A stretch of DNA of 64,000 nt from Halorhodospira halophila (GTDB lineage Bacteria > Pseudomonadota > Gammaproteobacteria > Nitrococcales > Halorhodospiraceae). The stretch is from NCBI RefSeq assembly GCF_016653405.1, contig NZ_NHSN01000016.1:62001-126000 (forward strand), written 5' to 3'. Shown one piece after another: positions 1 to 64,000 of the stretch. The notes under the pieces were generated by a model, which saw nothing but the letters and a program-made list of their open reading frames with translations, made no database searches and was not told the origin of the DNA. The translations under genes and the position numbers were made by a program. The first letter of the stretch is position 1; every line of letters starts with the position of its first letter.

Positions 1-2
1 CC

Positions 3-404
3 GCCGAGGCGGCGGCGCTGCAGCAGCGGCTGAGCCAGCCCCGGGAGCCGACCAAGCGCTTTCTCAACGCCCGCACGCGCTCCCACGAGGCCGCCGCCTA
101 CATGGAGGCTTGGACGCGCAAGGTGGAGGCCGTGGGTAATCTCAACTACCCGAGCGAAGCCCGCGAGCGGGGGCTATCCGGGCAACTGATCCTCGAGGTA
201 ACGCTGATGCCGGACGGGTCGCTAGAGGACGTGCGCATCATCCAGCCGTCGCGCCACCGGCTGCTCGACGAGGCGGCGGTGCGCATCGTCCGGCTCGGTG
301 CCCCGTACCCGGATGTACCCGAGGAGGTCCTCGAGGGGCAGGACCGCCTGGTGATCACCCGGACCTGGGCATTCATCGAGGGCCGGCGCGTGCGCGCTCA
401 ATAA
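3..404 (+). CDS. TonB C-terminal domain protein, 5' end outside window
   Basis: This is the C-terminal end of an energy-transducing TonB-family protein. The frame is open from the left edge, so the start lies outside the window. The last ~100 residues carry the TonB C-terminal fold: GNLNYPSEAR, then GQLILEVTLMPDG, then DEAAVRIVRLGAPYP, a pattern shared by TonB-like periplasmic proteins that couple inner-membrane energy to outer-membrane transporters. The preceding residues (SHEAAAYMEAW) continue smoothly upstream, so the internal ATG at 102 is unlikely to be the true start. It precedes yqgE by 51 bases, an arrangement seen in other gammaproteobacteria. I cannot tell which TonB paralogue it is. 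Confidence 0.85.
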   Translation, partial: AEAAALQQRLSQPREPTKRFLNARTRSHEAAAYMEAWTRKVEAVGNLNYPSEARERGLSGQLILEVTLMPDGSLEDVRIIQPSRHRLLDEAAVRIVRLGAPYPDVPEEVLEGQDRLVITRTWAFIEGRRVRAQ

Positions 405-455
405 CTGCCTTGCCACCCTTGTCCCGGCTGCGCGCGGTGGCCGATACTGGAGCGC

Positions 456-1034
456 ATGAGCGAGCAAACCGGACAAGGCGGGGACCAGCTGGGCAGTCAG
501 TTCCTGATCGCTATGCCGGCCCTGGACGACCCGAACTTCGCACAGACCGTGACGCTGCTCTGCGAGCACAGCGAGGACGGGGCGATGGGCATCGTGGTGA
601 ACCGACCCACCGAAGTCACCCTCGGCGATCTGTTCCGCCACCTGGAGCTGGAGATCAGCGACGGCTGCCCGCAGGATCAGGTCGTCTACGCCGGTGGACC
701 CGTGCAGCGCGAGCGCGGCTTCGTGCTCCACCCGGCCGGACAGGAGTGGAACGCCACCGCGCCGGTCTGCGAGGGCGTGGCCCTGACCACGTCGCGGGAC
801 ATCCTCGCCGCCCTGGCGCGGGGCGAGGGCCCGGAGCGCTTCCTGGTGGCGCTGGGTTACGCCGGCTGGGGCGCCGGCCAACTGGAGGAGGAGCTGGCCC
901 AGAACGCCTGGCTCTCCGGCCCCGCCGATGCCCGGGTCATCTTCGACACCGATACCAGCCAGCGCTGGCGCGCCGCGGCCGCGCACCTGGGTGTGGACAT
1001 CGCCCTGCTCTCCTCGGAAAGCGGGCATGCCTGA
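456..1034 (+). CDS. yqgE: YqgE/AlgH family protein
   Basis: A 192-residue UPF0301 (YqgE/AlgH) protein of normal length. Family features are visible: the opening GSQFLIAMPALDDPNFAQTV, the MGIVVNRPT block, the VYAGGPVQ motif, and the late GYAGWGAGQLEEEL. The molecular function of the family is unsettled; AlgH was linked to alginate regulation in Pseudomonas. The gene overlaps ruvX (ATG at 1027 lies before its TGA at 1032-1034), the usual yqgE-ruvX pairing, so the two are probably translated together. The start is the ATG at 456. Confidence 0.93.
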   Translation: MSEQTGQGGDQLGSQFLIAMPALDDPNFAQTVTLLCEHSEDGAMGIVVNRPTEVTLGDLFRHLELEISDGCPQDQVVYAGGPVQRERGFVLHPAGQEWNATAPVCEGVALTTSRDILAALARGEGPERFLVALGYAGWGAGQLEEELAQNAWLSGPADARVIFDTDTSQRWRAAAAHLGVDIALLSSESGHA

Positions 1035-1455
1035 GCCGCCCGGCGGCATGCTGATGGGCTTCGACCCCGGTGAGCGGCACATCGGCGTGGCCGTCGGCGA
1101 GGCCCTGTTGGGCACCGCCCGCGGCGTGACCACCCTCAGCGCACGCCACGGACAGCCGGACTGGGCGGCAGTCGCCGGGCTGCTTGAGCACTGGGCGCCG
1201 GCGGCGCTGGTGGTGGGGCTGCCCAGCCACGCCGACGGCAGCGATGCCGACAGCACCGCCCTGGCCCGGCGCCTGGCCGGCCGCCTGCACGGGCGCTTCG
1301 GGCTACCGGTGCACACCATCGACGAGCGCCTCTCCTCGCGTGCCGCGGAGGAGCGGCTCGACCCGCGGCAGCGCCAGCGCGACCCGCAGGCCGTGCACGC
1401 CGAGGCTGCCGCGGTCATCCTCGAGACCTTCTTTGCCCAGCAAGGGGTGGCATGA
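1027..1455 (+). CDS. ruvX: Holliday-junction resolvase-like RuvX (YqgF)
   Basis: A 142-residue RNase H-fold protein. The family is implicated in 16S rRNA 5'-end maturation and in resolving branched DNA. The first acidic motif is GFDPGERHIGVAVG near residue 10. The middle strand is VVGLPSHADGS, and the conserved HTIDERLSS segment follows. Length matches the family. The ATG at 1027 overlaps the end of yqgE; a second ATG about seven codons later is an alternative start. The next gene, pyrR, overlaps its stop by 4 bases (ATGA), so ruvX sits at the head of the pyrimidine cluster. Confidence 0.93.
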   Translation: MPEPPGGMLMGFDPGERHIGVAVGEALLGTARGVTTLSARHGQPDWAAVAGLLEHWAPAALVVGLPSHADGSDADSTALARRLAGRLHGRFGLPVHTIDERLSSRAAEERLDPRQRQRDPQAVHAEAAAVILETFFAQQGVA

Positions 1456-1964
1456 CTGACGCCGAGATCGACGTCCCGCAGTTGCTCGACACCGTCGCCG
1501 CGGAGATCAACACCGAGCTGGAGCGCCGCGGCATCCGCTCGCCGATCCTGGTGGGCATCCACACCGGCGGCGTGTGGGTGGCCCGCGGGCTGCACGACCG
1601 GCTCCTCGCCCGCCCGCCAGTGGGCACCCTGGAGGTCGCCTTCCACCGCGACGACTACGCGACCTCCGGGCTCAAGGCGGCGGTGCAGACCTCCGAGGTT
1701 CCAGTGACCCTGGACGGACGTGCTGTGCTGCTGGTCGATGACGTGATCCACACCGGCCGCACCACGCGGGCGGCGCTCAACGCCCTGTTCGACTACGGCC
1801 GCCCACAGCAGGTGCTCCTGGCCGTGCTGGTCGACCGCGGTGGACGGGAGCTGCCGGTCCAGCCGGATGTCACCGGGACCCGGCTCGAACTCCCCGGTGG
1901 GCAGCGGCTCAAGCTGCGCGGCCCCGAGCCGCTGCGCTTCATGCTGGAAGGAGAGACGCCGTGA
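1452..1964 (+). CDS. pyrR: Bifunctional pyrimidine regulator / uracil phosphoribosyltransferase PyrR
   Basis: A 170-residue type I phosphoribosyltransferase-fold protein. The PRPP-binding loop is plain: [18 protein letters not shown] near residue 95. The [15 protein letters not shown] segment near residue 32 is typical of PyrR. In Gram-positives PyrR attenuates pyr operons by binding mRNA; in gammaproteobacteria such as Pseudomonas it also lies just before pyrB. It starts with ATG overlapping the ruvX stop and ends in a GTGA overlap with pyrB. No attenuator can be judged here because there is no intergenic leader between ruvX and pyrR. Confidence 0.93.
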
Positions 1965-2947
1965 GCGTGCAACTCGACCCGCAGGGGCAGCTGCGCCACT
2001 TGGTCACCACCGAGGGGCTGCCCCGCGAGCTGCTCGCCCGCATTCTGGATACCGCCGAGTCGTTCTCCGGGGTTCTCGGCAAGTCGGTCAAGAAGGTTCC
2101 GCTGTTGCGCGGGCGGACCATCATCAACCTCTTCTTCGAGCCGAGCACGCGCACCCGCACGACCTTCGAGCTGGCTGCCCAGCGGCTCTCGGCCGATGTG
2201 CTCAACATCGACGTGGCCACCTCCTCCACCAGCAAGGGCGAGAGCCTGCTGGATATGCTGCGCAACCTCGAGGCGATGCAGTGCGACGCCTTTGTGGTCC
2301 GCCACGCCGACAGCGGCGCCGCCGAGTTCATCGCGCGCCATGTGGCCCCCGGGGTGGCGGTGATCAACGCCGGCGACGGGCGTCACGCCCACCCTACCCA
2401 GGCCCTGCTCGACGCTTTCACCATCCGCCGCGAAAAGGGCCCACTGGAGCCGCTGACCATCGCCATCGTTGGCGATATCCTCCACTCGCGGGTGGCCCGC
2501 TCGCAGATCCACGCCCTGCTCGGCCTCGGCGCTGGCGAGGTGCGGGTGATCGGGCCGCGCACGCTGCTCCCGCGGGATATCGGGCGGCTGGGGGTGCGGG
2601 TCCACGAGGACATGGATGCCGGGCTCGACGGCGCCGACGTGGTGATGATGCTGCGCCTGCAGCGCGAGCGGATGCGTGGCGCCCTGCTGCCGAGCGAGAG
2701 CGAGTTCTTCGCCCGCTACGGGCTGACCGAGCGGCGCCTGGAGCGCACCCACCCGGAGGCCATCGTCATGCACCCCGGCCCGGTCAACCGCGGCGTCGAG
2801 CTCGACCCCCAGGTGGCCGACGGGCCGCGCTCGGTGATCCTGCGCCAGGTCACAAACGGCATCGCGGTGCGCATGGCGGTCATGTCCATGGTCCTCGGCG
2901 GGCAGGGCGAGATCCCCACCGAACCGATCGAGGAGGCGTCGAGTTGA
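1961..2947 (+). CDS. pyrB: Aspartate carbamoyltransferase catalytic chain
   Basis: A 328-residue aspartate transcarbamoylase, which makes carbamoyl aspartate in pyrimidine synthesis. The carbamoyl-phosphate site [13 protein letters not shown] is near residue 53. [12 protein letters not shown] and MHPGPVNRG follow in the expected order. No regulatory chain (pyrI) follows. Instead a dihydroorotase-like gene lies directly downstream with a TTGA overlap, the Pseudomonas-type arrangement in which PyrB assembles with a PyrC-like partner. The start is a GTG overlapping the pyrR stop. Confidence 0.96.
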
Positions 2948-4227
2948 GCCGCATCCACATCCACGGCGGGCACGTCATCGACCCGGCCAGCGGCCTGGAC
3001 GAGCCGCGCGATGTATTCATCGCCGACGGGCGGATCCTCGCCGTGGGCACGGCGCCGGACGGGTTCGCCGCCGACCGGGCCATCGACGCCACCGGGCAGC
3101 TGGTCCTCCCCGGCCTGGTGGACCTGGCCGCGCGGCTGCGCGAGCCCGGCGCCACGCGCAAGGGCGGCATCGTCCCGGAGAGCCGGGCGGCGGCGGCCGG
3201 CGGGATCACCACCCTGCTCCTGCCCCCGGACACCCGGCCAGCCATGGACACGCCGTCGGTGGTGGAGCTGGTGCACAGCCGCGCGCAGGTGGCCGATGCC
3301 GCCCGCGTGCGGCCGCTCGGGGCGCTGACCCGCGAGCTCGATGGCGAGTACCTGGCCGAGATGGCCGCCCTGCGCGACGCCGGCTGCCCGGCGGTCTGCG
3401 ACGGCGGCCGCCCCGTCGCCAACACCCTGGTGTTGCGGCGCGCACTGGACTATGCAGCCACCTTCTCGCTGCCGGTCGTCCTCACCCCGGAGGATCCGAG
3501 CCTGGCCGACAGCGGCCGCGTCCACGAGGGCGAGACCGCCACCCGGCTGGGGCTGCCCGGGCAGCCGGCGGCGACCGAGACCGCCGCCGTCGGGCGGATC
3601 CTGGCCCTCGTCGAGGAGAGCGGCAACCCGGTCCACCTGGGCCGGCTGTCCACGGCGCGCGCCGCCGCCATGGTCGCCGAGGCGCGCCGGGCACAGCTGC
3701 CGGTGACCGCCGACGTGGCCATCCACCAGCTGCTGTTCACCGAACAGGACTGCGACGCCTACAACACCGCCGCCCACGTCCGCCCGCCGCTGCGCACCGC
3801 GCAGGACCGCGACGGGCTGCGCCGGGCGGTGGCCGAGGGGGCGATCACCGCCATCTGCTCGGACCACCAGCCCCACGACCCTGACGCCAAGATCTGCCCC
3901 TTCGCCGACAGCGAACCCGGTGTCAGCGGCGTCGACACCCTGCTCGGGCTGACCCTGCGCCTGGTCGACGAGGGGCTGCTGTCGATCGCCGAGGCGGTCG
4001 ACCGGGTCACCCTGGGCCCGGCCCGGGCGCTCGGCCTGGAGGCCGGCACCCTGACGCCCGGCGCCGCCGCCGATGTGGCGGTCGTCGATCCGCGACAGAC
4101 CTGGCGGGTGACCCCCGAGAGCCTGCACAGCCGCGGCCGCAACTCCCTGGTCCTGGGCCAGGAGCTGGCCGGCCGCGCCACCGCCACCCTGGTCGCCGGG
4201 CGCATCGTCTATCCCCGCACCCCGTGA
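2944..4227 (+). CDS. pyrC': Dihydroorotase-like subunit PyrC' (probably non-catalytic)
   Basis: A 427-residue amidohydrolase-fold protein of the dihydroorotase family, starting at a TTG that overlaps the pyrB stop. The place where active dihydroorotases have a HxH metal-binding pair (DxHxHLREPG) reads [10 protein letters not shown], so both histidines are gone. The [13 protein letters not shown] segment is still present. In Pseudomonas an inactive paralogue of this kind (PyrC' or PyrX) is needed to assemble the aspartate transcarbamoylase dodecamer, and an active pyrC lies elsewhere. I infer the same structural role here from the lost histidines and the tight pyrB coupling. Confidence 0.85.
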
Positions 4228-4250
4228 ACCGAACCGATTCGGAGGCAACC

Positions 4251-5111
4251 GTGAGCGCTTCGCCCAACGTCGTCGATGTCACCATCGAGAATTTCAAGGA
4301 ACAGGCCATCGATGCCTCGATGCAGCAGCCTGTGCTGATCTACTTCTGGGCGCAGTGGTGTGAGCCCTGCAAGACCCTCAGCCCGCTGCTGGAAAAGCTG
4401 GCCGATGAGTATCAGGGCGGCTTCCGCCTGGCCAAGGTGGACTGCGACCAGCAACAGCAGCTGGCCACGCAGGTGGGGGTGCAGAGCCTACCCACCGCCC
4501 TGCTGGTCAAGGAAGGACAACCGGTGGACCAGTTCATGGGCGCCGTCCCCGAGGGGGAGCTGCGCCAGTGGCTGGGCCAGTACGTGGAGGCCCCCGAGAC
4601 GGACCCCTATGAACAGGCCCGGGAGCTGATGAGCGAAGGCCGCTCCACCGAGGCGGTCCCGTACCTGCGCGCTGCCCGGGAACAGCGTCCCGATGAGGCC
4701 GGGGTCACCATCGACCTGGCCCGCGCGCTGCTGCAAAGCGGTGACGCCGACGAGGCCTTCACGCTGGTTGAGGGGCTGTCTGCCAACGATCAGCAGGACC
4801 CGCGGGCGCAGGGGATCCTCGCGCGCAAGGAGTTCGCCGAACGGGTGCGCGACCTGCCCGCGCTCGAGGCGCTGGAGCAGCGTGTGGAGGCCGACGCCGG
4901 CGACGGCCAGGCCCGCCTGGAACTGGCCTTGCGCCTGGTGGTAGCCGGCGGCGAGCTGGAGGCCCTGGACCACCTGCTCCACCTCGTCCAGCGCGACCCG
5001 GAGCGTCGTGACGAGGCCCACCAGGTGGCGCTCCAGGTCCTCGGCATGCTCGGCCCCGAGCACCCGGAGGCGCGCCGCTACCGCCAGCGGCTGTTCCAGC
5101 TGCTGCACTGA
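4251..5111 (+). CDS. cnoX: Thioredoxin-TPR co-chaperone CnoX/YbbN-like
   Basis: About 286 residues: an N-terminal thioredoxin domain followed by TPR-like repeats, the build of CnoX (YbbN), a holdase that hands clients to GroEL or DnaK. The active-site motif WCEPC is intact with both cysteines, unlike E. coli YbbN (SQHC), so this one could be redox-active. The helical half holds repeats such as EARELMSEGRSTEAVPYLRAA and DLARALLQSGDADEAF. I chose GTG at 4251 because GGAGG lies 10 bases upstream at 4241; the frame also has a GTG at 4224 overlapping the pyrC' stop. Confidence 0.88.
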   Translation: MSASPNVVDVTIENFKEQAIDASMQQPVLIYFWAQWCEPCKTLSPLLEKLADEYQGGFRLAKVDCDQQQQLATQVGVQSLPTALLVKEGQPVDQFMGAVPEGELRQWLGQYVEAPETDPYEQARELMSEGRSTEAVPYLRAAREQRPDEAGVTIDLARALLQSGDADEAFTLVEGLSANDQQDPRAQGILARKEFAERVRDLPALEALEQRVEADAGDGQARLELALRLVVAGGELEALDHLLHLVQRDPERRDEAHQVALQVLGMLGPEHPEARRYRQRLFQLLH

Positions 5112-5147
5112 GCGGGGGCGTGGAGGCGTGCGGCCGGCGGGCCGATG

Positions 5148-5921
5148 TCAGATGGCCTCGCCGGCCTCCTCGGCCCGCTTGCCGCTGCGCTCGAGCACGC
5201 GGTCGATGAACGCCCGGGTCTCGTACGGGGCCCGGCGGTGGAGCAACCAGCGCAGATCCTCGAGGTTCTGCAGGTTCGGGTTGGAGAGCAAGTTGCGGTA
5301 GACGTTGCCCGGCCCCCAGTTGTAGGCGGCCAGGGCCAGCCATGTGGCCATCGGCTCGCCGTAGCTGGCGTAGCGCTCGTGGAGGTGGGCCAAGTAATGG
5401 CTGCCGAGGAGGATGTTCAGCCGCGGGTCGGCCAGATCCTCGGCCTCGATCTCCAGGCCCTCGCGCTCGCCGAAGCGCTCGAGCCACTCCGTTACGCGCT
5501 CGCCAACGTCCACCGCTGCCATCGGGCGGACCTGCATCAGGCCCACCGCCCCGGCACTGCTCACCACCCCCGGGCGGTAGTCGCTCTCGGTGCGCACCAC
5601 GGCACGGATCAGATCGGCGCTCAGGCCGGTGACCTCAGCCGCCTCGTCGATCAGCTCGTCAAGGTGCTCGCGCGGGATCGCCCGGTTGGAGCCCACCGGC
5701 TGGTCGCGCTCGGCCTGCCGGTCCTCGACGATGGTCTCGACCACCGCCCGGGACACCTCGGGCATCCCGGCCGAGGCGCGCAGGCGCTCGAGCTGTTCGG
5801 AGCAGTCGGCGCCAGCCGCACCCCGCTCGGCCGCCCACGGCGAGTGGTGCAGGTGATACGCCCCGAGCGAGGCGAACACCAGACCACAGCCGCCGATGAG
5901 CCAGTTGGCGTGCATGCGCAT
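5148..5921 (-). CDS. Lytic transglycosylase, SLT domain
   Basis: About 257 residues. It starts at ATG 5921 behind AAGGGGG; the longer open frame upstream is not needed. An N-terminal hydrophobic stretch (WLIGGCGLVFASLGAY) should be a signal peptide or anchor. The catalytic domain has AVVRTESDYRP with the catalytic Glu, then SSAGAVGLMQVRP, then LALAAYNWGPGNV, the classic goose-lysozyme-like SLT pattern of enzymes that cut peptidoglycan to anhydro-muropeptides. It converges with cnoX. Which Mlt/Slt subfamily it belongs to cannot be settled; the size is near MltE- or EmtA-like and other short SLT proteins. Confidence 0.9.
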   Translation of the reverse strand: MRMHANWLIGGCGLVFASLGAYHLHHSPWAAERGAAGADCSEQLERLRASAGMPEVSRAVVETIVEDRQAERDQPVGSNRAIPREHLDELIDEAAEVTGLSADLIRAVVRTESDYRPGVVSSAGAVGLMQVRPMAAVDVGERVTEWLERFGEREGLEIEAEDLADPRLNILLGSHYLAHLHERYASYGEPMATWLALAAYNWGPGNVYRNLLSNPNLQNLEDLRWLLHRRAPYETRAFIDRVLERSGKRAEEAGEAI

Positions 5922-6081
5922 GACGCACCCCCTTGCATGAAGCCCTGCCAATTTCCTCACTTTAACACGGGTATCAGGCGGCCGACGGCCTCGCCCCTGG
6001 CGCGGTTCGACGCGGCACGCAGCGCCCCGTATCATTCCGGGGTCGGTTCTTCCCAATAGCCTAGACGGGATCCGAGAGATC

Positions 6082-6768
6082 ATGAGCGAAATCGCCAGCC
6101 GCCTGGCCGCGGTGCAGGAGCGCGTCCGCGCCGCCGAGGCCAGCCACGGCCGCCCGGCCGGCAGCGTGCAGATCCTGGCGGTCAGCAAACGCCACCCGGG
6201 GGCCGCCATCCGTGCCGCCCACGCCGCCGGGCAGCCCGCCTTCGGCGAGAACTACTTGCAGGAGGCCGCCGAGAAGCAGGCGGAACTGGCCGATCTGGAC
6301 ATCCAGTGGCACTTTATCGGCGGGGTACAGTCGAACAAAACCCGCGAGGTGGCCGAGCGCTTTGACTGGATTCACACCGTCGACCGGGCCAAGATCGCCC
6401 GCCGGCTCAGTGAGCAGCGCCCGAGCGATCGAGAAGCGCTTAACGTCTGCCTGCAGGTGAACATCAGCGAGGAGCCGCAGAAGGCCGGCTGCCCGCCGGA
6501 CGACGTCTTCGAGCTCGCCGCCGCCGTGGACGGCCTGCCGAGGCTGCGCCTGCGCGGGCTGATGGCCCTGCCGGCACCGGCCGAGGCGTTCGCCGAGCAG
6601 CGCCAGCCGCTGGCCCGGCTGCGCAAGCTGCGCGAGGAGCTCCACGAGCGCGGCCACCGCGAGCTGGACACGCTGTCGATGGGGATGTCGGCGGACCTCG
6701 AGGCGGCCATCGCCGAGGGCGCCACCATCATACGGATCGGTACCGCGATCTTCGGGCCGCGGATGTAG
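6082..6768 (+). CDS. yggS: Pyridoxal phosphate homeostasis protein YggS
   Basis: A 228-residue member of the YggS/PROSC family, which binds PLP and keeps its free level in balance. The PLP-lysine segment is LAVSKRHPG near residue 33. It is followed by FGENYLQEA, WHFIGGVQSNKTREV, HTVDR, and LSMGMSADLEAAIAEGAT near the C terminus, all family hallmarks. It lies 13 bases before proC, the classical yggS-proC-yggT-yggU order. Confidence 0.96.
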   Translation: MSEIASRLAAVQERVRAAEASHGRPAGSVQILAVSKRHPGAAIRAAHAAGQPAFGENYLQEAAEKQAELADLDIQWHFIGGVQSNKTREVAERFDWIHTVDRAKIARRLSEQRPSDREALNVCLQVNISEEPQKAGCPPDDVFELAAAVDGLPRLRLRGLMALPAPAEAFAEQRQPLARLRKLREELHERGHRELDTLSMGMSADLEAAIAEGATIIRIGTAIFGPRM

Positions 6769-6781
6769 AGGAGGAATCACT

Positions 6782-7612
6782 ATGGCCCAGCACGCGCGCA
6801 TCGCCTTCATCGGAGGCGGCAACATGGCCCGCTCGCTTATCGGCGGGCTGATCGCCGACGGCTACCCGGCCACGCACATCGTCGCCAGCGAGCCCGAGAC
6901 CGAGCGCCGCGAACGCCTGGCCGGCGAACTGGGCATCGAGACCTGCGCCGACAACGCGGCGGCGGCGGAGGCCGCAGATGCCGTCATCCTGGCCGTCAAA
7001 CCGCAGGTCATGCGCGGCGTGGCCGAGGCGCTCGGGCCGATCATCGCCCGGCGCGGCGCGGTGGCGATCTCCATCGCCGCCGGCATCCGCCTGGGCGATC
7101 TGCAGCGCTGGCTCGGCGCCGGAACGGCCATCGTGCGCACCATGCCCAACACCCCCTCGCTGGTACAGAGCGGTGCTACGGCGCTCTATGCCAACGAGCA
7201 GGCCAGTGAAGCGCAGCGCGAGCTGGCCGAGACCCTGCTGCGCGCCGTGGGGCAGACCCGGTGGCTGGAGAACGAGCAGCAGATGGACGCAGTGACCGCC
7301 ATCTCCGGCAGCGGTCCGGCGTACTTCTTCCTGGTCATGGAGGCGTTGGAGGAGGCTGGCGTGGAGCTCGGCCTGGACCGCGAAACGGCCCGTCTGCTGA
7401 CCCTGGAGACGGCCACCGGGGCGGCCCGCATGGCCCTGGAATCCGACGATCCGCCGGCGCAGCTGCGCCAGCGGGTGACCTCACCGGGGGGCACCACCGA
7501 GCGCGCCCTCGAAGTCCTGGAAGCGTCCGATCTGCGCGGTGCCTTGCAGCGGGCGGCCGAAGCCGCCGCGACCCGCGCCGATGAGCTTGGCAACCTGCTA
7601 GGGGAGCAGTAA
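6782..7612 (+). CDS. proC: Pyrroline-5-carboxylate reductase
   Basis: A 276-residue enzyme for the last step of proline synthesis, reducing pyrroline-5-carboxylate with NAD(P)H. The N-terminal dinucleotide site is IAFIGGGNMARSLIGGL. Also visible are AVKPQVM, RTMPNTPSLVQSG and the C-terminal TSPGGTTERALEVLE. AGAGGAATCACT directly before the ATG is a good ribosome site. Its TAA overlaps the ATG of yggT by one base. Confidence 0.96.
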   Translation: MAQHARIAFIGGGNMARSLIGGLIADGYPATHIVASEPETERRERLAGELGIETCADNAAAAEAADAVILAVKPQVMRGVAEALGPIIARRGAVAISIAAGIRLGDLQRWLGAGTAIVRTMPNTPSLVQSGATALYANEQASEAQRELAETLLRAVGQTRWLENEQQMDAVTAISGSGPAYFFLVMEALEEAGVELGLDRETARLLTLETATGAARMALESDDPPAQLRQRVTSPGGTTERALEVLEASDLRGALQRAAEAAATRADELGNLLGEQ

Positions 7613-8190
7613 TGGAATCCAACCACTTCGCCGACGCCCTGATCTTCCTGATCGCCACCGCCTTCTCGCTCTACATCCTGGCGGTCCTGCTGCGCTTCTT
7701 GCTGCAGACGGTGCGTGCCGACTTCTTCAACCCGATCTCGCAGTTCCTGGTGCGCGCCACCTCACCGGTGCTCAACCCCCTGCGCCGGGTCATCCCCGGG
7801 GTCGGCGGCATCGATCTGGCGGCGATCGTACTGATGTTCGTCCTGCAACTGGCGGCGCTCTACATCATCTTCCTGCTCGCCTACGGGCAGCAGCCGCCGC
7901 TCGGGCCGCTGGCGATCGAGGCGGTGGGACGCCTGCTGGGCCTGGTACTGAACCTCTATACGGTGCTGATCCTGATCGGCGTGATCATCAGCTGGGTCAA
8001 CCCCACCGCTAGCCACCCGGGGCTGCACCTGCTCCAGCAGCTGGTCAACCCGATCCTGCGCCCGATCCGCTCCTTCATGCCGGATATGGGCGGACTGGAC
8101 CTCTCGCCGCTGGTCGCCTTGGTGCTGATCCACGTGGTGCGGATGCTCACCGTCTACCCGCTGCGTGGCCAGGTACCACTGCCCATGTAG
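7612..8190 (+). CDS. yggT: YggT family integral membrane protein
   Basis: A 192-residue membrane protein with two copies of the YggT unit. Each copy has a long hydrophobic pair of helices followed by a conserved PxLxPxRxxxPxxGGxD motif: PVLNPLRRVIPGVGGIDL near residue 55 and PILRPIRSFMPDMGGLDL near residue 147. The YggT family is implicated in osmotic and ionic tolerance in E. coli and in cell-division-linked roles elsewhere; the biochemical role is unknown. It belongs to the proC operon. Confidence 0.93.
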   Translation: MESNHFADALIFLIATAFSLYILAVLLRFLLQTVRADFFNPISQFLVRATSPVLNPLRRVIPGVGGIDLAAIVLMFVLQLAALYIIFLLAYGQQPPLGPLAIEAVGRLLGLVLNLYTVLILIGVIISWVNPTASHPGLHLLQQLVNPILRPIRSFMPDMGGLDLSPLVALVLIHVVRMLTVYPLRGQVPLPM

Positions 8191-8278
8191 CCGCCGCGGC
8201 CCCGCGGCGTCGCCGGGGTGTCCGGCGGCGCCGTGATCCGTCCCGCACCCCCCATCGACCGCTACGGTTGCCGACGCC

Positions 8279-8584
8279 ATGCCCTGGATCACCCCGGACC
8301 CGGAACACGACGCCTGGCTGGTGCACGTCCGCGTCACCCCACGGGCCAAGCGGGAGGCGCTGGACGTGCAGGGCGAGCGACTGCGCGTGCGCCTGAACAC
8401 CCCACCGGTTGAGGGCAAGGCCAACGCCGCCCTGTGCAAGCTGCTGGCCCGGCAGTTCGGCGTGGCCAAGTCGGCCGTGACGCTGCTGCGCGGTGAGCGC
8501 AGCCGGGACAAGACCCTGCGCATCACGGCTCCCAAGCAGTGGCCGGAGGGGCTGCCGCGCCCGGAAGCCCCCCCGCCAACCTGA
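8279..8584 (+). CDS. yggU: DUF167 family protein YggU
   Basis: A 101-residue protein of the DUF167/YggU family, of unknown function. The family core is clear: [40 protein letters not shown], and [16 protein letters not shown]. It is 88 bases downstream of yggT, so it may have its own signal or be a late gene of the same operon. Confidence 0.92.
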
Positions 8585-8590
8585 GGCGGC

Positions 8591-8620
8591 TTGTCCCGGC
8601 CATAGCCGGCTCGCTAGACT
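8591..8620 (+). promoter_or_regulatory. Candidate sigma-70-type promoter for metX
   Basis: TTGTCC at 8591-8596 and TAGACT at 8615-8620, separated by 18 bases, lie about 30 bases before the metX ATG. This fits a -35/-10 pair with two mismatches in each box. It is a pattern match only. No SAM riboswitch or MET box could be recognised in the short gap. Confidence 0.35.
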
Positions 8621-8651
8621 GCACGGCTATTGCTCAGCGAGCGGAAGTGTC

Positions 8652-9800
8652 ATGGTGAGAAGCCCGCCGACCGACTCCGTCGGACTGGTGACCCAGCACA
8701 AGGCAACCTTCGAGGAGCCCCTGCCGCTCGTCTGCGGTCGGGAGCTGCCCCGGTACGAGCTGGTCTACGAGACCTACGGCGAGCTCAACCGCGAGGGCAC
8801 CAACGCCATCCTGGTCTGCCACGCGCTCTCCGGCAATCACCATGCCGCCGGCTACCACTCCGAGCACGACCGCAAGCCGGGCTGGTGGGAGACGTGCATC
8901 GGTCCGGGCAAACCGCTGGACACCAACCGCTTCTTCGTTGTCTGCAGCAACAACCTGGGTGGCTGCCACGGCTCCACCGGGCCGGCCAGCATCAACCCGG
9001 AGACGGGTAAGCCCTACGGCGACCAGTTCCCCATCGTCACGGTGCGCGACTGGGTACGAAGCCAGGCACGCCTGGCCGATGAGCTGGGCATCCGCCAGTG
9101 GGCGGCGGTGGCCGGCGGCAGCTTGGGCGGCATGCAGGCGATGCAGTGGGCCATCGACTACCCCGACCGCCTGCGCCACGCCATTGTCATCGCCGCCGCG
9201 CCGCGGCTGTCGGCACAGAACATTGGCTTCAACGAGGTCGCCCGCCAGGCGATCATGAGCGACCCCGAGTTCCACGGCGGGCGTTACTACGATTACGGCG
9301 TCTCGCCCCGTCGTGGGCTGGCGGTGGCGCGCATGCTCGGACACATCACCTACCTCTCGGACGACGCCATGCGCGCGAAGTTCGGGCGCGATCTGCGCGG
9401 CGACATGAGCTTCGACTTCGAGCAGGTGGACTTCGAGGTCGAGAGCTACCTGCGCTACCAGGGACAGCGCTTCGTGCAGGACTTCGACGCCAACACCTAC
9501 CTGCTGATGACCAAGGCGCTCGACTACTTCGATCCGGCCGCCGACCACGACGACGACTTCTCCGCGGCGCTCGCGCACATCCAGTGCTCGACCCTGCTGC
9601 TCTCCTTCTCCAGCGACTGGCGCTTCGCCCCGGCACGCTCGCGCGAGATCCTCCGCGCGCTGCTGGAACACAACAAGCCGGTCAGCTACATGGAGATCGA
9701 GGCCACCCAGGGCCACGACGCCTTCCTGATGCCCATCCAGCGCTACCTGGAGGCCTTCTCCGCCTACATGGGCAACGTCGCCCGGGAGGTGGGGGCGTGA
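8652..9800 (+). CDS. metX: Homoserine O-acyltransferase MetX
   Basis: A 382-residue alpha/beta-hydrolase-fold enzyme that acylates homoserine, the first committed step of methionine synthesis. The nucleophile elbow is [12 protein letters not shown]. The acid is in SSDWRF, and the histidine is in [25 protein letters not shown] is a MetX signature. Many proteobacterial MetX proteins paired with MetW use succinyl- rather than acetyl-CoA; sequence reading alone does not settle the acyl donor. The start is ATG 8652. The stop overlaps metW (GTGA). Confidence 0.94.
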
Positions 9801-10411
9801 ATCCGCTGCGCCGCGAACTGGAGATCGTCGCCGACTGGATCGAGCCGGGCTCCCGGGTTCTGGACCTGGGCTGCGGCGACGGCACACTGCTCCACTATCT
9901 GGTCCAGCGTAAGGGCGTAACCGCCTACGGCCTGGAGATCGACCCGCGCAAGGTCACCCGATGCATGGACCGCGGCGTCAATGTGGTCCGTGCCGACCTG
10001 GACGAGGGGCTGGACGACTTCCATCGCGACAGCTTCGACCACGTCATCATGAGCCAGACCGTCCAGGCGGTGCGCTACCCGGACAAACTCCTTGAGGACA
10101 TGCTGCGTGTGGGCCGCCACGGCATCGTCACCTTCCCCAACATCGGCTACTGGCGGCTGCGCATGCAGTTGCTGCTCAAGGGGCGCATGCCACGCAGCCC
10201 GGCCCTACCCAACGCTTGGTACAACTCGCCGAACATCCACCTGTGCACGGTGCGCGACTTCGAGCGCCTGTGCGCCACCATGGGCGTGCAGATCCGCGAG
10301 CGGCGCCTGCTCGACCGCGCCCACCGCTCGACACCGTTCATCGACCTGGCCCCGAACCTGCTCGGCGAGGTGGCCATCTACCGTTTCGTACGCGGCAGCG
10401 ACTCCCTGTAG
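9797..10411 (+). CDS. metW: Methionine biosynthesis protein MetW
   Basis: A 204-residue class I methyltransferase-fold protein that works with MetX in methionine synthesis. The SAM-binding motif [15 protein letters not shown] is near residue 20. The family segments [15 protein letters not shown] and [22 protein letters not shown] are present. It begins at GTG 9797, overlapping the metX stop, which fits co-translation of the two partners. Confidence 0.95.
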
Positions 10412-10486
10412 AATCCGGTCAAGGACGGGCGGTCGCCGCTCCGGGGTGCCGCCCGCGATCTCACCTGGCAGGAAACCGGGAAGTCT

Positions 10487-11173
10487 ATGCAGCCCGAGTA
10501 CGTGCGGTACAACCAGACCATCGTCGAGCGGCGGCGCTCCGCCTACCAGGACATCGTCATCGCCCACGATCCGGCGGTGGGGCACCTGCTCTACCTCGAT
10601 GACGACCTGCAGATCGCCAACGCCGACGAGCCCTACAACCAGGCAATCACCCGGCCGCTGCGCGAGGCCAACGCACTGGGCGATGTGCTCATCCTCGGCG
10701 GCGGCGACGGCGGCGTCCTGCGCGCGCTGCTCGATGCCGGCGCGCGCCGGGCGGTGCTGGTGGATATCGACGGCGACGTCATCGAGCTCTCACGCCAGTA
10801 CCTGCCGGATCTCTGCGGCGACGCCTTCGACCGGCCCGGCGCCGAGGTGGTGGTCGGCGACGCCTTCGCCTACCTCGACGCCGAGGAGCGCTGGGACGGC
10901 ATCATCTATGACCTGACCATGGATCCGGTCCGAGAAGACCAGCCGCGAACCGAGTATATCCGCGAGATCCTCGCCAAGGTCTCGGACCGACTGAACCCCG
11001 GCGGGGTCATGGCCATGCAGTGCTGCGGCGCCGACGAACCCGGCCTGCGCGAGGAGATCCGCGCCGGACTGGCCCACACCTTCGCTGACTGGGGCGACTG
11101 GGAGGCCGAGGTACCGTCCTTTGACGTACCCTGGGTCTTTGCCTGGGCGCGCGCCCCGCGGGAGGCATCGTGA
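10487..11173 (+). CDS. speE: Spermidine synthase-like aminopropyltransferase
   Basis: A 228-residue protein with the polyamine synthase core. It has an N-terminal beta segment (LLYLDDDLQIANADEPYNQAI), the nucleotide site ILGGGDGGVLRALL, VLVDIDGDVIEL, and YDLTMDPVRED in place of the usual YDxxDP. It would transfer aminopropyl from decarboxylated SAM to putrescine. The protein is shorter than E. coli SpeE (about 288 residues). Its GTGA overlap with a deacetylase-fold gene suggests a joint role in polyamine metabolism. Confidence 0.85.
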   Translation: MQPEYVRYNQTIVERRRSAYQDIVIAHDPAVGHLLYLDDDLQIANADEPYNQAITRPLREANALGDVLILGGGDGGVLRALLDAGARRAVLVDIDGDVIELSRQYLPDLCGDAFDRPGAEVVVGDAFAYLDAEERWDGIIYDLTMDPVREDQPRTEYIREILAKVSDRLNPGGVMAMQCCGADEPGLREEIRAGLAHTFADWGDWEAEVPSFDVPWVFAWARAPREAS

Positions 11174-12093
11174 CAACCTGGCTGATCACCCACCCCCAGT
11201 GCCTGGAGCATGACGCCGGCACCGGCCACCCGGAGAGCGCCGCGCGGCTGCAGGCCATCCTTCAGGCGCTCCAGCACGCCACCTTCGAGTACGTCCTGCG
11301 CGAGGAGGCGCCGCTGGCCACCACCGCGCAGCTCGAGCTGGCCCACGACCCGACCTACGTGCGCTCGCTGCTCGACAGCGTCCCCGCGGAGGGGGCCCGG
11401 CACATCGATCCGGACACCCGCCTCTGCCCGGCCACCGGCGAGGCCGCGCGGCGGGCCGCCGGAGCCGTCTGCCACGGGGTCGACGGCGTGCTCTCCGGGA
11501 AGGCGCAGCGCGTCTTCTGTGCGGTCCGCCCGCCGGGCCACCACGCCGAGTCCGATCGGGCCATGGGATTCTGCTTCTTCAACAACATCGCCGTCGGCGC
11601 CGGCCACGCAGTGGCCAACTACGGCCTGCAGCGGGTGGCGATGGTCGATTTCGATGTTCACCACGGCAACGGCACCGAGGAGATCAGCCGCGGCCGGCCG
11701 GGGTTCCACTACTTCTCGACCCACCAGCACCCCCTGTTCCCGGGCACCGGCACACCGGGCAGCGACAACCCGGCGAACATCGTCAACGTCACCCTGGCTG
11801 ACGGCGATGGCTCTGAGGCGTTTCGCGAGGCCTTTACGCAGACCATCCTCCCCGCCCTCGACGCGCTGCAGCCGGAACTGATCCTGATTTCGGCAGGCTT
11901 CGACGCCCACCGCTCGGACCCGCTGGCTACCCTGCAGCTGGACGAGACCGACTTCGCCTGGGCCACCCGGGAGTTGGTGGACGTGGCCAAGCGCCACTGC
12001 CAGGGGCGCGTGGTTTCGGTGCTCGAGGGTGGCTACAACACCTCCGTGGTCGGCCGCTGCGCCGCGGCCCACCTCGAGGCACTGATGATGTAG
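11170..12093 (+). CDS. Histone deacetylase-fold amidohydrolase, possible acetylpolyamine deacetylase
   Basis: A 307-residue zinc hydrolase of the HDAC/AcuC/AphA superfamily. It shows HPESAARLQAI near the N terminus. The charge-relay motif is RPPGHHAESDRAMGFCFFNN, the zinc ligands are in VDFDVHHGNGTEE and SAGFDAHRSDP, and the late LEGGYN carries the glycine-tyrosine element. All catalytic residues seem intact. Bacterial members deacetylate polyamines, acetoin-related substrates or proteins. The 4-base overlap with a spermidine-synthase-like gene makes acetylpolyamines a reasonable guess. The start is GTG 11170. Confidence 0.88.
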   Translation: MTTWLITHPQCLEHDAGTGHPESAARLQAILQALQHATFEYVLREEAPLATTAQLELAHDPTYVRSLLDSVPAEGARHIDPDTRLCPATGEAARRAAGAVCHGVDGVLSGKAQRVFCAVRPPGHHAESDRAMGFCFFNNIAVGAGHAVANYGLQRVAMVDFDVHHGNGTEEISRGRPGFHYFSTHQHPLFPGTGTPGSDNPANIVNVTLADGDGSEAFREAFTQTILPALDALQPELILISAGFDAHRSDPLATLQLDETDFAWATRELVDVAKRHCQGRVVSVLEGGYNTSVVGRCAAAHLEALMM

Positions 12094-12103
12094 GCTAAAG
12101 GCC

Positions 12104-12541
12104 ATGCACGTGGAGGCGAACCGGAGCCCTTACCTCAACCCCGCCGAGCGTGTGCGCGGGGCCCAACGCACCCAGCAGCCCCAGGCTGCCGGGCAGACCG
12201 ACTTTGCCCGCCACGCGGAGGCCGCTCGCCCCGCCTCACCCGTCCGCCCCACACCGCTGGCCGCCGAGGGGTTGGCCAGTGGCGGCGTGGGCCAGCCGCC
12301 AACCCCCCGACTCGGCGACGCCGGGGGGTTCCGGCCGCCGGAGCTCATCGCCGCCCGCTACGAGGGCCAGGATCGCAGCCTGACGCCGGAGGGCGGGCTG
12401 CGCAGCGGCGGAGCCGGCAGCCACGGCCTCCGGCCGGATACCGAGGATCTGCCCCGGGGGCTGCGGCAACTGGTCGAGGTTCAGGCCATGTCGCAGCCCG
12501 ATGTCCTCGGCCGCGGCGGCCGCCTGGATCTGACCATCTAA
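12104..12541 (+). CDS. Hypothetical protein, low-complexity Pro/Ala/Gly-rich
   Basis: A 145-residue protein of unknown function, tightly placed 10 bases after the deacetylase gene and 7 bases before zapE. It is rich in Pro, Ala, Arg and Gly and looks largely disordered. A more ordered C-terminal stretch (DLPRGLRQLVEVQAMSQPDV) precedes the end. There are no cysteines, membrane segments or signal peptide. Its codon style matches the surrounding genes, which supports it being a real gene. Confidence 0.6.
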   Translation: MHVEANRSPYLNPAERVRGAQRTQQPQAAGQTDFARHAEAARPASPVRPTPLAAEGLASGGVGQPPTPRLGDAGGFRPPELIAARYEGQDRSLTPEGGLRSGGAGSHGLRPDTEDLPRGLRQLVEVQAMSQPDVLGRGGRLDLTI

Positions 12542-12548
12542 GCCCCCC

Positions 12549-13631
12549 ATGCCGGTTCAGACTCGCTACCAGGACGATCTGGCCCGGGGCGTTATCCACC
12601 CCGATCCAGCCCAGCAGCGCGCCGTGCAGGCCCTGCAGACACTCCACGACGACCTGCTCGCGCAGCCGGCCGGCGCCGGGTGGCTGGGCTGGCTGCGCCG
12701 GCGCCCGGGCACCGCCGCCCCCGGACTCTACCTCCACGGCCCGGTCGGGCGCGGCAAGACCTATCTGGTGGACGCCTTCTTCGATGCCCTGCCCTTCGCG
12801 GCCAAGCAGCGCCTGCACTTCCACCACTTTATGCGGCGTACCCACGACGCGCTGCACCGGCTGCGCGATCACCGCGATCCGCTCGGCCACCTGGCCCGCG
12901 ACTTCGCCGCCGAGCATCGGGTGCTCTGCTTCGACGAGTTCCACGTCAGCGACATCGCCGACGCCATGATCCTTGGCCGCTTGCTCGAGCAGCTCATCGG
13001 CGAGGGGGTTACTCTGGTGGCCACCTCCAACGTGCACCCGGACGATCTCTACCGCGACGGCCTGCAGCGGGCCCGCTTCTTGCCGGCCATCGATGCGCTC
13101 AAGCGCCACTGCCGCGTGGTGAACCTGGACGGTGAGCGGGATTACCGGCTCGAGCGCCTGGAGCAGGCGCCGGTCTACCTGATCGGCGCGGCCGGCGAAC
13201 ACGACGCGCGACTGCAGGAGCGGTTCGTGCAGCTCGCCCCGGAGCCCGGGCAGAGCGACGGCACCCTGGACATCGAGGACCGGCCGATCCGCGCGCGCCG
13301 CTGGGCCGATGGCGTCGCTTGGTTCGATTTCACCGAGCTGTGCAGCGGGCCGCGCAGCGCCTCCGATTACATCGAGCTGGCAAGACTGTTCCACACTGTG
13401 CTGGTCGCCGACGTGCCCCGCTTCGAGGCCAACCGCGAGGACGAGGCACGCCGGTGGATGGCGCTCGTCGACGAACTCTACGAGCGGCGGGTCAACCTGA
13501 TCTGCTCGGCGACCGCGGCGCCGGAGGCCCTCTACGCCGGCCGGCGGCTGGCCTTTGAGTTCCAGCGCACCGCCAGCCGGCTCCACGAGATGCAGAGCCA
13601 CGAGTACCTGGCCGAGCCCCATCGCCCCTGA
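12549..13631 (+). CDS. zapE: Cell division AFG1-like ATPase ZapE
   Basis: A 360-residue ATPase of the AFG1/ZapE family, which associates with the Z-ring in gammaproteobacteria. Walker A is GPVGRGKTYLVDAFFD near residue 67. HFHHFMRRTH follows, then Walker B LCFDEFHVSDIADAMILGRLL, then the sensor segment VATSNVHPDDLYRDGLQRARFLPAI. The C-terminal FEFQRTASRLHEMQS is a family signature. Length is normal (E. coli ZapE is 375). Confidence 0.95.
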   Translation: MPVQTRYQDDLARGVIHPDPAQQRAVQALQTLHDDLLAQPAGAGWLGWLRRRPGTAAPGLYLHGPVGRGKTYLVDAFFDALPFAAKQRLHFHHFMRRTHDALHRLRDHRDPLGHLARDFAAEHRVLCFDEFHVSDIADAMILGRLLEQLIGEGVTLVATSNVHPDDLYRDGLQRARFLPAIDALKRHCRVVNLDGERDYRLERLEQAPVYLIGAAGEHDARLQERFVQLAPEPGQSDGTLDIEDRPIRARRWADGVAWFDFTELCSGPRSASDYIELARLFHTVLVADVPRFEANREDEARRWMALVDELYERRVNLICSATAAPEALYAGRRLAFEFQRTASRLHEMQSHEYLAEPHRP

Positions 13632-13649
13632 AGCCAAGGAGAGATCGCC

Positions 13650-14078
13650 ATGAACCAGCGCGGCGGCAAGACCGGCTACCGGCCGCAAATTCAGCGTCTG
13701 CGGCGAGGCGAAAAGCGCTCGCACCTGCTCTACTATCTACCGGTACACGACGGCAACGACGGGACGCGGCTCGGTGTCCTCGGCGATCTCTCGCCGGACG
13801 GGCTGCTGCTCATCGGGGACCGCGCTTTCACCCCCGGGCAGCGCCTGCAGCTGCAGATCCGTGGTGAGCCGGGCAGCGAGATCGCTGGCGATGTACGCAT
13901 CGACGTCACCGCCGAGGCGCGCTGGTCGGCACCGGACGTGAACCCGGCCTATACGGCCACCGGGTTCCGCCTCGCCAACCCGGACGAGCGGACCCGACAC
14001 GCCATTGAGACCCTGCTCCACGACCTCGGCCTGCTGGCCGGGGCGGACGACGAGGACGAGACAGGAGGACAGCCATGA
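13650..14078 (+). CDS. PilZ-like domain protein
   Basis: A 142-residue protein that looks like a PilZ-type beta-barrel: RLRRGEKRSHLLYYLPV at the start, LGVLGDLSPDGLLLIGDRAFTPGQRLQLQI in the middle, and ARWSAPDVNPAYTATGFRL later. PilZ domains bind cyclic-di-GMP through RxxxR and [DN]xSxxG. Here the second motif appears as GDLSPDG and a candidate first motif as RRGEKR, so binding is possible but not certain. It is followed without a gap by a 56-residue gene (ATGA overlap). Confidence 0.75.
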   Translation: MNQRGGKTGYRPQIQRLRRGEKRSHLLYYLPVHDGNDGTRLGVLGDLSPDGLLLIGDRAFTPGQRLQLQIRGEPGSEIAGDVRIDVTAEARWSAPDVNPAYTATGFRLANPDERTRHAIETLLHDLGLLAGADDEDETGGQP

Positions 14079-14245
14079 GCGCCGACGCCGACAAGCACCC
14101 CCAGGACGACGACCCGCGTTCGCTATCCGATCACCGCATCCGCGAGAAGCACTCCCGCGAGGAGGTCCGGCGCTGGCGCGAGCAGGCGGCCGAGCACCAT
14201 CGGCGCTGGTTCGACGTCATGAACAACCCCTACGGGCAGGACTGA
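14075..14245 (+). CDS. Small hypothetical protein, charged
   Basis: A 56-residue gene starting at ATG 14075, overlapping the stop of the PilZ gene, with GGAGG about 10 bases upstream. The protein is highly charged (SDHRIREKHSREEVRRWREQ) and probably one long helix ending in RRWFDVMNNPYGQD. Codon third positions are mostly G or C, like its neighbours. The function is unknown; the coupling suggests a role alongside the PilZ protein. Confidence 0.65.
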   Translation: MSADADKHPQDDDPRSLSDHRIREKHSREEVRRWREQAAEHHRRWFDVMNNPYGQD

Positions 14246-14251
14246 CGCTCC

Positions 14252-14274
14252 CCCCCGGGGGCACGACGGCCACC
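14252..14274. terminator. Possible bidirectional hairpin between convergent genes
   Basis: A CTCCCCC run and a GGGGGAG run around 14,249-14,281 could pair as a 7-base GC stem between the convergent 56-residue gene and the PEBP gene. There is no clear T-run on either side, so this is only a weak terminator candidate. Confidence 0.25.
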
Positions 14275-14294
14275 GGGGGAGAGACGCCCCGCGC

Positions 14295-14924
14295 TTACGC
14301 CGGGACGCGGGGGTTGAGGCTGTAGGTGGTGGTCATGCTGGCCTGATCGAGGATGTGCGGGCGAATGGCCTCGAGCAGGTCGGGCCCGCGGAAACCCGCC
14401 GCCACCGGCGCACGCTCCACGTCGAGGGCGTAGAGGGTGAAGATATAGCGGTGCGGGATGGAGTCGTTCCACGGCGGGCACGGCCCGTCGTAGCCGTAGT
14501 AGGTACCGCGCATCTCGTCACTGCCGGCGAGGAAGTCGGTGTAGTCGTTGACCCCCTGCCGGGTGCCGTGGGGCCCCTCGGGTGCATCCTTGCCCCCGGG
14601 CACCACGCCCTCGGCGAAGGCGCCCTCGGCCACCTCGCCCAGCCCCGGATCAAGGTCGACCAGCAACCAGTGGTAGAAGTCCACCCGCGGCAGGTCCGAG
14701 GGGATCTCCCGGTCCTCGCGATTCACGTCGCCGGCGTGGCTCGGGGCGTCCGGGTCGTGGCAGACCAGGACCAGCGAGCGCGTGCCCGCCGGCAGATCCG
14801 ACCAGGCGAAGTGGGGGCTGAGATTCCGGCCCAGGGCCATGTGGTTTTCGGCATCCGGGATCCCGAAGGCGTACGGCTCCGGGACCGGTCGACCGTCGGT
14901 CAGGCTCTGACTCGTCAGGCGCAT
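14295..14924 (-). CDS. YbhB/YbcL (PEBP-like) protein
   Basis: A 209-residue member of the phosphatidylethanolamine-binding-protein fold family as found in bacteria (YbhB/YbcL). The conserved ligand-pocket parts are present: LVLVCHDPDAPSHAGDVN, DFYHWLLVDLDP, GPCPPWNDSIPHRYIFTLYALD. No signal peptide is visible, so it should be cytoplasmic. The bacterial role is not firmly known. Confidence 0.9.
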   Translation of the reverse strand: MRLTSQSLTDGRPVPEPYAFGIPDAENHMALGRNLSPHFAWSDLPAGTRSLVLVCHDPDAPSHAGDVNREDREIPSDLPRVDFYHWLLVDLDPGLGEVAEGAFAEGVVPGGKDAPEGPHGTRQGVNDYTDFLAGSDEMRGTYYGYDGPCPPWNDSIPHRYIFTLYALDVERAPVAAGFRGPDLLEAIRPHILDQASMTTTYSLNPRVPA

Positions 14925-14991
14925 AGCTTGCCCCTCCTGCTGTTTGGGTTACCCTCGTGGGGATTGTAAAGCCGGCAGGCGCAGCGTGACG

Positions 14992-15447
14992 ATGCAACAG
15001 CGACTGTTCGCGTACGGGACCATCCTCGCGGGGGCCGACGATCCGCAAGTGCAGGCAGCCATCCAGCGCTACACCGAACGCATCGACGAAGGCTGGATCC
15101 GTGGGCGCCTTTACGACCTGGGCCCCTTCCCGGGCGCGGTCCCCCGCCTGCCACAGGATTCCCGCGAGACCTGGGTGCGCGGGGTACTCCTCACGGTGCT
15201 CGATCCTCGCCGGGTCTTCCGCGTCCTCGACCCCTACGAGGACTGCGATCCGCAGCGACCGCGGGCCGGGCTGTACCGCCGGGAACAGGTCGCCGCGCAC
15301 CCCGCCTCGGCCCCGGAGGCGCCGCTGACCTGCCAGATCTACTGGATCAACCGGGTCCCGCCTTACGCCCGCTTGATCGACAGCGGCGACTGGCACCACC
15401 ACGTACAGAGCCGGCCGCCCTACGCCCCGCGTGGCGGCGCCTCGTAG
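14992..15447 (+). CDS. Gamma-glutamylcyclotransferase-like (AIG2) protein
   Basis: About 151 residues with the GGCT-fold opening LFAYGTI. It has GWIRGRLYDLGPFPGAVP, GVLLTVLDPRRVFRVLDPYEDC, and a late QIYWINRVPP. The YGxLxxG-type substrate loop reads YGTILAG. Family members cyclise gamma-glutamyl amines or act in glutathione turnover; the substrate is unknown. ATG 14992 was preferred to the in-frame upstream starts because it sits directly before the domain. Its stop abuts the stop of bioD on the other strand. Confidence 0.8.
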   Translation: MQQRLFAYGTILAGADDPQVQAAIQRYTERIDEGWIRGRLYDLGPFPGAVPRLPQDSRETWVRGVLLTVLDPRRVFRVLDPYEDCDPQRPRAGLYRREQVAAHPASAPEAPLTCQIYWINRVPPYARLIDSGDWHHHVQSRPPYAPRGGAS

Positions 15448-17014
<1,567 letters not shown>

Positions 17015-17018
<4 letters not shown>

Positions 17019-17734
17019 GATCGGACCTCCTCGAGGAAGCAGTGGATGGCCTGTGCCACTTCGGTGGCGTGGGTGCAGTGGGGCAGATGGCCAGCGTCAT
17101 CGAGGATCTCCACCCGGCCGCCACAGGCCGCGGCGCCCCGCTGCAGCGCCGCCGTGGGCACCAGAGGATCACGCCCCCCCCCGAGCCATAGCGTCGGCGG
17201 CGGCTGCACCGCCCCGGCAAGCGCCCCGCGCAGGTCAGCCTCGGCGAGGGCCGCCAGCCCGGCCGCCAGCCCGTCGTTGGAGGCCTGACTGGGGTCGGCG
17301 ACGGCAGCGGCATCGTCCGCCGAGACCCGCCCGAGCTGCCGGCGAAAACGCCGCACGGTCGCCGCCGGGCTCCGCCCGAGGCCAGCCTGCATGGCAGTCA
17401 GCTCTGCCGCCGGAGTCGCGCACGGCCAGTCGGCCTCCATGGTAAACCGGGGCGTGGCAGCAATCAGGACCACACCGCGCAAGGGCTTGCCTCGGCGCAG
17501 GGCCTCCAGGGCAACGGTGCCGCCCAGCGACCAGCCCACCCAAACCGCATCGTCCGGCGCGGCATCGATGACCGGCGCAGCCACCCCGGCGAGTTCCACC
17601 GTGCCGGGGTCGGCGCAGCCGCCATGGCCCGGCAGCTCAAGCACGTCAGCCGGCACCTCCAGAGCGGCCCGCAAGGGGGCGAAGACGCGCGCATCGAAGG
17701 ACCAGCCCGGGACCAGGAGCAGCGGCGCTGTCAC
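17015..17734 (-). CDS. bioH: Pimeloyl-ACP methyl ester carboxylesterase BioH
   Basis: A 239-residue alpha/beta hydrolase that releases pimeloyl-ACP from its methyl ester. LLVPGWSFDARVF is at the start. The nucleophile elbow is WVGWSLGGTVALE, the late catalytic Asp is in GGGRDPLVP, and the His is in DDAGHLPHCTH. Its place between bioF and bioC supports the name. Confidence 0.92.
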
Positions 17735-18957
17735 GACACCGCCTCCGGGGTGGCGGGGTGGCGACGAGCGGCCGCATCCAGGGCCTCAAGCAGCCGGTCG
17801 ATGTCCGCCTCGCCGTGGCAGGCGGTCAGGCTGACGCGCAGTCGGGCGGTTCCCGCCGGCACGGTCGGCGGCCGGATCGCCGCGACGCGCAGGCCGCGGC
17901 GATCGAGCTCGGCACTCCAGGCGCTGGCAGTGGCGCTTTGGCCGACGAGCACCGGGAGGATCGGCGTCTGCGGCCCCGGCGGTTGCGCCACCGGCAGGCC
18001 CAGCTCCCGGGCGCCGGCGCGGAAGCGGCTGATCAGCGCCTGCAGCCGCTCACGCCGCCACTGCTCGGCACGGGCGATGCGCACCGCCTCCAGGGCAGCC
18101 GCCGCCTGCGCCGCCGGCGGTGCCGTGGTGTAGATGTACGGGCGGGCCCACTGGCGCAGGGCGTCAATCAGGGTCCGGCTGCCGGCGACAAAGGCACCGA
18201 AGGTACCGAACGCCTTGCCCAGGGTACCCACCAGCACCGGGACCCGCTCCGGCGCGCAGCCGGTGGCCGGCACGCTGCCCTGCCCCCCGGGCCCGATCAC
18301 CCCGAGGCCGTGGGCGTCGTCGACCACCAGCACCGCACCGGCGGCCTCGGCGACGGCGGCCAGCTCAGGCAGCGGGGCAACGTCGCCGTCCATGCTGAAG
18401 ACACCGTCGGTGACCACCAGCGCAGCGCGCTCGCCCACCTGCTCCGCCAGATGCGCGGGGTCGGCGTGGCGGTAGCGCCGCGGGCGCGCCCCAGCAAGGC
18501 GTACGGCATCGATCAGCGAGGCGTGATTCAAACGGTCCTCGGCCACCGCCTGCCCCCGCCGGACCAGAGCGGTGATCACGCCCAGATTGGCCATGTAGCC
18601 GGTGGAGAAGAGAAGCGCGGCCTCCCGGCCGGTGAACGCCGCCAGCTCCGCCTCGAGCGCCTCGTGCTCGGGGCGGTGGCCGGTGACCAGGTGCGCAGCC
18701 CCGGCGCCGCTGCCCGAGCGCTGCGCGTGCTCGGCGAGAACCCGGGCCGGGCGCGGGTCGGCAGCCAGGCCGAGGTAATCATTGCCGCAGAAGACGGTGC
18801 ACCGCTGACCATCGCGACGGACGGCGGTGGCCCCGTCGTAGCCGTCGAGGACCTCGGCGTGGCGGTACAGCCCCGCCTCGCGGCGCTCGGCGAGCCGCGG
18901 CGCCAGCCGCGCATCGAGCCGGGCCGCCGGATCGCTCACGGCTCCAGCTCGGCGCAA
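17731..18957 (-). CDS. bioF: 8-amino-7-oxononanoate synthase
   Basis: A 408-residue PLP enzyme joining pimeloyl thioester and alanine. [55 protein letters not shown] and the PLP-lysine motif [16 protein letters not shown] are all present and ordered as in BioF. The start overlaps the end of bioB by about 22 bases, so an internal start is possible. Confidence 0.95.
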
Positions 18958-19916
18958 CGGTGGGGGTGCGGCTCGAGGGTCATCCCCAGGCTGTGGAGCA
19001 GCTGCCGGTCTGCGTCCGTCTCCGGGTTGCCGGTGGTCAGCAGCCGCTCGCCAAGGAAGAGGCTATTGGCCCCGGCGCTCAGGCACAACGCCTGGAGCTC
19101 GTCGCTCATCTGCTCGCGCCCGGCGGCCAGACGGACGTAGGAGCCGGGCATGACGATGCGCGCCGCTGCGATGGTGCGCACGACCTCGAACGGGTCCACC
19201 GCCTCGGTCTCCTCCAGCGGGGTACCGGGAATGGGGATCAGTCGGTTGACCGGCACGCTCTGCGGCTGCACCGGTAGGTTGGCCAGGGTGGCCAGCATCT
19301 CGACGCGGTCGGCGCGCGACTCGCCCAGGCCCACGATGCCACCGCAGCAGACGCGCATCCCGGCGGCGCGGATGCGCTCGAGCGTCTCCAGTCGCTGCTC
19401 GTAACTACGGGTGGTAACCACCTGATCGTAGTACGAAGCGGAGGTGTCGAGGTTGTGGTTGAAGTAGTCGAGCCCGGCCTCGGCCAGCCGCTCAGCCTGC
19501 CCCTCGGCGAGCAGGCCGGCGGAGAGGCAGCTCTCCAGCCCCTCTTCCTTCACCGCCCGGATCATGGCTTCCAGGGTCCCCAGGTCGCGGTCCCTGGGAC
19601 CACGCCAGGCTGCGCCCATGCACAGCCGGGTGGCACCGCTGGCGCGGGCCCGGCGGGCTGCCTCGCGGACGGCCTCGACGTCGATCAGCCCCTCGCGCTC
19701 CAGGCCGGTGTCGTAGCGGGCGCTCTGCGAGCAGTAGGTGCAATCCTCGGCGCAGGCCCCGGTCTTGATCGAGACCAGGGTGCAGGCCTGGACCTGGCCC
19801 GGGTTAAAGTGGCGGCGGTGCACCTCCTGGGCACGGAAGAGCAACTCCGGGAGGGGCAGCTCGAACAGGGTATGGATCTGCGACGGATCCCAGCTCAGGG
19901 CGTCGGTCTCGGTCAT
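18936..19916 (-). CDS. bioB: Biotin synthase
   Basis: A 326-residue radical-SAM enzyme that inserts sulfur into dethiobiotin. The CxxxCxxC cluster motif is CAEDCTYC. The family segments [31 protein letters not shown], and [19 protein letters not shown] carry the cysteines of the second cluster. It is the first gene of the bio operon. The 70 bases to the divergent comF should hold promoters for both, but no convincing BirA operator was found by eye. Confidence 0.97.
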
Positions 19917-19986
19917 GATCGGCTCACTGCTGATTGGCCGCGGGCCGTGCCGCGCAGGAAGCGCTCATGGTAGCAAGGAGGCCGCC

Positions 19987-20703
19987 ATGGTCAACTACAG
20001 GCTTGCACGATCAGTCAACAAGTGGCTGGATATTATCCCGCCAGCCCTCTACCCACCGCGCTGCCGGTTGTGCGATGACCCGGGCGCCGACGGCCTCGAC
20101 CTGTGCCGCGGCTGCCGGGCCGACCTGCCGTGGAACACCCCCTGCTGCCCGCACTGCGCCCTGCCGGGGGACGGCGCCCTGCCGTGCCCTTGCCGGCAGA
20201 GCCCGCTGCCCTTCCGGGCAGCGGTGGTACCGCTGCGCTACGAGGGACCGGCCGAGCGCCTGATCACCGCCTTCAAGTTCCACGGCCGGCTGGCCGACGG
20301 GCAGCTGCTCGGCGCGCTGCTCGCCGACGCCGTCCGCCGGGACGCGGCGCCACTGCCCGCGGCCGTCGTCCCGGTCCCGCTCCACGCTCGGCGGCTGCGC
20401 CAGCGTGGCTTCGATCAGACGGCGGAACTGGCCCGGGCGGTGCGCCGCCGGCTCCCTCCCCTGCCCCTGTGCCGGGCACTGCGCCGGCGCGACGCCGATG
20501 CCCGCCAGGCCACCCGCAGCGCCCGGGCACGGCGCAGCGCCATCCGCGGCGCGTTCAGTGCCCGCCCCGGGCGGGTGCCGGGACACGTGGCCCTGCTCGA
20601 CGATGTGGTCACCACCGGGGCGACGGCCGCCGAGGCGGCGCGCACCCTGCGCGCCGCTGGAGTGCAGCGGGTCGATCTGTGGGCGCTGGCGCGGACGCCG
20701 TAG
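19987..20703 (+). CDS. comF: ComF family phosphoribosyltransferase-like protein
   Basis: About 238 residues. It starts at ATG 19987 behind AAGGAGG. The N terminus has zinc-finger cysteines (CRLCDDPGADGLDLCRGC and CCPHC). The C-terminal half is a type I PRTase fold with VVPVPLHARRLRQRGFDQTAELA and the PRPP loop ALLDDVVTTGATAAEAA. ComF proteins aid DNA uptake and transformation; gammaproteobacterial versions (GntX) lie next to bioH or bioB, as here. Confidence 0.93.
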   Translation: MVNYRLARSVNKWLDIIPPALYPPRCRLCDDPGADGLDLCRGCRADLPWNTPCCPHCALPGDGALPCPCRQSPLPFRAAVVPLRYEGPAERLITAFKFHGRLADGQLLGALLADAVRRDAAPLPAAVVPVPLHARRLRQRGFDQTAELARAVRRRLPPLPLCRALRRRDADARQATRSARARRSAIRGAFSARPGRVPGHVALLDDVVTTGATAAEAARTLRAAGVQRVDLWALARTP

Positions 20704-20724
20704 GCATCGCGCCCGGTGCAGGGG

Positions 20725-21579
20725 CTAGAGGTGCAGGTCGGCCACCAGGCCGGCAAAGACTACGCCGCCGAGCCAGGCGTTGTTGAGGAAGGCGCGAAAG
20801 CAGTCCTGGCGCTCACGCCGGCGGATCAGGTACTGCTGATAGGCGAACAGCCCGGCCGCCCCGGCCAGCCCCAGGTAATAGGCCACACCGGCCTCCAGGT
20901 GCAGGCCGACCTGCAGCAGCGCCAGCAGCATCAGCGCCTGCAGGATGGCAATCATCAGTCGGTCCAGGTCGCCGAAGAGGATGGCCGTGGACTTGACGCC
21001 GATCTTCACATCGTCATCCCGGTCGACCATGGCGTACATGGTGTCGTAGACGGTGGCCCAGAGCACGGTGGCGATCAGCAGCAGCCAGGCCACCACGGGC
21101 ACCGCCCCGGTCTGCGCGGCGAAGACCATGGGCACGGCCCACCCGAAGGCCAGCCCCAGATGGATCTGGGGCAGGTGGGTGTAGCGCTTGGTGAAGGGGT
21201 AGGTCGCCGCCAGCACCACCGCTACCAGCGACATCAGGATGGTCAGCGGATTGGTCAGCAGCACCAGCCCGAAGGCGAGCAGGCAGAGCACGACAAACAG
21301 GGCCAGCGCCTCGCGCTCGGAGACGCGCCCGGTGGCGAAGGGCCGCTGCCGGGTCCGCTTGACGTGCCCGTCGATGTGGCGATCGGCGAAGTCGTTGATG
21401 ACGCACCCGGCGGCCCGCATGATCACTACACCGAGGGTGAAGATGACCAGCAGATCGAGATCCGGCACCCCGGCAGCCGCGATCCAAAGCGCCCAGAGCA
21501 CCGGCCAGAGCAGCAGGAAGTTGCCGATGGGCCGATCGAGCCGCGTCAGCTGCGCATAGGTCCGCAGGCGCGCGTTCAC
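20725..21579 (-). CDS. ubiA: 4-hydroxybenzoate octaprenyltransferase
   Basis: A membrane prenyltransferase of ubiquinone synthesis, about 284 residues with roughly eight hydrophobic helices. The first Asp-rich motif is [19 protein letters not shown]. The second, usually DxxYD, appears in [27 protein letters not shown] prefer GTG 21579, 26 bases after ubiC and behind AGGGGGC. The frame also opens at 21633, inside ubiC, which would give 302 residues. Confidence 0.93.
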
Positions 21580-21604
21580 GCCCCCTGGGCCGGATGGCTC
21601 CCCG

Positions 21605-22225
21605 CTATGCACCTCGCCGCTCACCCTCAACACCCTCCGGGAAAAAGACCTCGGTTACCAACAGACGCCGGCCGGCAACGGACAGCGTCGAGCGTCGCGC
21701 CCAGCCCCCGGCCGGCGACGGCAGACCGTGAGCGCGCAGCCAGTCGGCCAGCGGCTCGCGTCCACGCAGCCGGGCCACCGCCAGCGGACCGCGCTGCACA
21801 TCGGCCGCCGAGAAGAGCAGTCGGCCCAGGGGGCGCTCGCCCAAGCGCGGCAGCCTCGCCAGCGGCCCGAGCAAACGATCCGGCACGATACTTCGGGCGT
21901 AGATAGTCGGGCCACCCTCGCAATCGAGCACGACCTCGCGCAACCAGGCGTGTCGTCCCACCGGCAACCCGAGGGCGACGCCCTCATCCGGGGCCGGCCG
22001 CTGCCAGGCCTGGCGCAGAACGTGAACGTGAACCGGACCGAAGCGCTCGAGCTGCGCCGTCAGGGAGCCGCGCTCGGTGAGCAGCCGGTGCACTGCCGGT
22101 TTCGGCCGCCCCGGGACCGCGGCCACCCCCGGCCGCCAGGCTGCCACCCGGGGATGCCAGACAGCGCGTTCCCTCACCCCGTTTGCCACTGCGAATCCAC
22201 CACCCGTCATTGCGGAGCCGATCAC
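21605..22225 (-). CDS. ubiC: Chorismate pyruvate-lyase
   Basis: About 206 residues. UbiC makes 4-hydroxybenzoate from chorismate, the substrate for UbiA next door. [53 protein letters not shown] match the UbiC core with its conserved Arg and Glu. GTG 22225 overlaps the recG stop (GTGA); an ATG at 22210 is the other good start. The protein has a longer N terminus than E. coli UbiC (165 residues). Confidence 0.88.
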
Positions 22226-24297
22226 ACCTGCCCGTAGCGCTCGGCTTCGCCGACCCAACGGCGGATGAGCTGCTCGGCGGTCCCGGGAGCCCGCTCCAGG
22301 AGCTCGGCCCCCACCTGCTGGACGGCCTCGAGCAGATCCGCGTCACGGCGCAGGTCGGCCACGCGCAGCCTCAGCGCACCGGTCTGCCGGGTACCCAGCA
22401 ACTCTCCGGGGCCGCGGATGTCCAGATCCCGCCGGGCGATGGCGAATCCGTCATCGGTCTCCCGCAACACGGCGAGCCGCTGCCGGGCGCTCTCAGACAG
22501 CGGACCATGATACATGAGCACACAAGTCGACGCCGCGCGGCCGCGCCCGACCCGTCCACGCAACTGATGGAGCTGCGCCAGGCCAAGCCGCTCGGCGTTG
22601 TCGATGACCATCAGGCTGGCGTTGGGCACGTCGACCCCGACCTCGATCACCGTCGTGGCCACCAGCAGCGCCACCTCGCCCCGGGCGAACGCCCCCATGG
22701 TGCGTTCCTTCTCGGTCGGGGTCATGCGGCCGTGGACCAGCGCCACGCGGTGGGCATCGCCCACGGCCCGCTCGAGTTCGGCAGCGGTGTCCTCAGCGGC
22801 CTGCGCCTCCAGTTCGTCCGAGGCCTCGATGAGGGTGCAGACCCAATACGCCTGGCGCCCCGCGTCGAGGGCAGCGCGGATGCGCTCGATGACTTCTCCG
22901 CGACGCCGCTCGGCGACCACCACCGTCTGCACCGGCGTGCGTCCCGGCGGGCGCTCGTCCAGCGAAGAGACGTCGAGATCGGCGTAGGCGGTCATGGCCA
23001 GGGTCCGGGGGATCGGGGTGGCGGTCATGGTCAGCTGGTGGGGCTCGGCGCCACCGCCCTTGTCTTTAAGCGCCAGGCGCTGGTGCACACCGAAGCGGTG
23101 CTGCTCGTCCACCACGACCAACCCCAGACGGCGGAACTGCACCTCCTCCTGGAACAGCGCATGGGTCCCCACGGCGATGCCGGCACGGCCCTCGGCCAGG
23201 CGCTGGCGCGCCGCACGACGCTCGCTCGCCGACGCGCCGCCGGATAGCCAGGCCACTTCCACACCCAGCGGCTGGAACCAGCCCTGCAGACTGCGGCAGT
23301 GCTGCTCGGCGAGCAGCTCGGTGGGCGCCATCAGCGCCGCCTGGTAGCCACTGCCCACGGCCCGGGCGCAAGCCAGGGCGGCGACGACGGTCTTGCCCGA
23401 GCCGACATCCCCCTGCAGCAGGCGCAGCATCGGCACCGTATCCGCCATGTCCGCGGCCAGCTCGGCGTCCACCCGCTGCTGCGCGCCGGTCAGCGGGAAA
23501 GGCAGGCTCGCCTGCAGCTGCCCGGCCAGCGCCTCGCCCTGGTCCAGCGGCGGGGCGCCGGCCTCCGAGCGCAGCGCCTGGCGCCGGCGACGCAGGGTGA
23601 GGTGGTGGGCGAGCAGCTCCTCGCAGGCCACCCGGCGCACCGCCGGATGGGTGCCGGCGAGCAGCGCCTCGGTGTCGGTCTCCGGCGGCGGGCGGTGAAT
23701 GGTGCGCAGGGCCTCGGCGAGGGTCGGCCACTGCCCGTCCACCCACGCGGCCTCGGGCAAGCACTCCGGGGCAGCCTCGGGGAGCAGCCCCAGAGCGGCG
23801 TCGACCAGCTTGCGCAGCTGCCCCTGATGCAGGCCGTCGGTGCTGGCATAGACCGGGGTGAGGGCGTCCTCACCGGGACCGTCGGCATCGCCGGGGGCCA
23901 CCCGCTGGTGCTCCGGATGGGCCATCTGCAGGCCGCCGTAACCGGCCCGCACCTCACCGAAGCAGCGCAGGAGTACGCCGCGGGTCAGGCGCTCGGCCTG
24001 GCGCGGATGGAAATGGAAGAAAACCAGATCGAGCTGCCCGGTGCCGTCACTGAGCCGGCACAGCAGGCGCTTGCGCCGCCCCCGGGCCACCTCGGACCAC
24101 TCCACCCGCCCCTCGATCAGCACCCGCTCGCCGGGCTGCAGGCCACCGATGGGGCGCAGGCGGGTGCGGTCCTCGTAGCGGATGGGGCGGTGCAGCAGCA
24201 GATCGCCCACCGTGTGCAGCCCCAGCCGTGCCAGGCGTTCGGCCAGGCGCGGGCCGACACCCGGCAGGCTGGTCAGCCGCCGCTGTGCCCCTTCCAC
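22222..24297 (-). CDS. recG: ATP-dependent DNA helicase RecG
   Basis: A 691-residue helicase that remodels stalled forks and Holliday junctions. The N-terminal wedge domain starts SLPGVGPRLAERLARLG. Walker A is LQGDVGSGKTVVAALACA, the DExH box is VVDEQHRFGVHQRLAL, and TATPIPRTLAMTAYADLDVS follows. The helicase C motifs ERLGLAQLHQLRGRVGRG and the C-terminal RRDLDIRGPGELLGTRQTG complete it. Length is normal. Confidence 0.97.
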   Translation of the reverse strand: MEGAQRRLTSLPGVGPRLAERLARLGLHTVGDLLLHRPIRYEDRTRLRPIGGLQPGERVLIEGRVEWSEVARGRRKRLLCRLSDGTGQLDLVFFHFHPRQAERLTRGVLLRCFGEVRAGYGGLQMAHPEHQRVAPGDADGPGEDALTPVYASTDGLHQGQLRKLVDAALGLLPEAAPECLPEAAWVDGQWPTLAEALRTIHRPPPETDTEALLAGTHPAVRRVACEELLAHHLTLRRRRQALRSEAGAPPLDQGEALAGQLQASLPFPLTGAQQRVDAELAADMADTVPMLRLLQGDVGSGKTVVAALACARAVGSGYQAALMAPTELLAEQHCRSLQGWFQPLGVEVAWLSGGASASERRAARQRLAEGRAGIAVGTHALFQEEVQFRRLGLVVVDEQHRFGVHQRLALKDKGGGAEPHQLTMTATPIPRTLAMTAYADLDVSSLDERPPGRTPVQTVVVAERRRGEVIERIRAALDAGRQAYWVCTLIEASDELEAQAAEDTAAELERAVGDAHRVALVHGRMTPTEKERTMGAFARGEVALLVATTVIEVGVDVPNASLMVIDNAERLGLAQLHQLRGRVGRGRAASTCVLMYHGPLSESARQRLAVLRETDDGFAIARRDLDIRGPGELLGTRQTGALRLRVADLRRDADLLEAVQQVGAELLERAPGTAEQLIRRWVGEAERYGQV

Positions 24298-24306
24298 GGC
24301 CGGGCT

Positions 24307-24699
24307 TCAGCCCTCCCGGGGCAGGTAGAGCACGGCGTCCATCTCCACCGCCGCCCCCTTGGGCAGGGCGGCCACGCCGAGGGCGGCCCGCGACGGGTAG
24401 GGCTCGGAGAGGTATTGGGTCATCACCTCGTTGACCAGGGCGAAGTGGCTCAGGTCGGTGAGGTAGATGGCGATGCGCACGGCGTCGGCCAGAGTGCCGC
24501 CGGCGGCCTCGGCGACGGCACCGAGGTTCTCGAAGACGCGGGCCACCTGGCTGTGCATGTCGGCGCCGACGAGCTCACCGGTCTGCGGATCCAGCGGGAT
24601 CTGCCCGGAGATATAGACGAAATCCCCGGCCCGCACCGCCTGGCTGTAGGGGCCGATGGCGGCCGGCGCGGCCTCGGTGTGGATGGTTTCTCGGGACAT
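24307..24699 (-). CDS. ridA: RidA family reactive intermediate deaminase
   Basis: A 130-residue YjgF/RidA protein that hydrolyses reactive enamine/imine intermediates from amino-acid metabolism. It has [38 protein letters not shown] and the C-terminal [22 protein letters not shown] containing the conserved Arg. It sits directly after spoT, as in many proteobacteria. Confidence 0.95.
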
Positions 24700-24714
24700 G
24701 GGCGCTCTCTCTCC

Positions 24715-26904
24715 TTAACCGTCTTTCTTGCGCACGATGCGCTGCACCGGCGGCATGGCCCGCAGATGGCGCACCACGGCCGCCAGGTGGCGGCGGTCAC
24801 GCACCAGGATCAGGAAGCGGACGGTGGCGATCATACCGTCGCGCTCCTCGATGGTGACGTTCTCGATGCTCGCCCCCTGCTCCGAGATGCCGTGGGCGAG
24901 CTGGGCCAGCGCGCCGCGCTCGTTGACCACGTCGATGCCGATCAGGGTGGGGAACTCGGCGTCGACATCAGCCTCCCAGTCCACATCCACCCAGCTCTCC
25001 GAACGTTTGCGCTGGCTGGCCACGTTCTTGCAGTCGCGGTGGTGGATGACCACGCCCCGGCCGGTGCTGACGAAGCCGACGATCGGGTCGCCGGGGATCG
25101 GCCGGCAGCAGCGCGCGAAGGAGACCACGGTGCCCTCGTTGCCGCGGATGGTCAGGGTGCCGTGGGGCTCGGGCTCATCGGGGCGCTCTTCGAGCTCGAC
25201 CTCGCCCTGCTCCAGGCCGCTGAGCTGCTGCGCCACCAGCCACGGGACCCGGTTGCCCAGGCCGACATCGCGGAATAGGTCGTCGAGGCTGGCCAAGCCG
25301 GTGCCGGCCAGGGCCTCGTCGACACGCCCGGGATCGAGGGCGTCGAGGTCCACCGACAGCGCCGAGAGGGCGCGCTCGACCATGCGCCGGCCGAGTTCGA
25401 TGGCCTCGTCATCGCGCAGCCGCTTGAGCGCGTGGCGGATGGCGGTGCGCGCTTTGGCGGTGACCACGAAATCGAGCCACACCGGATTGGGGCGCCCCAC
25501 CGGGGCGGTGATGATCTCGACCATCTGCCCGCTCTGCAGCGGAGTGCGCAGCGGCGTAAGGCGGTGGTCGACCTTGGCGGCGATGCAGGAGTTGCCCACG
25601 TCGGAGTGGATCGCGTAGGCCAGGTCCACGGGCGTGGCGTTGCTCGGCAGTTCGAGGATGTCGCCCTTGGGGGTGAAGACGTAGATCTCGTCGGGGACCA
25701 GGTCGATCTTGACGCTCTCGATGAACTCCTCGGAGGTCCCGACGCTGCGCTGCATCTCGAGCAGGTCCTTGACCCACTGCCGGGCCCGCACCTGGGCCGT
25801 GTTGCCGCTCTCGCCAGCGTCCTTGTAGAACCAGTGCGCGGCGATGCCCGACTCGGCCACGGCGTGCATGTCGCGGGTGCGGATCTGCGCCTCGAGGCGG
25901 ATGCGGTGCGGGCCGACCAGGGTGGTGTGCAGCGACTGGTAGCCGTTGGCCTTGGGGATAGCGATGTAGTCCTTGATCCGACCCGGCCGAGGTTTGTAGA
26001 GCCCGTGGAGGATGCCGAGCACGCGATAACACTCGTCGACGGTGTCGACGACCACCCGGAAGCCGTAGACGTCGAAGACGTCGCGGAAATTGAGCTGCTT
26101 GTGGACCATCTTGCAGTAGATAGACCACAGGTGCTTCTCGCGGCCGGCCACGTCGGCGTGGATCCCGGCCTGCTCTAGGCGCGTACGCACTTGATCGCAA
26201 ACGGTGTCGAGGATCACGCCGCGCCGCCCGCGCTGCCGGGCGAGCTTCTCCTTGAGCGCCCGGTAGCGCAGCGGGTAGTGGGCGGCAAAGCCCAGGTCCT
26301 CGAGCTCGGTGCGCAGGCTGTTGATACCCAGGCGCTGGGCGATGGGGGCGTAGATGTCGAGGGTCTCGCGGGCGATGCGGCGGCGCTTCTCCGGACGCAT
26401 GATCCAGATCGTGCGCATGTTGTGGAGGCGGTCGGCAAGCTTGATCAGGATGACGCGGATGTCCTGGGCCATGGCCAGGATCATCTTGCGAAAGCTCTCC
26501 GCCTGCGCCTCCTCCTTGCTCTGGAAGTCGATGGCGCCTAGCTTGGAGACCCCGTCGACGAGCTCGGCCACCTGTTCGCCAAAGCGCTCGGCGATCCCCT
26601 CCTTAGCGGTGGGGGTGTCCTCGATGACGTCGTGGAGCAGTGCGGCCACGACCGCCTCGGCATCGAGGCGCATCTCGGCGAGGATGCGGGCGACGGCGAT
26701 CGGGTGCGTGATGTAGGGCTCGCCGGAGCGGCGCCGCTGCCCCTCGTGGGCGGCGGCGCTGAACCGGTAGGCCTCGCGGACCTGTTCGATCTGGTGGGGC
26801 TCGAGGTAGCGCTCGAGCAGGGCACAGACTTCCTGGATGCGCCGCTCCGGGTCGGAAGCCGACGCCGATTCACCGGCGTTGATGACACTCGCGGCGCGCG
26901 CCAT
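24715..26904 (-). CDS. spoT: Bifunctional (p)ppGpp synthase/hydrolase SpoT
   Basis: A 729-residue RelA/SpoT protein. The N-terminal HD hydrolase looks active (HPIAVARIL, LLHDVIEDT, KLADRLHNMRTI). The synthetase domain has VYGFRVVVDT, IPKANGYQSLHTTLVGP and LEAQIRTRDMHAVAE. A TGS domain (IYVFTPKGDILELP) follows, and an ACT domain closes the protein. The rpoZ-spoT-ridA-recG order is classical. It is unrelated in position to the short alarmone synthetase in the mobile element at about 43 kb. Confidence 0.97.
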   Translation of the reverse strand: MARAASVINAGESASASDPERRIQEVCALLERYLEPHQIEQVREAYRFSAAAHEGQRRRSGEPYITHPIAVARILAEMRLDAEAVVAALLHDVIEDTPTAKEGIAERFGEQVAELVDGVSKLGAIDFQSKEEAQAESFRKMILAMAQDIRVILIKLADRLHNMRTIWIMRPEKRRRIARETLDIYAPIAQRLGINSLRTELEDLGFAAHYPLRYRALKEKLARQRGRRGVILDTVCDQVRTRLEQAGIHADVAGREKHLWSIYCKMVHKQLNFRDVFDVYGFRVVVDTVDECYRVLGILHGLYKPRPGRIKDYIAIPKANGYQSLHTTLVGPHRIRLEAQIRTRDMHAVAESGIAAHWFYKDAGESGNTAQVRARQWVKDLLEMQRSVGTSEEFIESVKIDLVPDEIYVFTPKGDILELPSNATPVDLAYAIHSDVGNSCIAAKVDHRLTPLRTPLQSGQMVEIITAPVGRPNPVWLDFVVTAKARTAIRHALKRLRDDEAIELGRRMVERALSALSVDLDALDPGRVDEALAGTGLASLDDLFRDVGLGNRVPWLVAQQLSGLEQGEVELEERPDEPEPHGTLTIRGNEGTVVSFARCCRPIPGDPIVGFVSTGRGVVIHHRDCKNVASQRKRSESWVDVDWEADVDAEFPTLIGIDVVNERGALAQLAHGISEQGASIENVTIEERDGMIATVRFLILVRDRRHLAAVVRHLRAMPPVQRIVRKKDG

Positions 26905-26924
26905 ACATTTCCCGGACCGGTCTC

Positions 26925-27296
26925 TCAGGTGGTCGGATCGGAATCACCGGACCCCGTCCCGGCGTCCTCCGCCGACTCGTCGAAGGAGCGCTCTTGGCTG
27001 GCGCCCGGATCCGGCTGCACGGGGCCGCCGCCGACCTCGGCCTCGACGTCGGCGGCGCTGAAGCCACCCAGGCTCAGGCTCTCCGCCGCGTTATCCTCGG
27101 CGCCGGTCAGGATCTCGGAGGTGACGTGGCCGGCGGCGATCTCGCGCAGCGCCACCACTGTCGGCTTGTCGTTCTCCCAGTCGACCAACGGCTCGATGCC
27201 CTTGGCCAGCTGCCGGGCCCGCTTGGCGCCGGCGAGCACGAGCTCGAAGCGGTTGTCCACGTTGTCCAGGCAATCCTCTACGGTGACGCGAGCCAT
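26925..27296 (-). CDS. rpoZ: RNA polymerase omega subunit
   Basis: A 123-residue omega subunit: [33 protein letters not shown] is the invariant start, followed by [17 protein letters not shown]. The C-terminal ~50 residues are acidic and not conserved, longer than E. coli RpoZ (91). Upstream, GGAGGAGCG precedes the ATG. Confidence 0.97.
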
Positions 27297-27332
27297 CGCG
27301 CTCCTCCAGACACAATTCAGCAGATTGACATG

Positions 27333-28559
27333 TTATTTTAGCGCGTTGCCGCCCTGCGAGGAAGGTCTCTCGCTGGCGCGGTGCGCATCCGGCGGGCCGG
27401 GCAGCAGTTCCAAAAGCAGGGTATCGAGCATCTCGTAGCCGGTTTCGCTGGCGCGGATCCGGCCCTCGCTCCACGTCAGCCAGCCGCGGCTGCATAGCGG
27501 CGCCAGCCAGGCGCGCAGTGCCGCGCGGGTGCAGCCACTGCGCGCCACGGCCAAACGCTCTGGGAGCCCCTGCCGCAGGCGTAGACCGTTGAGCAGGACC
27601 TCGAAGGCCTGTTCCGACGGCGTCAGCTTGATGCACTCGGCATCGGCCCGCTCGCTGCCGGCGGCGGCCATCCAGGCCCGCGGCGAGTGGCGCTGGCGCG
27701 TGCGCCGCACGCGGCCGTCAGGGTCGGTGAGCTTGCCGGCCGCCCCGGCCCCCACCCCTAGGTAGTCGCCGAACGTCCAGTAACCGAGGTTGTGGACACT
27801 ACGCTGACCCGAACGGGCGAAGGCCGAGACCTCGTAGCGCTCCAGCCCCGCCTCCGCCAGCCGCCGGCGGCACGCCACCTCCATCGCCAGCAACGTGTCC
27901 TCCCCGGGCAGCCCCGGCGGTGGGCGGCGCCCGAAGGGCGTATCCGGCTCGATGGTCAGCTGGTAATGACTGAGGTGATCCACCCCCAGCTCGATGGCCG
28001 CGGCCACGTCGGCCTCGGCCCCGGCGACTTCCTGCCCGGGCAGGCCGTACATGAGATCGACGTTGACGCCGTTAAAACCGGCGCTGCGCGCCTCGGCCAC
28101 TGCCTCGCGCGCGGCGGCGGCGTCGTGGATCCGCCCCAGACGGGCCAGCAGCGTGTCATCCAGGGTCTGCACCCCGAGCGACAGGCGGGTCACGCCGGCC
28201 TGGCGGAAGCCCCGCAGCCGGGCCGTCTCGTTGGCGCCGGGGTTTGCCTCCAGGGTGATCTCGGCCCCCGGCTCGAAGCCGAGGAGCGCATCGAGGTCGC
28301 CCAGCAGTTCGCTGATCACCGCCGGCGGGAAGAGGCTCGGCGTGCCCCCGCCGATGAACACACTGGCCACCCGGCGGCCGAGCGCCGCCGGCGCCTGGCG
28401 GCGCAGCTCCCGGCCCAGAGCGGCCCGATAGGCGCCGGCCGGGAGTTCACCGCGCAGGGCGTGGGCATTGAAATCGCAGTAGCCGCAGCGCTGCAGGCAC
28501 CAGGGCAGGTGGATGTAGACCGCCAGCGGCGGCAGCCGCACCCCGGCGCCGGTGGTCAT
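27333..28559 (-). CDS. hemW: Radical SAM heme chaperone HemW
   Basis: A 408-residue radical-SAM protein of the HemW (former HemN-like) family, which binds and delivers heme. YIHLPWCLQRCGYCDFNAHA holds the CxxxCxxC cluster ligands. VFIGGGTPSLF, EANPGANETARLRGF and VNVDLMYGLPGQ follow. The C-terminal HemN domain is present. It lies immediately after rdgB, the common gammaproteobacterial order rph-rdgB-hemW. Confidence 0.95.
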   Translation of the reverse strand: MTTGAGVRLPPLAVYIHLPWCLQRCGYCDFNAHALRGELPAGAYRAALGRELRRQAPAALGRRVASVFIGGGTPSLFPPAVISELLGDLDALLGFEPGAEITLEANPGANETARLRGFRQAGVTRLSLGVQTLDDTLLARLGRIHDAAAAREAVAEARSAGFNGVNVDLMYGLPGQEVAGAEADVAAAIELGVDHLSHYQLTIEPDTPFGRRPPPGLPGEDTLLAMEVACRRRLAEAGLERYEVSAFARSGQRSVHNLGYWTFGDYLGVGAGAAGKLTDPDGRVRRTRQRHSPRAWMAAAGSERADAECIKLTPSEQAFEVLLNGLRLRQGLPERLAVARSGCTRAALRAWLAPLCSRGWLTWSEGRIRASETGYEMLDTLLLELLPGPPDAHRASERPSSQGGNALK

Positions 28560-28572
28560 GGCCGTGACCAGT

Positions 28573-29172
28573 TCACCCGGCCACCTCCGCAGCGATGCCC
28601 TGGATCAGCCCGCGCAGCGCCTGGCCGCGGTGGCTACGGGCGTCCTTCTCGGGGGCATCCAGCTCGGCGGCGGTCCGGCCGAGCTCCGGATCCTCGAAGA
28701 CCGGGTCGTAACCGAAACCGTGCTGACCGCGCGGGGTCTCGACGATCCGCCCCGTCCAGCTGCCGTGAGCGACCAGCGGCGCGGGGTCGGCGGCGTGGCG
28801 CAGATAGACCATGACGCAGTGGAAGGTACCACGCCGGCTGCCATCGCCGCGCTCACGCAGCTCGGCGAGCAGCCGCTCGATGTTGGCGGCGTCACCGGCA
28901 TCGCTGCCGGCGTAGCGCGCCGAATAGATGCCGGGCTCGCCACCGAGGGACGGAACGGCGAGCCCGGAGTCGTCGGCGACCGCGGGCAGGCCGCTGCGCT
29001 CGGCGCAGTGGCGCGCCTTGATCAATGCATTCTCGACGAAGGTCAGCCCGGTCTCGGCCGGGGAGTCGATACCCAGGTGCCCCTGGCTGACCACCTCGGC
29101 GTCGTAGCCCTGGAGCATGCGGGTCATCTCGGCAATCTTGCCGGCATTGCCGGTGGCCAGCACGATCTTCAT
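28573..29172 (-). CDS. rdgB: XTP/dITP diphosphatase RdgB
   Basis: A 199-residue Ham1/RdgB house-cleaning pyrophosphatase that removes dITP and [18 protein letters not shown] is at the start. [40 protein letters not shown], and the late FGYDPVF and HRGQALRGL are all family motifs. Its start overlaps the rph stop by 4 bases. Confidence 0.96.
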
Positions 29173-29885
29173 GTCGCCAGTGCCTCCTGCTGATGCTGCA
29201 ACAGCTCGCCGACGCCCTTCTCGGCCAGGGTGAGCATGCGCTCGAGTTCGTCACGCCGGAAGGCGTGCCCCTCGGCGGTGCCCTGCAGCTCGATGAAAGC
29301 GCCGGCATCGTTCATCACCACGTTCATGTCCGTCTCGGCCTCACCGTCCTCGGCGTAGTCCAGATCGAGCACCGGCTCGCCGCGATAGACCCCCACCGAG
29401 ACCGACGCCACCTGCCCGTGGAGCGGAGAAGCCGAAAGGGCGCGCTGGCGAACCAACCCGTCGAGGGCGTCGGTCAGGGCCACGAAGGCGCCCGTGATCG
29501 CCGCCGTCCGCGTGCCACCATCGGCCTGCAGCACGTCGCAGTCGACCACCACACTGCGTTCGCCCAGCCCCTGCAGATCAACAGCGGCCCGCAGCGAGCG
29601 GCCGATCAAGCGCTGGATCTCGACGGTCCGTCCCTGCTGCTTGCCCCGGGCGGCCTCACGATCCGAGCGGGTGTGGGTCGAGCGCGGCAGCATGCCGTAC
29701 TCGGCGGTGACCCAGCCGCGCCCCTGCCCGCGCAGCCAGGGCGGCACACGCGCCTCGACGCTGGCCGTGCACAGCACACGTGTGTCCCCGAAACCGATGA
29801 GCACCGACCCCTCGGCGTGCTTGGTGAACTGTCGCTGGATGGAGATCGGGCGAAGCTCGTCGGCCCGTCGACCGCTTGGGCGCAT
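29169..29885 (-). CDS. rph: Ribonuclease PH
   Basis: A 238-residue phosphorolytic 3' exoribonuclease that trims tRNA ends. [20 protein letters not shown] is the usual start, placed at ATG 29885 behind [70 protein letters not shown] are diagnostic. The frame stays open upstream to 30,029, but that extension is not conserved-looking. Confidence 0.96.
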
Positions 29886-30076
29886 AGTGCCTCCTGCTGA
29901 TGGGGGGCAGCGTGGTCGCAGCCCCAGGTGGAGAGTATGGACGTGGTTGCCCGGGTAATGGATTATACGGGCTGGGGTTTCTACGGCGCTGCGCTCCCGG
30001 TGCCAGGGCGGCGCACCGCACCGGCGCAAGAGAGCCGGCGGAGGCGCGCGCCTGCACCTGTTCCCAAGGAGCGTCC

Positions 30077-31675
30077 ATGCGCATCAACGAGCCCGTCACG
30101 CAGCGCAGGGTGGCCATCCCCCGAGGCGCCACCATCCTCTCGACCACCGACCCGAAGGGGCGGATCACCTACGTCAACGAGACATTCGAGCAGATCAGCG
30201 GCTACCGCCGCGATGAACTGATCGGCCAGCCGCACAACATGATCCGCCACCCGGACATGCCGCGCACGGCATTCTACGAGATGTGGGCGACGCTGCAATC
30301 CGGGCGCTCGTGGATGGGGCTGGTCAAGAACCGCTGCAAGAACGGGGATCACTACTGGGTCCACGCCTATGCGACCCCGGTGCTCGATGCCCGGGGGGAG
30401 ATCGTCGAGATCCAGTCGGTGCGCACCGCCCCACCCTCCGAGGCGGCGGTGGAGCGGGCCACCGCCGTCTATGCGCAGGTTCGCGCCGCCGAACCGGACA
30501 AGGGCGAGGTCGCCCCGGTGCCGCGGCCGGCGCATCGTTTCGGACTCCGCGAGCGGCTACTCGCCCTGCTCCTGCCGGCCCCCGCAGCCGCCGTGGCGGC
30601 CAGCGCGGCCGGCCTGGGCACCGCCGCCCTGGCCGCGGTCACGCTGACCGCTACGGCCCTGGCCGCCGGCGGCGCCGCCTACCTCTGGCGGCCATTGAAC
30701 CAGGCGGTCGAGGCAGCCCGGCACCTGGTCGACGATCCGCTGGCCGAGCGACTCTACACCAATCGCCGGGATGAGGTTGGTCGCCTGCGGCTGGCCATGC
30801 TCCAGCTGCAGACCGAGATGACCGCCGTGCCCAGGCGCCTGGCCAGCGTGACCGATCACCTGCAGACGGTGCGCAACGAGGCCGGCGAGGCCATCGGCGA
30901 GGCACGCAGCCAGGCCCAGCGGCAGACGGCAGAGACCCAGCAGGTGGCCACGGCCATGGAGGAGATGTCGCAGAGCGTCCAAGAGGTGGCCCGTAACGCC
31001 TCCATGGGGGCGGAGACCAGCGAGCAGGCGCAGAGCCAGACCCACCACGGCATGCAGACGGTGCAGCAGAGCGCCGATGCGGTCCGCGAGCTGGTCGAGC
31101 GGGTGCGCGGCTCCTCGGAGATCACCCATCAACTGGCCCAGGAGACCGATCGTATCGGCACCGCCCTGGACCTGATCCAGCAGATCACCGAGCAGACCAA
31201 CCTACTGGCGCTCAACGCCGCCATCGAGGCGGCGCGGGCCGGCGAGGTCGGCCGCGGCTTCTCGGTGGTCGCCGAGGAAGTGCGGGTCCTGGCCGACCGC
31301 ACCTCGTCCTCGACCCAGGAGATCAAGGGCATCATCGACTCCCTGCAGGAGGGCACCGGGCGGGCCGTGGCCGCGATGAACGAGAGCAGCGAGCGCGCCG
31401 AGCACACCCTGGCCCTCTCCGACGAAGCCCGCGGAGCGCTGGAGGCGATCAATCAGGCGGTCTCTTCCATGCAGGAGATGAGCATGCAGATCGCCAGTGC
31501 CACCGAAGAGCAGAGCGCCACGGCCGAGGAGGTCAACCGCAACATCAGCAACATCGACCAGCTGGCGCAGCAGGTACAGCAGTGCACCGACCGCGCCGGC
31601 GAGCGGATGGAGATCCTCACCGGCGAGATCGACCACGCCGCGCGGCTCGTGCACCGTTTCGCGGATCAGCAGTAA
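30077..31675 (+). CDS. PAS-domain methyl-accepting chemotaxis protein (Aer-like)
   Basis: About 532 residues. It starts at ATG 30077 behind AAGGAG. An N-terminal PAS domain ([24 protein letters not shown], then [22 protein letters not shown]) is followed by a hydrophobic stretch (roughly residues 160-215) that anchors it. A HAMP-like linker comes next. The signalling hairpin is intact: [34 protein letters not shown]. This build without a periplasmic sensor matches aerotaxis or energy-taxis receptors such as Aer, where PAS carries FAD. Methylation-region glutamines and glutamates are present. The rest of the chemotaxis system is not in the window. Confidence 0.9.
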
Positions 31676-31754
31676 CACCGCGGCCGTGCCCTGGCATGGA
31701 CACCACCGAAGCGATTAGCATTTGCGTCCTACCCGCCGGCCGGAGGTCGCACCG

Positions 31755-33260
<1,506 letters not shown>

Positions 33261-33261
<1 letters not shown>

Positions 33262-33310
33262 GCCCGGCGGCACGGGCCCGGCAGGCCACAACGGCAACGG
33301 CGGCCGGGCT
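33261..33310. terminator. Inverted repeat between convergent gmk and the Irr gene
   Basis: AGCCCGGC at 33261-33268 and its reverse complement GCCGGGCT at 33303-33310 flank the short gap between two convergent genes. The loop is long (34 bases) and no T-run follows, so this is a weak candidate for a shared terminator. Confidence 0.25.
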
Positions 33311-33752
33311 AACCGCGGTCCGTACGCAGGCGCACGACGATATCCACGCCAGAGATCTGCTTGCCCTCGGGGACCTGGACCTTACGCCGGACCTCCTGCT
33401 CATCCACCTGCAGGTGGACGTCCTCGATCTCGCCGCTGTCCTCGTCGTAGAGGTGATGGTGGGCCTCGGTCTTGGTGTCGAAGTACGACTTGCCAGAGTG
33501 AACGATGACCTCGCGCAGGAGGCCGGCGTCCTTGAACTGGTTCAGGGTGTTGTACACGGTGGCCAGCGAGACCTTGACACCCTGGGCCGTGGCCTCTTCG
33601 TAGAGGGATTCGGCGGTCACGTGGCGATCCTCGCCGGAGAACAGGAGACCGGCGAGGGCCAACCGCTGCTGGGTCGGGCGCAGCCCCACCGCACGCAGAT
33701 AGCCGGCACCCTGCTCCTCGCTGAGGATCGAATTGTCTCGGGTTTGGGTCAT
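33309..33752 (-). CDS. Fur-superfamily regulator, Irr-like
   Basis: A 147-residue Fur-family repressor with the winged-helix recognition segment (LRPTQQRLALAGLLF, then VSLATVYNTLNQFKDAGLL). The metal/heme-site region reads AHHHLYDEDSGEIEDV, closer to Irr (iron response regulator) than to Fur or Zur. There are no cysteines at all, so the CxxC structural zinc site of typical Fur proteins is missing, again as in Irr. I infer an iron- or heme-linked regulator. A palindrome just upstream may be its own operator. Confidence 0.82.
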   Translation of the reverse strand: MTQTRDNSILSEEQGAGYLRAVGLRPTQQRLALAGLLFSGEDRHVTAESLYEEATAQGVKVSLATVYNTLNQFKDAGLLREVIVHSGKSYFDTKTEAHHHLYDEDSGEIEDVHLQVDEQEVRRKVQVPEGKQISGVDIVVRLRTDRG

Positions 33753-33794
33753 TTCGGGTCCTTGTCCGCGGGCGGAAGTGCGGAAGAATACAGA

Positions 33795-33805
33795 ATTAGT
33801 CTAAT
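33795..33805. promoter_or_regulatory. Palindrome, candidate operator of the Irr-like regulator
   Basis: ATTAG-T-CTAAT is a perfect 5-base inverted repeat with one central base, within a locally AT-rich patch in the divergent gap between the Irr-like gene and cls. It lies about 45 bases before the regulator start, a usual place for autoregulation. It resembles AT-rich Fur/Irr-type sites only loosely. Confidence 0.35.
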
Positions 33806-33878
33806 CCAAAGCAGACGGCCCACTCAACCGCGCAGCCCGTCTTCCCAACCGCGGCGAAAAGGTCGAGACTAGGCGCCC

Positions 33879-35297
33879 ATGGACGCCGCAGCCTGGATAC
33901 TCGCCGCCGCCAGCGTAATCGCCGCGGTCGTCGGCCCGGCGGCCGCCGTACACGCCCTGCTGACCAAACGCGAGCCCCAGGTGGCCGCGTCCTGGATGGC
34001 GGTGTGCATCATCTTCCCCGTCGGTGGAGCCCTCCTCTACTACGTCTTCGGCATCAACCGCGTCGAGACCCGAGCCCGCAAGCTGGTGGCTGAGGAGCGC
34101 ATCCCGCCCAGCCCCGGGCCGTCCATGGAGACCCACAGCCCCTCGTTGGGCCCTGAGTACGCCGAGCAGATCCGCATCTCCGATGCCGTCACCGGGCGGC
34201 CGCTGGAGTACGGCAACCGGGTCCAGGCCCTGCGCAACGGTGAGCAGGCCTATCCGACCATGCTCGAGGCGATCGACGCGGCGCAGCGGACGATCTTCCT
34301 GAGCACCTACATCTTCGAGAGCAACACCAGCGGGCGGCAGTTCATCCGTGCCCTCACCGCTGCGCACCGCCGTGGGGTCGACGTGCGGGTGCTCATCGAC
34401 GGTGTCGGCGAACTCTATTCCTGGCCCCGCGCCAGCCGGCTGCTCCGTCGCACCGGGGTGCCGGTGGCCCGCTTCCTGCCCCCGCGGCTGCTGCCGCCGC
34501 AACTGTCGATCAACCTGCGCAACCACCGCAAGATTCTGGTGGTCGACAGCCAGACCGGCTTTACCGGCGGCATGAACCTGGGCGACCGCCACCTGCTGCA
34601 GTCCGACCGCGAGCACCGCGTAGCGGACATCCACTTCTTAGTCGACGGCCCCGTGGTCAGCCAGATGGAGCAGGTCTTTCTGGAGGACTGGGCGTTCACC
34701 ACCGGCGAGGAGCGAGGGACCACACACCGCGGCAGACCCCACGTGGACGGCGCCCTGAGCCGGATCATCACCGACGGACCCAACGAGGACCTGGACCGGC
34801 TAGTCATGACGCTGATCGGCGCCCTGTCGGCGGCCCGCGAGGAGATCTGGGTGGTCACGCCCTACTTCCTGCCCATGCGCTCACTGATGACCGCCCTGGA
34901 GGCGGCGGCACTGCGCGGCGTGGAGGTCAACGTCCTGCTGCCCGAGCAGAACAATCTGCCCTTCGTCCACTGGGCCACACGGCACATGCTCGGCGAGTTG
35001 ATCCACTGGGGGGTGAACATCTACTACCAGCCACCGCCGTTCGCCCACACCAAGCTGTTCATCGTGGACCGGCGCTACGCCCAGGTCGGATCTTCGAACA
35101 TGGATCCGCGCAGCCTGCGGCTGAACTTCGAGCTCAACGCCGAGTTCTACGACCGCACCATCGCCGGCGAGATGGCCGCCGACTGCCAACGCATCCGAGC
35201 CCGCTCGCGCCGCATCAGCGAGGAGGAGCTGCGCCAGCGCCCGCCCCTGGAGCGGGTCCGCGACGCCGCCTGCTGGCTCGCGTCCCCCTATCTCTAG
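33879..35297 (+). CDS. cls: Cardiolipin synthase
   Basis: A 472-residue phospholipase-D superfamily enzyme making cardiolipin from two phosphatidylglycerols. Two N-terminal membrane helices (ILAAASVIAAVVGPAAAVHALL and WMAVCIIFPVGGALLYYVFG) precede two HKD motifs: HRKILVVDSQTGFTGG near residue 210 and HTKLFIVDRRYAQVGSSNMDPRS near residue 390. Cardiolipin is usually raised under salt stress, which fits a halophile. Confidence 0.94.
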   Translation: MDAAAWILAAASVIAAVVGPAAAVHALLTKREPQVAASWMAVCIIFPVGGALLYYVFGINRVETRARKLVAEERIPPSPGPSMETHSPSLGPEYAEQIRISDAVTGRPLEYGNRVQALRNGEQAYPTMLEAIDAAQRTIFLSTYIFESNTSGRQFIRALTAAHRRGVDVRVLIDGVGELYSWPRASRLLRRTGVPVARFLPPRLLPPQLSINLRNHRKILVVDSQTGFTGGMNLGDRHLLQSDREHRVADIHFLVDGPVVSQMEQVFLEDWAFTTGEERGTTHRGRPHVDGALSRIITDGPNEDLDRLVMTLIGALSAAREEIWVVTPYFLPMRSLMTALEAAALRGVEVNVLLPEQNNLPFVHWATRHMLGELIHWGVNIYYQPPPFAHTKLFIVDRRYAQVGSSNMDPRSLRLNFELNAEFYDRTIAGEMAADCQRIRARSRRISEEELRQRPPLERVRDAACWLASPYL

Positions 35298-35304
35298 CGG
35301 CATA

Positions 35305-36774
35305 ATGCCGGTCATGGTCGAGACCGCAGAACACCCGCTGGCCGAGGCACTGCGCGCACGCCTGGGCCCCGATGCCGTCCTCAGCGAGCCCACGCGCACT
35401 GCCCCCTACATGGCCGAGCAGCGCGGCCAGTTTCCAGGCCGCGGGCGACTGGTGGTCCGCCCCTCCGACGCCGAGTCCGCGGCCGCCGCCGTCACCCTGT
35501 GCCGAACGCACGGCGCCGCGGTGGTGGCGCAGTCGGGCAACACCGGCACCGTCGGCGGCGGCTCTCCCCGGCACGAGACCGAGGTGGTGGTGAGCCTGGA
35601 GCGGCTGCAGCGCATCCGCAGCCTGGACGCCGACGACGGACTGTTGGTCGCCGAGGCCGGCTGCACCCTGGCCCACCTGCAGGAGGCCGCCGCCGACGCG
35701 CAGCGCTTCTTCCCGCTGAGCCTCGCCTCCGAGGCGCAGTGCCGGATCGGCGGCAACCTGGCGACCAACGCCGGCGGGCTGAACGTGCTGCGCTACGGCA
35801 ACGCCCGCAACCTGGCCCTGGGCCTGGAGGTCGTGCTGGCCGACGGCCGCATCTGGAGCGATCTGCGCGGGCTGCGCAAGGATAACAGCGGCTACGACCT
35901 GCGCGATCTGTTCATCGGCTCCGAGGGGACGCTGGGCATCATCACCGCCGCGGCCCTGCGCCTGCTCCCGCCGCCGCGCAGCCGCCGCGTGGCGCTGCTC
36001 GCCCTGCCGCGGCTGGAGCCGGCCCTGCCCCTGGTGCGGGCCGCCCAGTCCGAGAGCGGCGAGGCGGTGGTCGGCGCCGAGTTGATGAGCGCCGAGGCCC
36101 TGGGGATGGGCCAGCTGCTCGACGATACCCCGGAGAACCCACTGCCCGGTTCCCCCTGGTACCTGCTGCTGGAACTCGCCACGGCCGACCCGCGGGCGGA
36201 CCTGGACGAGGCGCTGGCAGCAGCTCTGGAACCGGCCGAGACCGCCGGCGACCTGGACGACGCCCTGCTCGCCCCCACCGAGGCCGCCGCCGCACGGCTG
36301 TGGCGGCTGCGCACGGCCATCCCTGATGGTCAGAAACGCGCCGGGGCGAGCATCAAGCACGACATCTCGGTGCGCCCCGGCACTCTCGCCGCGTTCGTTC
36401 CCGAGGCCCTGGCCGCCGTGACCGAGCTGGACCCCGGCGTCCGCCCCTGCATCTTCGGCCACGTGGGCGACGGCAACCTGCACTTCAACCTCAGCCAGCC
36501 GCCGGACGCCAAGCCCGAGGCTTTCCGCGCACGCGCCGAAGCCTTCCATCGGGCGGTGCACGATGTGGTCTGCCGCCATGGCGGCTCGGTCGCCGCCGAG
36601 CACGGCGTCGGCCAGGCGAAGCGCGACGAGGTCGCCCGCTGCGCCGACCCCCTGGGCCTGGAGTTGATGCAGCGGATCAAGGGCGCCCTGGATCCCGACA
36701 ACCTGCTCAACCCGGGCAAGGGGGCCGCGGCGGCCCAAGCGCCGGCCCCACCGGATTGCGGAGACCCTTCATGA
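35305..36774 (+). CDS. FAD-linked oxidase, D-2-hydroxyglutarate dehydrogenase-like
   Basis: A 489-residue flavoprotein of the GlcD/D2HGDH/D-lactate dehydrogenase group. The PCMH FAD-binding domain has VVAQSGNTGTVGGG, then IGGNLATNAGGLNVLRYGN, then LRKDNSGYDLRDLFIGSEGTLGI. The C-terminal FAD-oxidase domain has FGHVGDGNLHFN and AEHGVGQAKR, the metal-binding histidines and glutamates of the D-2-hydroxyacid branch. The exact substrate (2-hydroxyglutarate, lactate or another) is not decided. Starts at 35305 or at ATG 35314. The stop overlaps mlaA. Confidence 0.9.
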   Translation: MPVMVETAEHPLAEALRARLGPDAVLSEPTRTAPYMAEQRGQFPGRGRLVVRPSDAESAAAAVTLCRTHGAAVVAQSGNTGTVGGGSPRHETEVVVSLERLQRIRSLDADDGLLVAEAGCTLAHLQEAAADAQRFFPLSLASEAQCRIGGNLATNAGGLNVLRYGNARNLALGLEVVLADGRIWSDLRGLRKDNSGYDLRDLFIGSEGTLGIITAAALRLLPPPRSRRVALLALPRLEPALPLVRAAQSESGEAVVGAELMSAEALGMGQLLDDTPENPLPGSPWYLLLELATADPRADLDEALAAALEPAETAGDLDDALLAPTEAAAARLWRLRTAIPDGQKRAGASIKHDISVRPGTLAAFVPEALAAVTELDPGVRPCIFGHVGDGNLHFNLSQPPDAKPEAFRARAEAFHRAVHDVVCRHGGSVAAEHGVGQAKRDEVARCADPLGLELMQRIKGALDPDNLLNPGKGAAAAQAPAPPDCGDPS

Positions 36775-37634
36775 GACGAGGCTTGCTGCACGGGGCCCTG
36801 CTGCTGGCCCTGCTACCGCTGTTGGGCGCCTGCGCCAGCTCCGGGGATTCGGGCAATCCCAACGGAGAGGACGAGTGGGCCACCGAGGATGAGGCCTGGG
36901 ATGACGACGATTGGGGCGCCTACGACGACTGGGATCAGGGCACCTGGGATCCGCTGGAGGGTTTCAATCGCCGGGTGCACGCCTTCAATGAGGTCGCCGA
37001 CCGCTACGCCATCCGCCCGGTGGCCGTTGCCTACCGTGACACTGTGCCCAGCGGAGTGCGCCGCCCGATCAGCAATTTCCTCAACAACCTGCGCGAGCCG
37101 TTTCACGCCGGCAACCAGCTGCTGCAAGGCCGTGCCAGCGCCGGGACACGCAGCGTCACCCGCTTCGCCATCAATTCAACCATCGGCGTGCTGGGCCTAT
37201 TCGACGTGGCTGGCGCCACCGGCCTGGAGCGGGAGCGCAGCGACCTTGGGCTGACCCTGGGCCATTGGGGCGCCCCCGAGGGCCCCTACCTGGTCCTGCC
37301 GCTGCTCGGCCCGAGCACGGCACGCGACAGCAGCGGCCTGGCGGCCCAGTATTTCAGTCGTGAATACCACAGCCCCACACACTGGGCGGACATCCCCTCT
37401 CCGGAGCGTTACACCGTGCCGATCATCGCCGGCATCGATACCCGGGTAGCCCTGCTCTCGCTGGACGAACTCATGGCCGAGACCGGCACCGACTCCTACA
37501 TCTTCATGCGCGAGTCGTACCTGCAGAACCGTCGCGAGCGCCTCGGCGAAGACGACTGGGGTGACTGGGACGATGACGACTGGGAAAACGGCGACTGGGA
37601 TGACGAGGACTGGGACGAAGAGGAGGACTGGTAG
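36771..37634 (+). CDS. mlaA: Outer-membrane lipoprotein MlaA (VacJ) with Asp/Trp-rich tails
   Basis: About 287 residues. Starts at ATG 36771 overlapping the previous stop. The signal peptide ends in LLGAC, a lipobox. The MlaA core is plain: DPLEGFNRRVHAFNE, NFLNNLREPFHAGNQLLQG, RFAINSTIGVLGLFDVA, LGHWGAPEGPYLVLPLLGPST. It keeps outer-membrane lipid asymmetry together with the MlaFEDBC system, which is not in this window. Unusual are two acidic Trp/Asp segments: one after the lipobox (EDEAWDDDDWGAYDDWDQ) and a longer one at the very C terminus built of DW, DDW and EDW units. Confidence 0.94.
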   Translation: MRRGLLHGALLLALLPLLGACASSGDSGNPNGEDEWATEDEAWDDDDWGAYDDWDQGTWDPLEGFNRRVHAFNEVADRYAIRPVAVAYRDTVPSGVRRPISNFLNNLREPFHAGNQLLQGRASAGTRSVTRFAINSTIGVLGLFDVAGATGLERERSDLGLTLGHWGAPEGPYLVLPLLGPSTARDSSGLAAQYFSREYHSPTHWADIPSPERYTVPIIAGIDTRVALLSLDELMAETGTDSYIFMRESYLQNRRERLGEDDWGDWDDDDWENGDWDDEDWDEEEDW

Positions 37635-37741
37635 CGGACGCCGTGACCGCTCGCCACCGGTGTGACTCAAGTCAACAGACGCAGGCGCCGCTACACTGGT
37701 TAGGAAGTAACCAGCCCGGCCCCAGGCCGAAGGAGGGTGCC

Positions 37742-37978
37742 GTGTTCCATGTCCCCCCGATCCGGGATACGCAGCGCTATATCCGCCTCCGACAACTGGA
37801 GGGGATCGCTGAGATCCAGCCGGTGGCCCCGTACCCGCGTATCGAGCCGATCGGCCACTCCGGCGACGAGACCGGGCGGCCGGACGCGGTGGATGAGCGG
37901 CTGCGCCGCGGCCAGCGTGCCCGCGCGCGACGGTCCAGCAGCGGCGATAGCGACCATCAGGTGGACGAGTACGCCTAG
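37742..37978 (+). CDS. Small hypothetical protein
   Basis: A 78-residue protein starting at GTG 37742, behind a strong AGGAGGG. It begins VFHVPPIRDTQRYIRLRQLEG and ends in a charged, Arg/Ser-rich tail. It has no cysteine, membrane segment or signal peptide. The stop overlaps the stop of the RNA ligase gene on the other strand. Short proteins of this style, with a VxPIxP-like front and disordered tail, are common in halophilic gammaproteobacteria. The function is unknown. Confidence 0.55.
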   Translation: MFHVPPIRDTQRYIRLRQLEGIAEIQPVAPYPRIEPIGHSGDETGRPDAVDERLRRGQRARARRSSSGDSDHQVDEYA

Positions 37979-39078
37979 TCGTAGACCTGCCCGCCGCTGA
38001 GGAAGTTGCCCAGCAGCCCGCTGATGCGCGGGAAAACCCTGTCGAAGCGCAGCTCCCAGTAGCCGTCGGCGGCCTGCTCCAGGCTGCGCACGGTGGCGTG
38101 GATCTGGCTCTGCGGCACCCGGCGCAAGTGCTCGGCGAAGCGCTCGGCGTTGGCGCGGTGGCGAAACCGGCTGCAGAAGTGGTGGGCCACCTTGTGGGTC
38201 TCACGGTGTTCGCGGGCGGCATCGAGCAGCGGGTCGACCAGCGCCCCGCCGAGTTCGGTGCGCAGGGTCTCACGGTCGAGTTCCGGGGACTCCTCAAGGA
38301 TCAGAACCAGGCGCATCAACCGGTTGGTAAAGTACTCGGGGGGCAGGTCGAGCAGCGCATCCCCCATGGCGCTGAGATCCTGCACCACCGAGGCCGGGGT
38401 GACGTATTTGGCCCGTTTGCGCCGGTCGCCCTCCTCCTTGAGCACCACGCCCTCGACCCCGCGGGCATCGAGCCCCGCGATCACCTGGCGCAGCTCGCCG
38501 GCCTGATCGGCGGTGAAGCGGCCGTGATACGGCACCGCCGGCAACCCATGCGCGCGGAGCAGATCGCGGCGCTCCTCGACCTCCATGAACTCGACGCGGT
38601 CCCAGCGCATCAGGTCGAAGACCAGCAGCGCCACGTCCTCGTCGATCTCCGGGGGGTGCCCCTCCAGGTAGGGGTTGCCCGGCCCGGCCACCTCGGCGCA
38701 GATGACCAGATCCGGCTCGGCGTCGAAGACGGCGGAGTCGATCAGATCGGGCAGACGGTCGGTGGTGAACGGGCAGACGAAGCCACCCCGGGAGAAGGCC
38801 AGCTCCTGGCCCCGGTAACGGATCAGGCGAACGTTGAAGCCATCGATCTTCTCCTCGGCGTGAAACGGGGCCCGGAAGTGCTGCGCCAGTCCCTGCTCGA
38901 GGTTCAGCACCCGACCGATGGAGGGGTAGCCGGGTACGGCACGATCGCCGAGGAACACGGTGCCCCGCGGCCAGCCGGAGAAGCCGTCGGTCAGGCGGAT
39001 GTAGTCCAATCCGGCGTAGTGCTCATGCCGGGCCTTGTTGCGCGTCAGCGCCTGGTCGACCAGCGAAGCCTCGGGCAT
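37975..39078 (-). CDS. ATP-dependent RNA ligase, Rnl3/Pab1020-like
   Basis: A 367-residue nucleotidyltransferase-fold ligase. Motif I with the adenylated lysine is EEKIDGFNVRLI near residue 97. SRGGFVCPFTTDR follows, then VICAEVAGPGNPY (motif III region), GVEGVVLKEEGDRR (IV) and RAKYVTP (V). A helical C-terminal domain of about 130 residues is characteristic of the archaeal Pab1020/Rnl3 family, homodimeric ligases that circularise RNA. Bacterial members exist but are uncommon. It is the upstream neighbour's opposite: 12 bases downstream of dxs and read in the same direction, so it may be co-transcribed with it. The RNA substrate is unknown. Confidence 0.85.
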   Translation of the reverse strand: MPEASLVDQALTRNKARHEHYAGLDYIRLTDGFSGWPRGTVFLGDRAVPGYPSIGRVLNLEQGLAQHFRAPFHAEEKIDGFNVRLIRYRGQELAFSRGGFVCPFTTDRLPDLIDSAVFDAEPDLVICAEVAGPGNPYLEGHPPEIDEDVALLVFDLMRWDRVEFMEVEERRDLLRAHGLPAVPYHGRFTADQAGELRQVIAGLDARGVEGVVLKEEGDRRKRAKYVTPASVVQDLSAMGDALLDLPPEYFTNRLMRLVLILEESPELDRETLRTELGGALVDPLLDAAREHRETHKVAHHFCSRFRHRANAERFAEHLRRVPQSQIHATVRSLEQAADGYWELRFDRVFPRISGLLGNFLSGGQVYD

Positions 39079-39090
39079 GGCGCCTCCTTG

Positions 39091-40965
39091 CTACGATTGC
39101 TGGAGTAGCCCCTGCACCGTCCTGCGGACACCGTCGCGATCCAGACCGTGCTCGGCCAGGATGTCACCGCGCGCCCCATGATGCACGGGAGCGTCCGGCA
39201 GCCCCAGGTGGGTGACCGGGGTGTGCACGCCGGCACTCGACAGGCACTCGGCCACGCCACTGCCGGCCCCGCCGGCGATGACGTTCTCCTCCAGCGTCAC
39301 CAGGTGCCGATGTTCGCCGGCGAGCCGGCGCAGCAGCGCCTCGTCCAGCGGCTTGACGAAGCGCATGTTCACCACCGTGACGTCGAGCTCCTCGCCCACC
39401 GCCTCGGCCACCGGCAGCAGGGCGCCGAAAGCGAGCAGGGCGACACCGCTGCCCCCCTCGCGGCGCACCTCGGCCCGGCCCACCGGCACTGGTTCCATGT
39501 CGTCGGGCAGTGCCACGCCGGGGCCGGTGCCGCGCGGGTAGCGCACCGCCGCGGCCCCGTCGAGGGTCAGCCCGGTGGCCAGCATCCGCCAACACTCGGC
39601 CTCATCGGCCGGCGCCATGACGGTGAGATCCGGGATGCAGCGCAGGTAGCTGAGGTCGTAGGTGCCCTGGTGGGTGGCGCCGTCGGCACCGACGATCCCG
39701 GCCCGATCCACGGCAAAGAGCACCGGCAGACGCTGCAGGGCGACGTCATGGATGACCTGATCGTAGGCGCGCTGCAGGAAAGTGGAATAGATGGCCACCA
39801 CCGGCCGCGCGCCCTCGCAAGCCAATCCGGCGGCCAGGGTGACGGCGTGCTGCTCGGCGATGCCAACGTCGAAGTAGCGTTCAGGGAAACGCCGCGCGTA
39901 CTCGACCAGACCGGAGCCCTCGCGCATCGCCGGGGTGATCGCCACCACGCGCTCGTCGGTGCAGGCGGCGCGACAGACCCAACGGCTGAACACATCGGTG
40001 TAATTGAGCTTGCTCGCCGCCCCCTTGGTCAGCCCGCGGGCCGGGTCGAAGCAGCTCACGCCGTGGTAGGAGATGGGGTCCTCTTCGGCCGGGGCGTAGC
40101 CCTTGCCCTTGCGGGTGACCACGTGCAGCAGCCGCGGTCCGGGCTGATCGCGCAGGTTGCGCAGCACGCGGACCAGCCCCTCGACGTTGTGCCCGTCCAC
40201 CGGACCGAAGTAGTGGAAGCCCAGTTCCTCGAAGAGCGTAGCCGGCGCCAGCAGCCCCTTGACGTGACCCTCGGTGCGCCGCGCCAGCTCGTGGATCGGC
40301 GGAAGGTAGCGGAGCATGTCCCGCGCACCCCGGCGCAACTGCCCGGCCAGCGGCTCGGAGAGCAGCCGCGTGAGGTAGTTGGACAGGGCGCCGACGTTCT
40401 CCGAGATCGACATCTCGTTGTCGTTGAGCACGACCAGCAAATCGGCCTTCACGTCGCCGGCGTGGTTAAGCGCCTCGAGCGCCTCGCCGGCACTGAGGCC
40501 ACCATCGCCGATGATCGCGGCGCAACGCCGGTGCTCGCCGCCAGCACGCTCGGCCAGCGCCATGCCGAGGGCAGCGCTGATGCTCGTCGAGGAGTGGCCC
40601 ACCCCGAAGGCGTCGTAGGGGCTCTCGTCGCGGACGGGGAATCCGGCGGGACCGCCGGCCTGGCGGATGCGGGGCAACTGGCTGCGCCGGCCGGTGAGCA
40701 CCTTGTGGGCGTAGCACTGGTGGCCCACGTCCCAGACCAGTCGGTCGCGGGGGGTGTCCAGGGCGTAGTGAAGCGCGAGGGTCAGCTCCACGGCCCCGAG
40801 CCCGGCAGCGAGGTGCCCCCCGCTCTGCGAGACGCTCTCGACCAGATAGTCGCGCATCTCCTGGGCCACGGCCGGCAATCGCTCCAGCGGCAGGCGCCGC
40901 AGATCCTCCGGATCATCGATGGCCGACAGCAATACCTTGTCCTCGTCGTGCGTTCCCATGGTCAT
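39091..40965 (-). CDS. dxs: 1-deoxy-D-xylulose-5-phosphate synthase
   Basis: A 624-residue thiamine-diphosphate enzyme that starts the MEP isoprenoid pathway from pyruvate and glyceraldehyde 3-phosphate. [17 protein letters not shown] is near the N terminus. The ThDP motif is [36 protein letters not shown], and [17 protein letters not shown] and the C-terminal transketolase domain ([18 protein letters not shown]) follow. Full length. It also feeds ubiquinone side-chain synthesis used by UbiA. Confidence 0.97.
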
Positions 40966-41035
40966 CGGGGCATGATAGCCGATTCAGGCGTGGCCTGGAC
41001 CAGGGTCGGCGTCGAAGTGCCTCGCCCCCCACCCA

Positions 41036-41941
41036 CTAGGGCCGGACGGCGCTGGCCAGGATGTAGTCCAACCCGGCGTAAAGCCGGTCCGCATCCATCC
41101 GCCGCGCCCAGCGCGCCGGCAGACGGGCCACCGGATGAATCCGCTCGAGAGTCTCCGGGTGCGCCCGCAGCCACGCGTGCAGCGGCGCGTACACCTGCTC
41201 GCGAATCGAGCGCACGTGCACGTCCACGAAGCCGGCCGCGGTCAGATACCCGGGATAAGCGAGCCGTGTGTAGCGGTTGGCCTCGGGGATGGCGAAACGG
41301 CTCGCCACCAGCCACCAGGACAGGCGCTGACGCAGCCGATCCACGGCACGCTTGGCCGGCGGCAGCGGGATGATGTCGGCGGTCACCAGACGTCCGCCGG
41401 GGCGCAGGACCCGATACGCCTCGGCAAAGAAATCCGCCCGGGTCTGGAAGTGGAAGGCCGACTCCAGGGCCACCACACAGTCCACCGACGCATCGGCCAG
41501 CGGCATGGCCGTGGCCGAGCCCTCGCAGAGCTCGATGCGTTCCTCTAGGCCGGCCTCGACCACCCGCTGCCGGGCCACGGCCACCTGGGAGGCGGTGATG
41601 TTCAGCCCGATGATCCGGGCCGGCTCGTGACTACGCACCCAGAGCAGGTCCTGATCGGCGAACCCGAAACCGACATCGAGGACGGTGTCCTCCGGACCGA
41701 AGCCGGCGGTATCGGCCACCAGCCGCGCCAGCGCAGCGCTGGCCGCATCCAGGTCGTCCTCCTCGGCCCAGTAGCCCAGGTTCAGATAGAGTCCCTCGGC
41801 GGTGATCGCACCGGTGCCGAGCAGGTCGTAGACGGCCTGGGCATCGCGGCGCTGAAAGGGGTTGAATAGCCAGTCCAGATAGCCGAGCGCGCTCCCGGCG
41901 GGACCGCGGCGTTCGTCGGATGGGGCGGGGTGTGGGGACAT
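41036..41941 (-). CDS. SAM-dependent methyltransferase, class I
   Basis: A 301-residue methyltransferase. Motif I reads VLDVGFGFADQDLLWV, where the more usual form is GxGxG. It is followed by IIGLNITASQVAVARQRV, CVVALESAFHFQTRADFFAEAYRVLRPGG and LVTADIIPLP, the layout of small-molecule methyltransferases such as sarcosine or tocopherol methyltransferases and UbiE relatives. In a halophile a role in betaine synthesis is conceivable but nothing in the sequence proves it. It is the last recognisable chromosomal gene before the tRNA scar. Confidence 0.85.
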   Translation of the reverse strand: MSPHPAPSDERRGPAGSALGYLDWLFNPFQRRDAQAVYDLLGTGAITAEGLYLNLGYWAEEDDLDAASAALARLVADTAGFGPEDTVLDVGFGFADQDLLWVRSHEPARIIGLNITASQVAVARQRVVEAGLEERIELCEGSATAMPLADASVDCVVALESAFHFQTRADFFAEAYRVLRPGGRLVTADIIPLPPAKRAVDRLRQRLSWWLVASRFAIPEANRYTRLAYPGYLTAAGFVDVHVRSIREQVYAPLHAWLRAHPETLERIHPVARLPARWARRMDADRLYAGLDYILASAVRP

Positions 41942-42146
41942 ACCAGGCTCACGGACGCGTGTATACCAGGATCATACTACGGAGCCTGGTAGCCGTTGGC
42001 GCCTCACTCCAGACAGGGAGATTCAGCGGTGGAAAGCGCAGATGGCCCTAATCCTCGCACGCCTCACCGCCGTCCCCGCGGTTTTGGCCATTTGCCGCTC
42101 GGGCCATTACTTGGGGATAAAACGGGGAGGACTCAGGTAAGGTATC
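41942..42146. other. Non-coding stretch left of the tRNA-Met scar
   Basis: No gene is supported here. The first part (41,942-41,990) is the upstream region of the minus-strand methyltransferase and contains a locally AT-rich patch (GTATACCAGGATCATACTAC) that could hold its promoter. The rest (to 42,146) shows no convincing codon pattern; a few purine-rich runs are visible but nothing identifiable. Confidence 0.5.
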
Positions 42147-42196
42147 TGGTGGCTATGGGTGGAGTCGAACCACCGACCTTCGCATTATGAGTGCGT
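42147..42196 (-). other. 3' fragment of tRNA-Met(CAT): putative attachment site of an integrated element
   Basis: Read on the minus strand, this is the 3' part of an elongator tRNA-Met. The anticodon stem-loop CGCA-CTCATAA-TGCG has anticodon CAT. A variable region follows, then a perfect T-arm GGTGG-TTCGACT-CCACC, the 3' acceptor strand CATAGCC, discriminator A and encoded CCA. The 5' half (GGCTATG acceptor strand and D-arm) is absent: upstream bases read GGGCCCGAAA. A tRNA 3' end without its 5' half is the typical product of tyrosine-integrase recombination at a tRNA. The intact gene should lie at the other element end, beyond base 64,000. Confidence 0.82.
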
Positions 42197-42252
42197 TTCG
42201 GGCCCTTTTTTAATCAATTTTTTACGCGCCAGGTTCCTGTTTTTCAACGTTT

Positions 42253-42258
42253 TTGACA
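42253..42258 (+). promoter_or_regulatory. Perfect -35 hexamer before the small membrane-protein pair
   Basis: TTGACA at 42253-42258 is a consensus -35 box. The best -10 position 17 bases further on falls in the second copy of a CCCGACCAGT tandem repeat and matches poorly, so the promoter is only partly supported. If real, the repeats would overlap the promoter core and could be an operator. Confidence 0.35.
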
Positions 42259-42261
42259 AAC

Positions 42262-42281
42262 CCCGACCAGTCCCGACCAGT
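42262..42281 (+). repeat. Two tandem copies of CCCGACCAGT
   Basis: The 10-base unit CCCGACCAGT occurs at 42262-42271 and again at 42272-42281, head to tail and identical. A spacing of one helical turn is typical of repressor or replication-initiator binding. It sits right after a consensus -35 box at the edge of the element. Confidence 0.7.
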
Positions 42282-42285
42282 CGAA

Positions 42286-42318
42286 CTGCTGCACTCTGCT
42301 GCAGCACCAGTGCAGCAG
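42286..42318. repeat. 10-base perfect inverted repeat with a palindromic core
   Basis: CTGCTGCACT at 42286-42295 and AGTGCAGCAG at 42309-42318 are exact reverse complements separated by 13 bases. The spacer itself contains the palindrome TGCTGCAGCA. A further TGCAGC follows at 42320. The arrangement looks like an operator array or a recombinase-binding region near the element edge. Confidence 0.65.
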
Positions 42319-42376
42319 TGCAGCGACCCTCGCATCTGCCATACTTCCACGGCCGCCCCCTCGCACGGAGAGCGCC

Positions 42377-42505
42377 GTGGAGTTCCTCGTCGTACTCGGG
42401 TTCATCATCTGGAATATGTGGGCCAACGAGAATCACCCCGGCCGGATGGCCGTCTGCAATATCATCACCCTGGCCTTGGTCTTCGGCCTGATGCTCGGCC
42501 TATGA
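42377..42505 (+). CDS. Tiny membrane protein (42 residues)
   Basis: GTG 42377, preceded by GGAG at 42367-42370, opens a 42-residue frame made of two hydrophobic helices (EFLVVLGFIIWNMWA and AVCNIITLALVFGLMLGL) joined by NENHPGRM. Its TGA overlaps the ATG of the next gene (ATGA), the usual sign of coupling. It is probably an inner-membrane peptide of the integrated element. The function is unknown; possible roles include a holin-like or conjugation-linked membrane partner, but nothing in the sequence decides this. Confidence 0.55.
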   Translation: MEFLVVLGFIIWNMWANENHPGRMAVCNIITLALVFGLMLGL

Positions 42506-42756
42506 CCGGGCTCGACTGCATCCTCGACGACGGCCTGGCCTGGGCGCTGACCGCCGCCACCGTGATCCCCGCCTTTGTCGCGGGGCTCGCCACCTTCATG
42601 AGCCTCGATGCCCTGGGCAAGCGACGCCACGCCCTTACCCACCGGCACTATCTCTACCAGCTTGCCGGCATCGGTCTAGGCGTGTTCGTCGTCTTCCCCG
42701 TCACTGGCTCGATTATCGGCACCGCGCTGCGCGAGTGGGCTTGCTCGACGCTCTAG
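42502..42756 (+). CDS. Small integral membrane protein (84 residues)
   Basis: ATG 42502 overlaps the stop of the 42-residue gene. The protein has two strong membrane helices (WALTAATVIPAFVAGLATFMSL and LAGIGLGVFVVFPVTGSIIGTAL) around a basic loop GKRRHALTHRHYLY. The shared overlap and similar build suggest that the two proteins act as a pair in the membrane. I do not recognise a family. Confidence 0.55.
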   Translation: MTGLDCILDDGLAWALTAATVIPAFVAGLATFMSLDALGKRRHALTHRHYLYQLAGIGLGVFVVFPVTGSIIGTALREWACSTL

Positions 42757-42866
42757 CGGCGCGCTAGCCCCTAGCCGCGCACCTTGAGCTACAACTCTCT
42801 TGACGGTACCCCGCGGCGTGCTCAGTGGCCACGCCAGCTCCAGGGCTTTGCGCCTTGTTCAGCGAA

Positions 42867-43919
42867 TCACGGTTGCCGCACGGGCTGGCTCGCCAACGCG
42901 GGCTTATGCAGCTTTTTGCCTGAGAGCCGTTCGCAACCGTCCTCAACTAGGTTTATGAAGTCCTGAGCGTCTGAGAAGTAGTTCTTAAACGCAAACCGTA
43001 CTTCCTCAGAGGTATCAGCTTTGACCAAGACGATGTCATGCTCCGGCATTTCCTCCTCTAAAACGAATAACTCCCTGAGCGCATCCGTCGAATCCTTATA
43101 CGTGCGAACCTGTAATTCTCCAGATTCTGAGAATATCAGGATAGTGTTGCGCTTCTTAGAGACATTAGTGCTCGCGGAATTCAGTCCCCGAAGCATATTC
43201 AGAAGACTTACCTCCTCATTCCCATCAAGAAATTGCCGCACAACCTCTTGGTCGCTCAACTGAGCGAACGGACCCGTTCGGTTCTCAAACGCCCTTGCAA
43301 GAACTTCACTCGCAAGTGCCATCACATGCTGATACCTCTGATCACCTTCCTGGAACTTGGGCTGGCTTTCCGTTATAAAACCTATAACCTCGACAGCGGT
43401 AGCCCATGCGTGCTGCACGTTAGTGCGATACTGGATTTCGACCATTAAACCGCGGAGAGAACGGCCAGTCGTCGAGTTAACATCGTAATTGTAGACGTCG
43501 TGTACACCACGGTAGCCCGTTTCCTTGGGGTTCTTTATGTAGTCATACTTGTCGAGCGCGTTCCGTCGCCTATGCCTAAACCGTGCTCGGTGAAACCTTT
43601 CCCTGAAAGCGTATAGATCCTCTACAGACTGAAATATCAACCGGCACCCGGCAACATCGTCCATGCGAGCAAGCTGCATGTCGGGTAGGCGGTTCAACTT
43701 TCCGAAAATCGTAGCCTTTCGTTTATGTCGCTGTCCAACGACAATACGTGTGCCTTGGGTCCGCGTACGTAAAATTGCTTGAAATGTATTGAGCACGCGA
43801 CGGTGAGCCGCGCGCCACTCATCGATGACACTTAGGTCCTCAAACGTCGCTTGCCCCTTGCGTACGTTGTCACCGGCACGGTTCACGCGACTCTTGGAGC
43901 CGCCGGGAAAATGGCTCAC
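42867..43919 (-). CDS. RelA/SpoT-domain alarmone synthetase, possible toxSAS-type defence protein
   Basis: A 350-residue protein with only the synthetase half of RelA/SpoT and no HD hydrolase. Motifs: GQRHKRKATIFGKLNR near residue 62, MDDVAGCRLIF, DYIKNPKETGYRGVHDVY and MVEIQYRTNVQHAWATAVE, which contain the residues needed for pyrophosphate transfer. Residues ~215-350 form a separate C-terminal part of unknown fold. Stand-alone synthetases on mobile elements include toxSAS/CapRel proteins that pyrophosphorylate tRNA or nucleotides and abort phage infection. The start is GTG 43919 behind AGGAGGGA. GC content and codons are visibly lower than in the chromosome, a sign of transfer. Confidence 0.85.
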   Translation of the reverse strand: MSHFPGGSKSRVNRAGDNVRKGQATFEDLSVIDEWRAAHRRVLNTFQAILRTRTQGTRIVVGQRHKRKATIFGKLNRLPDMQLARMDDVAGCRLIFQSVEDLYAFRERFHRARFRHRRRNALDKYDYIKNPKETGYRGVHDVYNYDVNSTTGRSLRGLMVEIQYRTNVQHAWATAVEVIGFITESQPKFQEGDQRYQHVMALASEVLARAFENRTGPFAQLSDQEVVRQFLDGNEEVSLLNMLRGLNSASTNVSKKRNTILIFSESGELQVRTYKDSTDALRELFVLEEEMPEHDIVLVKADTSEEVRFAFKNYFSDAQDFINLVEDGCERLSGKKLHKPALASQPVRQP

Positions 43920-43982
43920 TACTCCCTCCTACTAAATGCGAAACGGCGGTGCTCAGCAGCAGAAGAGACACACAGCAACGAC

Positions 43983-43992
43983 GGGGGGGGGG
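43983..43992. repeat. Homopolymer of ten G between two defence genes
   Basis: Ten consecutive G (on the plus strand) lie in the 123-base gap upstream of the alarmone-synthetase gene, about 64 bases before its start and after the end of the HEPN gene. Homopolymers of this length are prone to slipped-strand length change and could tune the promoter or leader of the downstream gene. Confidence 0.8.
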
Positions 43993-44042
43993 AACGGCGT
44001 CTTTCCTTTCGCGCTGGAGCACTTTTCTAAAAAAATCATCCA

Positions 44043-44861
44043 CTAAAACCAAACAGTAACAGGAGAGCGAACCTCAAAGAATTTTTCGATGTCCTGTAAA
44101 TCTTGTTCCGTTCGATTTGGTAGAAGCTGCCCTTTGGCCTTGGCATGCAACCGCTCCGTTGATCTTTTTACAATTGGATGTAGCTTGCGAGCGGTCTCGA
44201 ATATGAAGTTGTTTTCAAATGCTATCCGCGTTTCCCCAAATCTTTCCAGAGACGTTACCTTTTGAGCGTCAGCGAGAGTTAAAGTCCCGCCTGTATGAAC
44301 TATGGAATGCCGCAGCTGCCAAAGAACTCTAAGGCGTTCTATGTCATGGTTCCCGAATAAATTGAAACGCTTAAAGAATGCCTGAAAATGATCATTAACC
44401 TTTCTCGGATCATGCCACCCGCCTAGGCTATCCGCTACTAACATGCCAACCGATCCCACCCCGGTATTCCTATGGGCGGCCAGTCTGACAACATTAACCG
44501 TCACTTCCCTGTTTCCATTCAGCTTACGAAAGAACTGTTCGGAAGAGAAATCTCGGAGATGAACGGAGCGATCAAATAGGCCTGCGAAAAGGTGCCTCTG
44601 AAACGTTTCGAAGTGACCCATCAAAGCTGGTAACATTGAAGCAACCAAGTTTTGCATGGCATTTAGCGATGCTTTCGTATATCGCCCGCTACTATACGTT
44701 GGAAGGTTGCGTGCACACAGGTCCACCGTTTTTTTCGCTTGCACTGCGTAATAGAGAAAAGCCGTTGCAGGAGATTCAATATATACATCATGCCCTACGT
44801 GAGCATTAGTGGGCTCCGTAAGATACTGGTGGAACTCTTTTTGGGGCCTACCAGCCGGCAT
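44043..44861 (-). CDS. HEPN-like protein of a defence cluster
   Basis: A 272-residue, mostly helical protein that I do not recognise by family. The segment LWQLRHSIVHTGG contains an R-x4-H motif in a helix ending near glycines, the pattern of HEPN ribonucleases (RHSIVH). The N-terminal half (ESPATAFLYYAVQAKKTVDL, MLPALMGHFETFQRHLFAGLF) is also helical. HEPN proteins are common toxins in abortive-infection and toxin-antitoxin systems. ATG 44861 sits 5 bases behind GGAG; a GTG one codon earlier is possible. The AT-rich composition matches the synthetase and MltR-like neighbours. Confidence 0.65.
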   Translation of the reverse strand: MPAGRPQKEFHQYLTEPTNAHVGHDVYIESPATAFLYYAVQAKKTVDLCARNLPTYSSGRYTKASLNAMQNLVASMLPALMGHFETFQRHLFAGLFDRSVHLRDFSSEQFFRKLNGNREVTVNVVRLAAHRNTGVGSVGMLVADSLGGWHDPRKVNDHFQAFFKRFNLFGNHDIERLRVLWQLRHSIVHTGGTLTLADAQKVTSLERFGETRIAFENNFIFETARKLHPIVKRSTERLHAKAKGQLLPNRTEQDLQDIEKFFEVRSPVTVWF

Positions 44862-44942
44862 CACTACTCCTTCTCTTTAATGATTGCGTAACCGGTTGCT
44901 TGTGAAGTGGCCGCCGAAAAGCAAATTGCTTCGACGCCCTTT

Positions 44943-45692
44943 TTAAATTGTGCTCCCAAGCACTTTCCTGCTGTACTCACTACACACCCCTGACACCTTT
45001 GATAATAGCTCTGGATGGTACTGTCCGTAGAGGACCCCATGCGGGTGGAGCCTTTTCTTCAAGGCGCGAGGGTATAGTAGCGACTCATAAAATAGCCGAC
45101 CGAGAATCCAGATGGTTCGGACCCGCAGGCGGCCAACAGCGTCTAGACTTTTAACATTGGAAAATAATAAGCACGCTTGATGCTCTTTGAATATTTCTTC
45201 GATAGGAGTGATATTAGATATGGGAGCCTGTTCAGCATACCCTGATAGCGACTCATGATCCCATGAGTGGGAAATTTTGTTCCTGATCTTTCTCAGTGAA
45301 TCTATATCCTGGAGTATGTCTTCGCTGAGCCAGCCAAAGGCGCAGGCAACCTGTATTCTTTTTGAGAGACTTGAGAATGGTCCGTAGCCGGCAAAGAGGC
45401 TGTCCCTGCCTCCTGGGATCCCTTTGGGTATTTCACGCTTGTACATCTCATGGAGAGCTTCATCGGAGAAAGCACAAGCTATCACCGGAAGAAACCTTTC
45501 ATCATCAGACGCGATTGCGTCACAGACCCCGTCCAAGCCCGAAATATTGTAAGACTCCGCGTTGACCTCTTCAGAAAACTCTTTGGCGCGCCTTTTCTCG
45601 AATGCGGTTGTGTAGTTCCTATATACCTGCAACCCATTTTTTTCAGGGTCACTCAAATCTAACGCCGCTATATCTTTATCCCATTCGGACAT
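44943..45692 (-). CDS. MltR-like (mannitol repressor-fold) protein
   Basis: About 249 residues from ATG 45692 (MSEWDKDIAALDLSD); the frame stays open 17 codons further upstream. The middle part resembles MltR/MtlR-type proteins: PFSSLSKRIQVACAFGWLSEDILQDIDSLRKIRNKISHSWD, where the FSSKIxxAxALGxI and LRKIRNxxAH blocks are characteristic. RNKISH is again an R-x4-H motif, so the protein may share a HEPN-like fold. MltR regulates mannitol genes in enterics, but stand-alone relatives on mobile elements are probably not sugar regulators. The role here is unknown. Confidence 0.65.
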   Translation of the reverse strand: MSEWDKDIAALDLSDPEKNGLQVYRNYTTAFEKRRAKEFSEEVNAESYNISGLDGVCDAIASDDERFLPVIACAFSDEALHEMYKREIPKGIPGGRDSLFAGYGPFSSLSKRIQVACAFGWLSEDILQDIDSLRKIRNKISHSWDHESLSGYAEQAPISNITPIEEIFKEHQACLLFSNVKSLDAVGRLRVRTIWILGRLFYESLLYPRALKKRLHPHGVLYGQYHPELLSKVSGVCSEYSRKVLGSTI

Positions 45693-45873
45693 CCTACGAA
45701 CCTCAAGGAGATTTAACGGTGGCACATGTGGGGCCGGAAACATCCAGCAAAACGCTTAATGTGTATAGCGCAGCGGAGGAAAGGCCGGAGTCACTGCAGA
45801 ACACTTGGTTGAGGCTTCCCTACCCAGTATAAAGTTGTCCAGCCTTGCGGTGGAAAAGCACGCCATATTTCGT

Positions 45874-48800
45874 TTAGGTCTCCCACCACAACTCGCCTTC
45901 ATGGCTCGCCATGCCGATAGCTTCCAGGGCCTCAAGGGCAGCCTGGACGGCCTTGCTAGGCCGATGGGTGTAGCGGGCCGCGATGCTGGCGGTCGTTTGA
46001 GGCCCTTCTGAGAGGGCCTGCCGAACCGCCCGGATGCGATCACCCGTATTCTTCGGGAAGGTCGGCTTCTTGCCCGCCGTCTCTGCGGTAGTTGAAACCG
46101 CGGCCAACTCGGTCTGCTCCGCCTCGTGCTCGCTGCTCTCACTCGTCTGGTCCCCCGCCTCGTCTGGCGCCTGAAACTCGGGACGCAGCCAGCGCACATG
46201 CCCGCGCGCCTCCTCAGCGGCGCGCTCGGCGTTGAGGTCTATTAGGCGCTGCAGCAGATCCTGCTCGGCTTGTTCTTGGTCCTCGGGCTTGTTTTGAAGC
46301 GGCGTGGTCGCGCCGGGACGGCCGACGAGCACATCTGCGAGATCCTCCCAGCCATAAGCCTCGAATACGGCCCGGTCGAGTTCATCGTGTAGCTCCGCAA
46401 GTACCGAGATCAGCCCCTGCTCGTGGACCGTGCGTTCCTTCTTCGTCAGTTTCTCTCCGGCGCGGATCTTCTCCAAGACGTTGTACATGCCGGTGAGTGT
46501 AAGGCCTGGGTCTCGTGCCTGGCGTTCAGCGCGTTGTGCATCTAGCCGTTCGCCGAGCACAGCGATGCGATGCTCCAGAGTATGGTCCGGCGCTGGGAAA
46601 GGGAACGTCTCAAAGCATCGGGTTTTGTTGTACCTTGGCCGGTCCTCCAGCGTGCCACCAGCGGCCAGTGCCCACGCAGCATGGACTCGACTTGAAAGCA
46701 CACCCAGGTAGAAAGCGTCTTCAACCCCGATGTTGACCAGCATGTGATCTGGCACAATTGACTGATCAAGAAATGTAAAAATCCGGTGCTTCACGGTTTC
46801 AACCGTAGCAATATAGCGCTCGACCCCACTACTTATTTTGCGCCACTCGGGGCGTGGCCATCCAAAAACCCACCAGTTCTCGCGTATGCTCTTACGGCGG
46901 TTCTGATCCCGCTCCGGCTTTACGCGATCCCGAACCCATTGATACAGAGCAGGCACACGATAGCGTGCGTCCTCTTGACTGAGCCCGAAAAGATCGATAA
47001 CCATCACCCCACGCGGGGTCTGCATAATATCCCGGCCGTTGCGGTATGGGTGGATGCGTTTCGCAATTTCTGGATCACACCCTAAACCCAATTCTTCAGC
47101 CTGGTCCGGAGTAACAATAAAGCCCGCACCGTGAAGCGCAAAACCGTTACTGGTTACGCGCCGATTGGATGCCAAGGGAAAAGCAGAACCCACATCAGCT
47201 CCTACAGTGAGGTTTGAGTTCAATAACCCTTGGCTGCTGCTGACCTCGACTCTCGGAATGCCTCCGTCTGGGTGCGATTCCTTGGTGACCATTTGCAGCG
47301 CACCCTGCGACTTCCCACTCTGAGCGACTGTCAGAGAGATTCTCACCGCGGCCCCATCCGCGCTATCGACCCATGGATGATCAGGAATCGCAAAAACCAA
47401 AGAAAGAGGCGGATCCGAACTTACGTGATTCGCAATCACATGGCGATTGAACGTCTGCCGTAATGAATTGGTAGCCACAAACCCAAAGCGAAAAACCTGC
47501 CCGGATTTAACGTATTTGGCCGCTATGTGCCACCAGTACATAACAAGGTCTGCTGAGTCGGGAACCTCCCCGCCCCAGGCCGACCGAATTGCATCGACAT
47601 ATCCATCACCAAGTGCTGCACGCATTCTTTTCGAGCCGATAAAGGGCGGATTACCAACCACAAAATCTGCCTGAGGCCATTCGGCCCGACGGGGATTAAT
47701 GTAATGGTAAACCTGCGCGCGATAAGCCTCGTCCGGGATCGGCTCACCCGTGACCGGCGAGGGCTTGGTGGTACCATCCCAAATAGTGACCGGCTCTCCA
47801 TGCTCATTCAGCAGCGGCTCCACATCGTCGTACTCGATCAGCGCATCCCGGTGCTCGATGTTGTGGAACCGGCGCAGGATGGGCTCCGGGAGATTGTCCA
47901 CCCGGCCGTGGATTCGGTAGTGCCACTGCACGTAACCGATCCACAGCACCATTTCCGCAATATGGGCTGCCCACGGGTTGATCTCCAGACCGAGGAACTG
48001 GTGCGGGTCCACGGTCATGCCCTCGGCATCGAACCCCGTTTGCCCACCACGCAGCTCCGAGAGCAGCTCTAGGACCTCACCCTCCAGCCGTTTGAGGTGT
48101 TCCATCGCCACATAGAGGAAGTTGCCCGAGCCGCAGGCCGGGTCGAGCACGCGCGTTTCCAGCAGCCGACCGAAGAAGCGTTCTACGGCCTCCCGGGCTT
48201 CCTTCTCCTTGCCCTGGGCAAGCAGCATTGCCGCCTGCGCTTGTGCGTCTGCCCACTCCTCGCGCAAGGGCTCCACGACCGTCGGCAGGACCAGGCGTTC
48301 AACGTATGGCCGGGGCGTATAATGGGCGCCGAGCTTATGCCGTTCCTTGGGATCCAGGGCCCGCTCCAGCAACGTCCCGAAGATCGCCGGCTCCACCTCG
48401 GTCCAGTCGTGGGAGGCTGCGTTGATCAGAAGATCAAGCTGCTCCGTGTTGAGAGGGATGGGGTTGATCTCGTCAAAGAGCCCGCCGTTGAACTGCGGGA
48501 TGCGCACCAACCAACGAGACTCAAACCCACCATCCCGCATCCGCTCCCAGAGGGCTCGCATCGCATCCGGGAACACCTCGGGGTCCTGGCGTACCTCCCG
48601 GAGCATTTCCTGATAGCGGCCGTGGGGGATAAGGCCGATGTCCTCGGCGAACATCGTAAACATGGCCCGCATCAGGAATCGGGAGACGCGCTCAACCTCG
48701 TAGCCGCCCTGCTCTAGCGAGCGCGCAAGCTTTGCCAGGTCGTCGCTGATCTGCCGGGTAACACGCGCCGCGCGCTTGGACAGGTCTAGCGCGTCCGGGT

Positions 48801-49347
48801 CGAGCCATACGAGCCGAAGGCGCTCGCGGACCTCTGAATCCCGAAGATCCTCCAGGCGGATTCTGTGTTGAGCTGGGCTGGGGTATGGGACGTAGTTGCC
48901 GCCGCTACGTGAGAACTCCGAGTAGCACTCGATGACCTGCCCCACATCGACCACCAGGATGAACGGTGGCCGACCTTCCCATGCTGGCAGCGCCCGAACG
49001 TAGCCCTGGGCTTGCTCAAACGCCCGCTTGAGGGCCTTGTCCCAGCCGGTGGTGTTCTCTCCGGCCCTGATCTTCTTCGATTCCAGAACGAAGCAGCCAC
49101 GCCGGTAGAGATCCGCCCTCCGGTTGTGGACGGAACCATCTGGGCCGTGCTCATGCAGGCGCCGCTCGAAGACGTACTCGTTCTCCTCAGCCTGGTCCCC
49201 GGCAGGATCGGGCTTCGGAAGCTCTAGGGCATCACACAGCTCGGTGAGAAAGAGTTGGGAGTTGGCTTGCTCGGTCCCCGCGACACCGCTCCAACGGCTG
49301 ATGAACTGCTCGACCGGGTGTTCCGTGTCTACTGCTTGCTCGGCCAT
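45874..49347 (-). CDS. Fused restriction-modification enzyme (type IIG/MmeI- or DISARM-like methylase)
   Basis: A 1,157-residue protein. The N terminus has a PD-(D/E)xK-type nuclease signature, [18 protein letters not shown] (D-x9-E-S-K, near residues 80-97). A helical linker and the [22 protein letters not shown] segment follow. The gamma-class N6-adenine methylase has motif I [22 protein letters not shown] and motif IV [16 protein letters not shown] target-recognition region comes next, and the last ~60 residues look like a winged helix ([22 protein letters not shown]). The layout fits single-chain type IIG/IIL enzymes, though MmeI is shorter (about 920). DISARM DrmMI-like methylases are similar, but no DISARM partners lie nearby. 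GAGGACAAGG precedes ATG 49347. Confidence 0.82.
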   Translation of the reverse strand: [1157 protein letters not shown]

Positions 49348-49471
49348 CCTTGTCCTCGGGCGCAGAGTGCGAGTACGTTTCCCACGAGGCTTATCAGGGT
49401 ACCATCTCGCCCCTCGGTAGCCGAGCAGCCCGGCCTTTCACTTGCCTTGATGGGAGTCAATCACGCTCGAC

Positions 49472-49696
49472 ATGCCACATAGGTCTATGCCTAACCCGGG
49501 CGGCCACGCTCCCCGGTGGATCAAAAACGATTGGACTGGTCAGCAACACCGACCGCCGAGGGGGTTGCCACCTGACGCGCTTGTCGAGGTCGAACTCCGC
49601 GACGGCGAACGCGAGACCAATATCGCAACTCGCTTCGTTTGGAGCCACACGGGGAGCGAGGTAGACATCCTACGTTATCGTCACCTCATCACCTGA
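49472..49696 (+). CDS. Small phage-style protein of unknown function
   Basis: Up to 74 residues; the start is uncertain (ATG 49472 or ATG 49487). The core WIKNDWTGQQHRPPRGLPPDALVEVELRDGERE and the end FVWSHTGSEVDILRYRHL follow a pattern often seen in short phage proteins (W-x-G, PPxxLVEVxLRDG, WxHxGxxxDIxxYR). It converges with the HNH gene and overlaps its last 8 bases. The function is unknown. Confidence 0.55.
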   Translation: MPHRSMPNPGGHAPRWIKNDWTGQQHRPPRGLPPDALVEVELRDGERETNIATRFVWSHTGSEVDILRYRHLIT

Positions 49697-50549
49697 CAGA
49701 TGAAGCGCTTTCAAATAGTTCCTGTTTCTCAATTTCTTGGATATGAGCTAACAGCCTCTCATTGAATTGCGCGCCATCATCACCATGATGGCATCGCCGG
49801 TGGCAATTCGGGCAGAGGGCAGCGACATAACGCGGATCATCCGGCCCCTCATCAGCAAGGCGCAGGATGTGATGTGGCTCCAAGTATGGAGATCCATTTG
49901 CGCGTTGAAAAGGGGCGCTGCTGTTACATCCCTCACAGATTCCCTCAGCACGAGCTAAGACATAACTCTTAACCGCGGCACTCCTTCTCCGGTACTCCTC
50001 CCGGGTTTTTTTAGAACTGGACGCAGCCGTTTGCTGTGAAGCCTCATAAGCCGCTCTGCGAAGGCTTTCTAGATCATCATAGTCAGCAGCCTCATCACCA
50101 ACATCCGCGCTGGTCGTCAACTCCTGAGGCACGAGGTGAAAGACAATGATCTGACGATCATTGCCGTCCCGGTCCTTACCCTGTCGCAACTCCCATGACG
50201 CACAAGAGAAAGTACCTTGAAAACGAACGGACTTTTCTTTTTCTAGGGTTTCAAAAAGGAGAAGCTCTTTCCCCTTTTGGGCATGGTCTCGCACAGCCTT
50301 GTTGCCGCGAACAAAAGCCATGTCGCCTATTTGACCCTCCCCCGTATACATGAAAACGCCGTCGGGAGACCAGCCATCCTCATAGCCATAGGCGGACCCG
50401 GTGCTACCGGTGAAAAGAAAAATAAATGGGTGCTCCGCGGGGGTAACGATTCCACTCTGCCGCTGCCCGCCATAGACCTTATGAATATCTCTAGCCCGGT
50501 TGTACTCACGCCCCCGAACGAATTGATGAGTTTCGATGGGTTGTGGCAC
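49689..50549 (-). CDS. SRA-like plus HNH endonuclease, type IV (McrA/ScoMcrA-like)
   Basis: A 286-residue protein. The N-terminal half resembles an SRA-type modified-base-binding domain: SGIVTPAEHPFIFLFTG, then YGYEDGWSPDGVFMYTGEGQIGDMAFVRGNKAVRDHAQKGKELLLFE. The C-terminal HNH nuclease has zinc cysteines CEGCNSS and CPNCHRRCHHG around the catalytic EPHHILRLADEGPDDPRYVAALC. Such enzymes cut DNA carrying modified cytosine or phosphorothioate and so act against modified phages. It sits with the fused restriction enzyme as part of the cargo. A clear GGAGG lies a few bases before ATG 50549. Confidence 0.88.
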   Translation of the reverse strand: MPQPIETHQFVRGREYNRARDIHKVYGGQRQSGIVTPAEHPFIFLFTGSTGSAYGYEDGWSPDGVFMYTGEGQIGDMAFVRGNKAVRDHAQKGKELLLFETLEKEKSVRFQGTFSCASWELRQGKDRDGNDRQIIVFHLVPQELTTSADVGDEAADYDDLESLRRAAYEASQQTAASSSKKTREEYRRRSAAVKSYVLARAEGICEGCNSSAPFQRANGSPYLEPHHILRLADEGPDDPRYVAALCPNCHRRCHHGDDGAQFNERLLAHIQEIEKQELFESASSVR

Positions 50550-50769
50550 GTTGCCTCCTTTCGCTTGCTACTTCCTGTCCTTGGCCTTCTCTCGTTAAAC
50601 ACTCGACCGACCCTAAAGGTCATGTCAACGTCGATTGACTCAGTGTACCCAACCGATGTTCTCAATCAAGCCGTACAGAATCCTGCTAACGCTTTGTCAC
50701 ACCGGGGACTGCGTGTCGACCAACAGGACTCGTGTCAGCGAGGGGTGTTTTGAGCTCGGGTGGTGCCGA
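50550..50769. other. Gap between the HNH gene and the end of the giant gene
   Basis: About 220 bases without a supported gene. It should contain the promoter of the minus-strand HNH gene. No terminator hairpin with a T-run was found by eye after the stop of the giant gene. Confidence 0.4.
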
Positions 50770-53700
50770 TCAGCGCGGGGCAATTGCTGCCGCCGCACTG
50801 GACAGATGGTTCGTCTTTGCCTCAACACGCCTCACCGCCCGGTTATATGCCGGATAGCTGATAGCGTTCCGCCGATAGTCGCGTTCCAGCGCTCGACGTT
50901 CGGCGTGAAGCGCGCGCCGGCGCTGTTCGATCTCCATGCTTCGGAACCAGTACCCGAGGTCCACATCGTGCCCGCGCGCCTTGATGCCGACCCCGGAGGC
51001 GAGAGACTGAGGGATACTCGCCGGGCGGTCGAGAAGGTCGCGCTCGCCGCGCAGTGCGGACATGAGTGAGGCATTGTGCCAGGAGCCTGGGATGTACGCC
51101 CCACTCGGCACGTAGGCACGCCACAAGTAGCCCATGCGCGCATTGAGCCGGTCTTGCCAGTCCGAGGCGAGCGGGTCGTAGATTTCCTGCCCGGTGAAGT
51201 TCTGCTTGTTCAGGTATAGCTCGAAGCCGATCTGGAGCGGGCCACCCATCTGCAGCCAGGCCGGTACGCCGGTGACGCCCTGCTGGGTGTCGAAGACATC
51301 GCCGGCCGGCACCCAACGCATGATGTCGAGGTACATGGGGTTGTCGTACTGGTCGCGCCACGGCAACCGCACCATGCGGTTCCAGCCGATGTCCGTGAAC
51401 GGGATCGAGGCCCAGGTCATGCCCTGGACCTCGGGGCGCATCGTGCGCCGCTCCTCGTCCTCGTCGCCGGGCTCCAGCTCGAAGGCGAGCAGGTTCGCCA
51501 GGTAACCGATGGTGATGTACTTGGCGAGCTTCCAGGGCCGGTGGGCGATGGCCGTGGCAATGGCCGGCGCCGCGCGGTAGGTGTAGCTGATAAACGGCAG
51601 CACGCTCTGCCGGGCGGCGTTCACCCAGGGGGCGCGGATGTTGTAGTCGAGGAACTGCACCCGCGCCTGCCGGGCCGCCTCGGGCGCATCCATGCCCATG
51701 CCGCGCAGGCGCATGTATGTCCCCATGCGGAAAATCTCATCCTCGACCTGGTAGAAGTCCACCATGCGCCGGTCGGCCTTCTTCACCCCGTCCCACAGCC
51801 GGTAACCAAGCTGGGAGAGGAAGCGCACCCGGCCACCCATCGACTCCTCACCGCGCCGGGCCTCGGCCAGCATCTCATCGACGATGGGCGCGAGCACATC
51901 GCGCTGGATCTCCTGGTGGACGAAGGTGCCGCCGAAGGCGCCATGCTCACGCGCCTCCTGGTACATGGGCCCCTTGTGCGCGAACTCCCGGATCCCCGCG
52001 GCAAGGTCACGCACACGCACGTCGATCAGGTCCATGAGCCCGAGGTTCGACATCACGTTGTTGACGTGGACCACGGGCGAGCGGGCGGTGTTGTGGGTGG
52101 GCACCATGCCGTCGCCGGCTAGGTACAGGTGGCTCTCCGACGAGACCGCAATGCACCGCACAGGCACCGAATCGACCGGGGTGATGGATACGATTTGTCG
52201 GTTCCCCGAGCGCCGCCGGGAGACCGAGGCCGGCCGGATCCGTTCGGCCTTGCGCCGGATTGTGGCTACGGGGCGATCCGTGTTCGGGCGGAAGTAGATT
52301 CTCCAGTGTGTGCCGACGCACTCTCCGTTCAGGCGAGACTCAGACGGACGCAGGGTCGGCTTGTACCCGAGCGAGGTCACAAGCTCTTTGATGCCCCGGG
52401 CAAGACGCTCGGAGCTGCTGATGATGATGCACTCCCCCTTGGTTGTGATGCACCCGTCAGAGTCCACGATGCCTTGCAGAAGCTCCAGCCGTTGCTGCTG
52501 CGAAGCCCGCAGATACTCGCCGGGGATGTGCTTATCGCCGATCACACCCAGGTCACGCATTCGGTCCCCGAAGTCCGCGTTGACTACCGGAGACATCGGC
52601 TCGCCGATGGATTTCTCTCGGCGGGCCTCTCGCTCGCACTCACCGCAGTTTTTCGGGTTGCGGTGACTGTCGTCGTGGCCACGGATACAGCGTCCAGGCT
52701 GCTTCTGAATCGTAAACGAATAGACGTTGTTGCGCTTATCCTTTATCGGGGCGGTGCAAACCACCCCGGATGACTCCAGGTTGGAGACAACCTCCTCCAG
52801 GTCTTGGCCGCCAACGTATAAGCGGGGGCTTCTCTTGTGGCCGTCTCCAAGCCAAACCCCCAGCGCGTAGGGCGGCAAGGGTAGGTCGGCATCCGGTAGT
52901 TCCAGTGCGCCGGCCACCGGGATCGAATGGGCCGCTTCGCCCCGATGGTTGATCGTGAGCGTGTTGCGGATTTCCTCAGTGGTACGAACGGCGCCCCCAT
53001 CGTTACGGTGGTTCGTGAACCACCAGTGCTCATCGTCGGCCACGATGCTGGTCCCATCCGAGAACTCTACCCGGTAACAGGGTCGGCCGTGCTGAACGTC
53101 CTTCACCTCCAAGACCGTGCAGGGCTTTCCGTTCTCATCGAACAGTGTGTCGCCCTCCTGGATTTCCCTCATCGTGGTCCATCCGTCCGCAGTCGGGATC
53201 GGCGTATCGAGGGCCAGGGCCTTGTTCAGCTTCCAGTGGGTCAGCAGCTTTCGCCACGTCCCCGGCGTCTGCATGATGTCCAGCTCGTTGAGGTCGCGCC
53301 AGATTTCCGGGCGCACGTACATGCCGGCCAGATCACCCCACTTGAATGCCTTGGCGCCCTTGGCCACCCGGGTCTCGGGCACCCGCACCCAATCGACGCC
53401 CACGAACGTCGAGAGCCGCCGCGCCTCCTCGGCGTTGACGATCTCCGGCGCCTCGCCGGTCTCGGTGGTCGGCTCGTGCTTGGCCCAATCCGGGTTCTTG
53501 GCGATGTCGGAGAAGAACCGGGCGCTGGAAATGTCGTGCGCGAGAAGCTGGAAGCTCTTGATGAGGTTGTAGCGCACGTCGAGAACCTGGCCCATGTCCT
53601 CCCGCTCGGCCCGGGTGTAGTCACGGCGGAGGATCAGCTTCTCGCCCCGGGTACCGGCCACCTCGAAGGTGCCGCGGCTCTCCCAGGTGTCAAAGCGCGC

Positions 53701-56700
53701 CGGAAGCTCCCGGTCGGCGGGCCAGAACACGCGCTCGCGCACGCGGCGCTGGGCCGGCTGCGCCGGGTCCATGCCGGTGAGCGGGTCCATGCCCTCGGGC
53801 GTGTACTCCAGGCGGTCGAGCATGACCCACTCGGTGCCGACCAGGTGGGTGTCGGCCTGGCCGGGGCGCAGCTTCCGGCCCCACCAGTCGCGGGGCACGT
53901 TGCGAAGCAGCCGCTCGGTGGTGACCTCCTCCTTGAGCCCGCGCATCCGCAGCGAGTCGCCGCCGATCTTCTTGCGGTGCTTGCGCTGCGCCTGGTGCAT
54001 CCACTTCGGAAGTCCCGAGAGTTCCGCCTCGTGCTTCTGGTAGCTGCGGTGCAGCCAGTCGGTGATCGCGCTATCGGCCTTTATCAGCCCAAGCTCGATC
54101 ATCTGCCCGGTCAGGTCATCTAGGGCGGCGCGGATCGGCACCGAGAGCGATTCCAGCGCCTCGGTCGGCACCTCGCCCTCATCGAGCACGCGCTGGAGCA
54201 CCAGGCGCTCCTCGCGGCTGAGGTTGGCCTTCTGAATCTGCTCGACCAACCCCTCCATCTGCCCGAGGATCCGCCGGCTCTCCGACTCTCGGGCGGCATC
54301 GCGTTGGATGAATGACTCGGGCACGCCGTAGCGGTCGATGAGCCCGGCCCGGGCCCGCTCAACCAGCGGGTGCAGCCAGCGCCCGAACATTCCCTCCGGG
54401 TCCACCGTGCGCTCGTGGAGCGTCTTGCGGATCTGCTCGGTCAGTTGCACACCCGGGCGGAAGCGGCCGTACTCATCCGTGCTGCCGGTCAGGTCGAACA
54501 CCGCGCTGAACAGCCGATCCACCGGGGCGCCCTTGCGGATGGCCTCGCTGACCTGGCGCTGCCGGTCCAACGCCTCGGTGCCCTGCTGGCCGCGGCGGGC
54601 AAAGGCCGCCTCGCCGGCCATCTGATCCGGCGTCTGCGCCTCCAGGGAGCGGTGAGCCCGGCGCAACAGGGCCCGCAGGTCGGCGTCGTTGAGTCGGATG
54701 GTCAGCCCGAGCCCGCGCAGCCACTCGCGCAGTACCGCCACCGCTCGCTCGATGATGCTGGCATGGGTGCCATCCTCGGCCATCTGCGCCAGGCGCTCCT
54801 CGGCGATGATCGCCCGGTGCGTGGCGTTCTGCGGGTCGAAGGTGCCCGGCTCGAAGTAGCTGTCGATGATCGCCTGATTGCCCCGCGCCCCGCCGGTGGC
54901 CGCCCACACCTGATTGAGCACCGGGCGGATCCGGGTGCCGAGGAGATTGCGCAGCCCGTAGTGGCCGACCGCCTCGTGCAGCAGGGTCCGCTCCAGGGCT
55001 TGGGCGCTGTCGTGGCGATCCGCCACCAGGTAGATCACCCCGCGGTAGTAGACCCCGCGCATATCCTCCAGGGCCCCGGCCTGCTCGGCCAGCGCGTGGA
55101 TGTCGGCGGGCAGGTCGCGCACGCTCTGCACCGTCTCCAGGCGCGGGCCGTCCCAGCCGGCACTGACCTTGGCAACGTGGCGCCGGGCCTGCTCAACCGG
55201 GAGCCCTTGCCCCAGGGTCGAGGACCGCTTGAGGCTCGGCCCCTCGGCCCAATCGCGCAGCGCACCAAGGTCCACGCCTTCCATCTCGTGCCCGAGCGCC
55301 ATGTCATCGACGCGCAGGCGAACATCGCCCGGTGTGCCGCGCTCGACCATCTCGGTGGCCATGCGCCGGATCTGCGCCCGCCCACGGCCATAGGGCGCCA
55401 GGGCCGGCGAGCCGCTGATCCGCACCTCGTGCGCATCGCCGTAGCGGACGTAGCGCAGGGTGCTGTCGGCGTCGTAGGCGTCCATGTCCACCACGATGTT
55501 GCTGTGGTGCCAGTCCACCGCGTCGCCCTGGCGCTGCGTGTAGTGCTCCGACGGGCCCTGCCGCGGGACCATGCCGAGCCAGGGGTCGTGGTACAGGCCG
55601 CGGGCATACCGCTCCTCGCTGCCGCCGGCCTCGCCGCCTTCCTGGCTCTCGCGGGCAAGTTCCGCCTCGATGGCCCGCACCTGGGTTTGCAGGTCTTCCA
55701 GGCGCTCGGCGCCGTCGTACTCCTGGCCCAGCCGGCTCTCGTACTCCCGAACCTCCTGCTCGGCCTCGGCGATGCGCTTGCGGTGGTGCTCGATCTCCGA
55801 CTCGAACCCGCGAAGCTGGTGCTCAAGCGACTGGATCAGACCCCGGGCCGAGCCACTCACGCGCACGTCGGCCGAGTAGTCGCCGGCACGCTTGAGCCCC
55901 ACGTCGGCGAACCGCTCGTGGGTGCCCCACACCGTCGCCATAATGTCGAAGCCGCCGATCTCGCCGATCTTCTTCGGCGGCGCCATGCCCTGCCCCTGCT
56001 TCAACTCCTCGATGCGCTGGAGCATCGCCTGGCCGGCCTCCAAGCGGTCGGTGAACGCCTGATCGCCGACCTTGGCGATGAACGCCTCGCCGCTGGTGTC
56101 CTGGCGCTGGGCGATGTCCTCCTCGATGCGCGGGATCCGGTTGACCGAGGTTTGGCGGCTCATCTGTGCGCGGTTGATCCGCTGACGGATCACCGACTGC
56201 TCGCGCTGGTGCGCCGCCTTGCGCCGCTGCTCACGCTCAAGGTTCTGGCGCAGTTCGGTGAGCTGCATGATCCGCGGGTCGGCCGTCGAGAGCGCCTTGG
56301 CCTGCTCGTACTGGCTGGCTTCGCCCAGGTCATCCATATCGCGCAGCGTCGGGTCGCCGCGGAAGAAGCCTTCGATGAAGCGCGCCTTGCGCTCCATCAT
56401 CTGCCACATGGTCGAGTCGTAGGTGCCCTTGGTCGAGTAGTCGTGAATCTCGATCTCGGGGTTCATGTTGCCCTGGCGCAGAATCCGGCCGTTGCGCTGC
56501 TCGTCGTCGGCCGGGTACCAAAGCGGGTCGAGGTTATGGACCGCGTAGAGCCGGCGCTGGGCGTTGACGCCGGTGCTCATCTTGGCCGTCGAGCCGATGA
56601 GCACGCGGACCTTGCCCTCGTTCACGTCGTTGAACAGCCGTTGCCGTGCGGCGTGGGTCTTGTAGTCGCGGATGTCGGCAATCTCTGAGCGCGGCACCCC

Positions 56701-59700
56701 GCGGCGGGCCAGTTCGGCGCGGATGTAGTTCGGCACCGAGAAGCCCCGTGTGCCCGAGAGCCCGAGGTTGGCAAAGATCATCTGCGTGGCCGGGCCAGCG
56801 TCCACCGGGGTCTCGCTGTAGCCATCGGCACGCGGCTCGTAGAACGGCTGCGCGCTCGTGCGCCGGTGGATCTCGGCCACGTTGTCGATGAGCATGTTGA
56901 GCTTGCTGCCCGGGTCTTCGCTCACCTCGCGGTCGGCCAAACGCATGTCGATGGCGGCATGGCGCCCATCGTTGATGACCGAGAGCATGATGTCGTCGCC
57001 AGGCTCCGGCGGGCCCTTGCGCCGCTCGATGGCCTCCATCCGCGCGGCCAGCTTCGCCTGATACTCGACCAGCGCCTCCGAGCGTTCGGCCAGGTTCATC
57101 TGCCGCTTGCCCCCGCGCAACCGGGGCCGGGTGACGTACTCGCCAAGCTGCTGGCTGGTCACCACGTCCATGTTCTGGCGAACCATGTTCGACAGTTCCG
57201 GGACGTTGACGAACTTGGCAAAGCGCGTCACCGACTTGTAGTTGCCGGCGGCGTCTTGCTCGAGGTCCGTGACCGTATCGCCAAAGGCGCCGGCCCAGGC
57301 GTCGAAGTGCGACAGCCCGCGCGCCTCCAACTCCTGCGGCTGGAGGTAGCGGCTGATTGTGTAGAGCTCGGCCATGGTGTTGGTCACGGCCGTCCCCGAG
57401 GCCAGCACGAGGTTCTGCCCCGGGTTCACCCGCTCCAGGTGGCGGCTCTTGGCGTACAGATCCCACGACGCCTTCGAGCCCTCGGGGCTGACCCCCTTCA
57501 CGCCGGACATCTTCGTGGCGAAGTCCAGCTTGCGGAAGTAGTGGGCCTCGTCCACGAACAGAAAATCCACCCCCATCTCCTCGAAGGTGAATACCTGGTC
57601 CGTGGCCTTCTCCGCCTTGCCGGTAAGCCGCTGCTCCAGGCGCTCGATCTGCTTCTGCAACCGGGAGCGCGTGATGCGGTTCTCGGCATCCTTGTCCATC
57701 TGCTCAAGCAGTTCGCGGTAGTCGTCGATCTGCTGCTGGATCAGACCGTCCTGGAACTCGTTGCTGACCGGGATCATCCCGAACGCCGAGTGGGTGATGA
57801 TGATGGCGTCCAGGTCCTCGCTCGCCACGTTGGCGATGAACTGCTTGCGCCGGCTGGTGTGAAAGCGCCGCTCATCTGCCACGGCAATGCGTGCCGTGGG
57901 GTACTGCTCATAGAACTCCTTGGTGAACTGCGCGAGCATGTGATTCGGGACCACGTACATGGGCTTGTTCACCAGCCCGAGCCGGCGCATTTCCATGCCC
58001 GAGCCGATCATCGCCGAGGTCTTTCCGGCGCCAACGCCGTGCGCCATGTAGGTGTTGCCCGACTGGATGATCCGCGCGATCACCCGCTTCTGATGCGGGC
58101 GCCACTGCCAAGCGGACGAGACGCCGGGCGTGGTCAGGTAGGAGCCGTCGTACTCGCGCACGACCGTCGAGTTGAACTGCTCGTTGTAGATTTCGGCCAG
58201 TTCCGCGGCCCGGCCCTCGTCCTCCCAGGCCCAGGTCGAGAACTTCTCCTTGATCGTCTTGAGCTTGTCCTGTGCCGCCTGTGTGGCCTCGGTATCGACC
58301 CAGGTGGTCCGGGTGCCGTCAGCGAGCTTTTCCGAGCGGGTGACCTGTGGCGTGCGCCGGTTCAGCGCGTGCTCGATCAGTTCGGTGGCCGACAGGTCCG
58401 CCGTTCCCCACTCGGCGGTGGACGCCGCCGATCCCTTATCCCCACTGACCTCCCAATAGGCGAGCTTCGGCGTATAGCGCGCGGTGAGCGTGCGAAGCCC
58501 TAACCCATCGGTGGCGAACCGCTCAACGATTGCCTCGGGGATCCACGGGGCGCCCAGGGTGGCGCTGATCTCCGAAGGCGTTAGATCGACCGGCTGCACC
58601 GCCTCCAGGGCGGCGACGTTGCGCTCGAACTCGGGGTTCTTCTCCGCCGCCGCCTCGGCGCGGCGCAACTTCTCGCGCACGTTGCCCGAGAGGTACGCAT
58701 CGCGCAGGACGTAGGTGTCTTCGGTGCCGGGGAGCTTGAAGATGCTCTCGCCTAGCTCCTCGATGGCCTGCGTCTGCGACTTACCCGAGAGCGCGGCGAT
58801 CTCTGGGATGTCGAGCCGGCCCTTGCGGTTGAGTACATGGAGCATCGCGTCGTTGACCGAGCGGATCTCGGGCGCGCGCTCGCGCGTGATGATGTTCTCG
58901 AAGAAAACATCGCTCTTGCCCGACTCTCCGGTTTCCTCGCTGTAGACCTCGATGGCGCGCAGGCGGTAGCTCTCGGGGTCATCCATGAACGGGTCGATGT
59001 TCTCCCGCTTCTCGATGACCAGATCCTCCATGGCGGCCGGGTCGAAGCTCCCCTCGTCGAAGCTGCGCCCCTCCCGCTCGGCCTGCTCGCGGGCGGCCTT
59101 GCGCGCGGCGGCGATCTTGGTCAGGGAGGCCCCCTCGGCAATCATCCCCGAGGCGTCGAAGTCGCCCTCGCGCCAGACCTCCCCGGCATACCGGGCTTCT
59201 TCGCGTGCCTCCGCGCGGGCGGCCTCCTGCTGAACGATGGTCGGGCGCCGGTGTTGGCGTTCGAGCTTGTTGATCGGCCCGAACCGCTCCACGAAGGCGT
59301 CGTAGGCTTCGTGGAGCCGCGCCCGGGCGACCTTGGCGTTATCCGGCTGCCCGGCCAGATCCGCGGCGTAGACCGCGCGCAGGGCATCACGGATGGGGAC
59401 CAGGCCACGGATGCGCTCGATATGCCCCTTGGGAATGCCCGCCTGCCCCTTGCCGCGGGCCTGCACCGGCACGCCGACACCATCGCGCACCTGCATCAGC
59501 CGCTCGCCGTCGAAGTAGAACGAGCCGTCCTTCTTCTGATCGGTGCCGAAGTCGATCTCCGCCCGCTCGTCCTGGGTCACCCCCTCGGCCATGACGTTCT
59601 CGGGGAACTGCTCGATGGCCCGCGCCAGGGCCTTGTCGAGCGGCTGGCCCTTGACCCCGCGCACGGCGTAGCGATTCTCGTAGAGCGGGTCAAAGAAGCC

Positions 59701-62700
59701 CTGCTCGCCGAGCACCATGTCCGGGTTCTCGGCGAAGTAGCGGCTCATCCGCCCGGTGATCGACTGCCCCTGTTTGTTCGGGAGCGTGACCTCAACCGTC
59801 TCCGTCCAGCTACGATCCCCAGCCGGCTCCCCCTCCAGGCGCTTGCGCAGCACCACGATGTCGGTGGTGACCGAGGTGTGGGCGGTCTTCTCGAAAGCGG
59901 CACCCGGCAGACGGATCGCGCCCACCAGATCGGCCCGATCAGCCAGGTACTCGCGGGCGCTGGCGTCGGCCTTGTTCATGGTCCCGGCCGACGTGACGAA
60001 GGCCAGGAGCCCACCGGGGCGCACCGCATCGAGGGACTTGGCAAAGAAGTAATCGTGCAGGAGGAACCCTTGCGGGTATCGGGAATCGCTGCGGATGGGG
60101 ATGTCGGCAAACGGCGGGTTGCCGATCACCAGATCGAAGGTATCCCGCGGCAAGGGGGCCCGGGTGAAGTCGTCCTGGCGCACGCCCCAGCGCGGGTAGA
60201 GCGCCCGGGCGATGCGCGCGGTGATGTGATCGAGTTCCAGGCCGGCGTAGTGCGTGCGCGCCGCCACGTCGGCGGGCATGGTGGCCGGGAAGTTGCCGAC
60301 ACCCATGCCCGGCTCGAACACCTGGCCGCCGTCGAACCCGAGCCGACGGACCAGATCCCACATGCCCCGGGTGACCGTCTCCGAGGTGTAGTGGGCGTAC
60401 TGCAAGCTGCGCTCGGCGGTGCGGTACTCGGTATCGCTCAGTAGCTCGCGCAGTCGGGTGCCGATGTCCCGATAGCCCTTGGCGTACTCGCCCTGGGCGT
60501 CCGGGAACGCACCCTTGAGCCCACCCCAGCCGATGTAGCGGGCAAGCTGCGCCTGCTCCTCCGGGGTGGCCGGCCGACCCTCGGCCTCAAGGGCCTGGAT
60601 CAGTTCGATGGCGCGCAGGTTATCCCGCGCCTTCTGCTTCGGACCGCGGGTTTCCTGGAGCCCGCCGGGCTCTACGGTAAAGTTCTGTGGATCTCGTCCG
60701 GGTCGCTCTCGAAGTCGATGAACGTCTCGCGCACGATCTCCTCGGCCTCCCGCCTGTGGGGCTGTTTCACCACCCCGTTCGGGAGCTTCGGCGCGTTGGC
60801 GGTCAGTTCCCGGTACATTTGGTACGCCTGCTTGGTCAATTCCTGGAGGTGTTCCTCCATCTTCCCGGAGCGCATCAGCTCGCGGTACATCTGCGGCGCC
60901 CGCTCCTGCATGGCCCGCAGATACGGCATCTGAAACTCCATGGCCCTGCCCCTCTTGCAGATCCCGCGCAAAGCGCAGGACGTAAGGCTTGATTCCCGTC
61001 CCGAAATTATCGAGTACCGCGCGGATGAACGCACGCAGATCCTTCCCGGCGGCCTGGAAGTCGCGGAGCATCGCCTGAAAGTGCGGCTTGGCCTGCTGGT
61101 AGGTGTTCTCATCGAAGGACAGCCCCGAACTCAGCCGCCCGGCCTTGGTGCCGAACAGCGCGGCAAGCCCCGCCACCGCCTCCTGCCCGGCGCTGGAGAG
61201 GTTCCCGCCCATGCTCTTGGCGATCTCCGCGGCCGTGCGCTCGACCGACTCCTGCTGCTCGGCGCGAGCCTGCTGCTTGCGCGGGCGCTTCTTACCATCG
61301 GGCTTTTCGGCCGTCTTGGCCCGGGCCCCCTGGGGGCGCTCGGTCTGCGCGGCACCGGACTCCGCGGCCACCTCATCGAACAGCGCCGACAGTTCGGCCT
61401 CGTCCATTGCCGCAAGCTGACCGGCCAGGGAGTCGGCGGGCTCGGCAGCCGGATCGCTTGGCACCGCAGCATCAGGCTGCGCCTCGCTCGGGGCGGTCTC
61501 GGTTTCGGCGGCCGCCTGACCGACCCGCGAAGGCGACTCCTGCTCCAGTTGCCGGGCAAGCGCCTCCACGTCGCTCTCACGTAGGACATGGGGGGCGGCC
61601 AGCCCCTTGCGCGCCTCCAGGCCCGCGCGCCGGGCGAGTTGGACGCGCTCGCTCGGGCGCATCTGCTCCAGGCGCGTGCGCGGGGAGTCCTCGCTGTGAT
61701 CGCGCTCGATGAGCGGGCGCAGTCGCTCCAGGGTGGATGCGCTGATCTGCTCATGCCCTTGGCGACTGGTCCACTCCGGGTCCGCCTCCCCGGCCTCCTC
61801 CGCGATGCGCTGGCGCTGGTAATTCTCCATGCGCCGCCACCGCGCACGCAGCCAGCCCCCCTCGGCCTCCTGTGTTTCGCGCTCCAGGGACTCGGTATCC
61901 CGGCCCTGGGTGTCGCGGCGCACCTCCTCGATGATCTGCTGCTTGAGTTCCCGGGCCTGCTCTTGGGCACGGGGGCTCATGTTGGAGAGGAGTTTGCGCC
62001 CATGCTCGTCCGTAAAGCTCCCGCGGTCGGCGACGTACAGCGCCAACTCAAGCTCGCGGCGCACCTGCGGATCGCCGGCACGCTCCATCTGCTCACGCAA
62101 ACGGCGCGCGGCCTCCCGCCTGATCGCCTTTTTGCGCCGACCGGATTCGTGGCCCCGGTCGTATTCCATCAGGCGCTCGGCATCGAGGGCCTGCTCCTCC
62201 TGTTGCCGCTGACGCTCCTGCTCGCGCTCGGAGGGCTGTCCCTGGCGGCTCTCTCGCTCGGCGCGGACATCGGAGAGGTCTTCGTAGGCCGCCCACGCCT
62301 TGGCGGGAACGTCGAGCCCGAACTCACGGGCAGCGAGCACCCGGCGCAAGTGGGTCGGGATCTCGCCAATCTCGCCGCCGTCGAAGTAGCCGGCGGCGAC
62401 CTCACGGTTCAGGTTATAGCTGTCCTGGACGTTCTGATCGCCGCGGGCTTCCAGGAACTCCTCCAGGCCCTTCTGCCAGTCGTAGGCCCCGGTGTTGCCG
62501 GTGTCGTGAAGCAGGGAGCGGACCTTCTTCGGGAAAGCGCCGGGATGCTGCCGGATTAGACCCTGCTCCCGGGCGTCCGCCACGCTCAGTTCGCCGGCAT
62601 CGTAGCGCCGGGCGATCTCTGCGCGCTCGGTGAGGGCCGAGTCCGGGTTCTCGCGGCGCCACTGCTTCACGCGCTCGCGGATCTCGGCCACCCGGCCGTT

Positions 62701-64000
62701 CTTGGCCAGGCCCAGGGGCGCGAGGATCTGCTCCTTGATCGTCTTGCCGGTGAGCCGGTCCACCCCCTCGTCGATCCGACGCGCCGCCTCCAGGGCCTTC
62801 TCTGCGCGCTTGCGGGCATCCCCCTTCGACTCGTTCGAGCGCGGCAGCGGGGCGCCGAGTGCGCGAAGGATATGCCGGGGCTGCTGCTCATCAATGGCCG
62901 CGGCCTGCGCCTCATCCCGGGTCCGGGTGAACGCATCCTCGTTGAGCACGATCAGGGTGCGCGGGAGTCCTTCGGAACGGATCAGGTTGTAGACATCCAG
63001 CGAGCCCTCCACCGTCTCGAAACCGCGTTCGGGGAAGGCGATGGCGTCGCAGCCCTGCTCCTGCGCCTGGTCGATCACCTGCTGCGCACGGTCCCGGCCA
63101 CGGGGCATCCGCTCGACCTGCATCACGCGGGCATCCGGGGCCAGGCGGAAGGTCAGCACCGAGCCGCGTGCGTCATCGGGCGGCATCCGCGAGGCTTGCA
63201 ACTCCCGCTTGTTCTCGGCCCACTGGCCGAACAGTTCGGCGGCCCGGCGGCTCTCGGTCAGGTAGAAGTGATCGCCCTGGTCAAAGGCGTTCATGCCGAC
63301 GCCGGAACCGGAGCGCTCGGCGTCGAAGCGGTCGAAGTCGATGCCGGCGGCGGTGCCGTGGTACAGGTCACCATCGAGGCCCAGGGCGCTCGCCGTGTCC
63401 TCGGCGCCCTGCGCTGCCGCGGGCTCGGCGGCCGTCTGCTCGGCTGCCGGCTGCTCGGCGGCCTCCACCGGCTGCTGGCGCTCGGCGGGGAGCGGGCGCG
63501 CATCGGAGTCGATGATCTCCTCACCGGCCTGGTTGACGTACACCCCGTCCTCGTCCTCCAGGGCGCGGACCAGTTCGCCGTCGGATGCCTCGTGCGTCGG
63601 CGTGAAGGGCTCGCTCGGGGTGGTCGCGGCCGGCTCCGCGACGGGCTGGGGCTCCGGCGTCGGCTCGGCCACGGCCTCCGGGGACGGCTCGGGGTTGGCC
63701 TCGGCCGGGGCGGCGGTCTGCGCGCTCGGCTCGGCCTCCGTCTGCGGGGGGCGAAGCGCCCAGGCGCCCTCGCCCACTTGCTCCGGGGTGTGGTCGGGGA
63801 GTTTGCGGCTGCGCGCGGCGGCACGGGCGGCGGCCTGCGTCGGGTACGGGCTGCCATCGGCCTTGTAGACCAGTCCCGGGGCGGCTTGGGCGTCGGCGAT
63901 GTCGGTCTGCGCCTGCGAGCCATCGAACAGCGCCCCCTCGCCGGCGCCGGCCGGGACGTGGCCGGCCTCTCCGCCGGATAGGCGCTCATCGACGGCGCGC
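50770..64000 (-). CDS. Giant polyvalent protein (ART-like, N6-methylase, SNF2 helicase, HExxH, C-terminal LPD region), interrupted by an intein; 5' end outside window
   Basis: The frame is open from the right edge for at least 4,409 codons; GTG 63777 is not the true start because conserved-looking sequence (YKADGSPYPTQAAARAAA) continues upstream in frame. Counting from 63777: an ADP-ribosyltransferase-like region near 136-270 (LYHGTAAGIDFDRF); charged coiled-coil stretches to about 800; an N6-adenine methylase with FDLVIGNPPFADIP near 1,215; an SNF2-type helicase with HGVGAGKTSAM near 1,910, LFVDEAHYF near 2,072 and NGRILRQGN near 2,427; a peptidase-like LLHEAVGHYGL near 2,930; and a long C-terminal region holding the intein at 3,520-3,896. 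The build matches large polyvalent proteins of phages and conjugative elements, some of which (P1 DarB) are packaged to protect incoming DNA. Confidence 0.88.
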   Translation of the reverse strand, partial: RAVDERLSGGEAGHVPAGAGEGALFDGSQAQTDIADAQAAPGLVYKADGSPYPTQAAARAAARSRKLPDHTPEQVGEGAWALRPPQTEAEPSAQTAAPAEANPEPSPEAVAEPTPEPQPVAEPAATTPSEPFTPTHEASDGELVRALEDEDGVYVNQAGEEIIDSDARPLPAERQQPVEAAEQPAAEQTAAEPAAAQGAEDTASALGLDGDLYHGTAAGIDFDRFDAERSGSGVGMNAFDQGDHFYLTESRRAAELFGQWAENKRELQASRMPPDDARGSVLTFRLAPDARVMQVERMPRGRDRAQQVIDQAQEQGCDAIAFPERGFETVEGSLDVYNLIRSEGLPRTLIVLNEDAFTRTRDEAQAAAIDEQQPRHILRALGAPLPRSNESKGDARKRAEKALEAARRIDEGVDRLTGKTIKEQILAPLGLAKNGRVAEIRERVKQWRRENPDSALTERAEIARRYDAGELSVADAREQGLIRQHPGAFPKKVRSLLHDTGNTGAYDWQKGLEEFLEARGDQNVQDSYNLNREVAAGYFDGGEIGEIPTHLRRVLAAREFGLDVPAKAWAAYEDLSDVRAERESRQGQPSEREQERQRQQEEQALDAERLMEYDRGHESGRRKKAIRREAARRLREQMERAGDPQVRRELELALYVADRGSFTDEHGRKLLSNMSPRAQEQARELKQQIIEEVRRDTQGRDTESLERETQEAEGGWLRARWRRMENYQRQRIAEEAGEADPEWTSRQGHEQISASTLERLRPLIERDHSEDSPRTRLEQMRPSERVQLARRAGLEARKGLAAPHVLRESDVEALARQLEQESPSRVGQAAAETETAPSEAQPDAAVPSDPAAEPADSLAGQLAAMDEAELSALFDEVAAESGAAQTERPQGARAKTAEKPDGKKRPRKQQARAEQQESVERTAAEIAKSMGGNLSSAGQEAVAGLAALFGTKAGRLSSGLSFDENTYQQAKPHFQAMLRDFQAAGKDLRAFIRAVLDNFGTGIKPYVLRFARDLQEGQGHGVSDAVSAGHAGAGAADVPRADALREDGGTPPGIDQAGVPNVPGTDRQRAEAPERGGETAPQAGGRGDRARDVHRLRERPGRDPQNFTVEPGGLQETRGPKQKARDNLRAIELIQALEAEGRPATPEEQAQLARYIGWGGLKGAFPDAQGEYAKGYRDIGTRLRELLSDTEYRTAERSLQYAHYTSETVTRGMWDLVRRLGFDGGQVFEPGMGVGNFPATMPADVAARTHYAGLELDHITARIARALYPRWGVRQDDFTRAPLPRDTFDLVIGNPPFADIPIRSDSRYPQGFLLHDYFFAKSLDAVRPGGLLAFVTSAGTMNKADASAREYLADRADLVGAIRLPGAAFEKTAHTSVTTDIVVLRKRLEGEPAGDRSWTETVEVTLPNKQGQSITGRMSRYFAENPDMVLGEQGFFDPLYENRYAVRGVKGQPLDKALARAIEQFPENVMAEGVTQDERAEIDFGTDQKKDGSFYFDGERLMQVRDGVGVPVQARGKGQAGIPKGHIERIRGLVPIRDALRAVYAADLAGQPDNAKVARARLHEAYDAFVERFGPINKLERQHRRPTIVQQEAARAEAREEARYAGEVWREGDFDASGMIAEGASLTKIAAARKAAREQAEREGRSFDEGSFDPAAMEDLVIEKRENIDPFMDDPESYRLRAIEVYSEETGESGKSDVFFENIITRERAPEIRSVNDAMLHVLNRKGRLDIPEIAALSGKSQTQAIEELGESIFKLPGTEDTYVLRDAYLSGNVREKLRRAEAAAEKNPEFERNVAALEAVQPVDLTPSEISATLGAPWIPEAIVERFATDGLGLRTLTARYTPKLAYWEVSGDKGSAASTAEWGTADLSATELIEHALNRRTPQVTRSEKLADGTRTTWVDTEATQAAQDKLKTIKEKFSTWAWEDEGRAAELAEIYNEQFNSTVVREYDGSYLTTPGVSSAWQWRPHQKRVIARIIQSGNTYMAHGVGAGKTSAMIGSGMEMRRLGLVNKPMYVVPNHMLAQFTKEFYEQYPTARIAVADERRFHTSRRKQFIANVASEDLDAIIITHSAFGMIPVSNEFQDGLIQQQIDDYRELLEQMDKDAENRITRSRLQKQIERLEQRLTGKAEKATDQVFTFEEMGVDFLFVDEAHYFRKLDFATKMSGVKGVSPEGSKASWDLYAKSRHLERVNPGQNLVLASGTAVTNTMAELYTISRYLQPQELEARGLSHFDAWAGAFGDTVTDLEQDAAGNYKSVTRFAKFVNVPELSNMVRQNMDVVTSQQLGEYVTRPRLRGGKRQMNLAERSEALVEYQAKLAARMEAIERRKGPPEPGDDIMLSVINDGRHAAIDMRLADREVSEDPGSKLNMLIDNVAEIHRRTSAQPFYEPRADGYSETPVDAGPATQMIFANLGLSGTRGFSVPNYIRAELARRGVPRSEIADIRDYKTHAARQRLFNDVNEGKVRVLIGSTAKMSTGVNAQRRLYAVHNLDPLWYPADDEQRNGRILRQGNMNPEIEIHDYSTKGTYDSTMWQMMERKARFIEGFFRGDPTLRDMDDLGEASQYEQAKALSTADPRIMQLTELRQNLEREQRRKAAHQREQSVIRQRINRAQMSRQTSVNRIPRIEEDIAQRQDTSGEAFIAKVGDQAFTDRLEAGQAMLQRIEELKQGQGMAPPKKIGEIGGFDIMATVWGTHERFADVGLKRAGDYSADVRVSGSARGLIQSLEHQLRGFESEIEHHRKRIAEAEQEVREYESRLGQEYDGAERLEDLQTQVRAIEAELARESQEGGEAGGSEERYARGLYHDPWLGMVPRQGPSEHYTQRQGDAVDWHHSNIVVDMDAYDADSTLRYVRYGDAHEVRISGSPALAPYGRGRAQIRRMATEMVERGTPGDVRLRVDDMALGHEMEGVDLGALRDWAEGPSLKRSSTLGQGLPVEQARRHVAKVSAGWDGPRLETVQSVRDLPADIHALAEQAGALEDMRGVYYRGVIYLVADRHDSAQALERTLLHEAVGHYGLRNLLGTRIRPVLNQVWAATGGARGNQAIIDSYFEPGTFDPQNATHRAIIAEERLAQMAEDGTHASIIERAVAVLREWLRGLGLTIRLNDADLRALLRRAHRSLEAQTPDQMAGEAAFARRGQQGTEALDRQRQVSEAIRKGAPVDRLFSAVFDLTGSTDEYGRFRPGVQLTEQIRKTLHERTVDPEGMFGRWLHPLVERARAGLIDRYGVPESFIQRDAARESESRRILGQMEGLVEQIQKANLSREERLVLQRVLDEGEVPTEALESLSVPIRAALDDLTGQMIELGLIKADSAITDWLHRSYQKHEAELSGLPKWMHQAQRKHRKKIGGDSLRMRGLKEEVTTERLLRNVPRDWWGRKLRPGQADTHLVGTEWVMLDRLEYTPEGMDPLTGMDPAQPAQRRVRERVFWPADRELPARFDTWESRGTFEVAGTRGEKLILRRDYTRAEREDMGQVLDVRYNLIKSFQLLAHDISSARFFSDIAKNPDWAKHEPTTETGEAPEIVNAEEARRLSTFVGVDWVRVPETRVAKGAKAFKWGDLAGMYVRPEIWRDLNELDIMQTPGTWRKLLTHWKLNKALALDTPIPTADGWTTMREIQEGDTLFDENGKPCTVLEVKDVQHGRPCYRVEFSDGTSIVADDEHWWFTNHRNDGGAVRTTEEIRNTLTINHRGEAAHSIPVAGALELPDADLPLPPYALGVWLGDGHKRSPRLYVGGQDLEEVVSNLESSGVVCTAPIKDKRNNVYSFTIQKQPGRCIRGHDDSHRNPKNCGECEREARREKSIGEPMSPVVNADFGDRMRDLGVIGDKHIPGEYLRASQQQRLELLQGIVDSDGCITTKGECIIISSSERLARGIKELVTSLGYKPTLRPSESRLNGECVGTHWRIYFRPNTDRPVATIRRKAERIRPASVSRRRSGNRQIVSITPVDSVPVRCIAVSSESHLYLAGDGMVPTHNTARSPVVHVNNVMSNLGLMDLIDVRVRDLAAGIREFAHKGPMYQEAREHGAFGGTFVHQEIQRDVLAPIVDEMLAEARRGEESMGGRVRFLSQLGYRLWDGVKKADRRMVDFYQVEDEIFRMGTYMRLRGMGMDAPEAARQARVQFLDYNIRAPWVNAARQSVLPFISYTYRAAPAIATAIAHRPWKLAKYITIGYLANLLAFELEPGDEDEERRTMRPEVQGMTWASIPFTDIGWNRMVRLPWRDQYDNPMYLDIMRWVPAGDVFDTQQGVTGVPAWLQMGGPLQIGFELYLNKQNFTGQEIYDPLASDWQDRLNARMGYLWRAYVPSGAYIPGSWHNASLMSALRGERDLLDRPASIPQSLASGVGIKARGHDVDLGYWFRSMEIEQRRRALHAERRALERDYRRNAISYPAYNRAVRRVEAKTNHLSSAAAAIAPR
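52090..53220 (-). other. Class 3 intein with LAGLIDADG homing endonuclease
   Basis: A 377-residue in-frame intein between host residues LNK and TARSP. It starts ALALDTPIPTADGWTTM, so residue 1 is Ala rather than Cys or Ser. Block B is GTSIVADDEHWWFT with Trp at position 67, two after the His. Block F is VPVRCIAV with Cys 356, and block G is MVPTHN with Thr 375 and the terminal His-Asn. The +1 residue is Thr. This Trp-Cys-Thr set with no N-terminal nucleophile defines class 3 inteins. The endonuclease has two DOD motifs, YALGVWLGDG and LLQGIVDSDG, and between them a Cys/His cluster (CIRGHD then CGEC) that could bind zinc. All splicing residues appear intact, so it should be active. Confidence 0.93.
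60672..60941 (-). CDS. Overlapping small gene inside the giant gene (89 residues)
   Basis: ATG 60941 with AGAGGGGC about 8 bases upstream opens an 89-codon frame ending at TAG 60672, in a different frame of the same strand as the giant gene. By my hand count about 79 of its 89 codons end in G or C, as expected here, while the giant frame over the same bases ends in G or C in only about 30. The protein is a plausible helical one (MYRELMRSGKMEEHLQELTK, later REAEEIVRETFIDFESDPDE), with some resemblance to TnpV-type small proteins. The giant frame reads as low-complexity Gly/Ala/Pro/Arg here, between its coiled-coil and methylase parts. An overprinted gene is the simplest reading. Confidence 0.7.
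   Translation of the reverse strand: MEFQMPYLRAMQERAPQMYRELMRSGKMEEHLQELTKQAYQMYRELTANAPKLPNGVVKQPHRREAEEIVRETFIDFESDPDEIHRTLP

Follow-up and report, generated by a model that had tools for sequence, protein, structure and literature searches.

A class 3 intein with a two-motif LAGLIDADG endonuclease in the predicted giant DarB-like virion protein of a Halorhodospira halophila prophage

Introduction

Can a stretch of 377 codons that opens with Ala be a complete intein, and what would such an element be doing inside a giant phage gene? Class 3 inteins are defined by Trp at B:12, Cys at F:4 and Thr at G:5 (the WCT signature) and do not need a nucleophile at position 1; their +1 residue is usually Ser or Thr, while His B:10 and a His-Asn end are features common to inteins (PMC5222942). 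Here we examined this question in a 64,000-nucleotide stretch of Halorhodospira halophila DNA (the window, whose positions are counted from its first letter), by comparing the putative intein with its relatives, its insertion site with the same site in homologous proteins, and its host gene with known phage genes.

Results

The 377 codons (ALALDTPIPT at the start of the intein, MVPTHN at its end) are in frame and free of stops, and the open frame around them continues past the right end of the window (Table 1). Position 1 of the window's intein is Ala rather than Cys, Ser or Thr, with the junction set by 22 intein-free homologues. Alignment with 33 relatives revealed the WCT signature as Trp67, Cys356 and Thr375, together with His65 (B:10), the His376-Asn377 end and Thr at +1; across the 34 full-length inteins of this alignment, the window's included, His B:10, Cys F:4 and the terminal Thr, His and Asn were invariant. 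A sequence-only reading of this DNA had placed a complete 377-residue intein at exactly this position, naming Ala1, the Trp of block B, the Cys of block F, the Thr-His-Asn end, Thr+1, two LAGLIDADG motifs and a Cys/His cluster, and all of these were found, the motifs at residues 116-128 and 244-258 and the cluster at residues 178-195.

Table 1. Features of the intein, its host gene and the prophage end, in window positions.
Feature	Position	Strand	Basis or remark
DarB-like polyvalent protein gene, in-window part	50770..64000	-	5278 aa; start at G000:C16:128606
Adenine methylase domain (N6_Mtase / Eco57I)	59839..60393	-	Pfam
SNF2-type helicase region (DEAD + Helicase_C matches)	56470..58101	-	Pfam
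N-extein half of conserved C-terminal module	53221..54552	-	Homologue alignment; right edge approximate
Class 3 intein, complete, 377 aa	52090..53220	-	Frame reading, phmmer, alignment, AlphaFold, Foldseek
Trp67, block B position 12 (WCT signature)	53020..53022	-	33/34 aligned inteins, window's included
LAGLIDADG motif 1, PPYALGVWLGDGH, residues 116-128	52837..52875	-	Alignment and AlphaFold model
Cys/His cluster C-x3-H-x9-C-x2-C, residues 178-195, within endonuclease domain	52636..52689	-	Alignment; absent from 33/33 aligned relatives
LAGLIDADG motif 2, RLELLQGIVDSDGCI, residues 244-258	52447..52491	-	Alignment; Pfam LAGLIDADG_3 spans region
Cys356, block F position 4, class 3 initiating nucleophile	52153..52155	-	34/34 aligned inteins
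Thr375-His376-Asn377, block G end	52090..52098	-	34/34 each in alignment
Thr+1, C-extein residue 1	52087..52089	-	Frame reading and insertion-site comparison
C-extein half of module and giant gene's end	50770..52089	-	Homologue alignment
Prophage end repeat, 49 bp	42147..42195	.	Identical to tRNA-Met gene end at G000:C16:167399

When solved structures were searched with phmmer, the intein matched class 3 DnaB inteins over both splicing halves with a best E of 8e-31, 6bs8 and 6rix being matched at E about 1e-30. Since a match of this strength covers both halves and the blocks are shared by 34 distinct inteins, a chance match can be excluded. An AlphaFold model of the intein, built from 19 sequences, reached a mean pLDDT of 88.7. 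Foldseek searches with this model returned PI-SceI at the top (E=2.4e-18) and LAGLIDADG enzymes such as I-DmoI lower in the list, and class 3 structures were aligned over their full length with target TM-scores of 0.83-0.92 (6bs8, 0.87-0.92; 6rix, 0.86-0.87). At the level of sequence and predicted fold, the element is confirmed as a complete class 3 intein with a two-motif LAGLIDADG endonuclease, the class that the sequence-only reading had proposed.

The exact junction was examined in homologues of the host protein. In a C-extein search, a homologue from genome G154 was found to read WRKLMTQWKLNK-TARSPVVHMNNVMSN without interruption. The C-extein alone as query of the genome contigs gave no confirmed locus, and a three-sequence alignment was used instead, yielding 11 loci in genomes and a further 17 in IMG/VR; a scan of IMG/VR with the whole 1276-aa segment as query gave no pattern match. 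There were 22 distinct homologues that span the site, and all of them join the flanks as WK(L/A)NK-T(A/Y/F)R(S/N)PVVHMNN with small variations (for example, WKLNK-TARSPVVHMNN), confirming the LNK/TARSP junction that had been read from the window by itself. The site is accordingly occupied in 1 of the 23 alleles examined, the window's only. No intein match was obtained in the 18 records or genomes holding homologues, many of the virus records being fragments. Because the patterns used in the homologue search were located elsewhere in the module, the insertion site was not selected for. While the identity of the homologous modules to the window's averaged 0.40, the five best 15-residue segments (of about 880) reached 0.86-0.87 and all lay in the insertion block, so that the earlier suggestion of a conserved homing target is borne out within the C-terminal module. 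Apparent insertions in three Azospirillum homologues (L037, L038 and L060) lie away from the intein site, the junction block being uninterrupted; for L037 and L060, the genomes or records that contain them also gave no intein match.

The residues next to the insertion were compared among 35 relatives, the block alignment covering 34 full-length inteins with the window's included. Lys occupied -1 in 31 of the 35 and a GK pair preceded the intein in 26, with Thr or Ser at +1 in every case; by inspection, most of these sites fall in the Walker A motifs of terminases and helicases. The window's site, NK-T, keeps the K and the T without a P-loop, in a region without a recognised ATPase domain. A mycobacteriophage RecB-like exonuclease likewise carries a class 3 intein at a YK-T site without a P-loop, in its PD-(D/E)XK domain. 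In the tree, long branches lead to the nearest relatives, L005 (support 0.53), L004 and L008. Ectopic homing from Walker A sites was considered at the DNA level and not retained: the nucleotide flanks of the relatives' sites were alike to the window's at 10.7 of 30 positions, compared to 10.4 +/- 2.9 for random K-T/K-S codon pairs, a likeness no greater than chance, so that the route of homing is not traceable in the DNA. A class 3 intein was also observed in a P22-like portal protein (L013:5001-6026). In Escherichia phage vB_EcoM_PTE-Eco09 (L067), the intein-bearing gene is annotated as a replicative DNA helicase, a name that looks intein-driven since the same match is annotated as terminase large subunit in related phages.

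Within the endonuclease part, the Cys/His cluster has a further His in addition to the motif given in Table 1, and its first Cys/His pair is absent from all 33 aligned relatives. A 46-aa peptide of the cluster gave no match in phage records, and this region is of low confidence in the AlphaFold model. Putative zinc binding by the cluster in DNA recognition is plausible. That the cluster is an acquired zinc-binding module, which altered the specificity of the endonuclease, let a Walker-A-type class 3 intein enter a non-ATPase K/T site and might make splicing of the giant virion protein zinc-responsive, is a doubtful proposal.

The host open frame has 5290 codons, of which 5279, including the stop, run from the first ATG to the stop; the predicted protein has 5278 residues with the intein and 4901 after splicing. 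From the helicase end onward, the host matches phrog_10089 (DarB-like antirestriction, PHROGs) at E=7e-92, and by its Pfam and PHROGs matches it is a predicted DarB-like methylase-helicase polyvalent protein, as the sequence-only reading had held in calling it polyvalent. The C-terminal module of about 890 aa, which the intein interrupts, also occurs joined to different N-terminal regions: over the 2096 aa that were read, the G154 protein resembles the host only in this module, at 43-45% identity, and several module homologues were found without a methylase or helicase motif. About 25 giant proteins of phages or prophages with differing N-terminal parts have the module in common (L033-L060). 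A tblastn search of 50,697 deposited phage records gave nothing for its C-extein half, a scan of the module homologues against Pfam and PHROG returned no family above chance, and no PDB match for the module was obtained by sequence or fold. The model of the module, of moderate quality (pLDDT 69.8), is similar to portions of several phage proteins whose names refer to polyvalent domains; its weak fold likeness to pieces of N4-like virion RNA polymerase was not relied on. A second large frame in the same genome, of 3172 codons, shares 46% identity with the giant protein over about 190 residues (G000:C8:33269-33853, L027).

As for the surroundings of the host gene, the 49-bp repeat in the window (C16:104147) has its exact copy at G000:C16:167399-167447, where a complete tRNA-Met gene ends next to an integrase, and because this repeat links the window to that gene we delimit a temperate prophage of 63 kb. 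Upstream of the host gene are a P22-like portal, an SU10-type adaptor, an internal virion protein and a tail fibre; beyond the virion genes are terminase subunits, primase, helicase, repressor, Erf, exonuclease and integrase. The host gene is at the late end of this podovirus-type prophage in the tRNA-Met gene and is the last gene of its virion module. This position, like the restriction of the Cys/His cluster to the window's intein among the aligned relatives, goes beyond what had been noted for this DNA before. The segment that separates the giant gene from the end of the prophage (42867-50549) holds defence cargo: one protein has a RelA/SpoT domain and matches the PADLOC candidate PDC-S33 (E=4e-102), a second is MmeI-like and belongs to type IIG restriction-modification, and a third is an HNH type IV-like restriction protein. 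Mass spectrometry has detected the DarB-like gp69 in virions of JC1, a Bcep22-like podovirus (PMC9144972), and polyvalent proteins have been proposed to be injected together with the DNA (PMC5512222); by analogy with both, we infer that the window's giant protein is packaged.

Discussion

Overall, these results support, with a probability of about 0.88, the reading that the host is a giant DarB-like polyvalent virion protein from a temperate phage of podovirus type and that an intact class 3 homing intein resides in its C-terminal module. Most likely, the intein splices constitutively to give a functional virion protein. During splicing, Cys356 would attack the Lys-Ala bond, the acyl group would move to Thr+1 and Asn377 would cyclise, joining the extein halves as LNK-TARSP in the 4901-aa protein. 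Splicing would be required before the host protein can work in the virion, and the spliced protein would be packaged and then act on incoming DNA early in infection. For mobility, two such phages would have to meet in one cell, where the LAGLIDADG endonuclease would cut the intein-free allele and the intein would be copied in. The site would be favoured because the protein, and hence the DNA, is most conserved here within the module and because the K(-1)/T(+1) pair is the one mostly used by these inteins.

Endonuclease loss is common among inteins, and the window's intein may likewise be degenerating, with homing lost and splicing kept, the latter being assumed because the host frame is intact. 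The replacement of the first LAGLIDADG acidic residue by Asn in 8 of the 34 aligned inteins and the single occupied allele would fit this course, but the window's intein retains both D126 and D255 as well as an intact LAGLIDADG fold, and we regard the loss of homing as unlikely while giving it some weight. Splicing might also be held by redox or zinc and so time the supply of the virion protein. In M. smegmatis DnaBi1, which is the closest solved class 3 intein, zinc bound to the initiating Cys stops splicing in a reversible manner (PMC7360933), and the window's intein has the same Cys in addition to its Cys/His cluster; such a conditional switch is nevertheless very improbable, since all 22 intein-free homologues do without the intein, which argues against a general need for it, and the cluster lies in the endonuclease part, away from the splice site.

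The G+C content, which is 62.4% in the intein and 68.5% in the host gene, could be taken as a sign that a foreign intein was joined into the contig during assembly or binning. However, the third-position G+C of the intein (0.77, against a gene mean of about 0.88) is within the 0.71-0.92 of equal-sized windows of the gene, the frame is kept at both junctions, the junction is exact when compared to the 22 homologues, and the contig is 205 kb long in a genome that is 99.9% complete, so that an artefact is hardly credible.

The intact homing intein that we favour can be set beside several known systems. With the mycobacterial DnaB-1 mini-inteins (Msm DnaBi1, 6bs8/6own; Mch DnaB1, 6rix) it shares the ALALDTP.PT start, His B:10, Trp B:12, Cys F:4, the THN end and the splicing-domain fold in addition to the sequence match reported above; those interrupt DnaB, the replicative helicase, and are mini-inteins, whereas the window's has a LAGLIDADG endonuclease and a giant phage polyvalent host. 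The class 3 inteins of phage terminases and primase-helicases (Vibrio phage 489E54-1 terminase; IMG/VR L004, L005 and L008) are likewise full-length with LAGLIDADG, have K at -1 and T or S at +1 and are 35-40% identical over the whole length, but most of them split the Walker A GK-T/S of an ATPase, while the window's K-T is outside any recognisable ATPase domain. The intein of the P22-like portal (IMG/VR L013) is also of class 3 and also in a non-ATPase virion structural protein, and differs in having Ala at -1, Ser at +1 and another host family. PI-SceI, the yeast VMA intein and best fold match, combines a splicing domain with a double-motif LAGLIDADG endonuclease in the same way; it is a class 1 intein, only about 15% identical, in a eukaryotic vacuolar ATPase. 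On the side of the host, JC1 gp69 (4515 aa) is likewise a DarB-like giant protein in a podovirus virion module, and the window's protein has its phrog_10089 match just after the helicase; the C-extein half of the module is not shared by the deposited Bcep22-like members among the phage records searched.

In the literature consulted, which was mostly open-access, the polyvalent-protein paper PMC5512222 is without mention of inteins, and the one paper in which both terms occur describes no intein in a polyvalent protein. What is new and well supported here is the insertion site and the host family; the element itself belongs to a known kind. Class 3 inteins had been called rare and this host unusual: the class is indeed a less common type, yet its relatives numbered tens to hundreds in the IMG/VR scan and the phage search, and the host family and site are new although another virion protein, the P22-like portal, already hosts a class 3 intein. 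The comparison of an occupied site with its empty counterparts is exact across 23 alleles, and no other part of this uncharacterised module, which many uncultivated phages have in common, is as constrained as the WK(L/A)NK-T block. The known hosts of class 3 inteins now include a giant, probably injected phage protein, and the locus offers a concrete test case for intein splicing within a virion protein of 5000 residues, which would have to take place before packaging.
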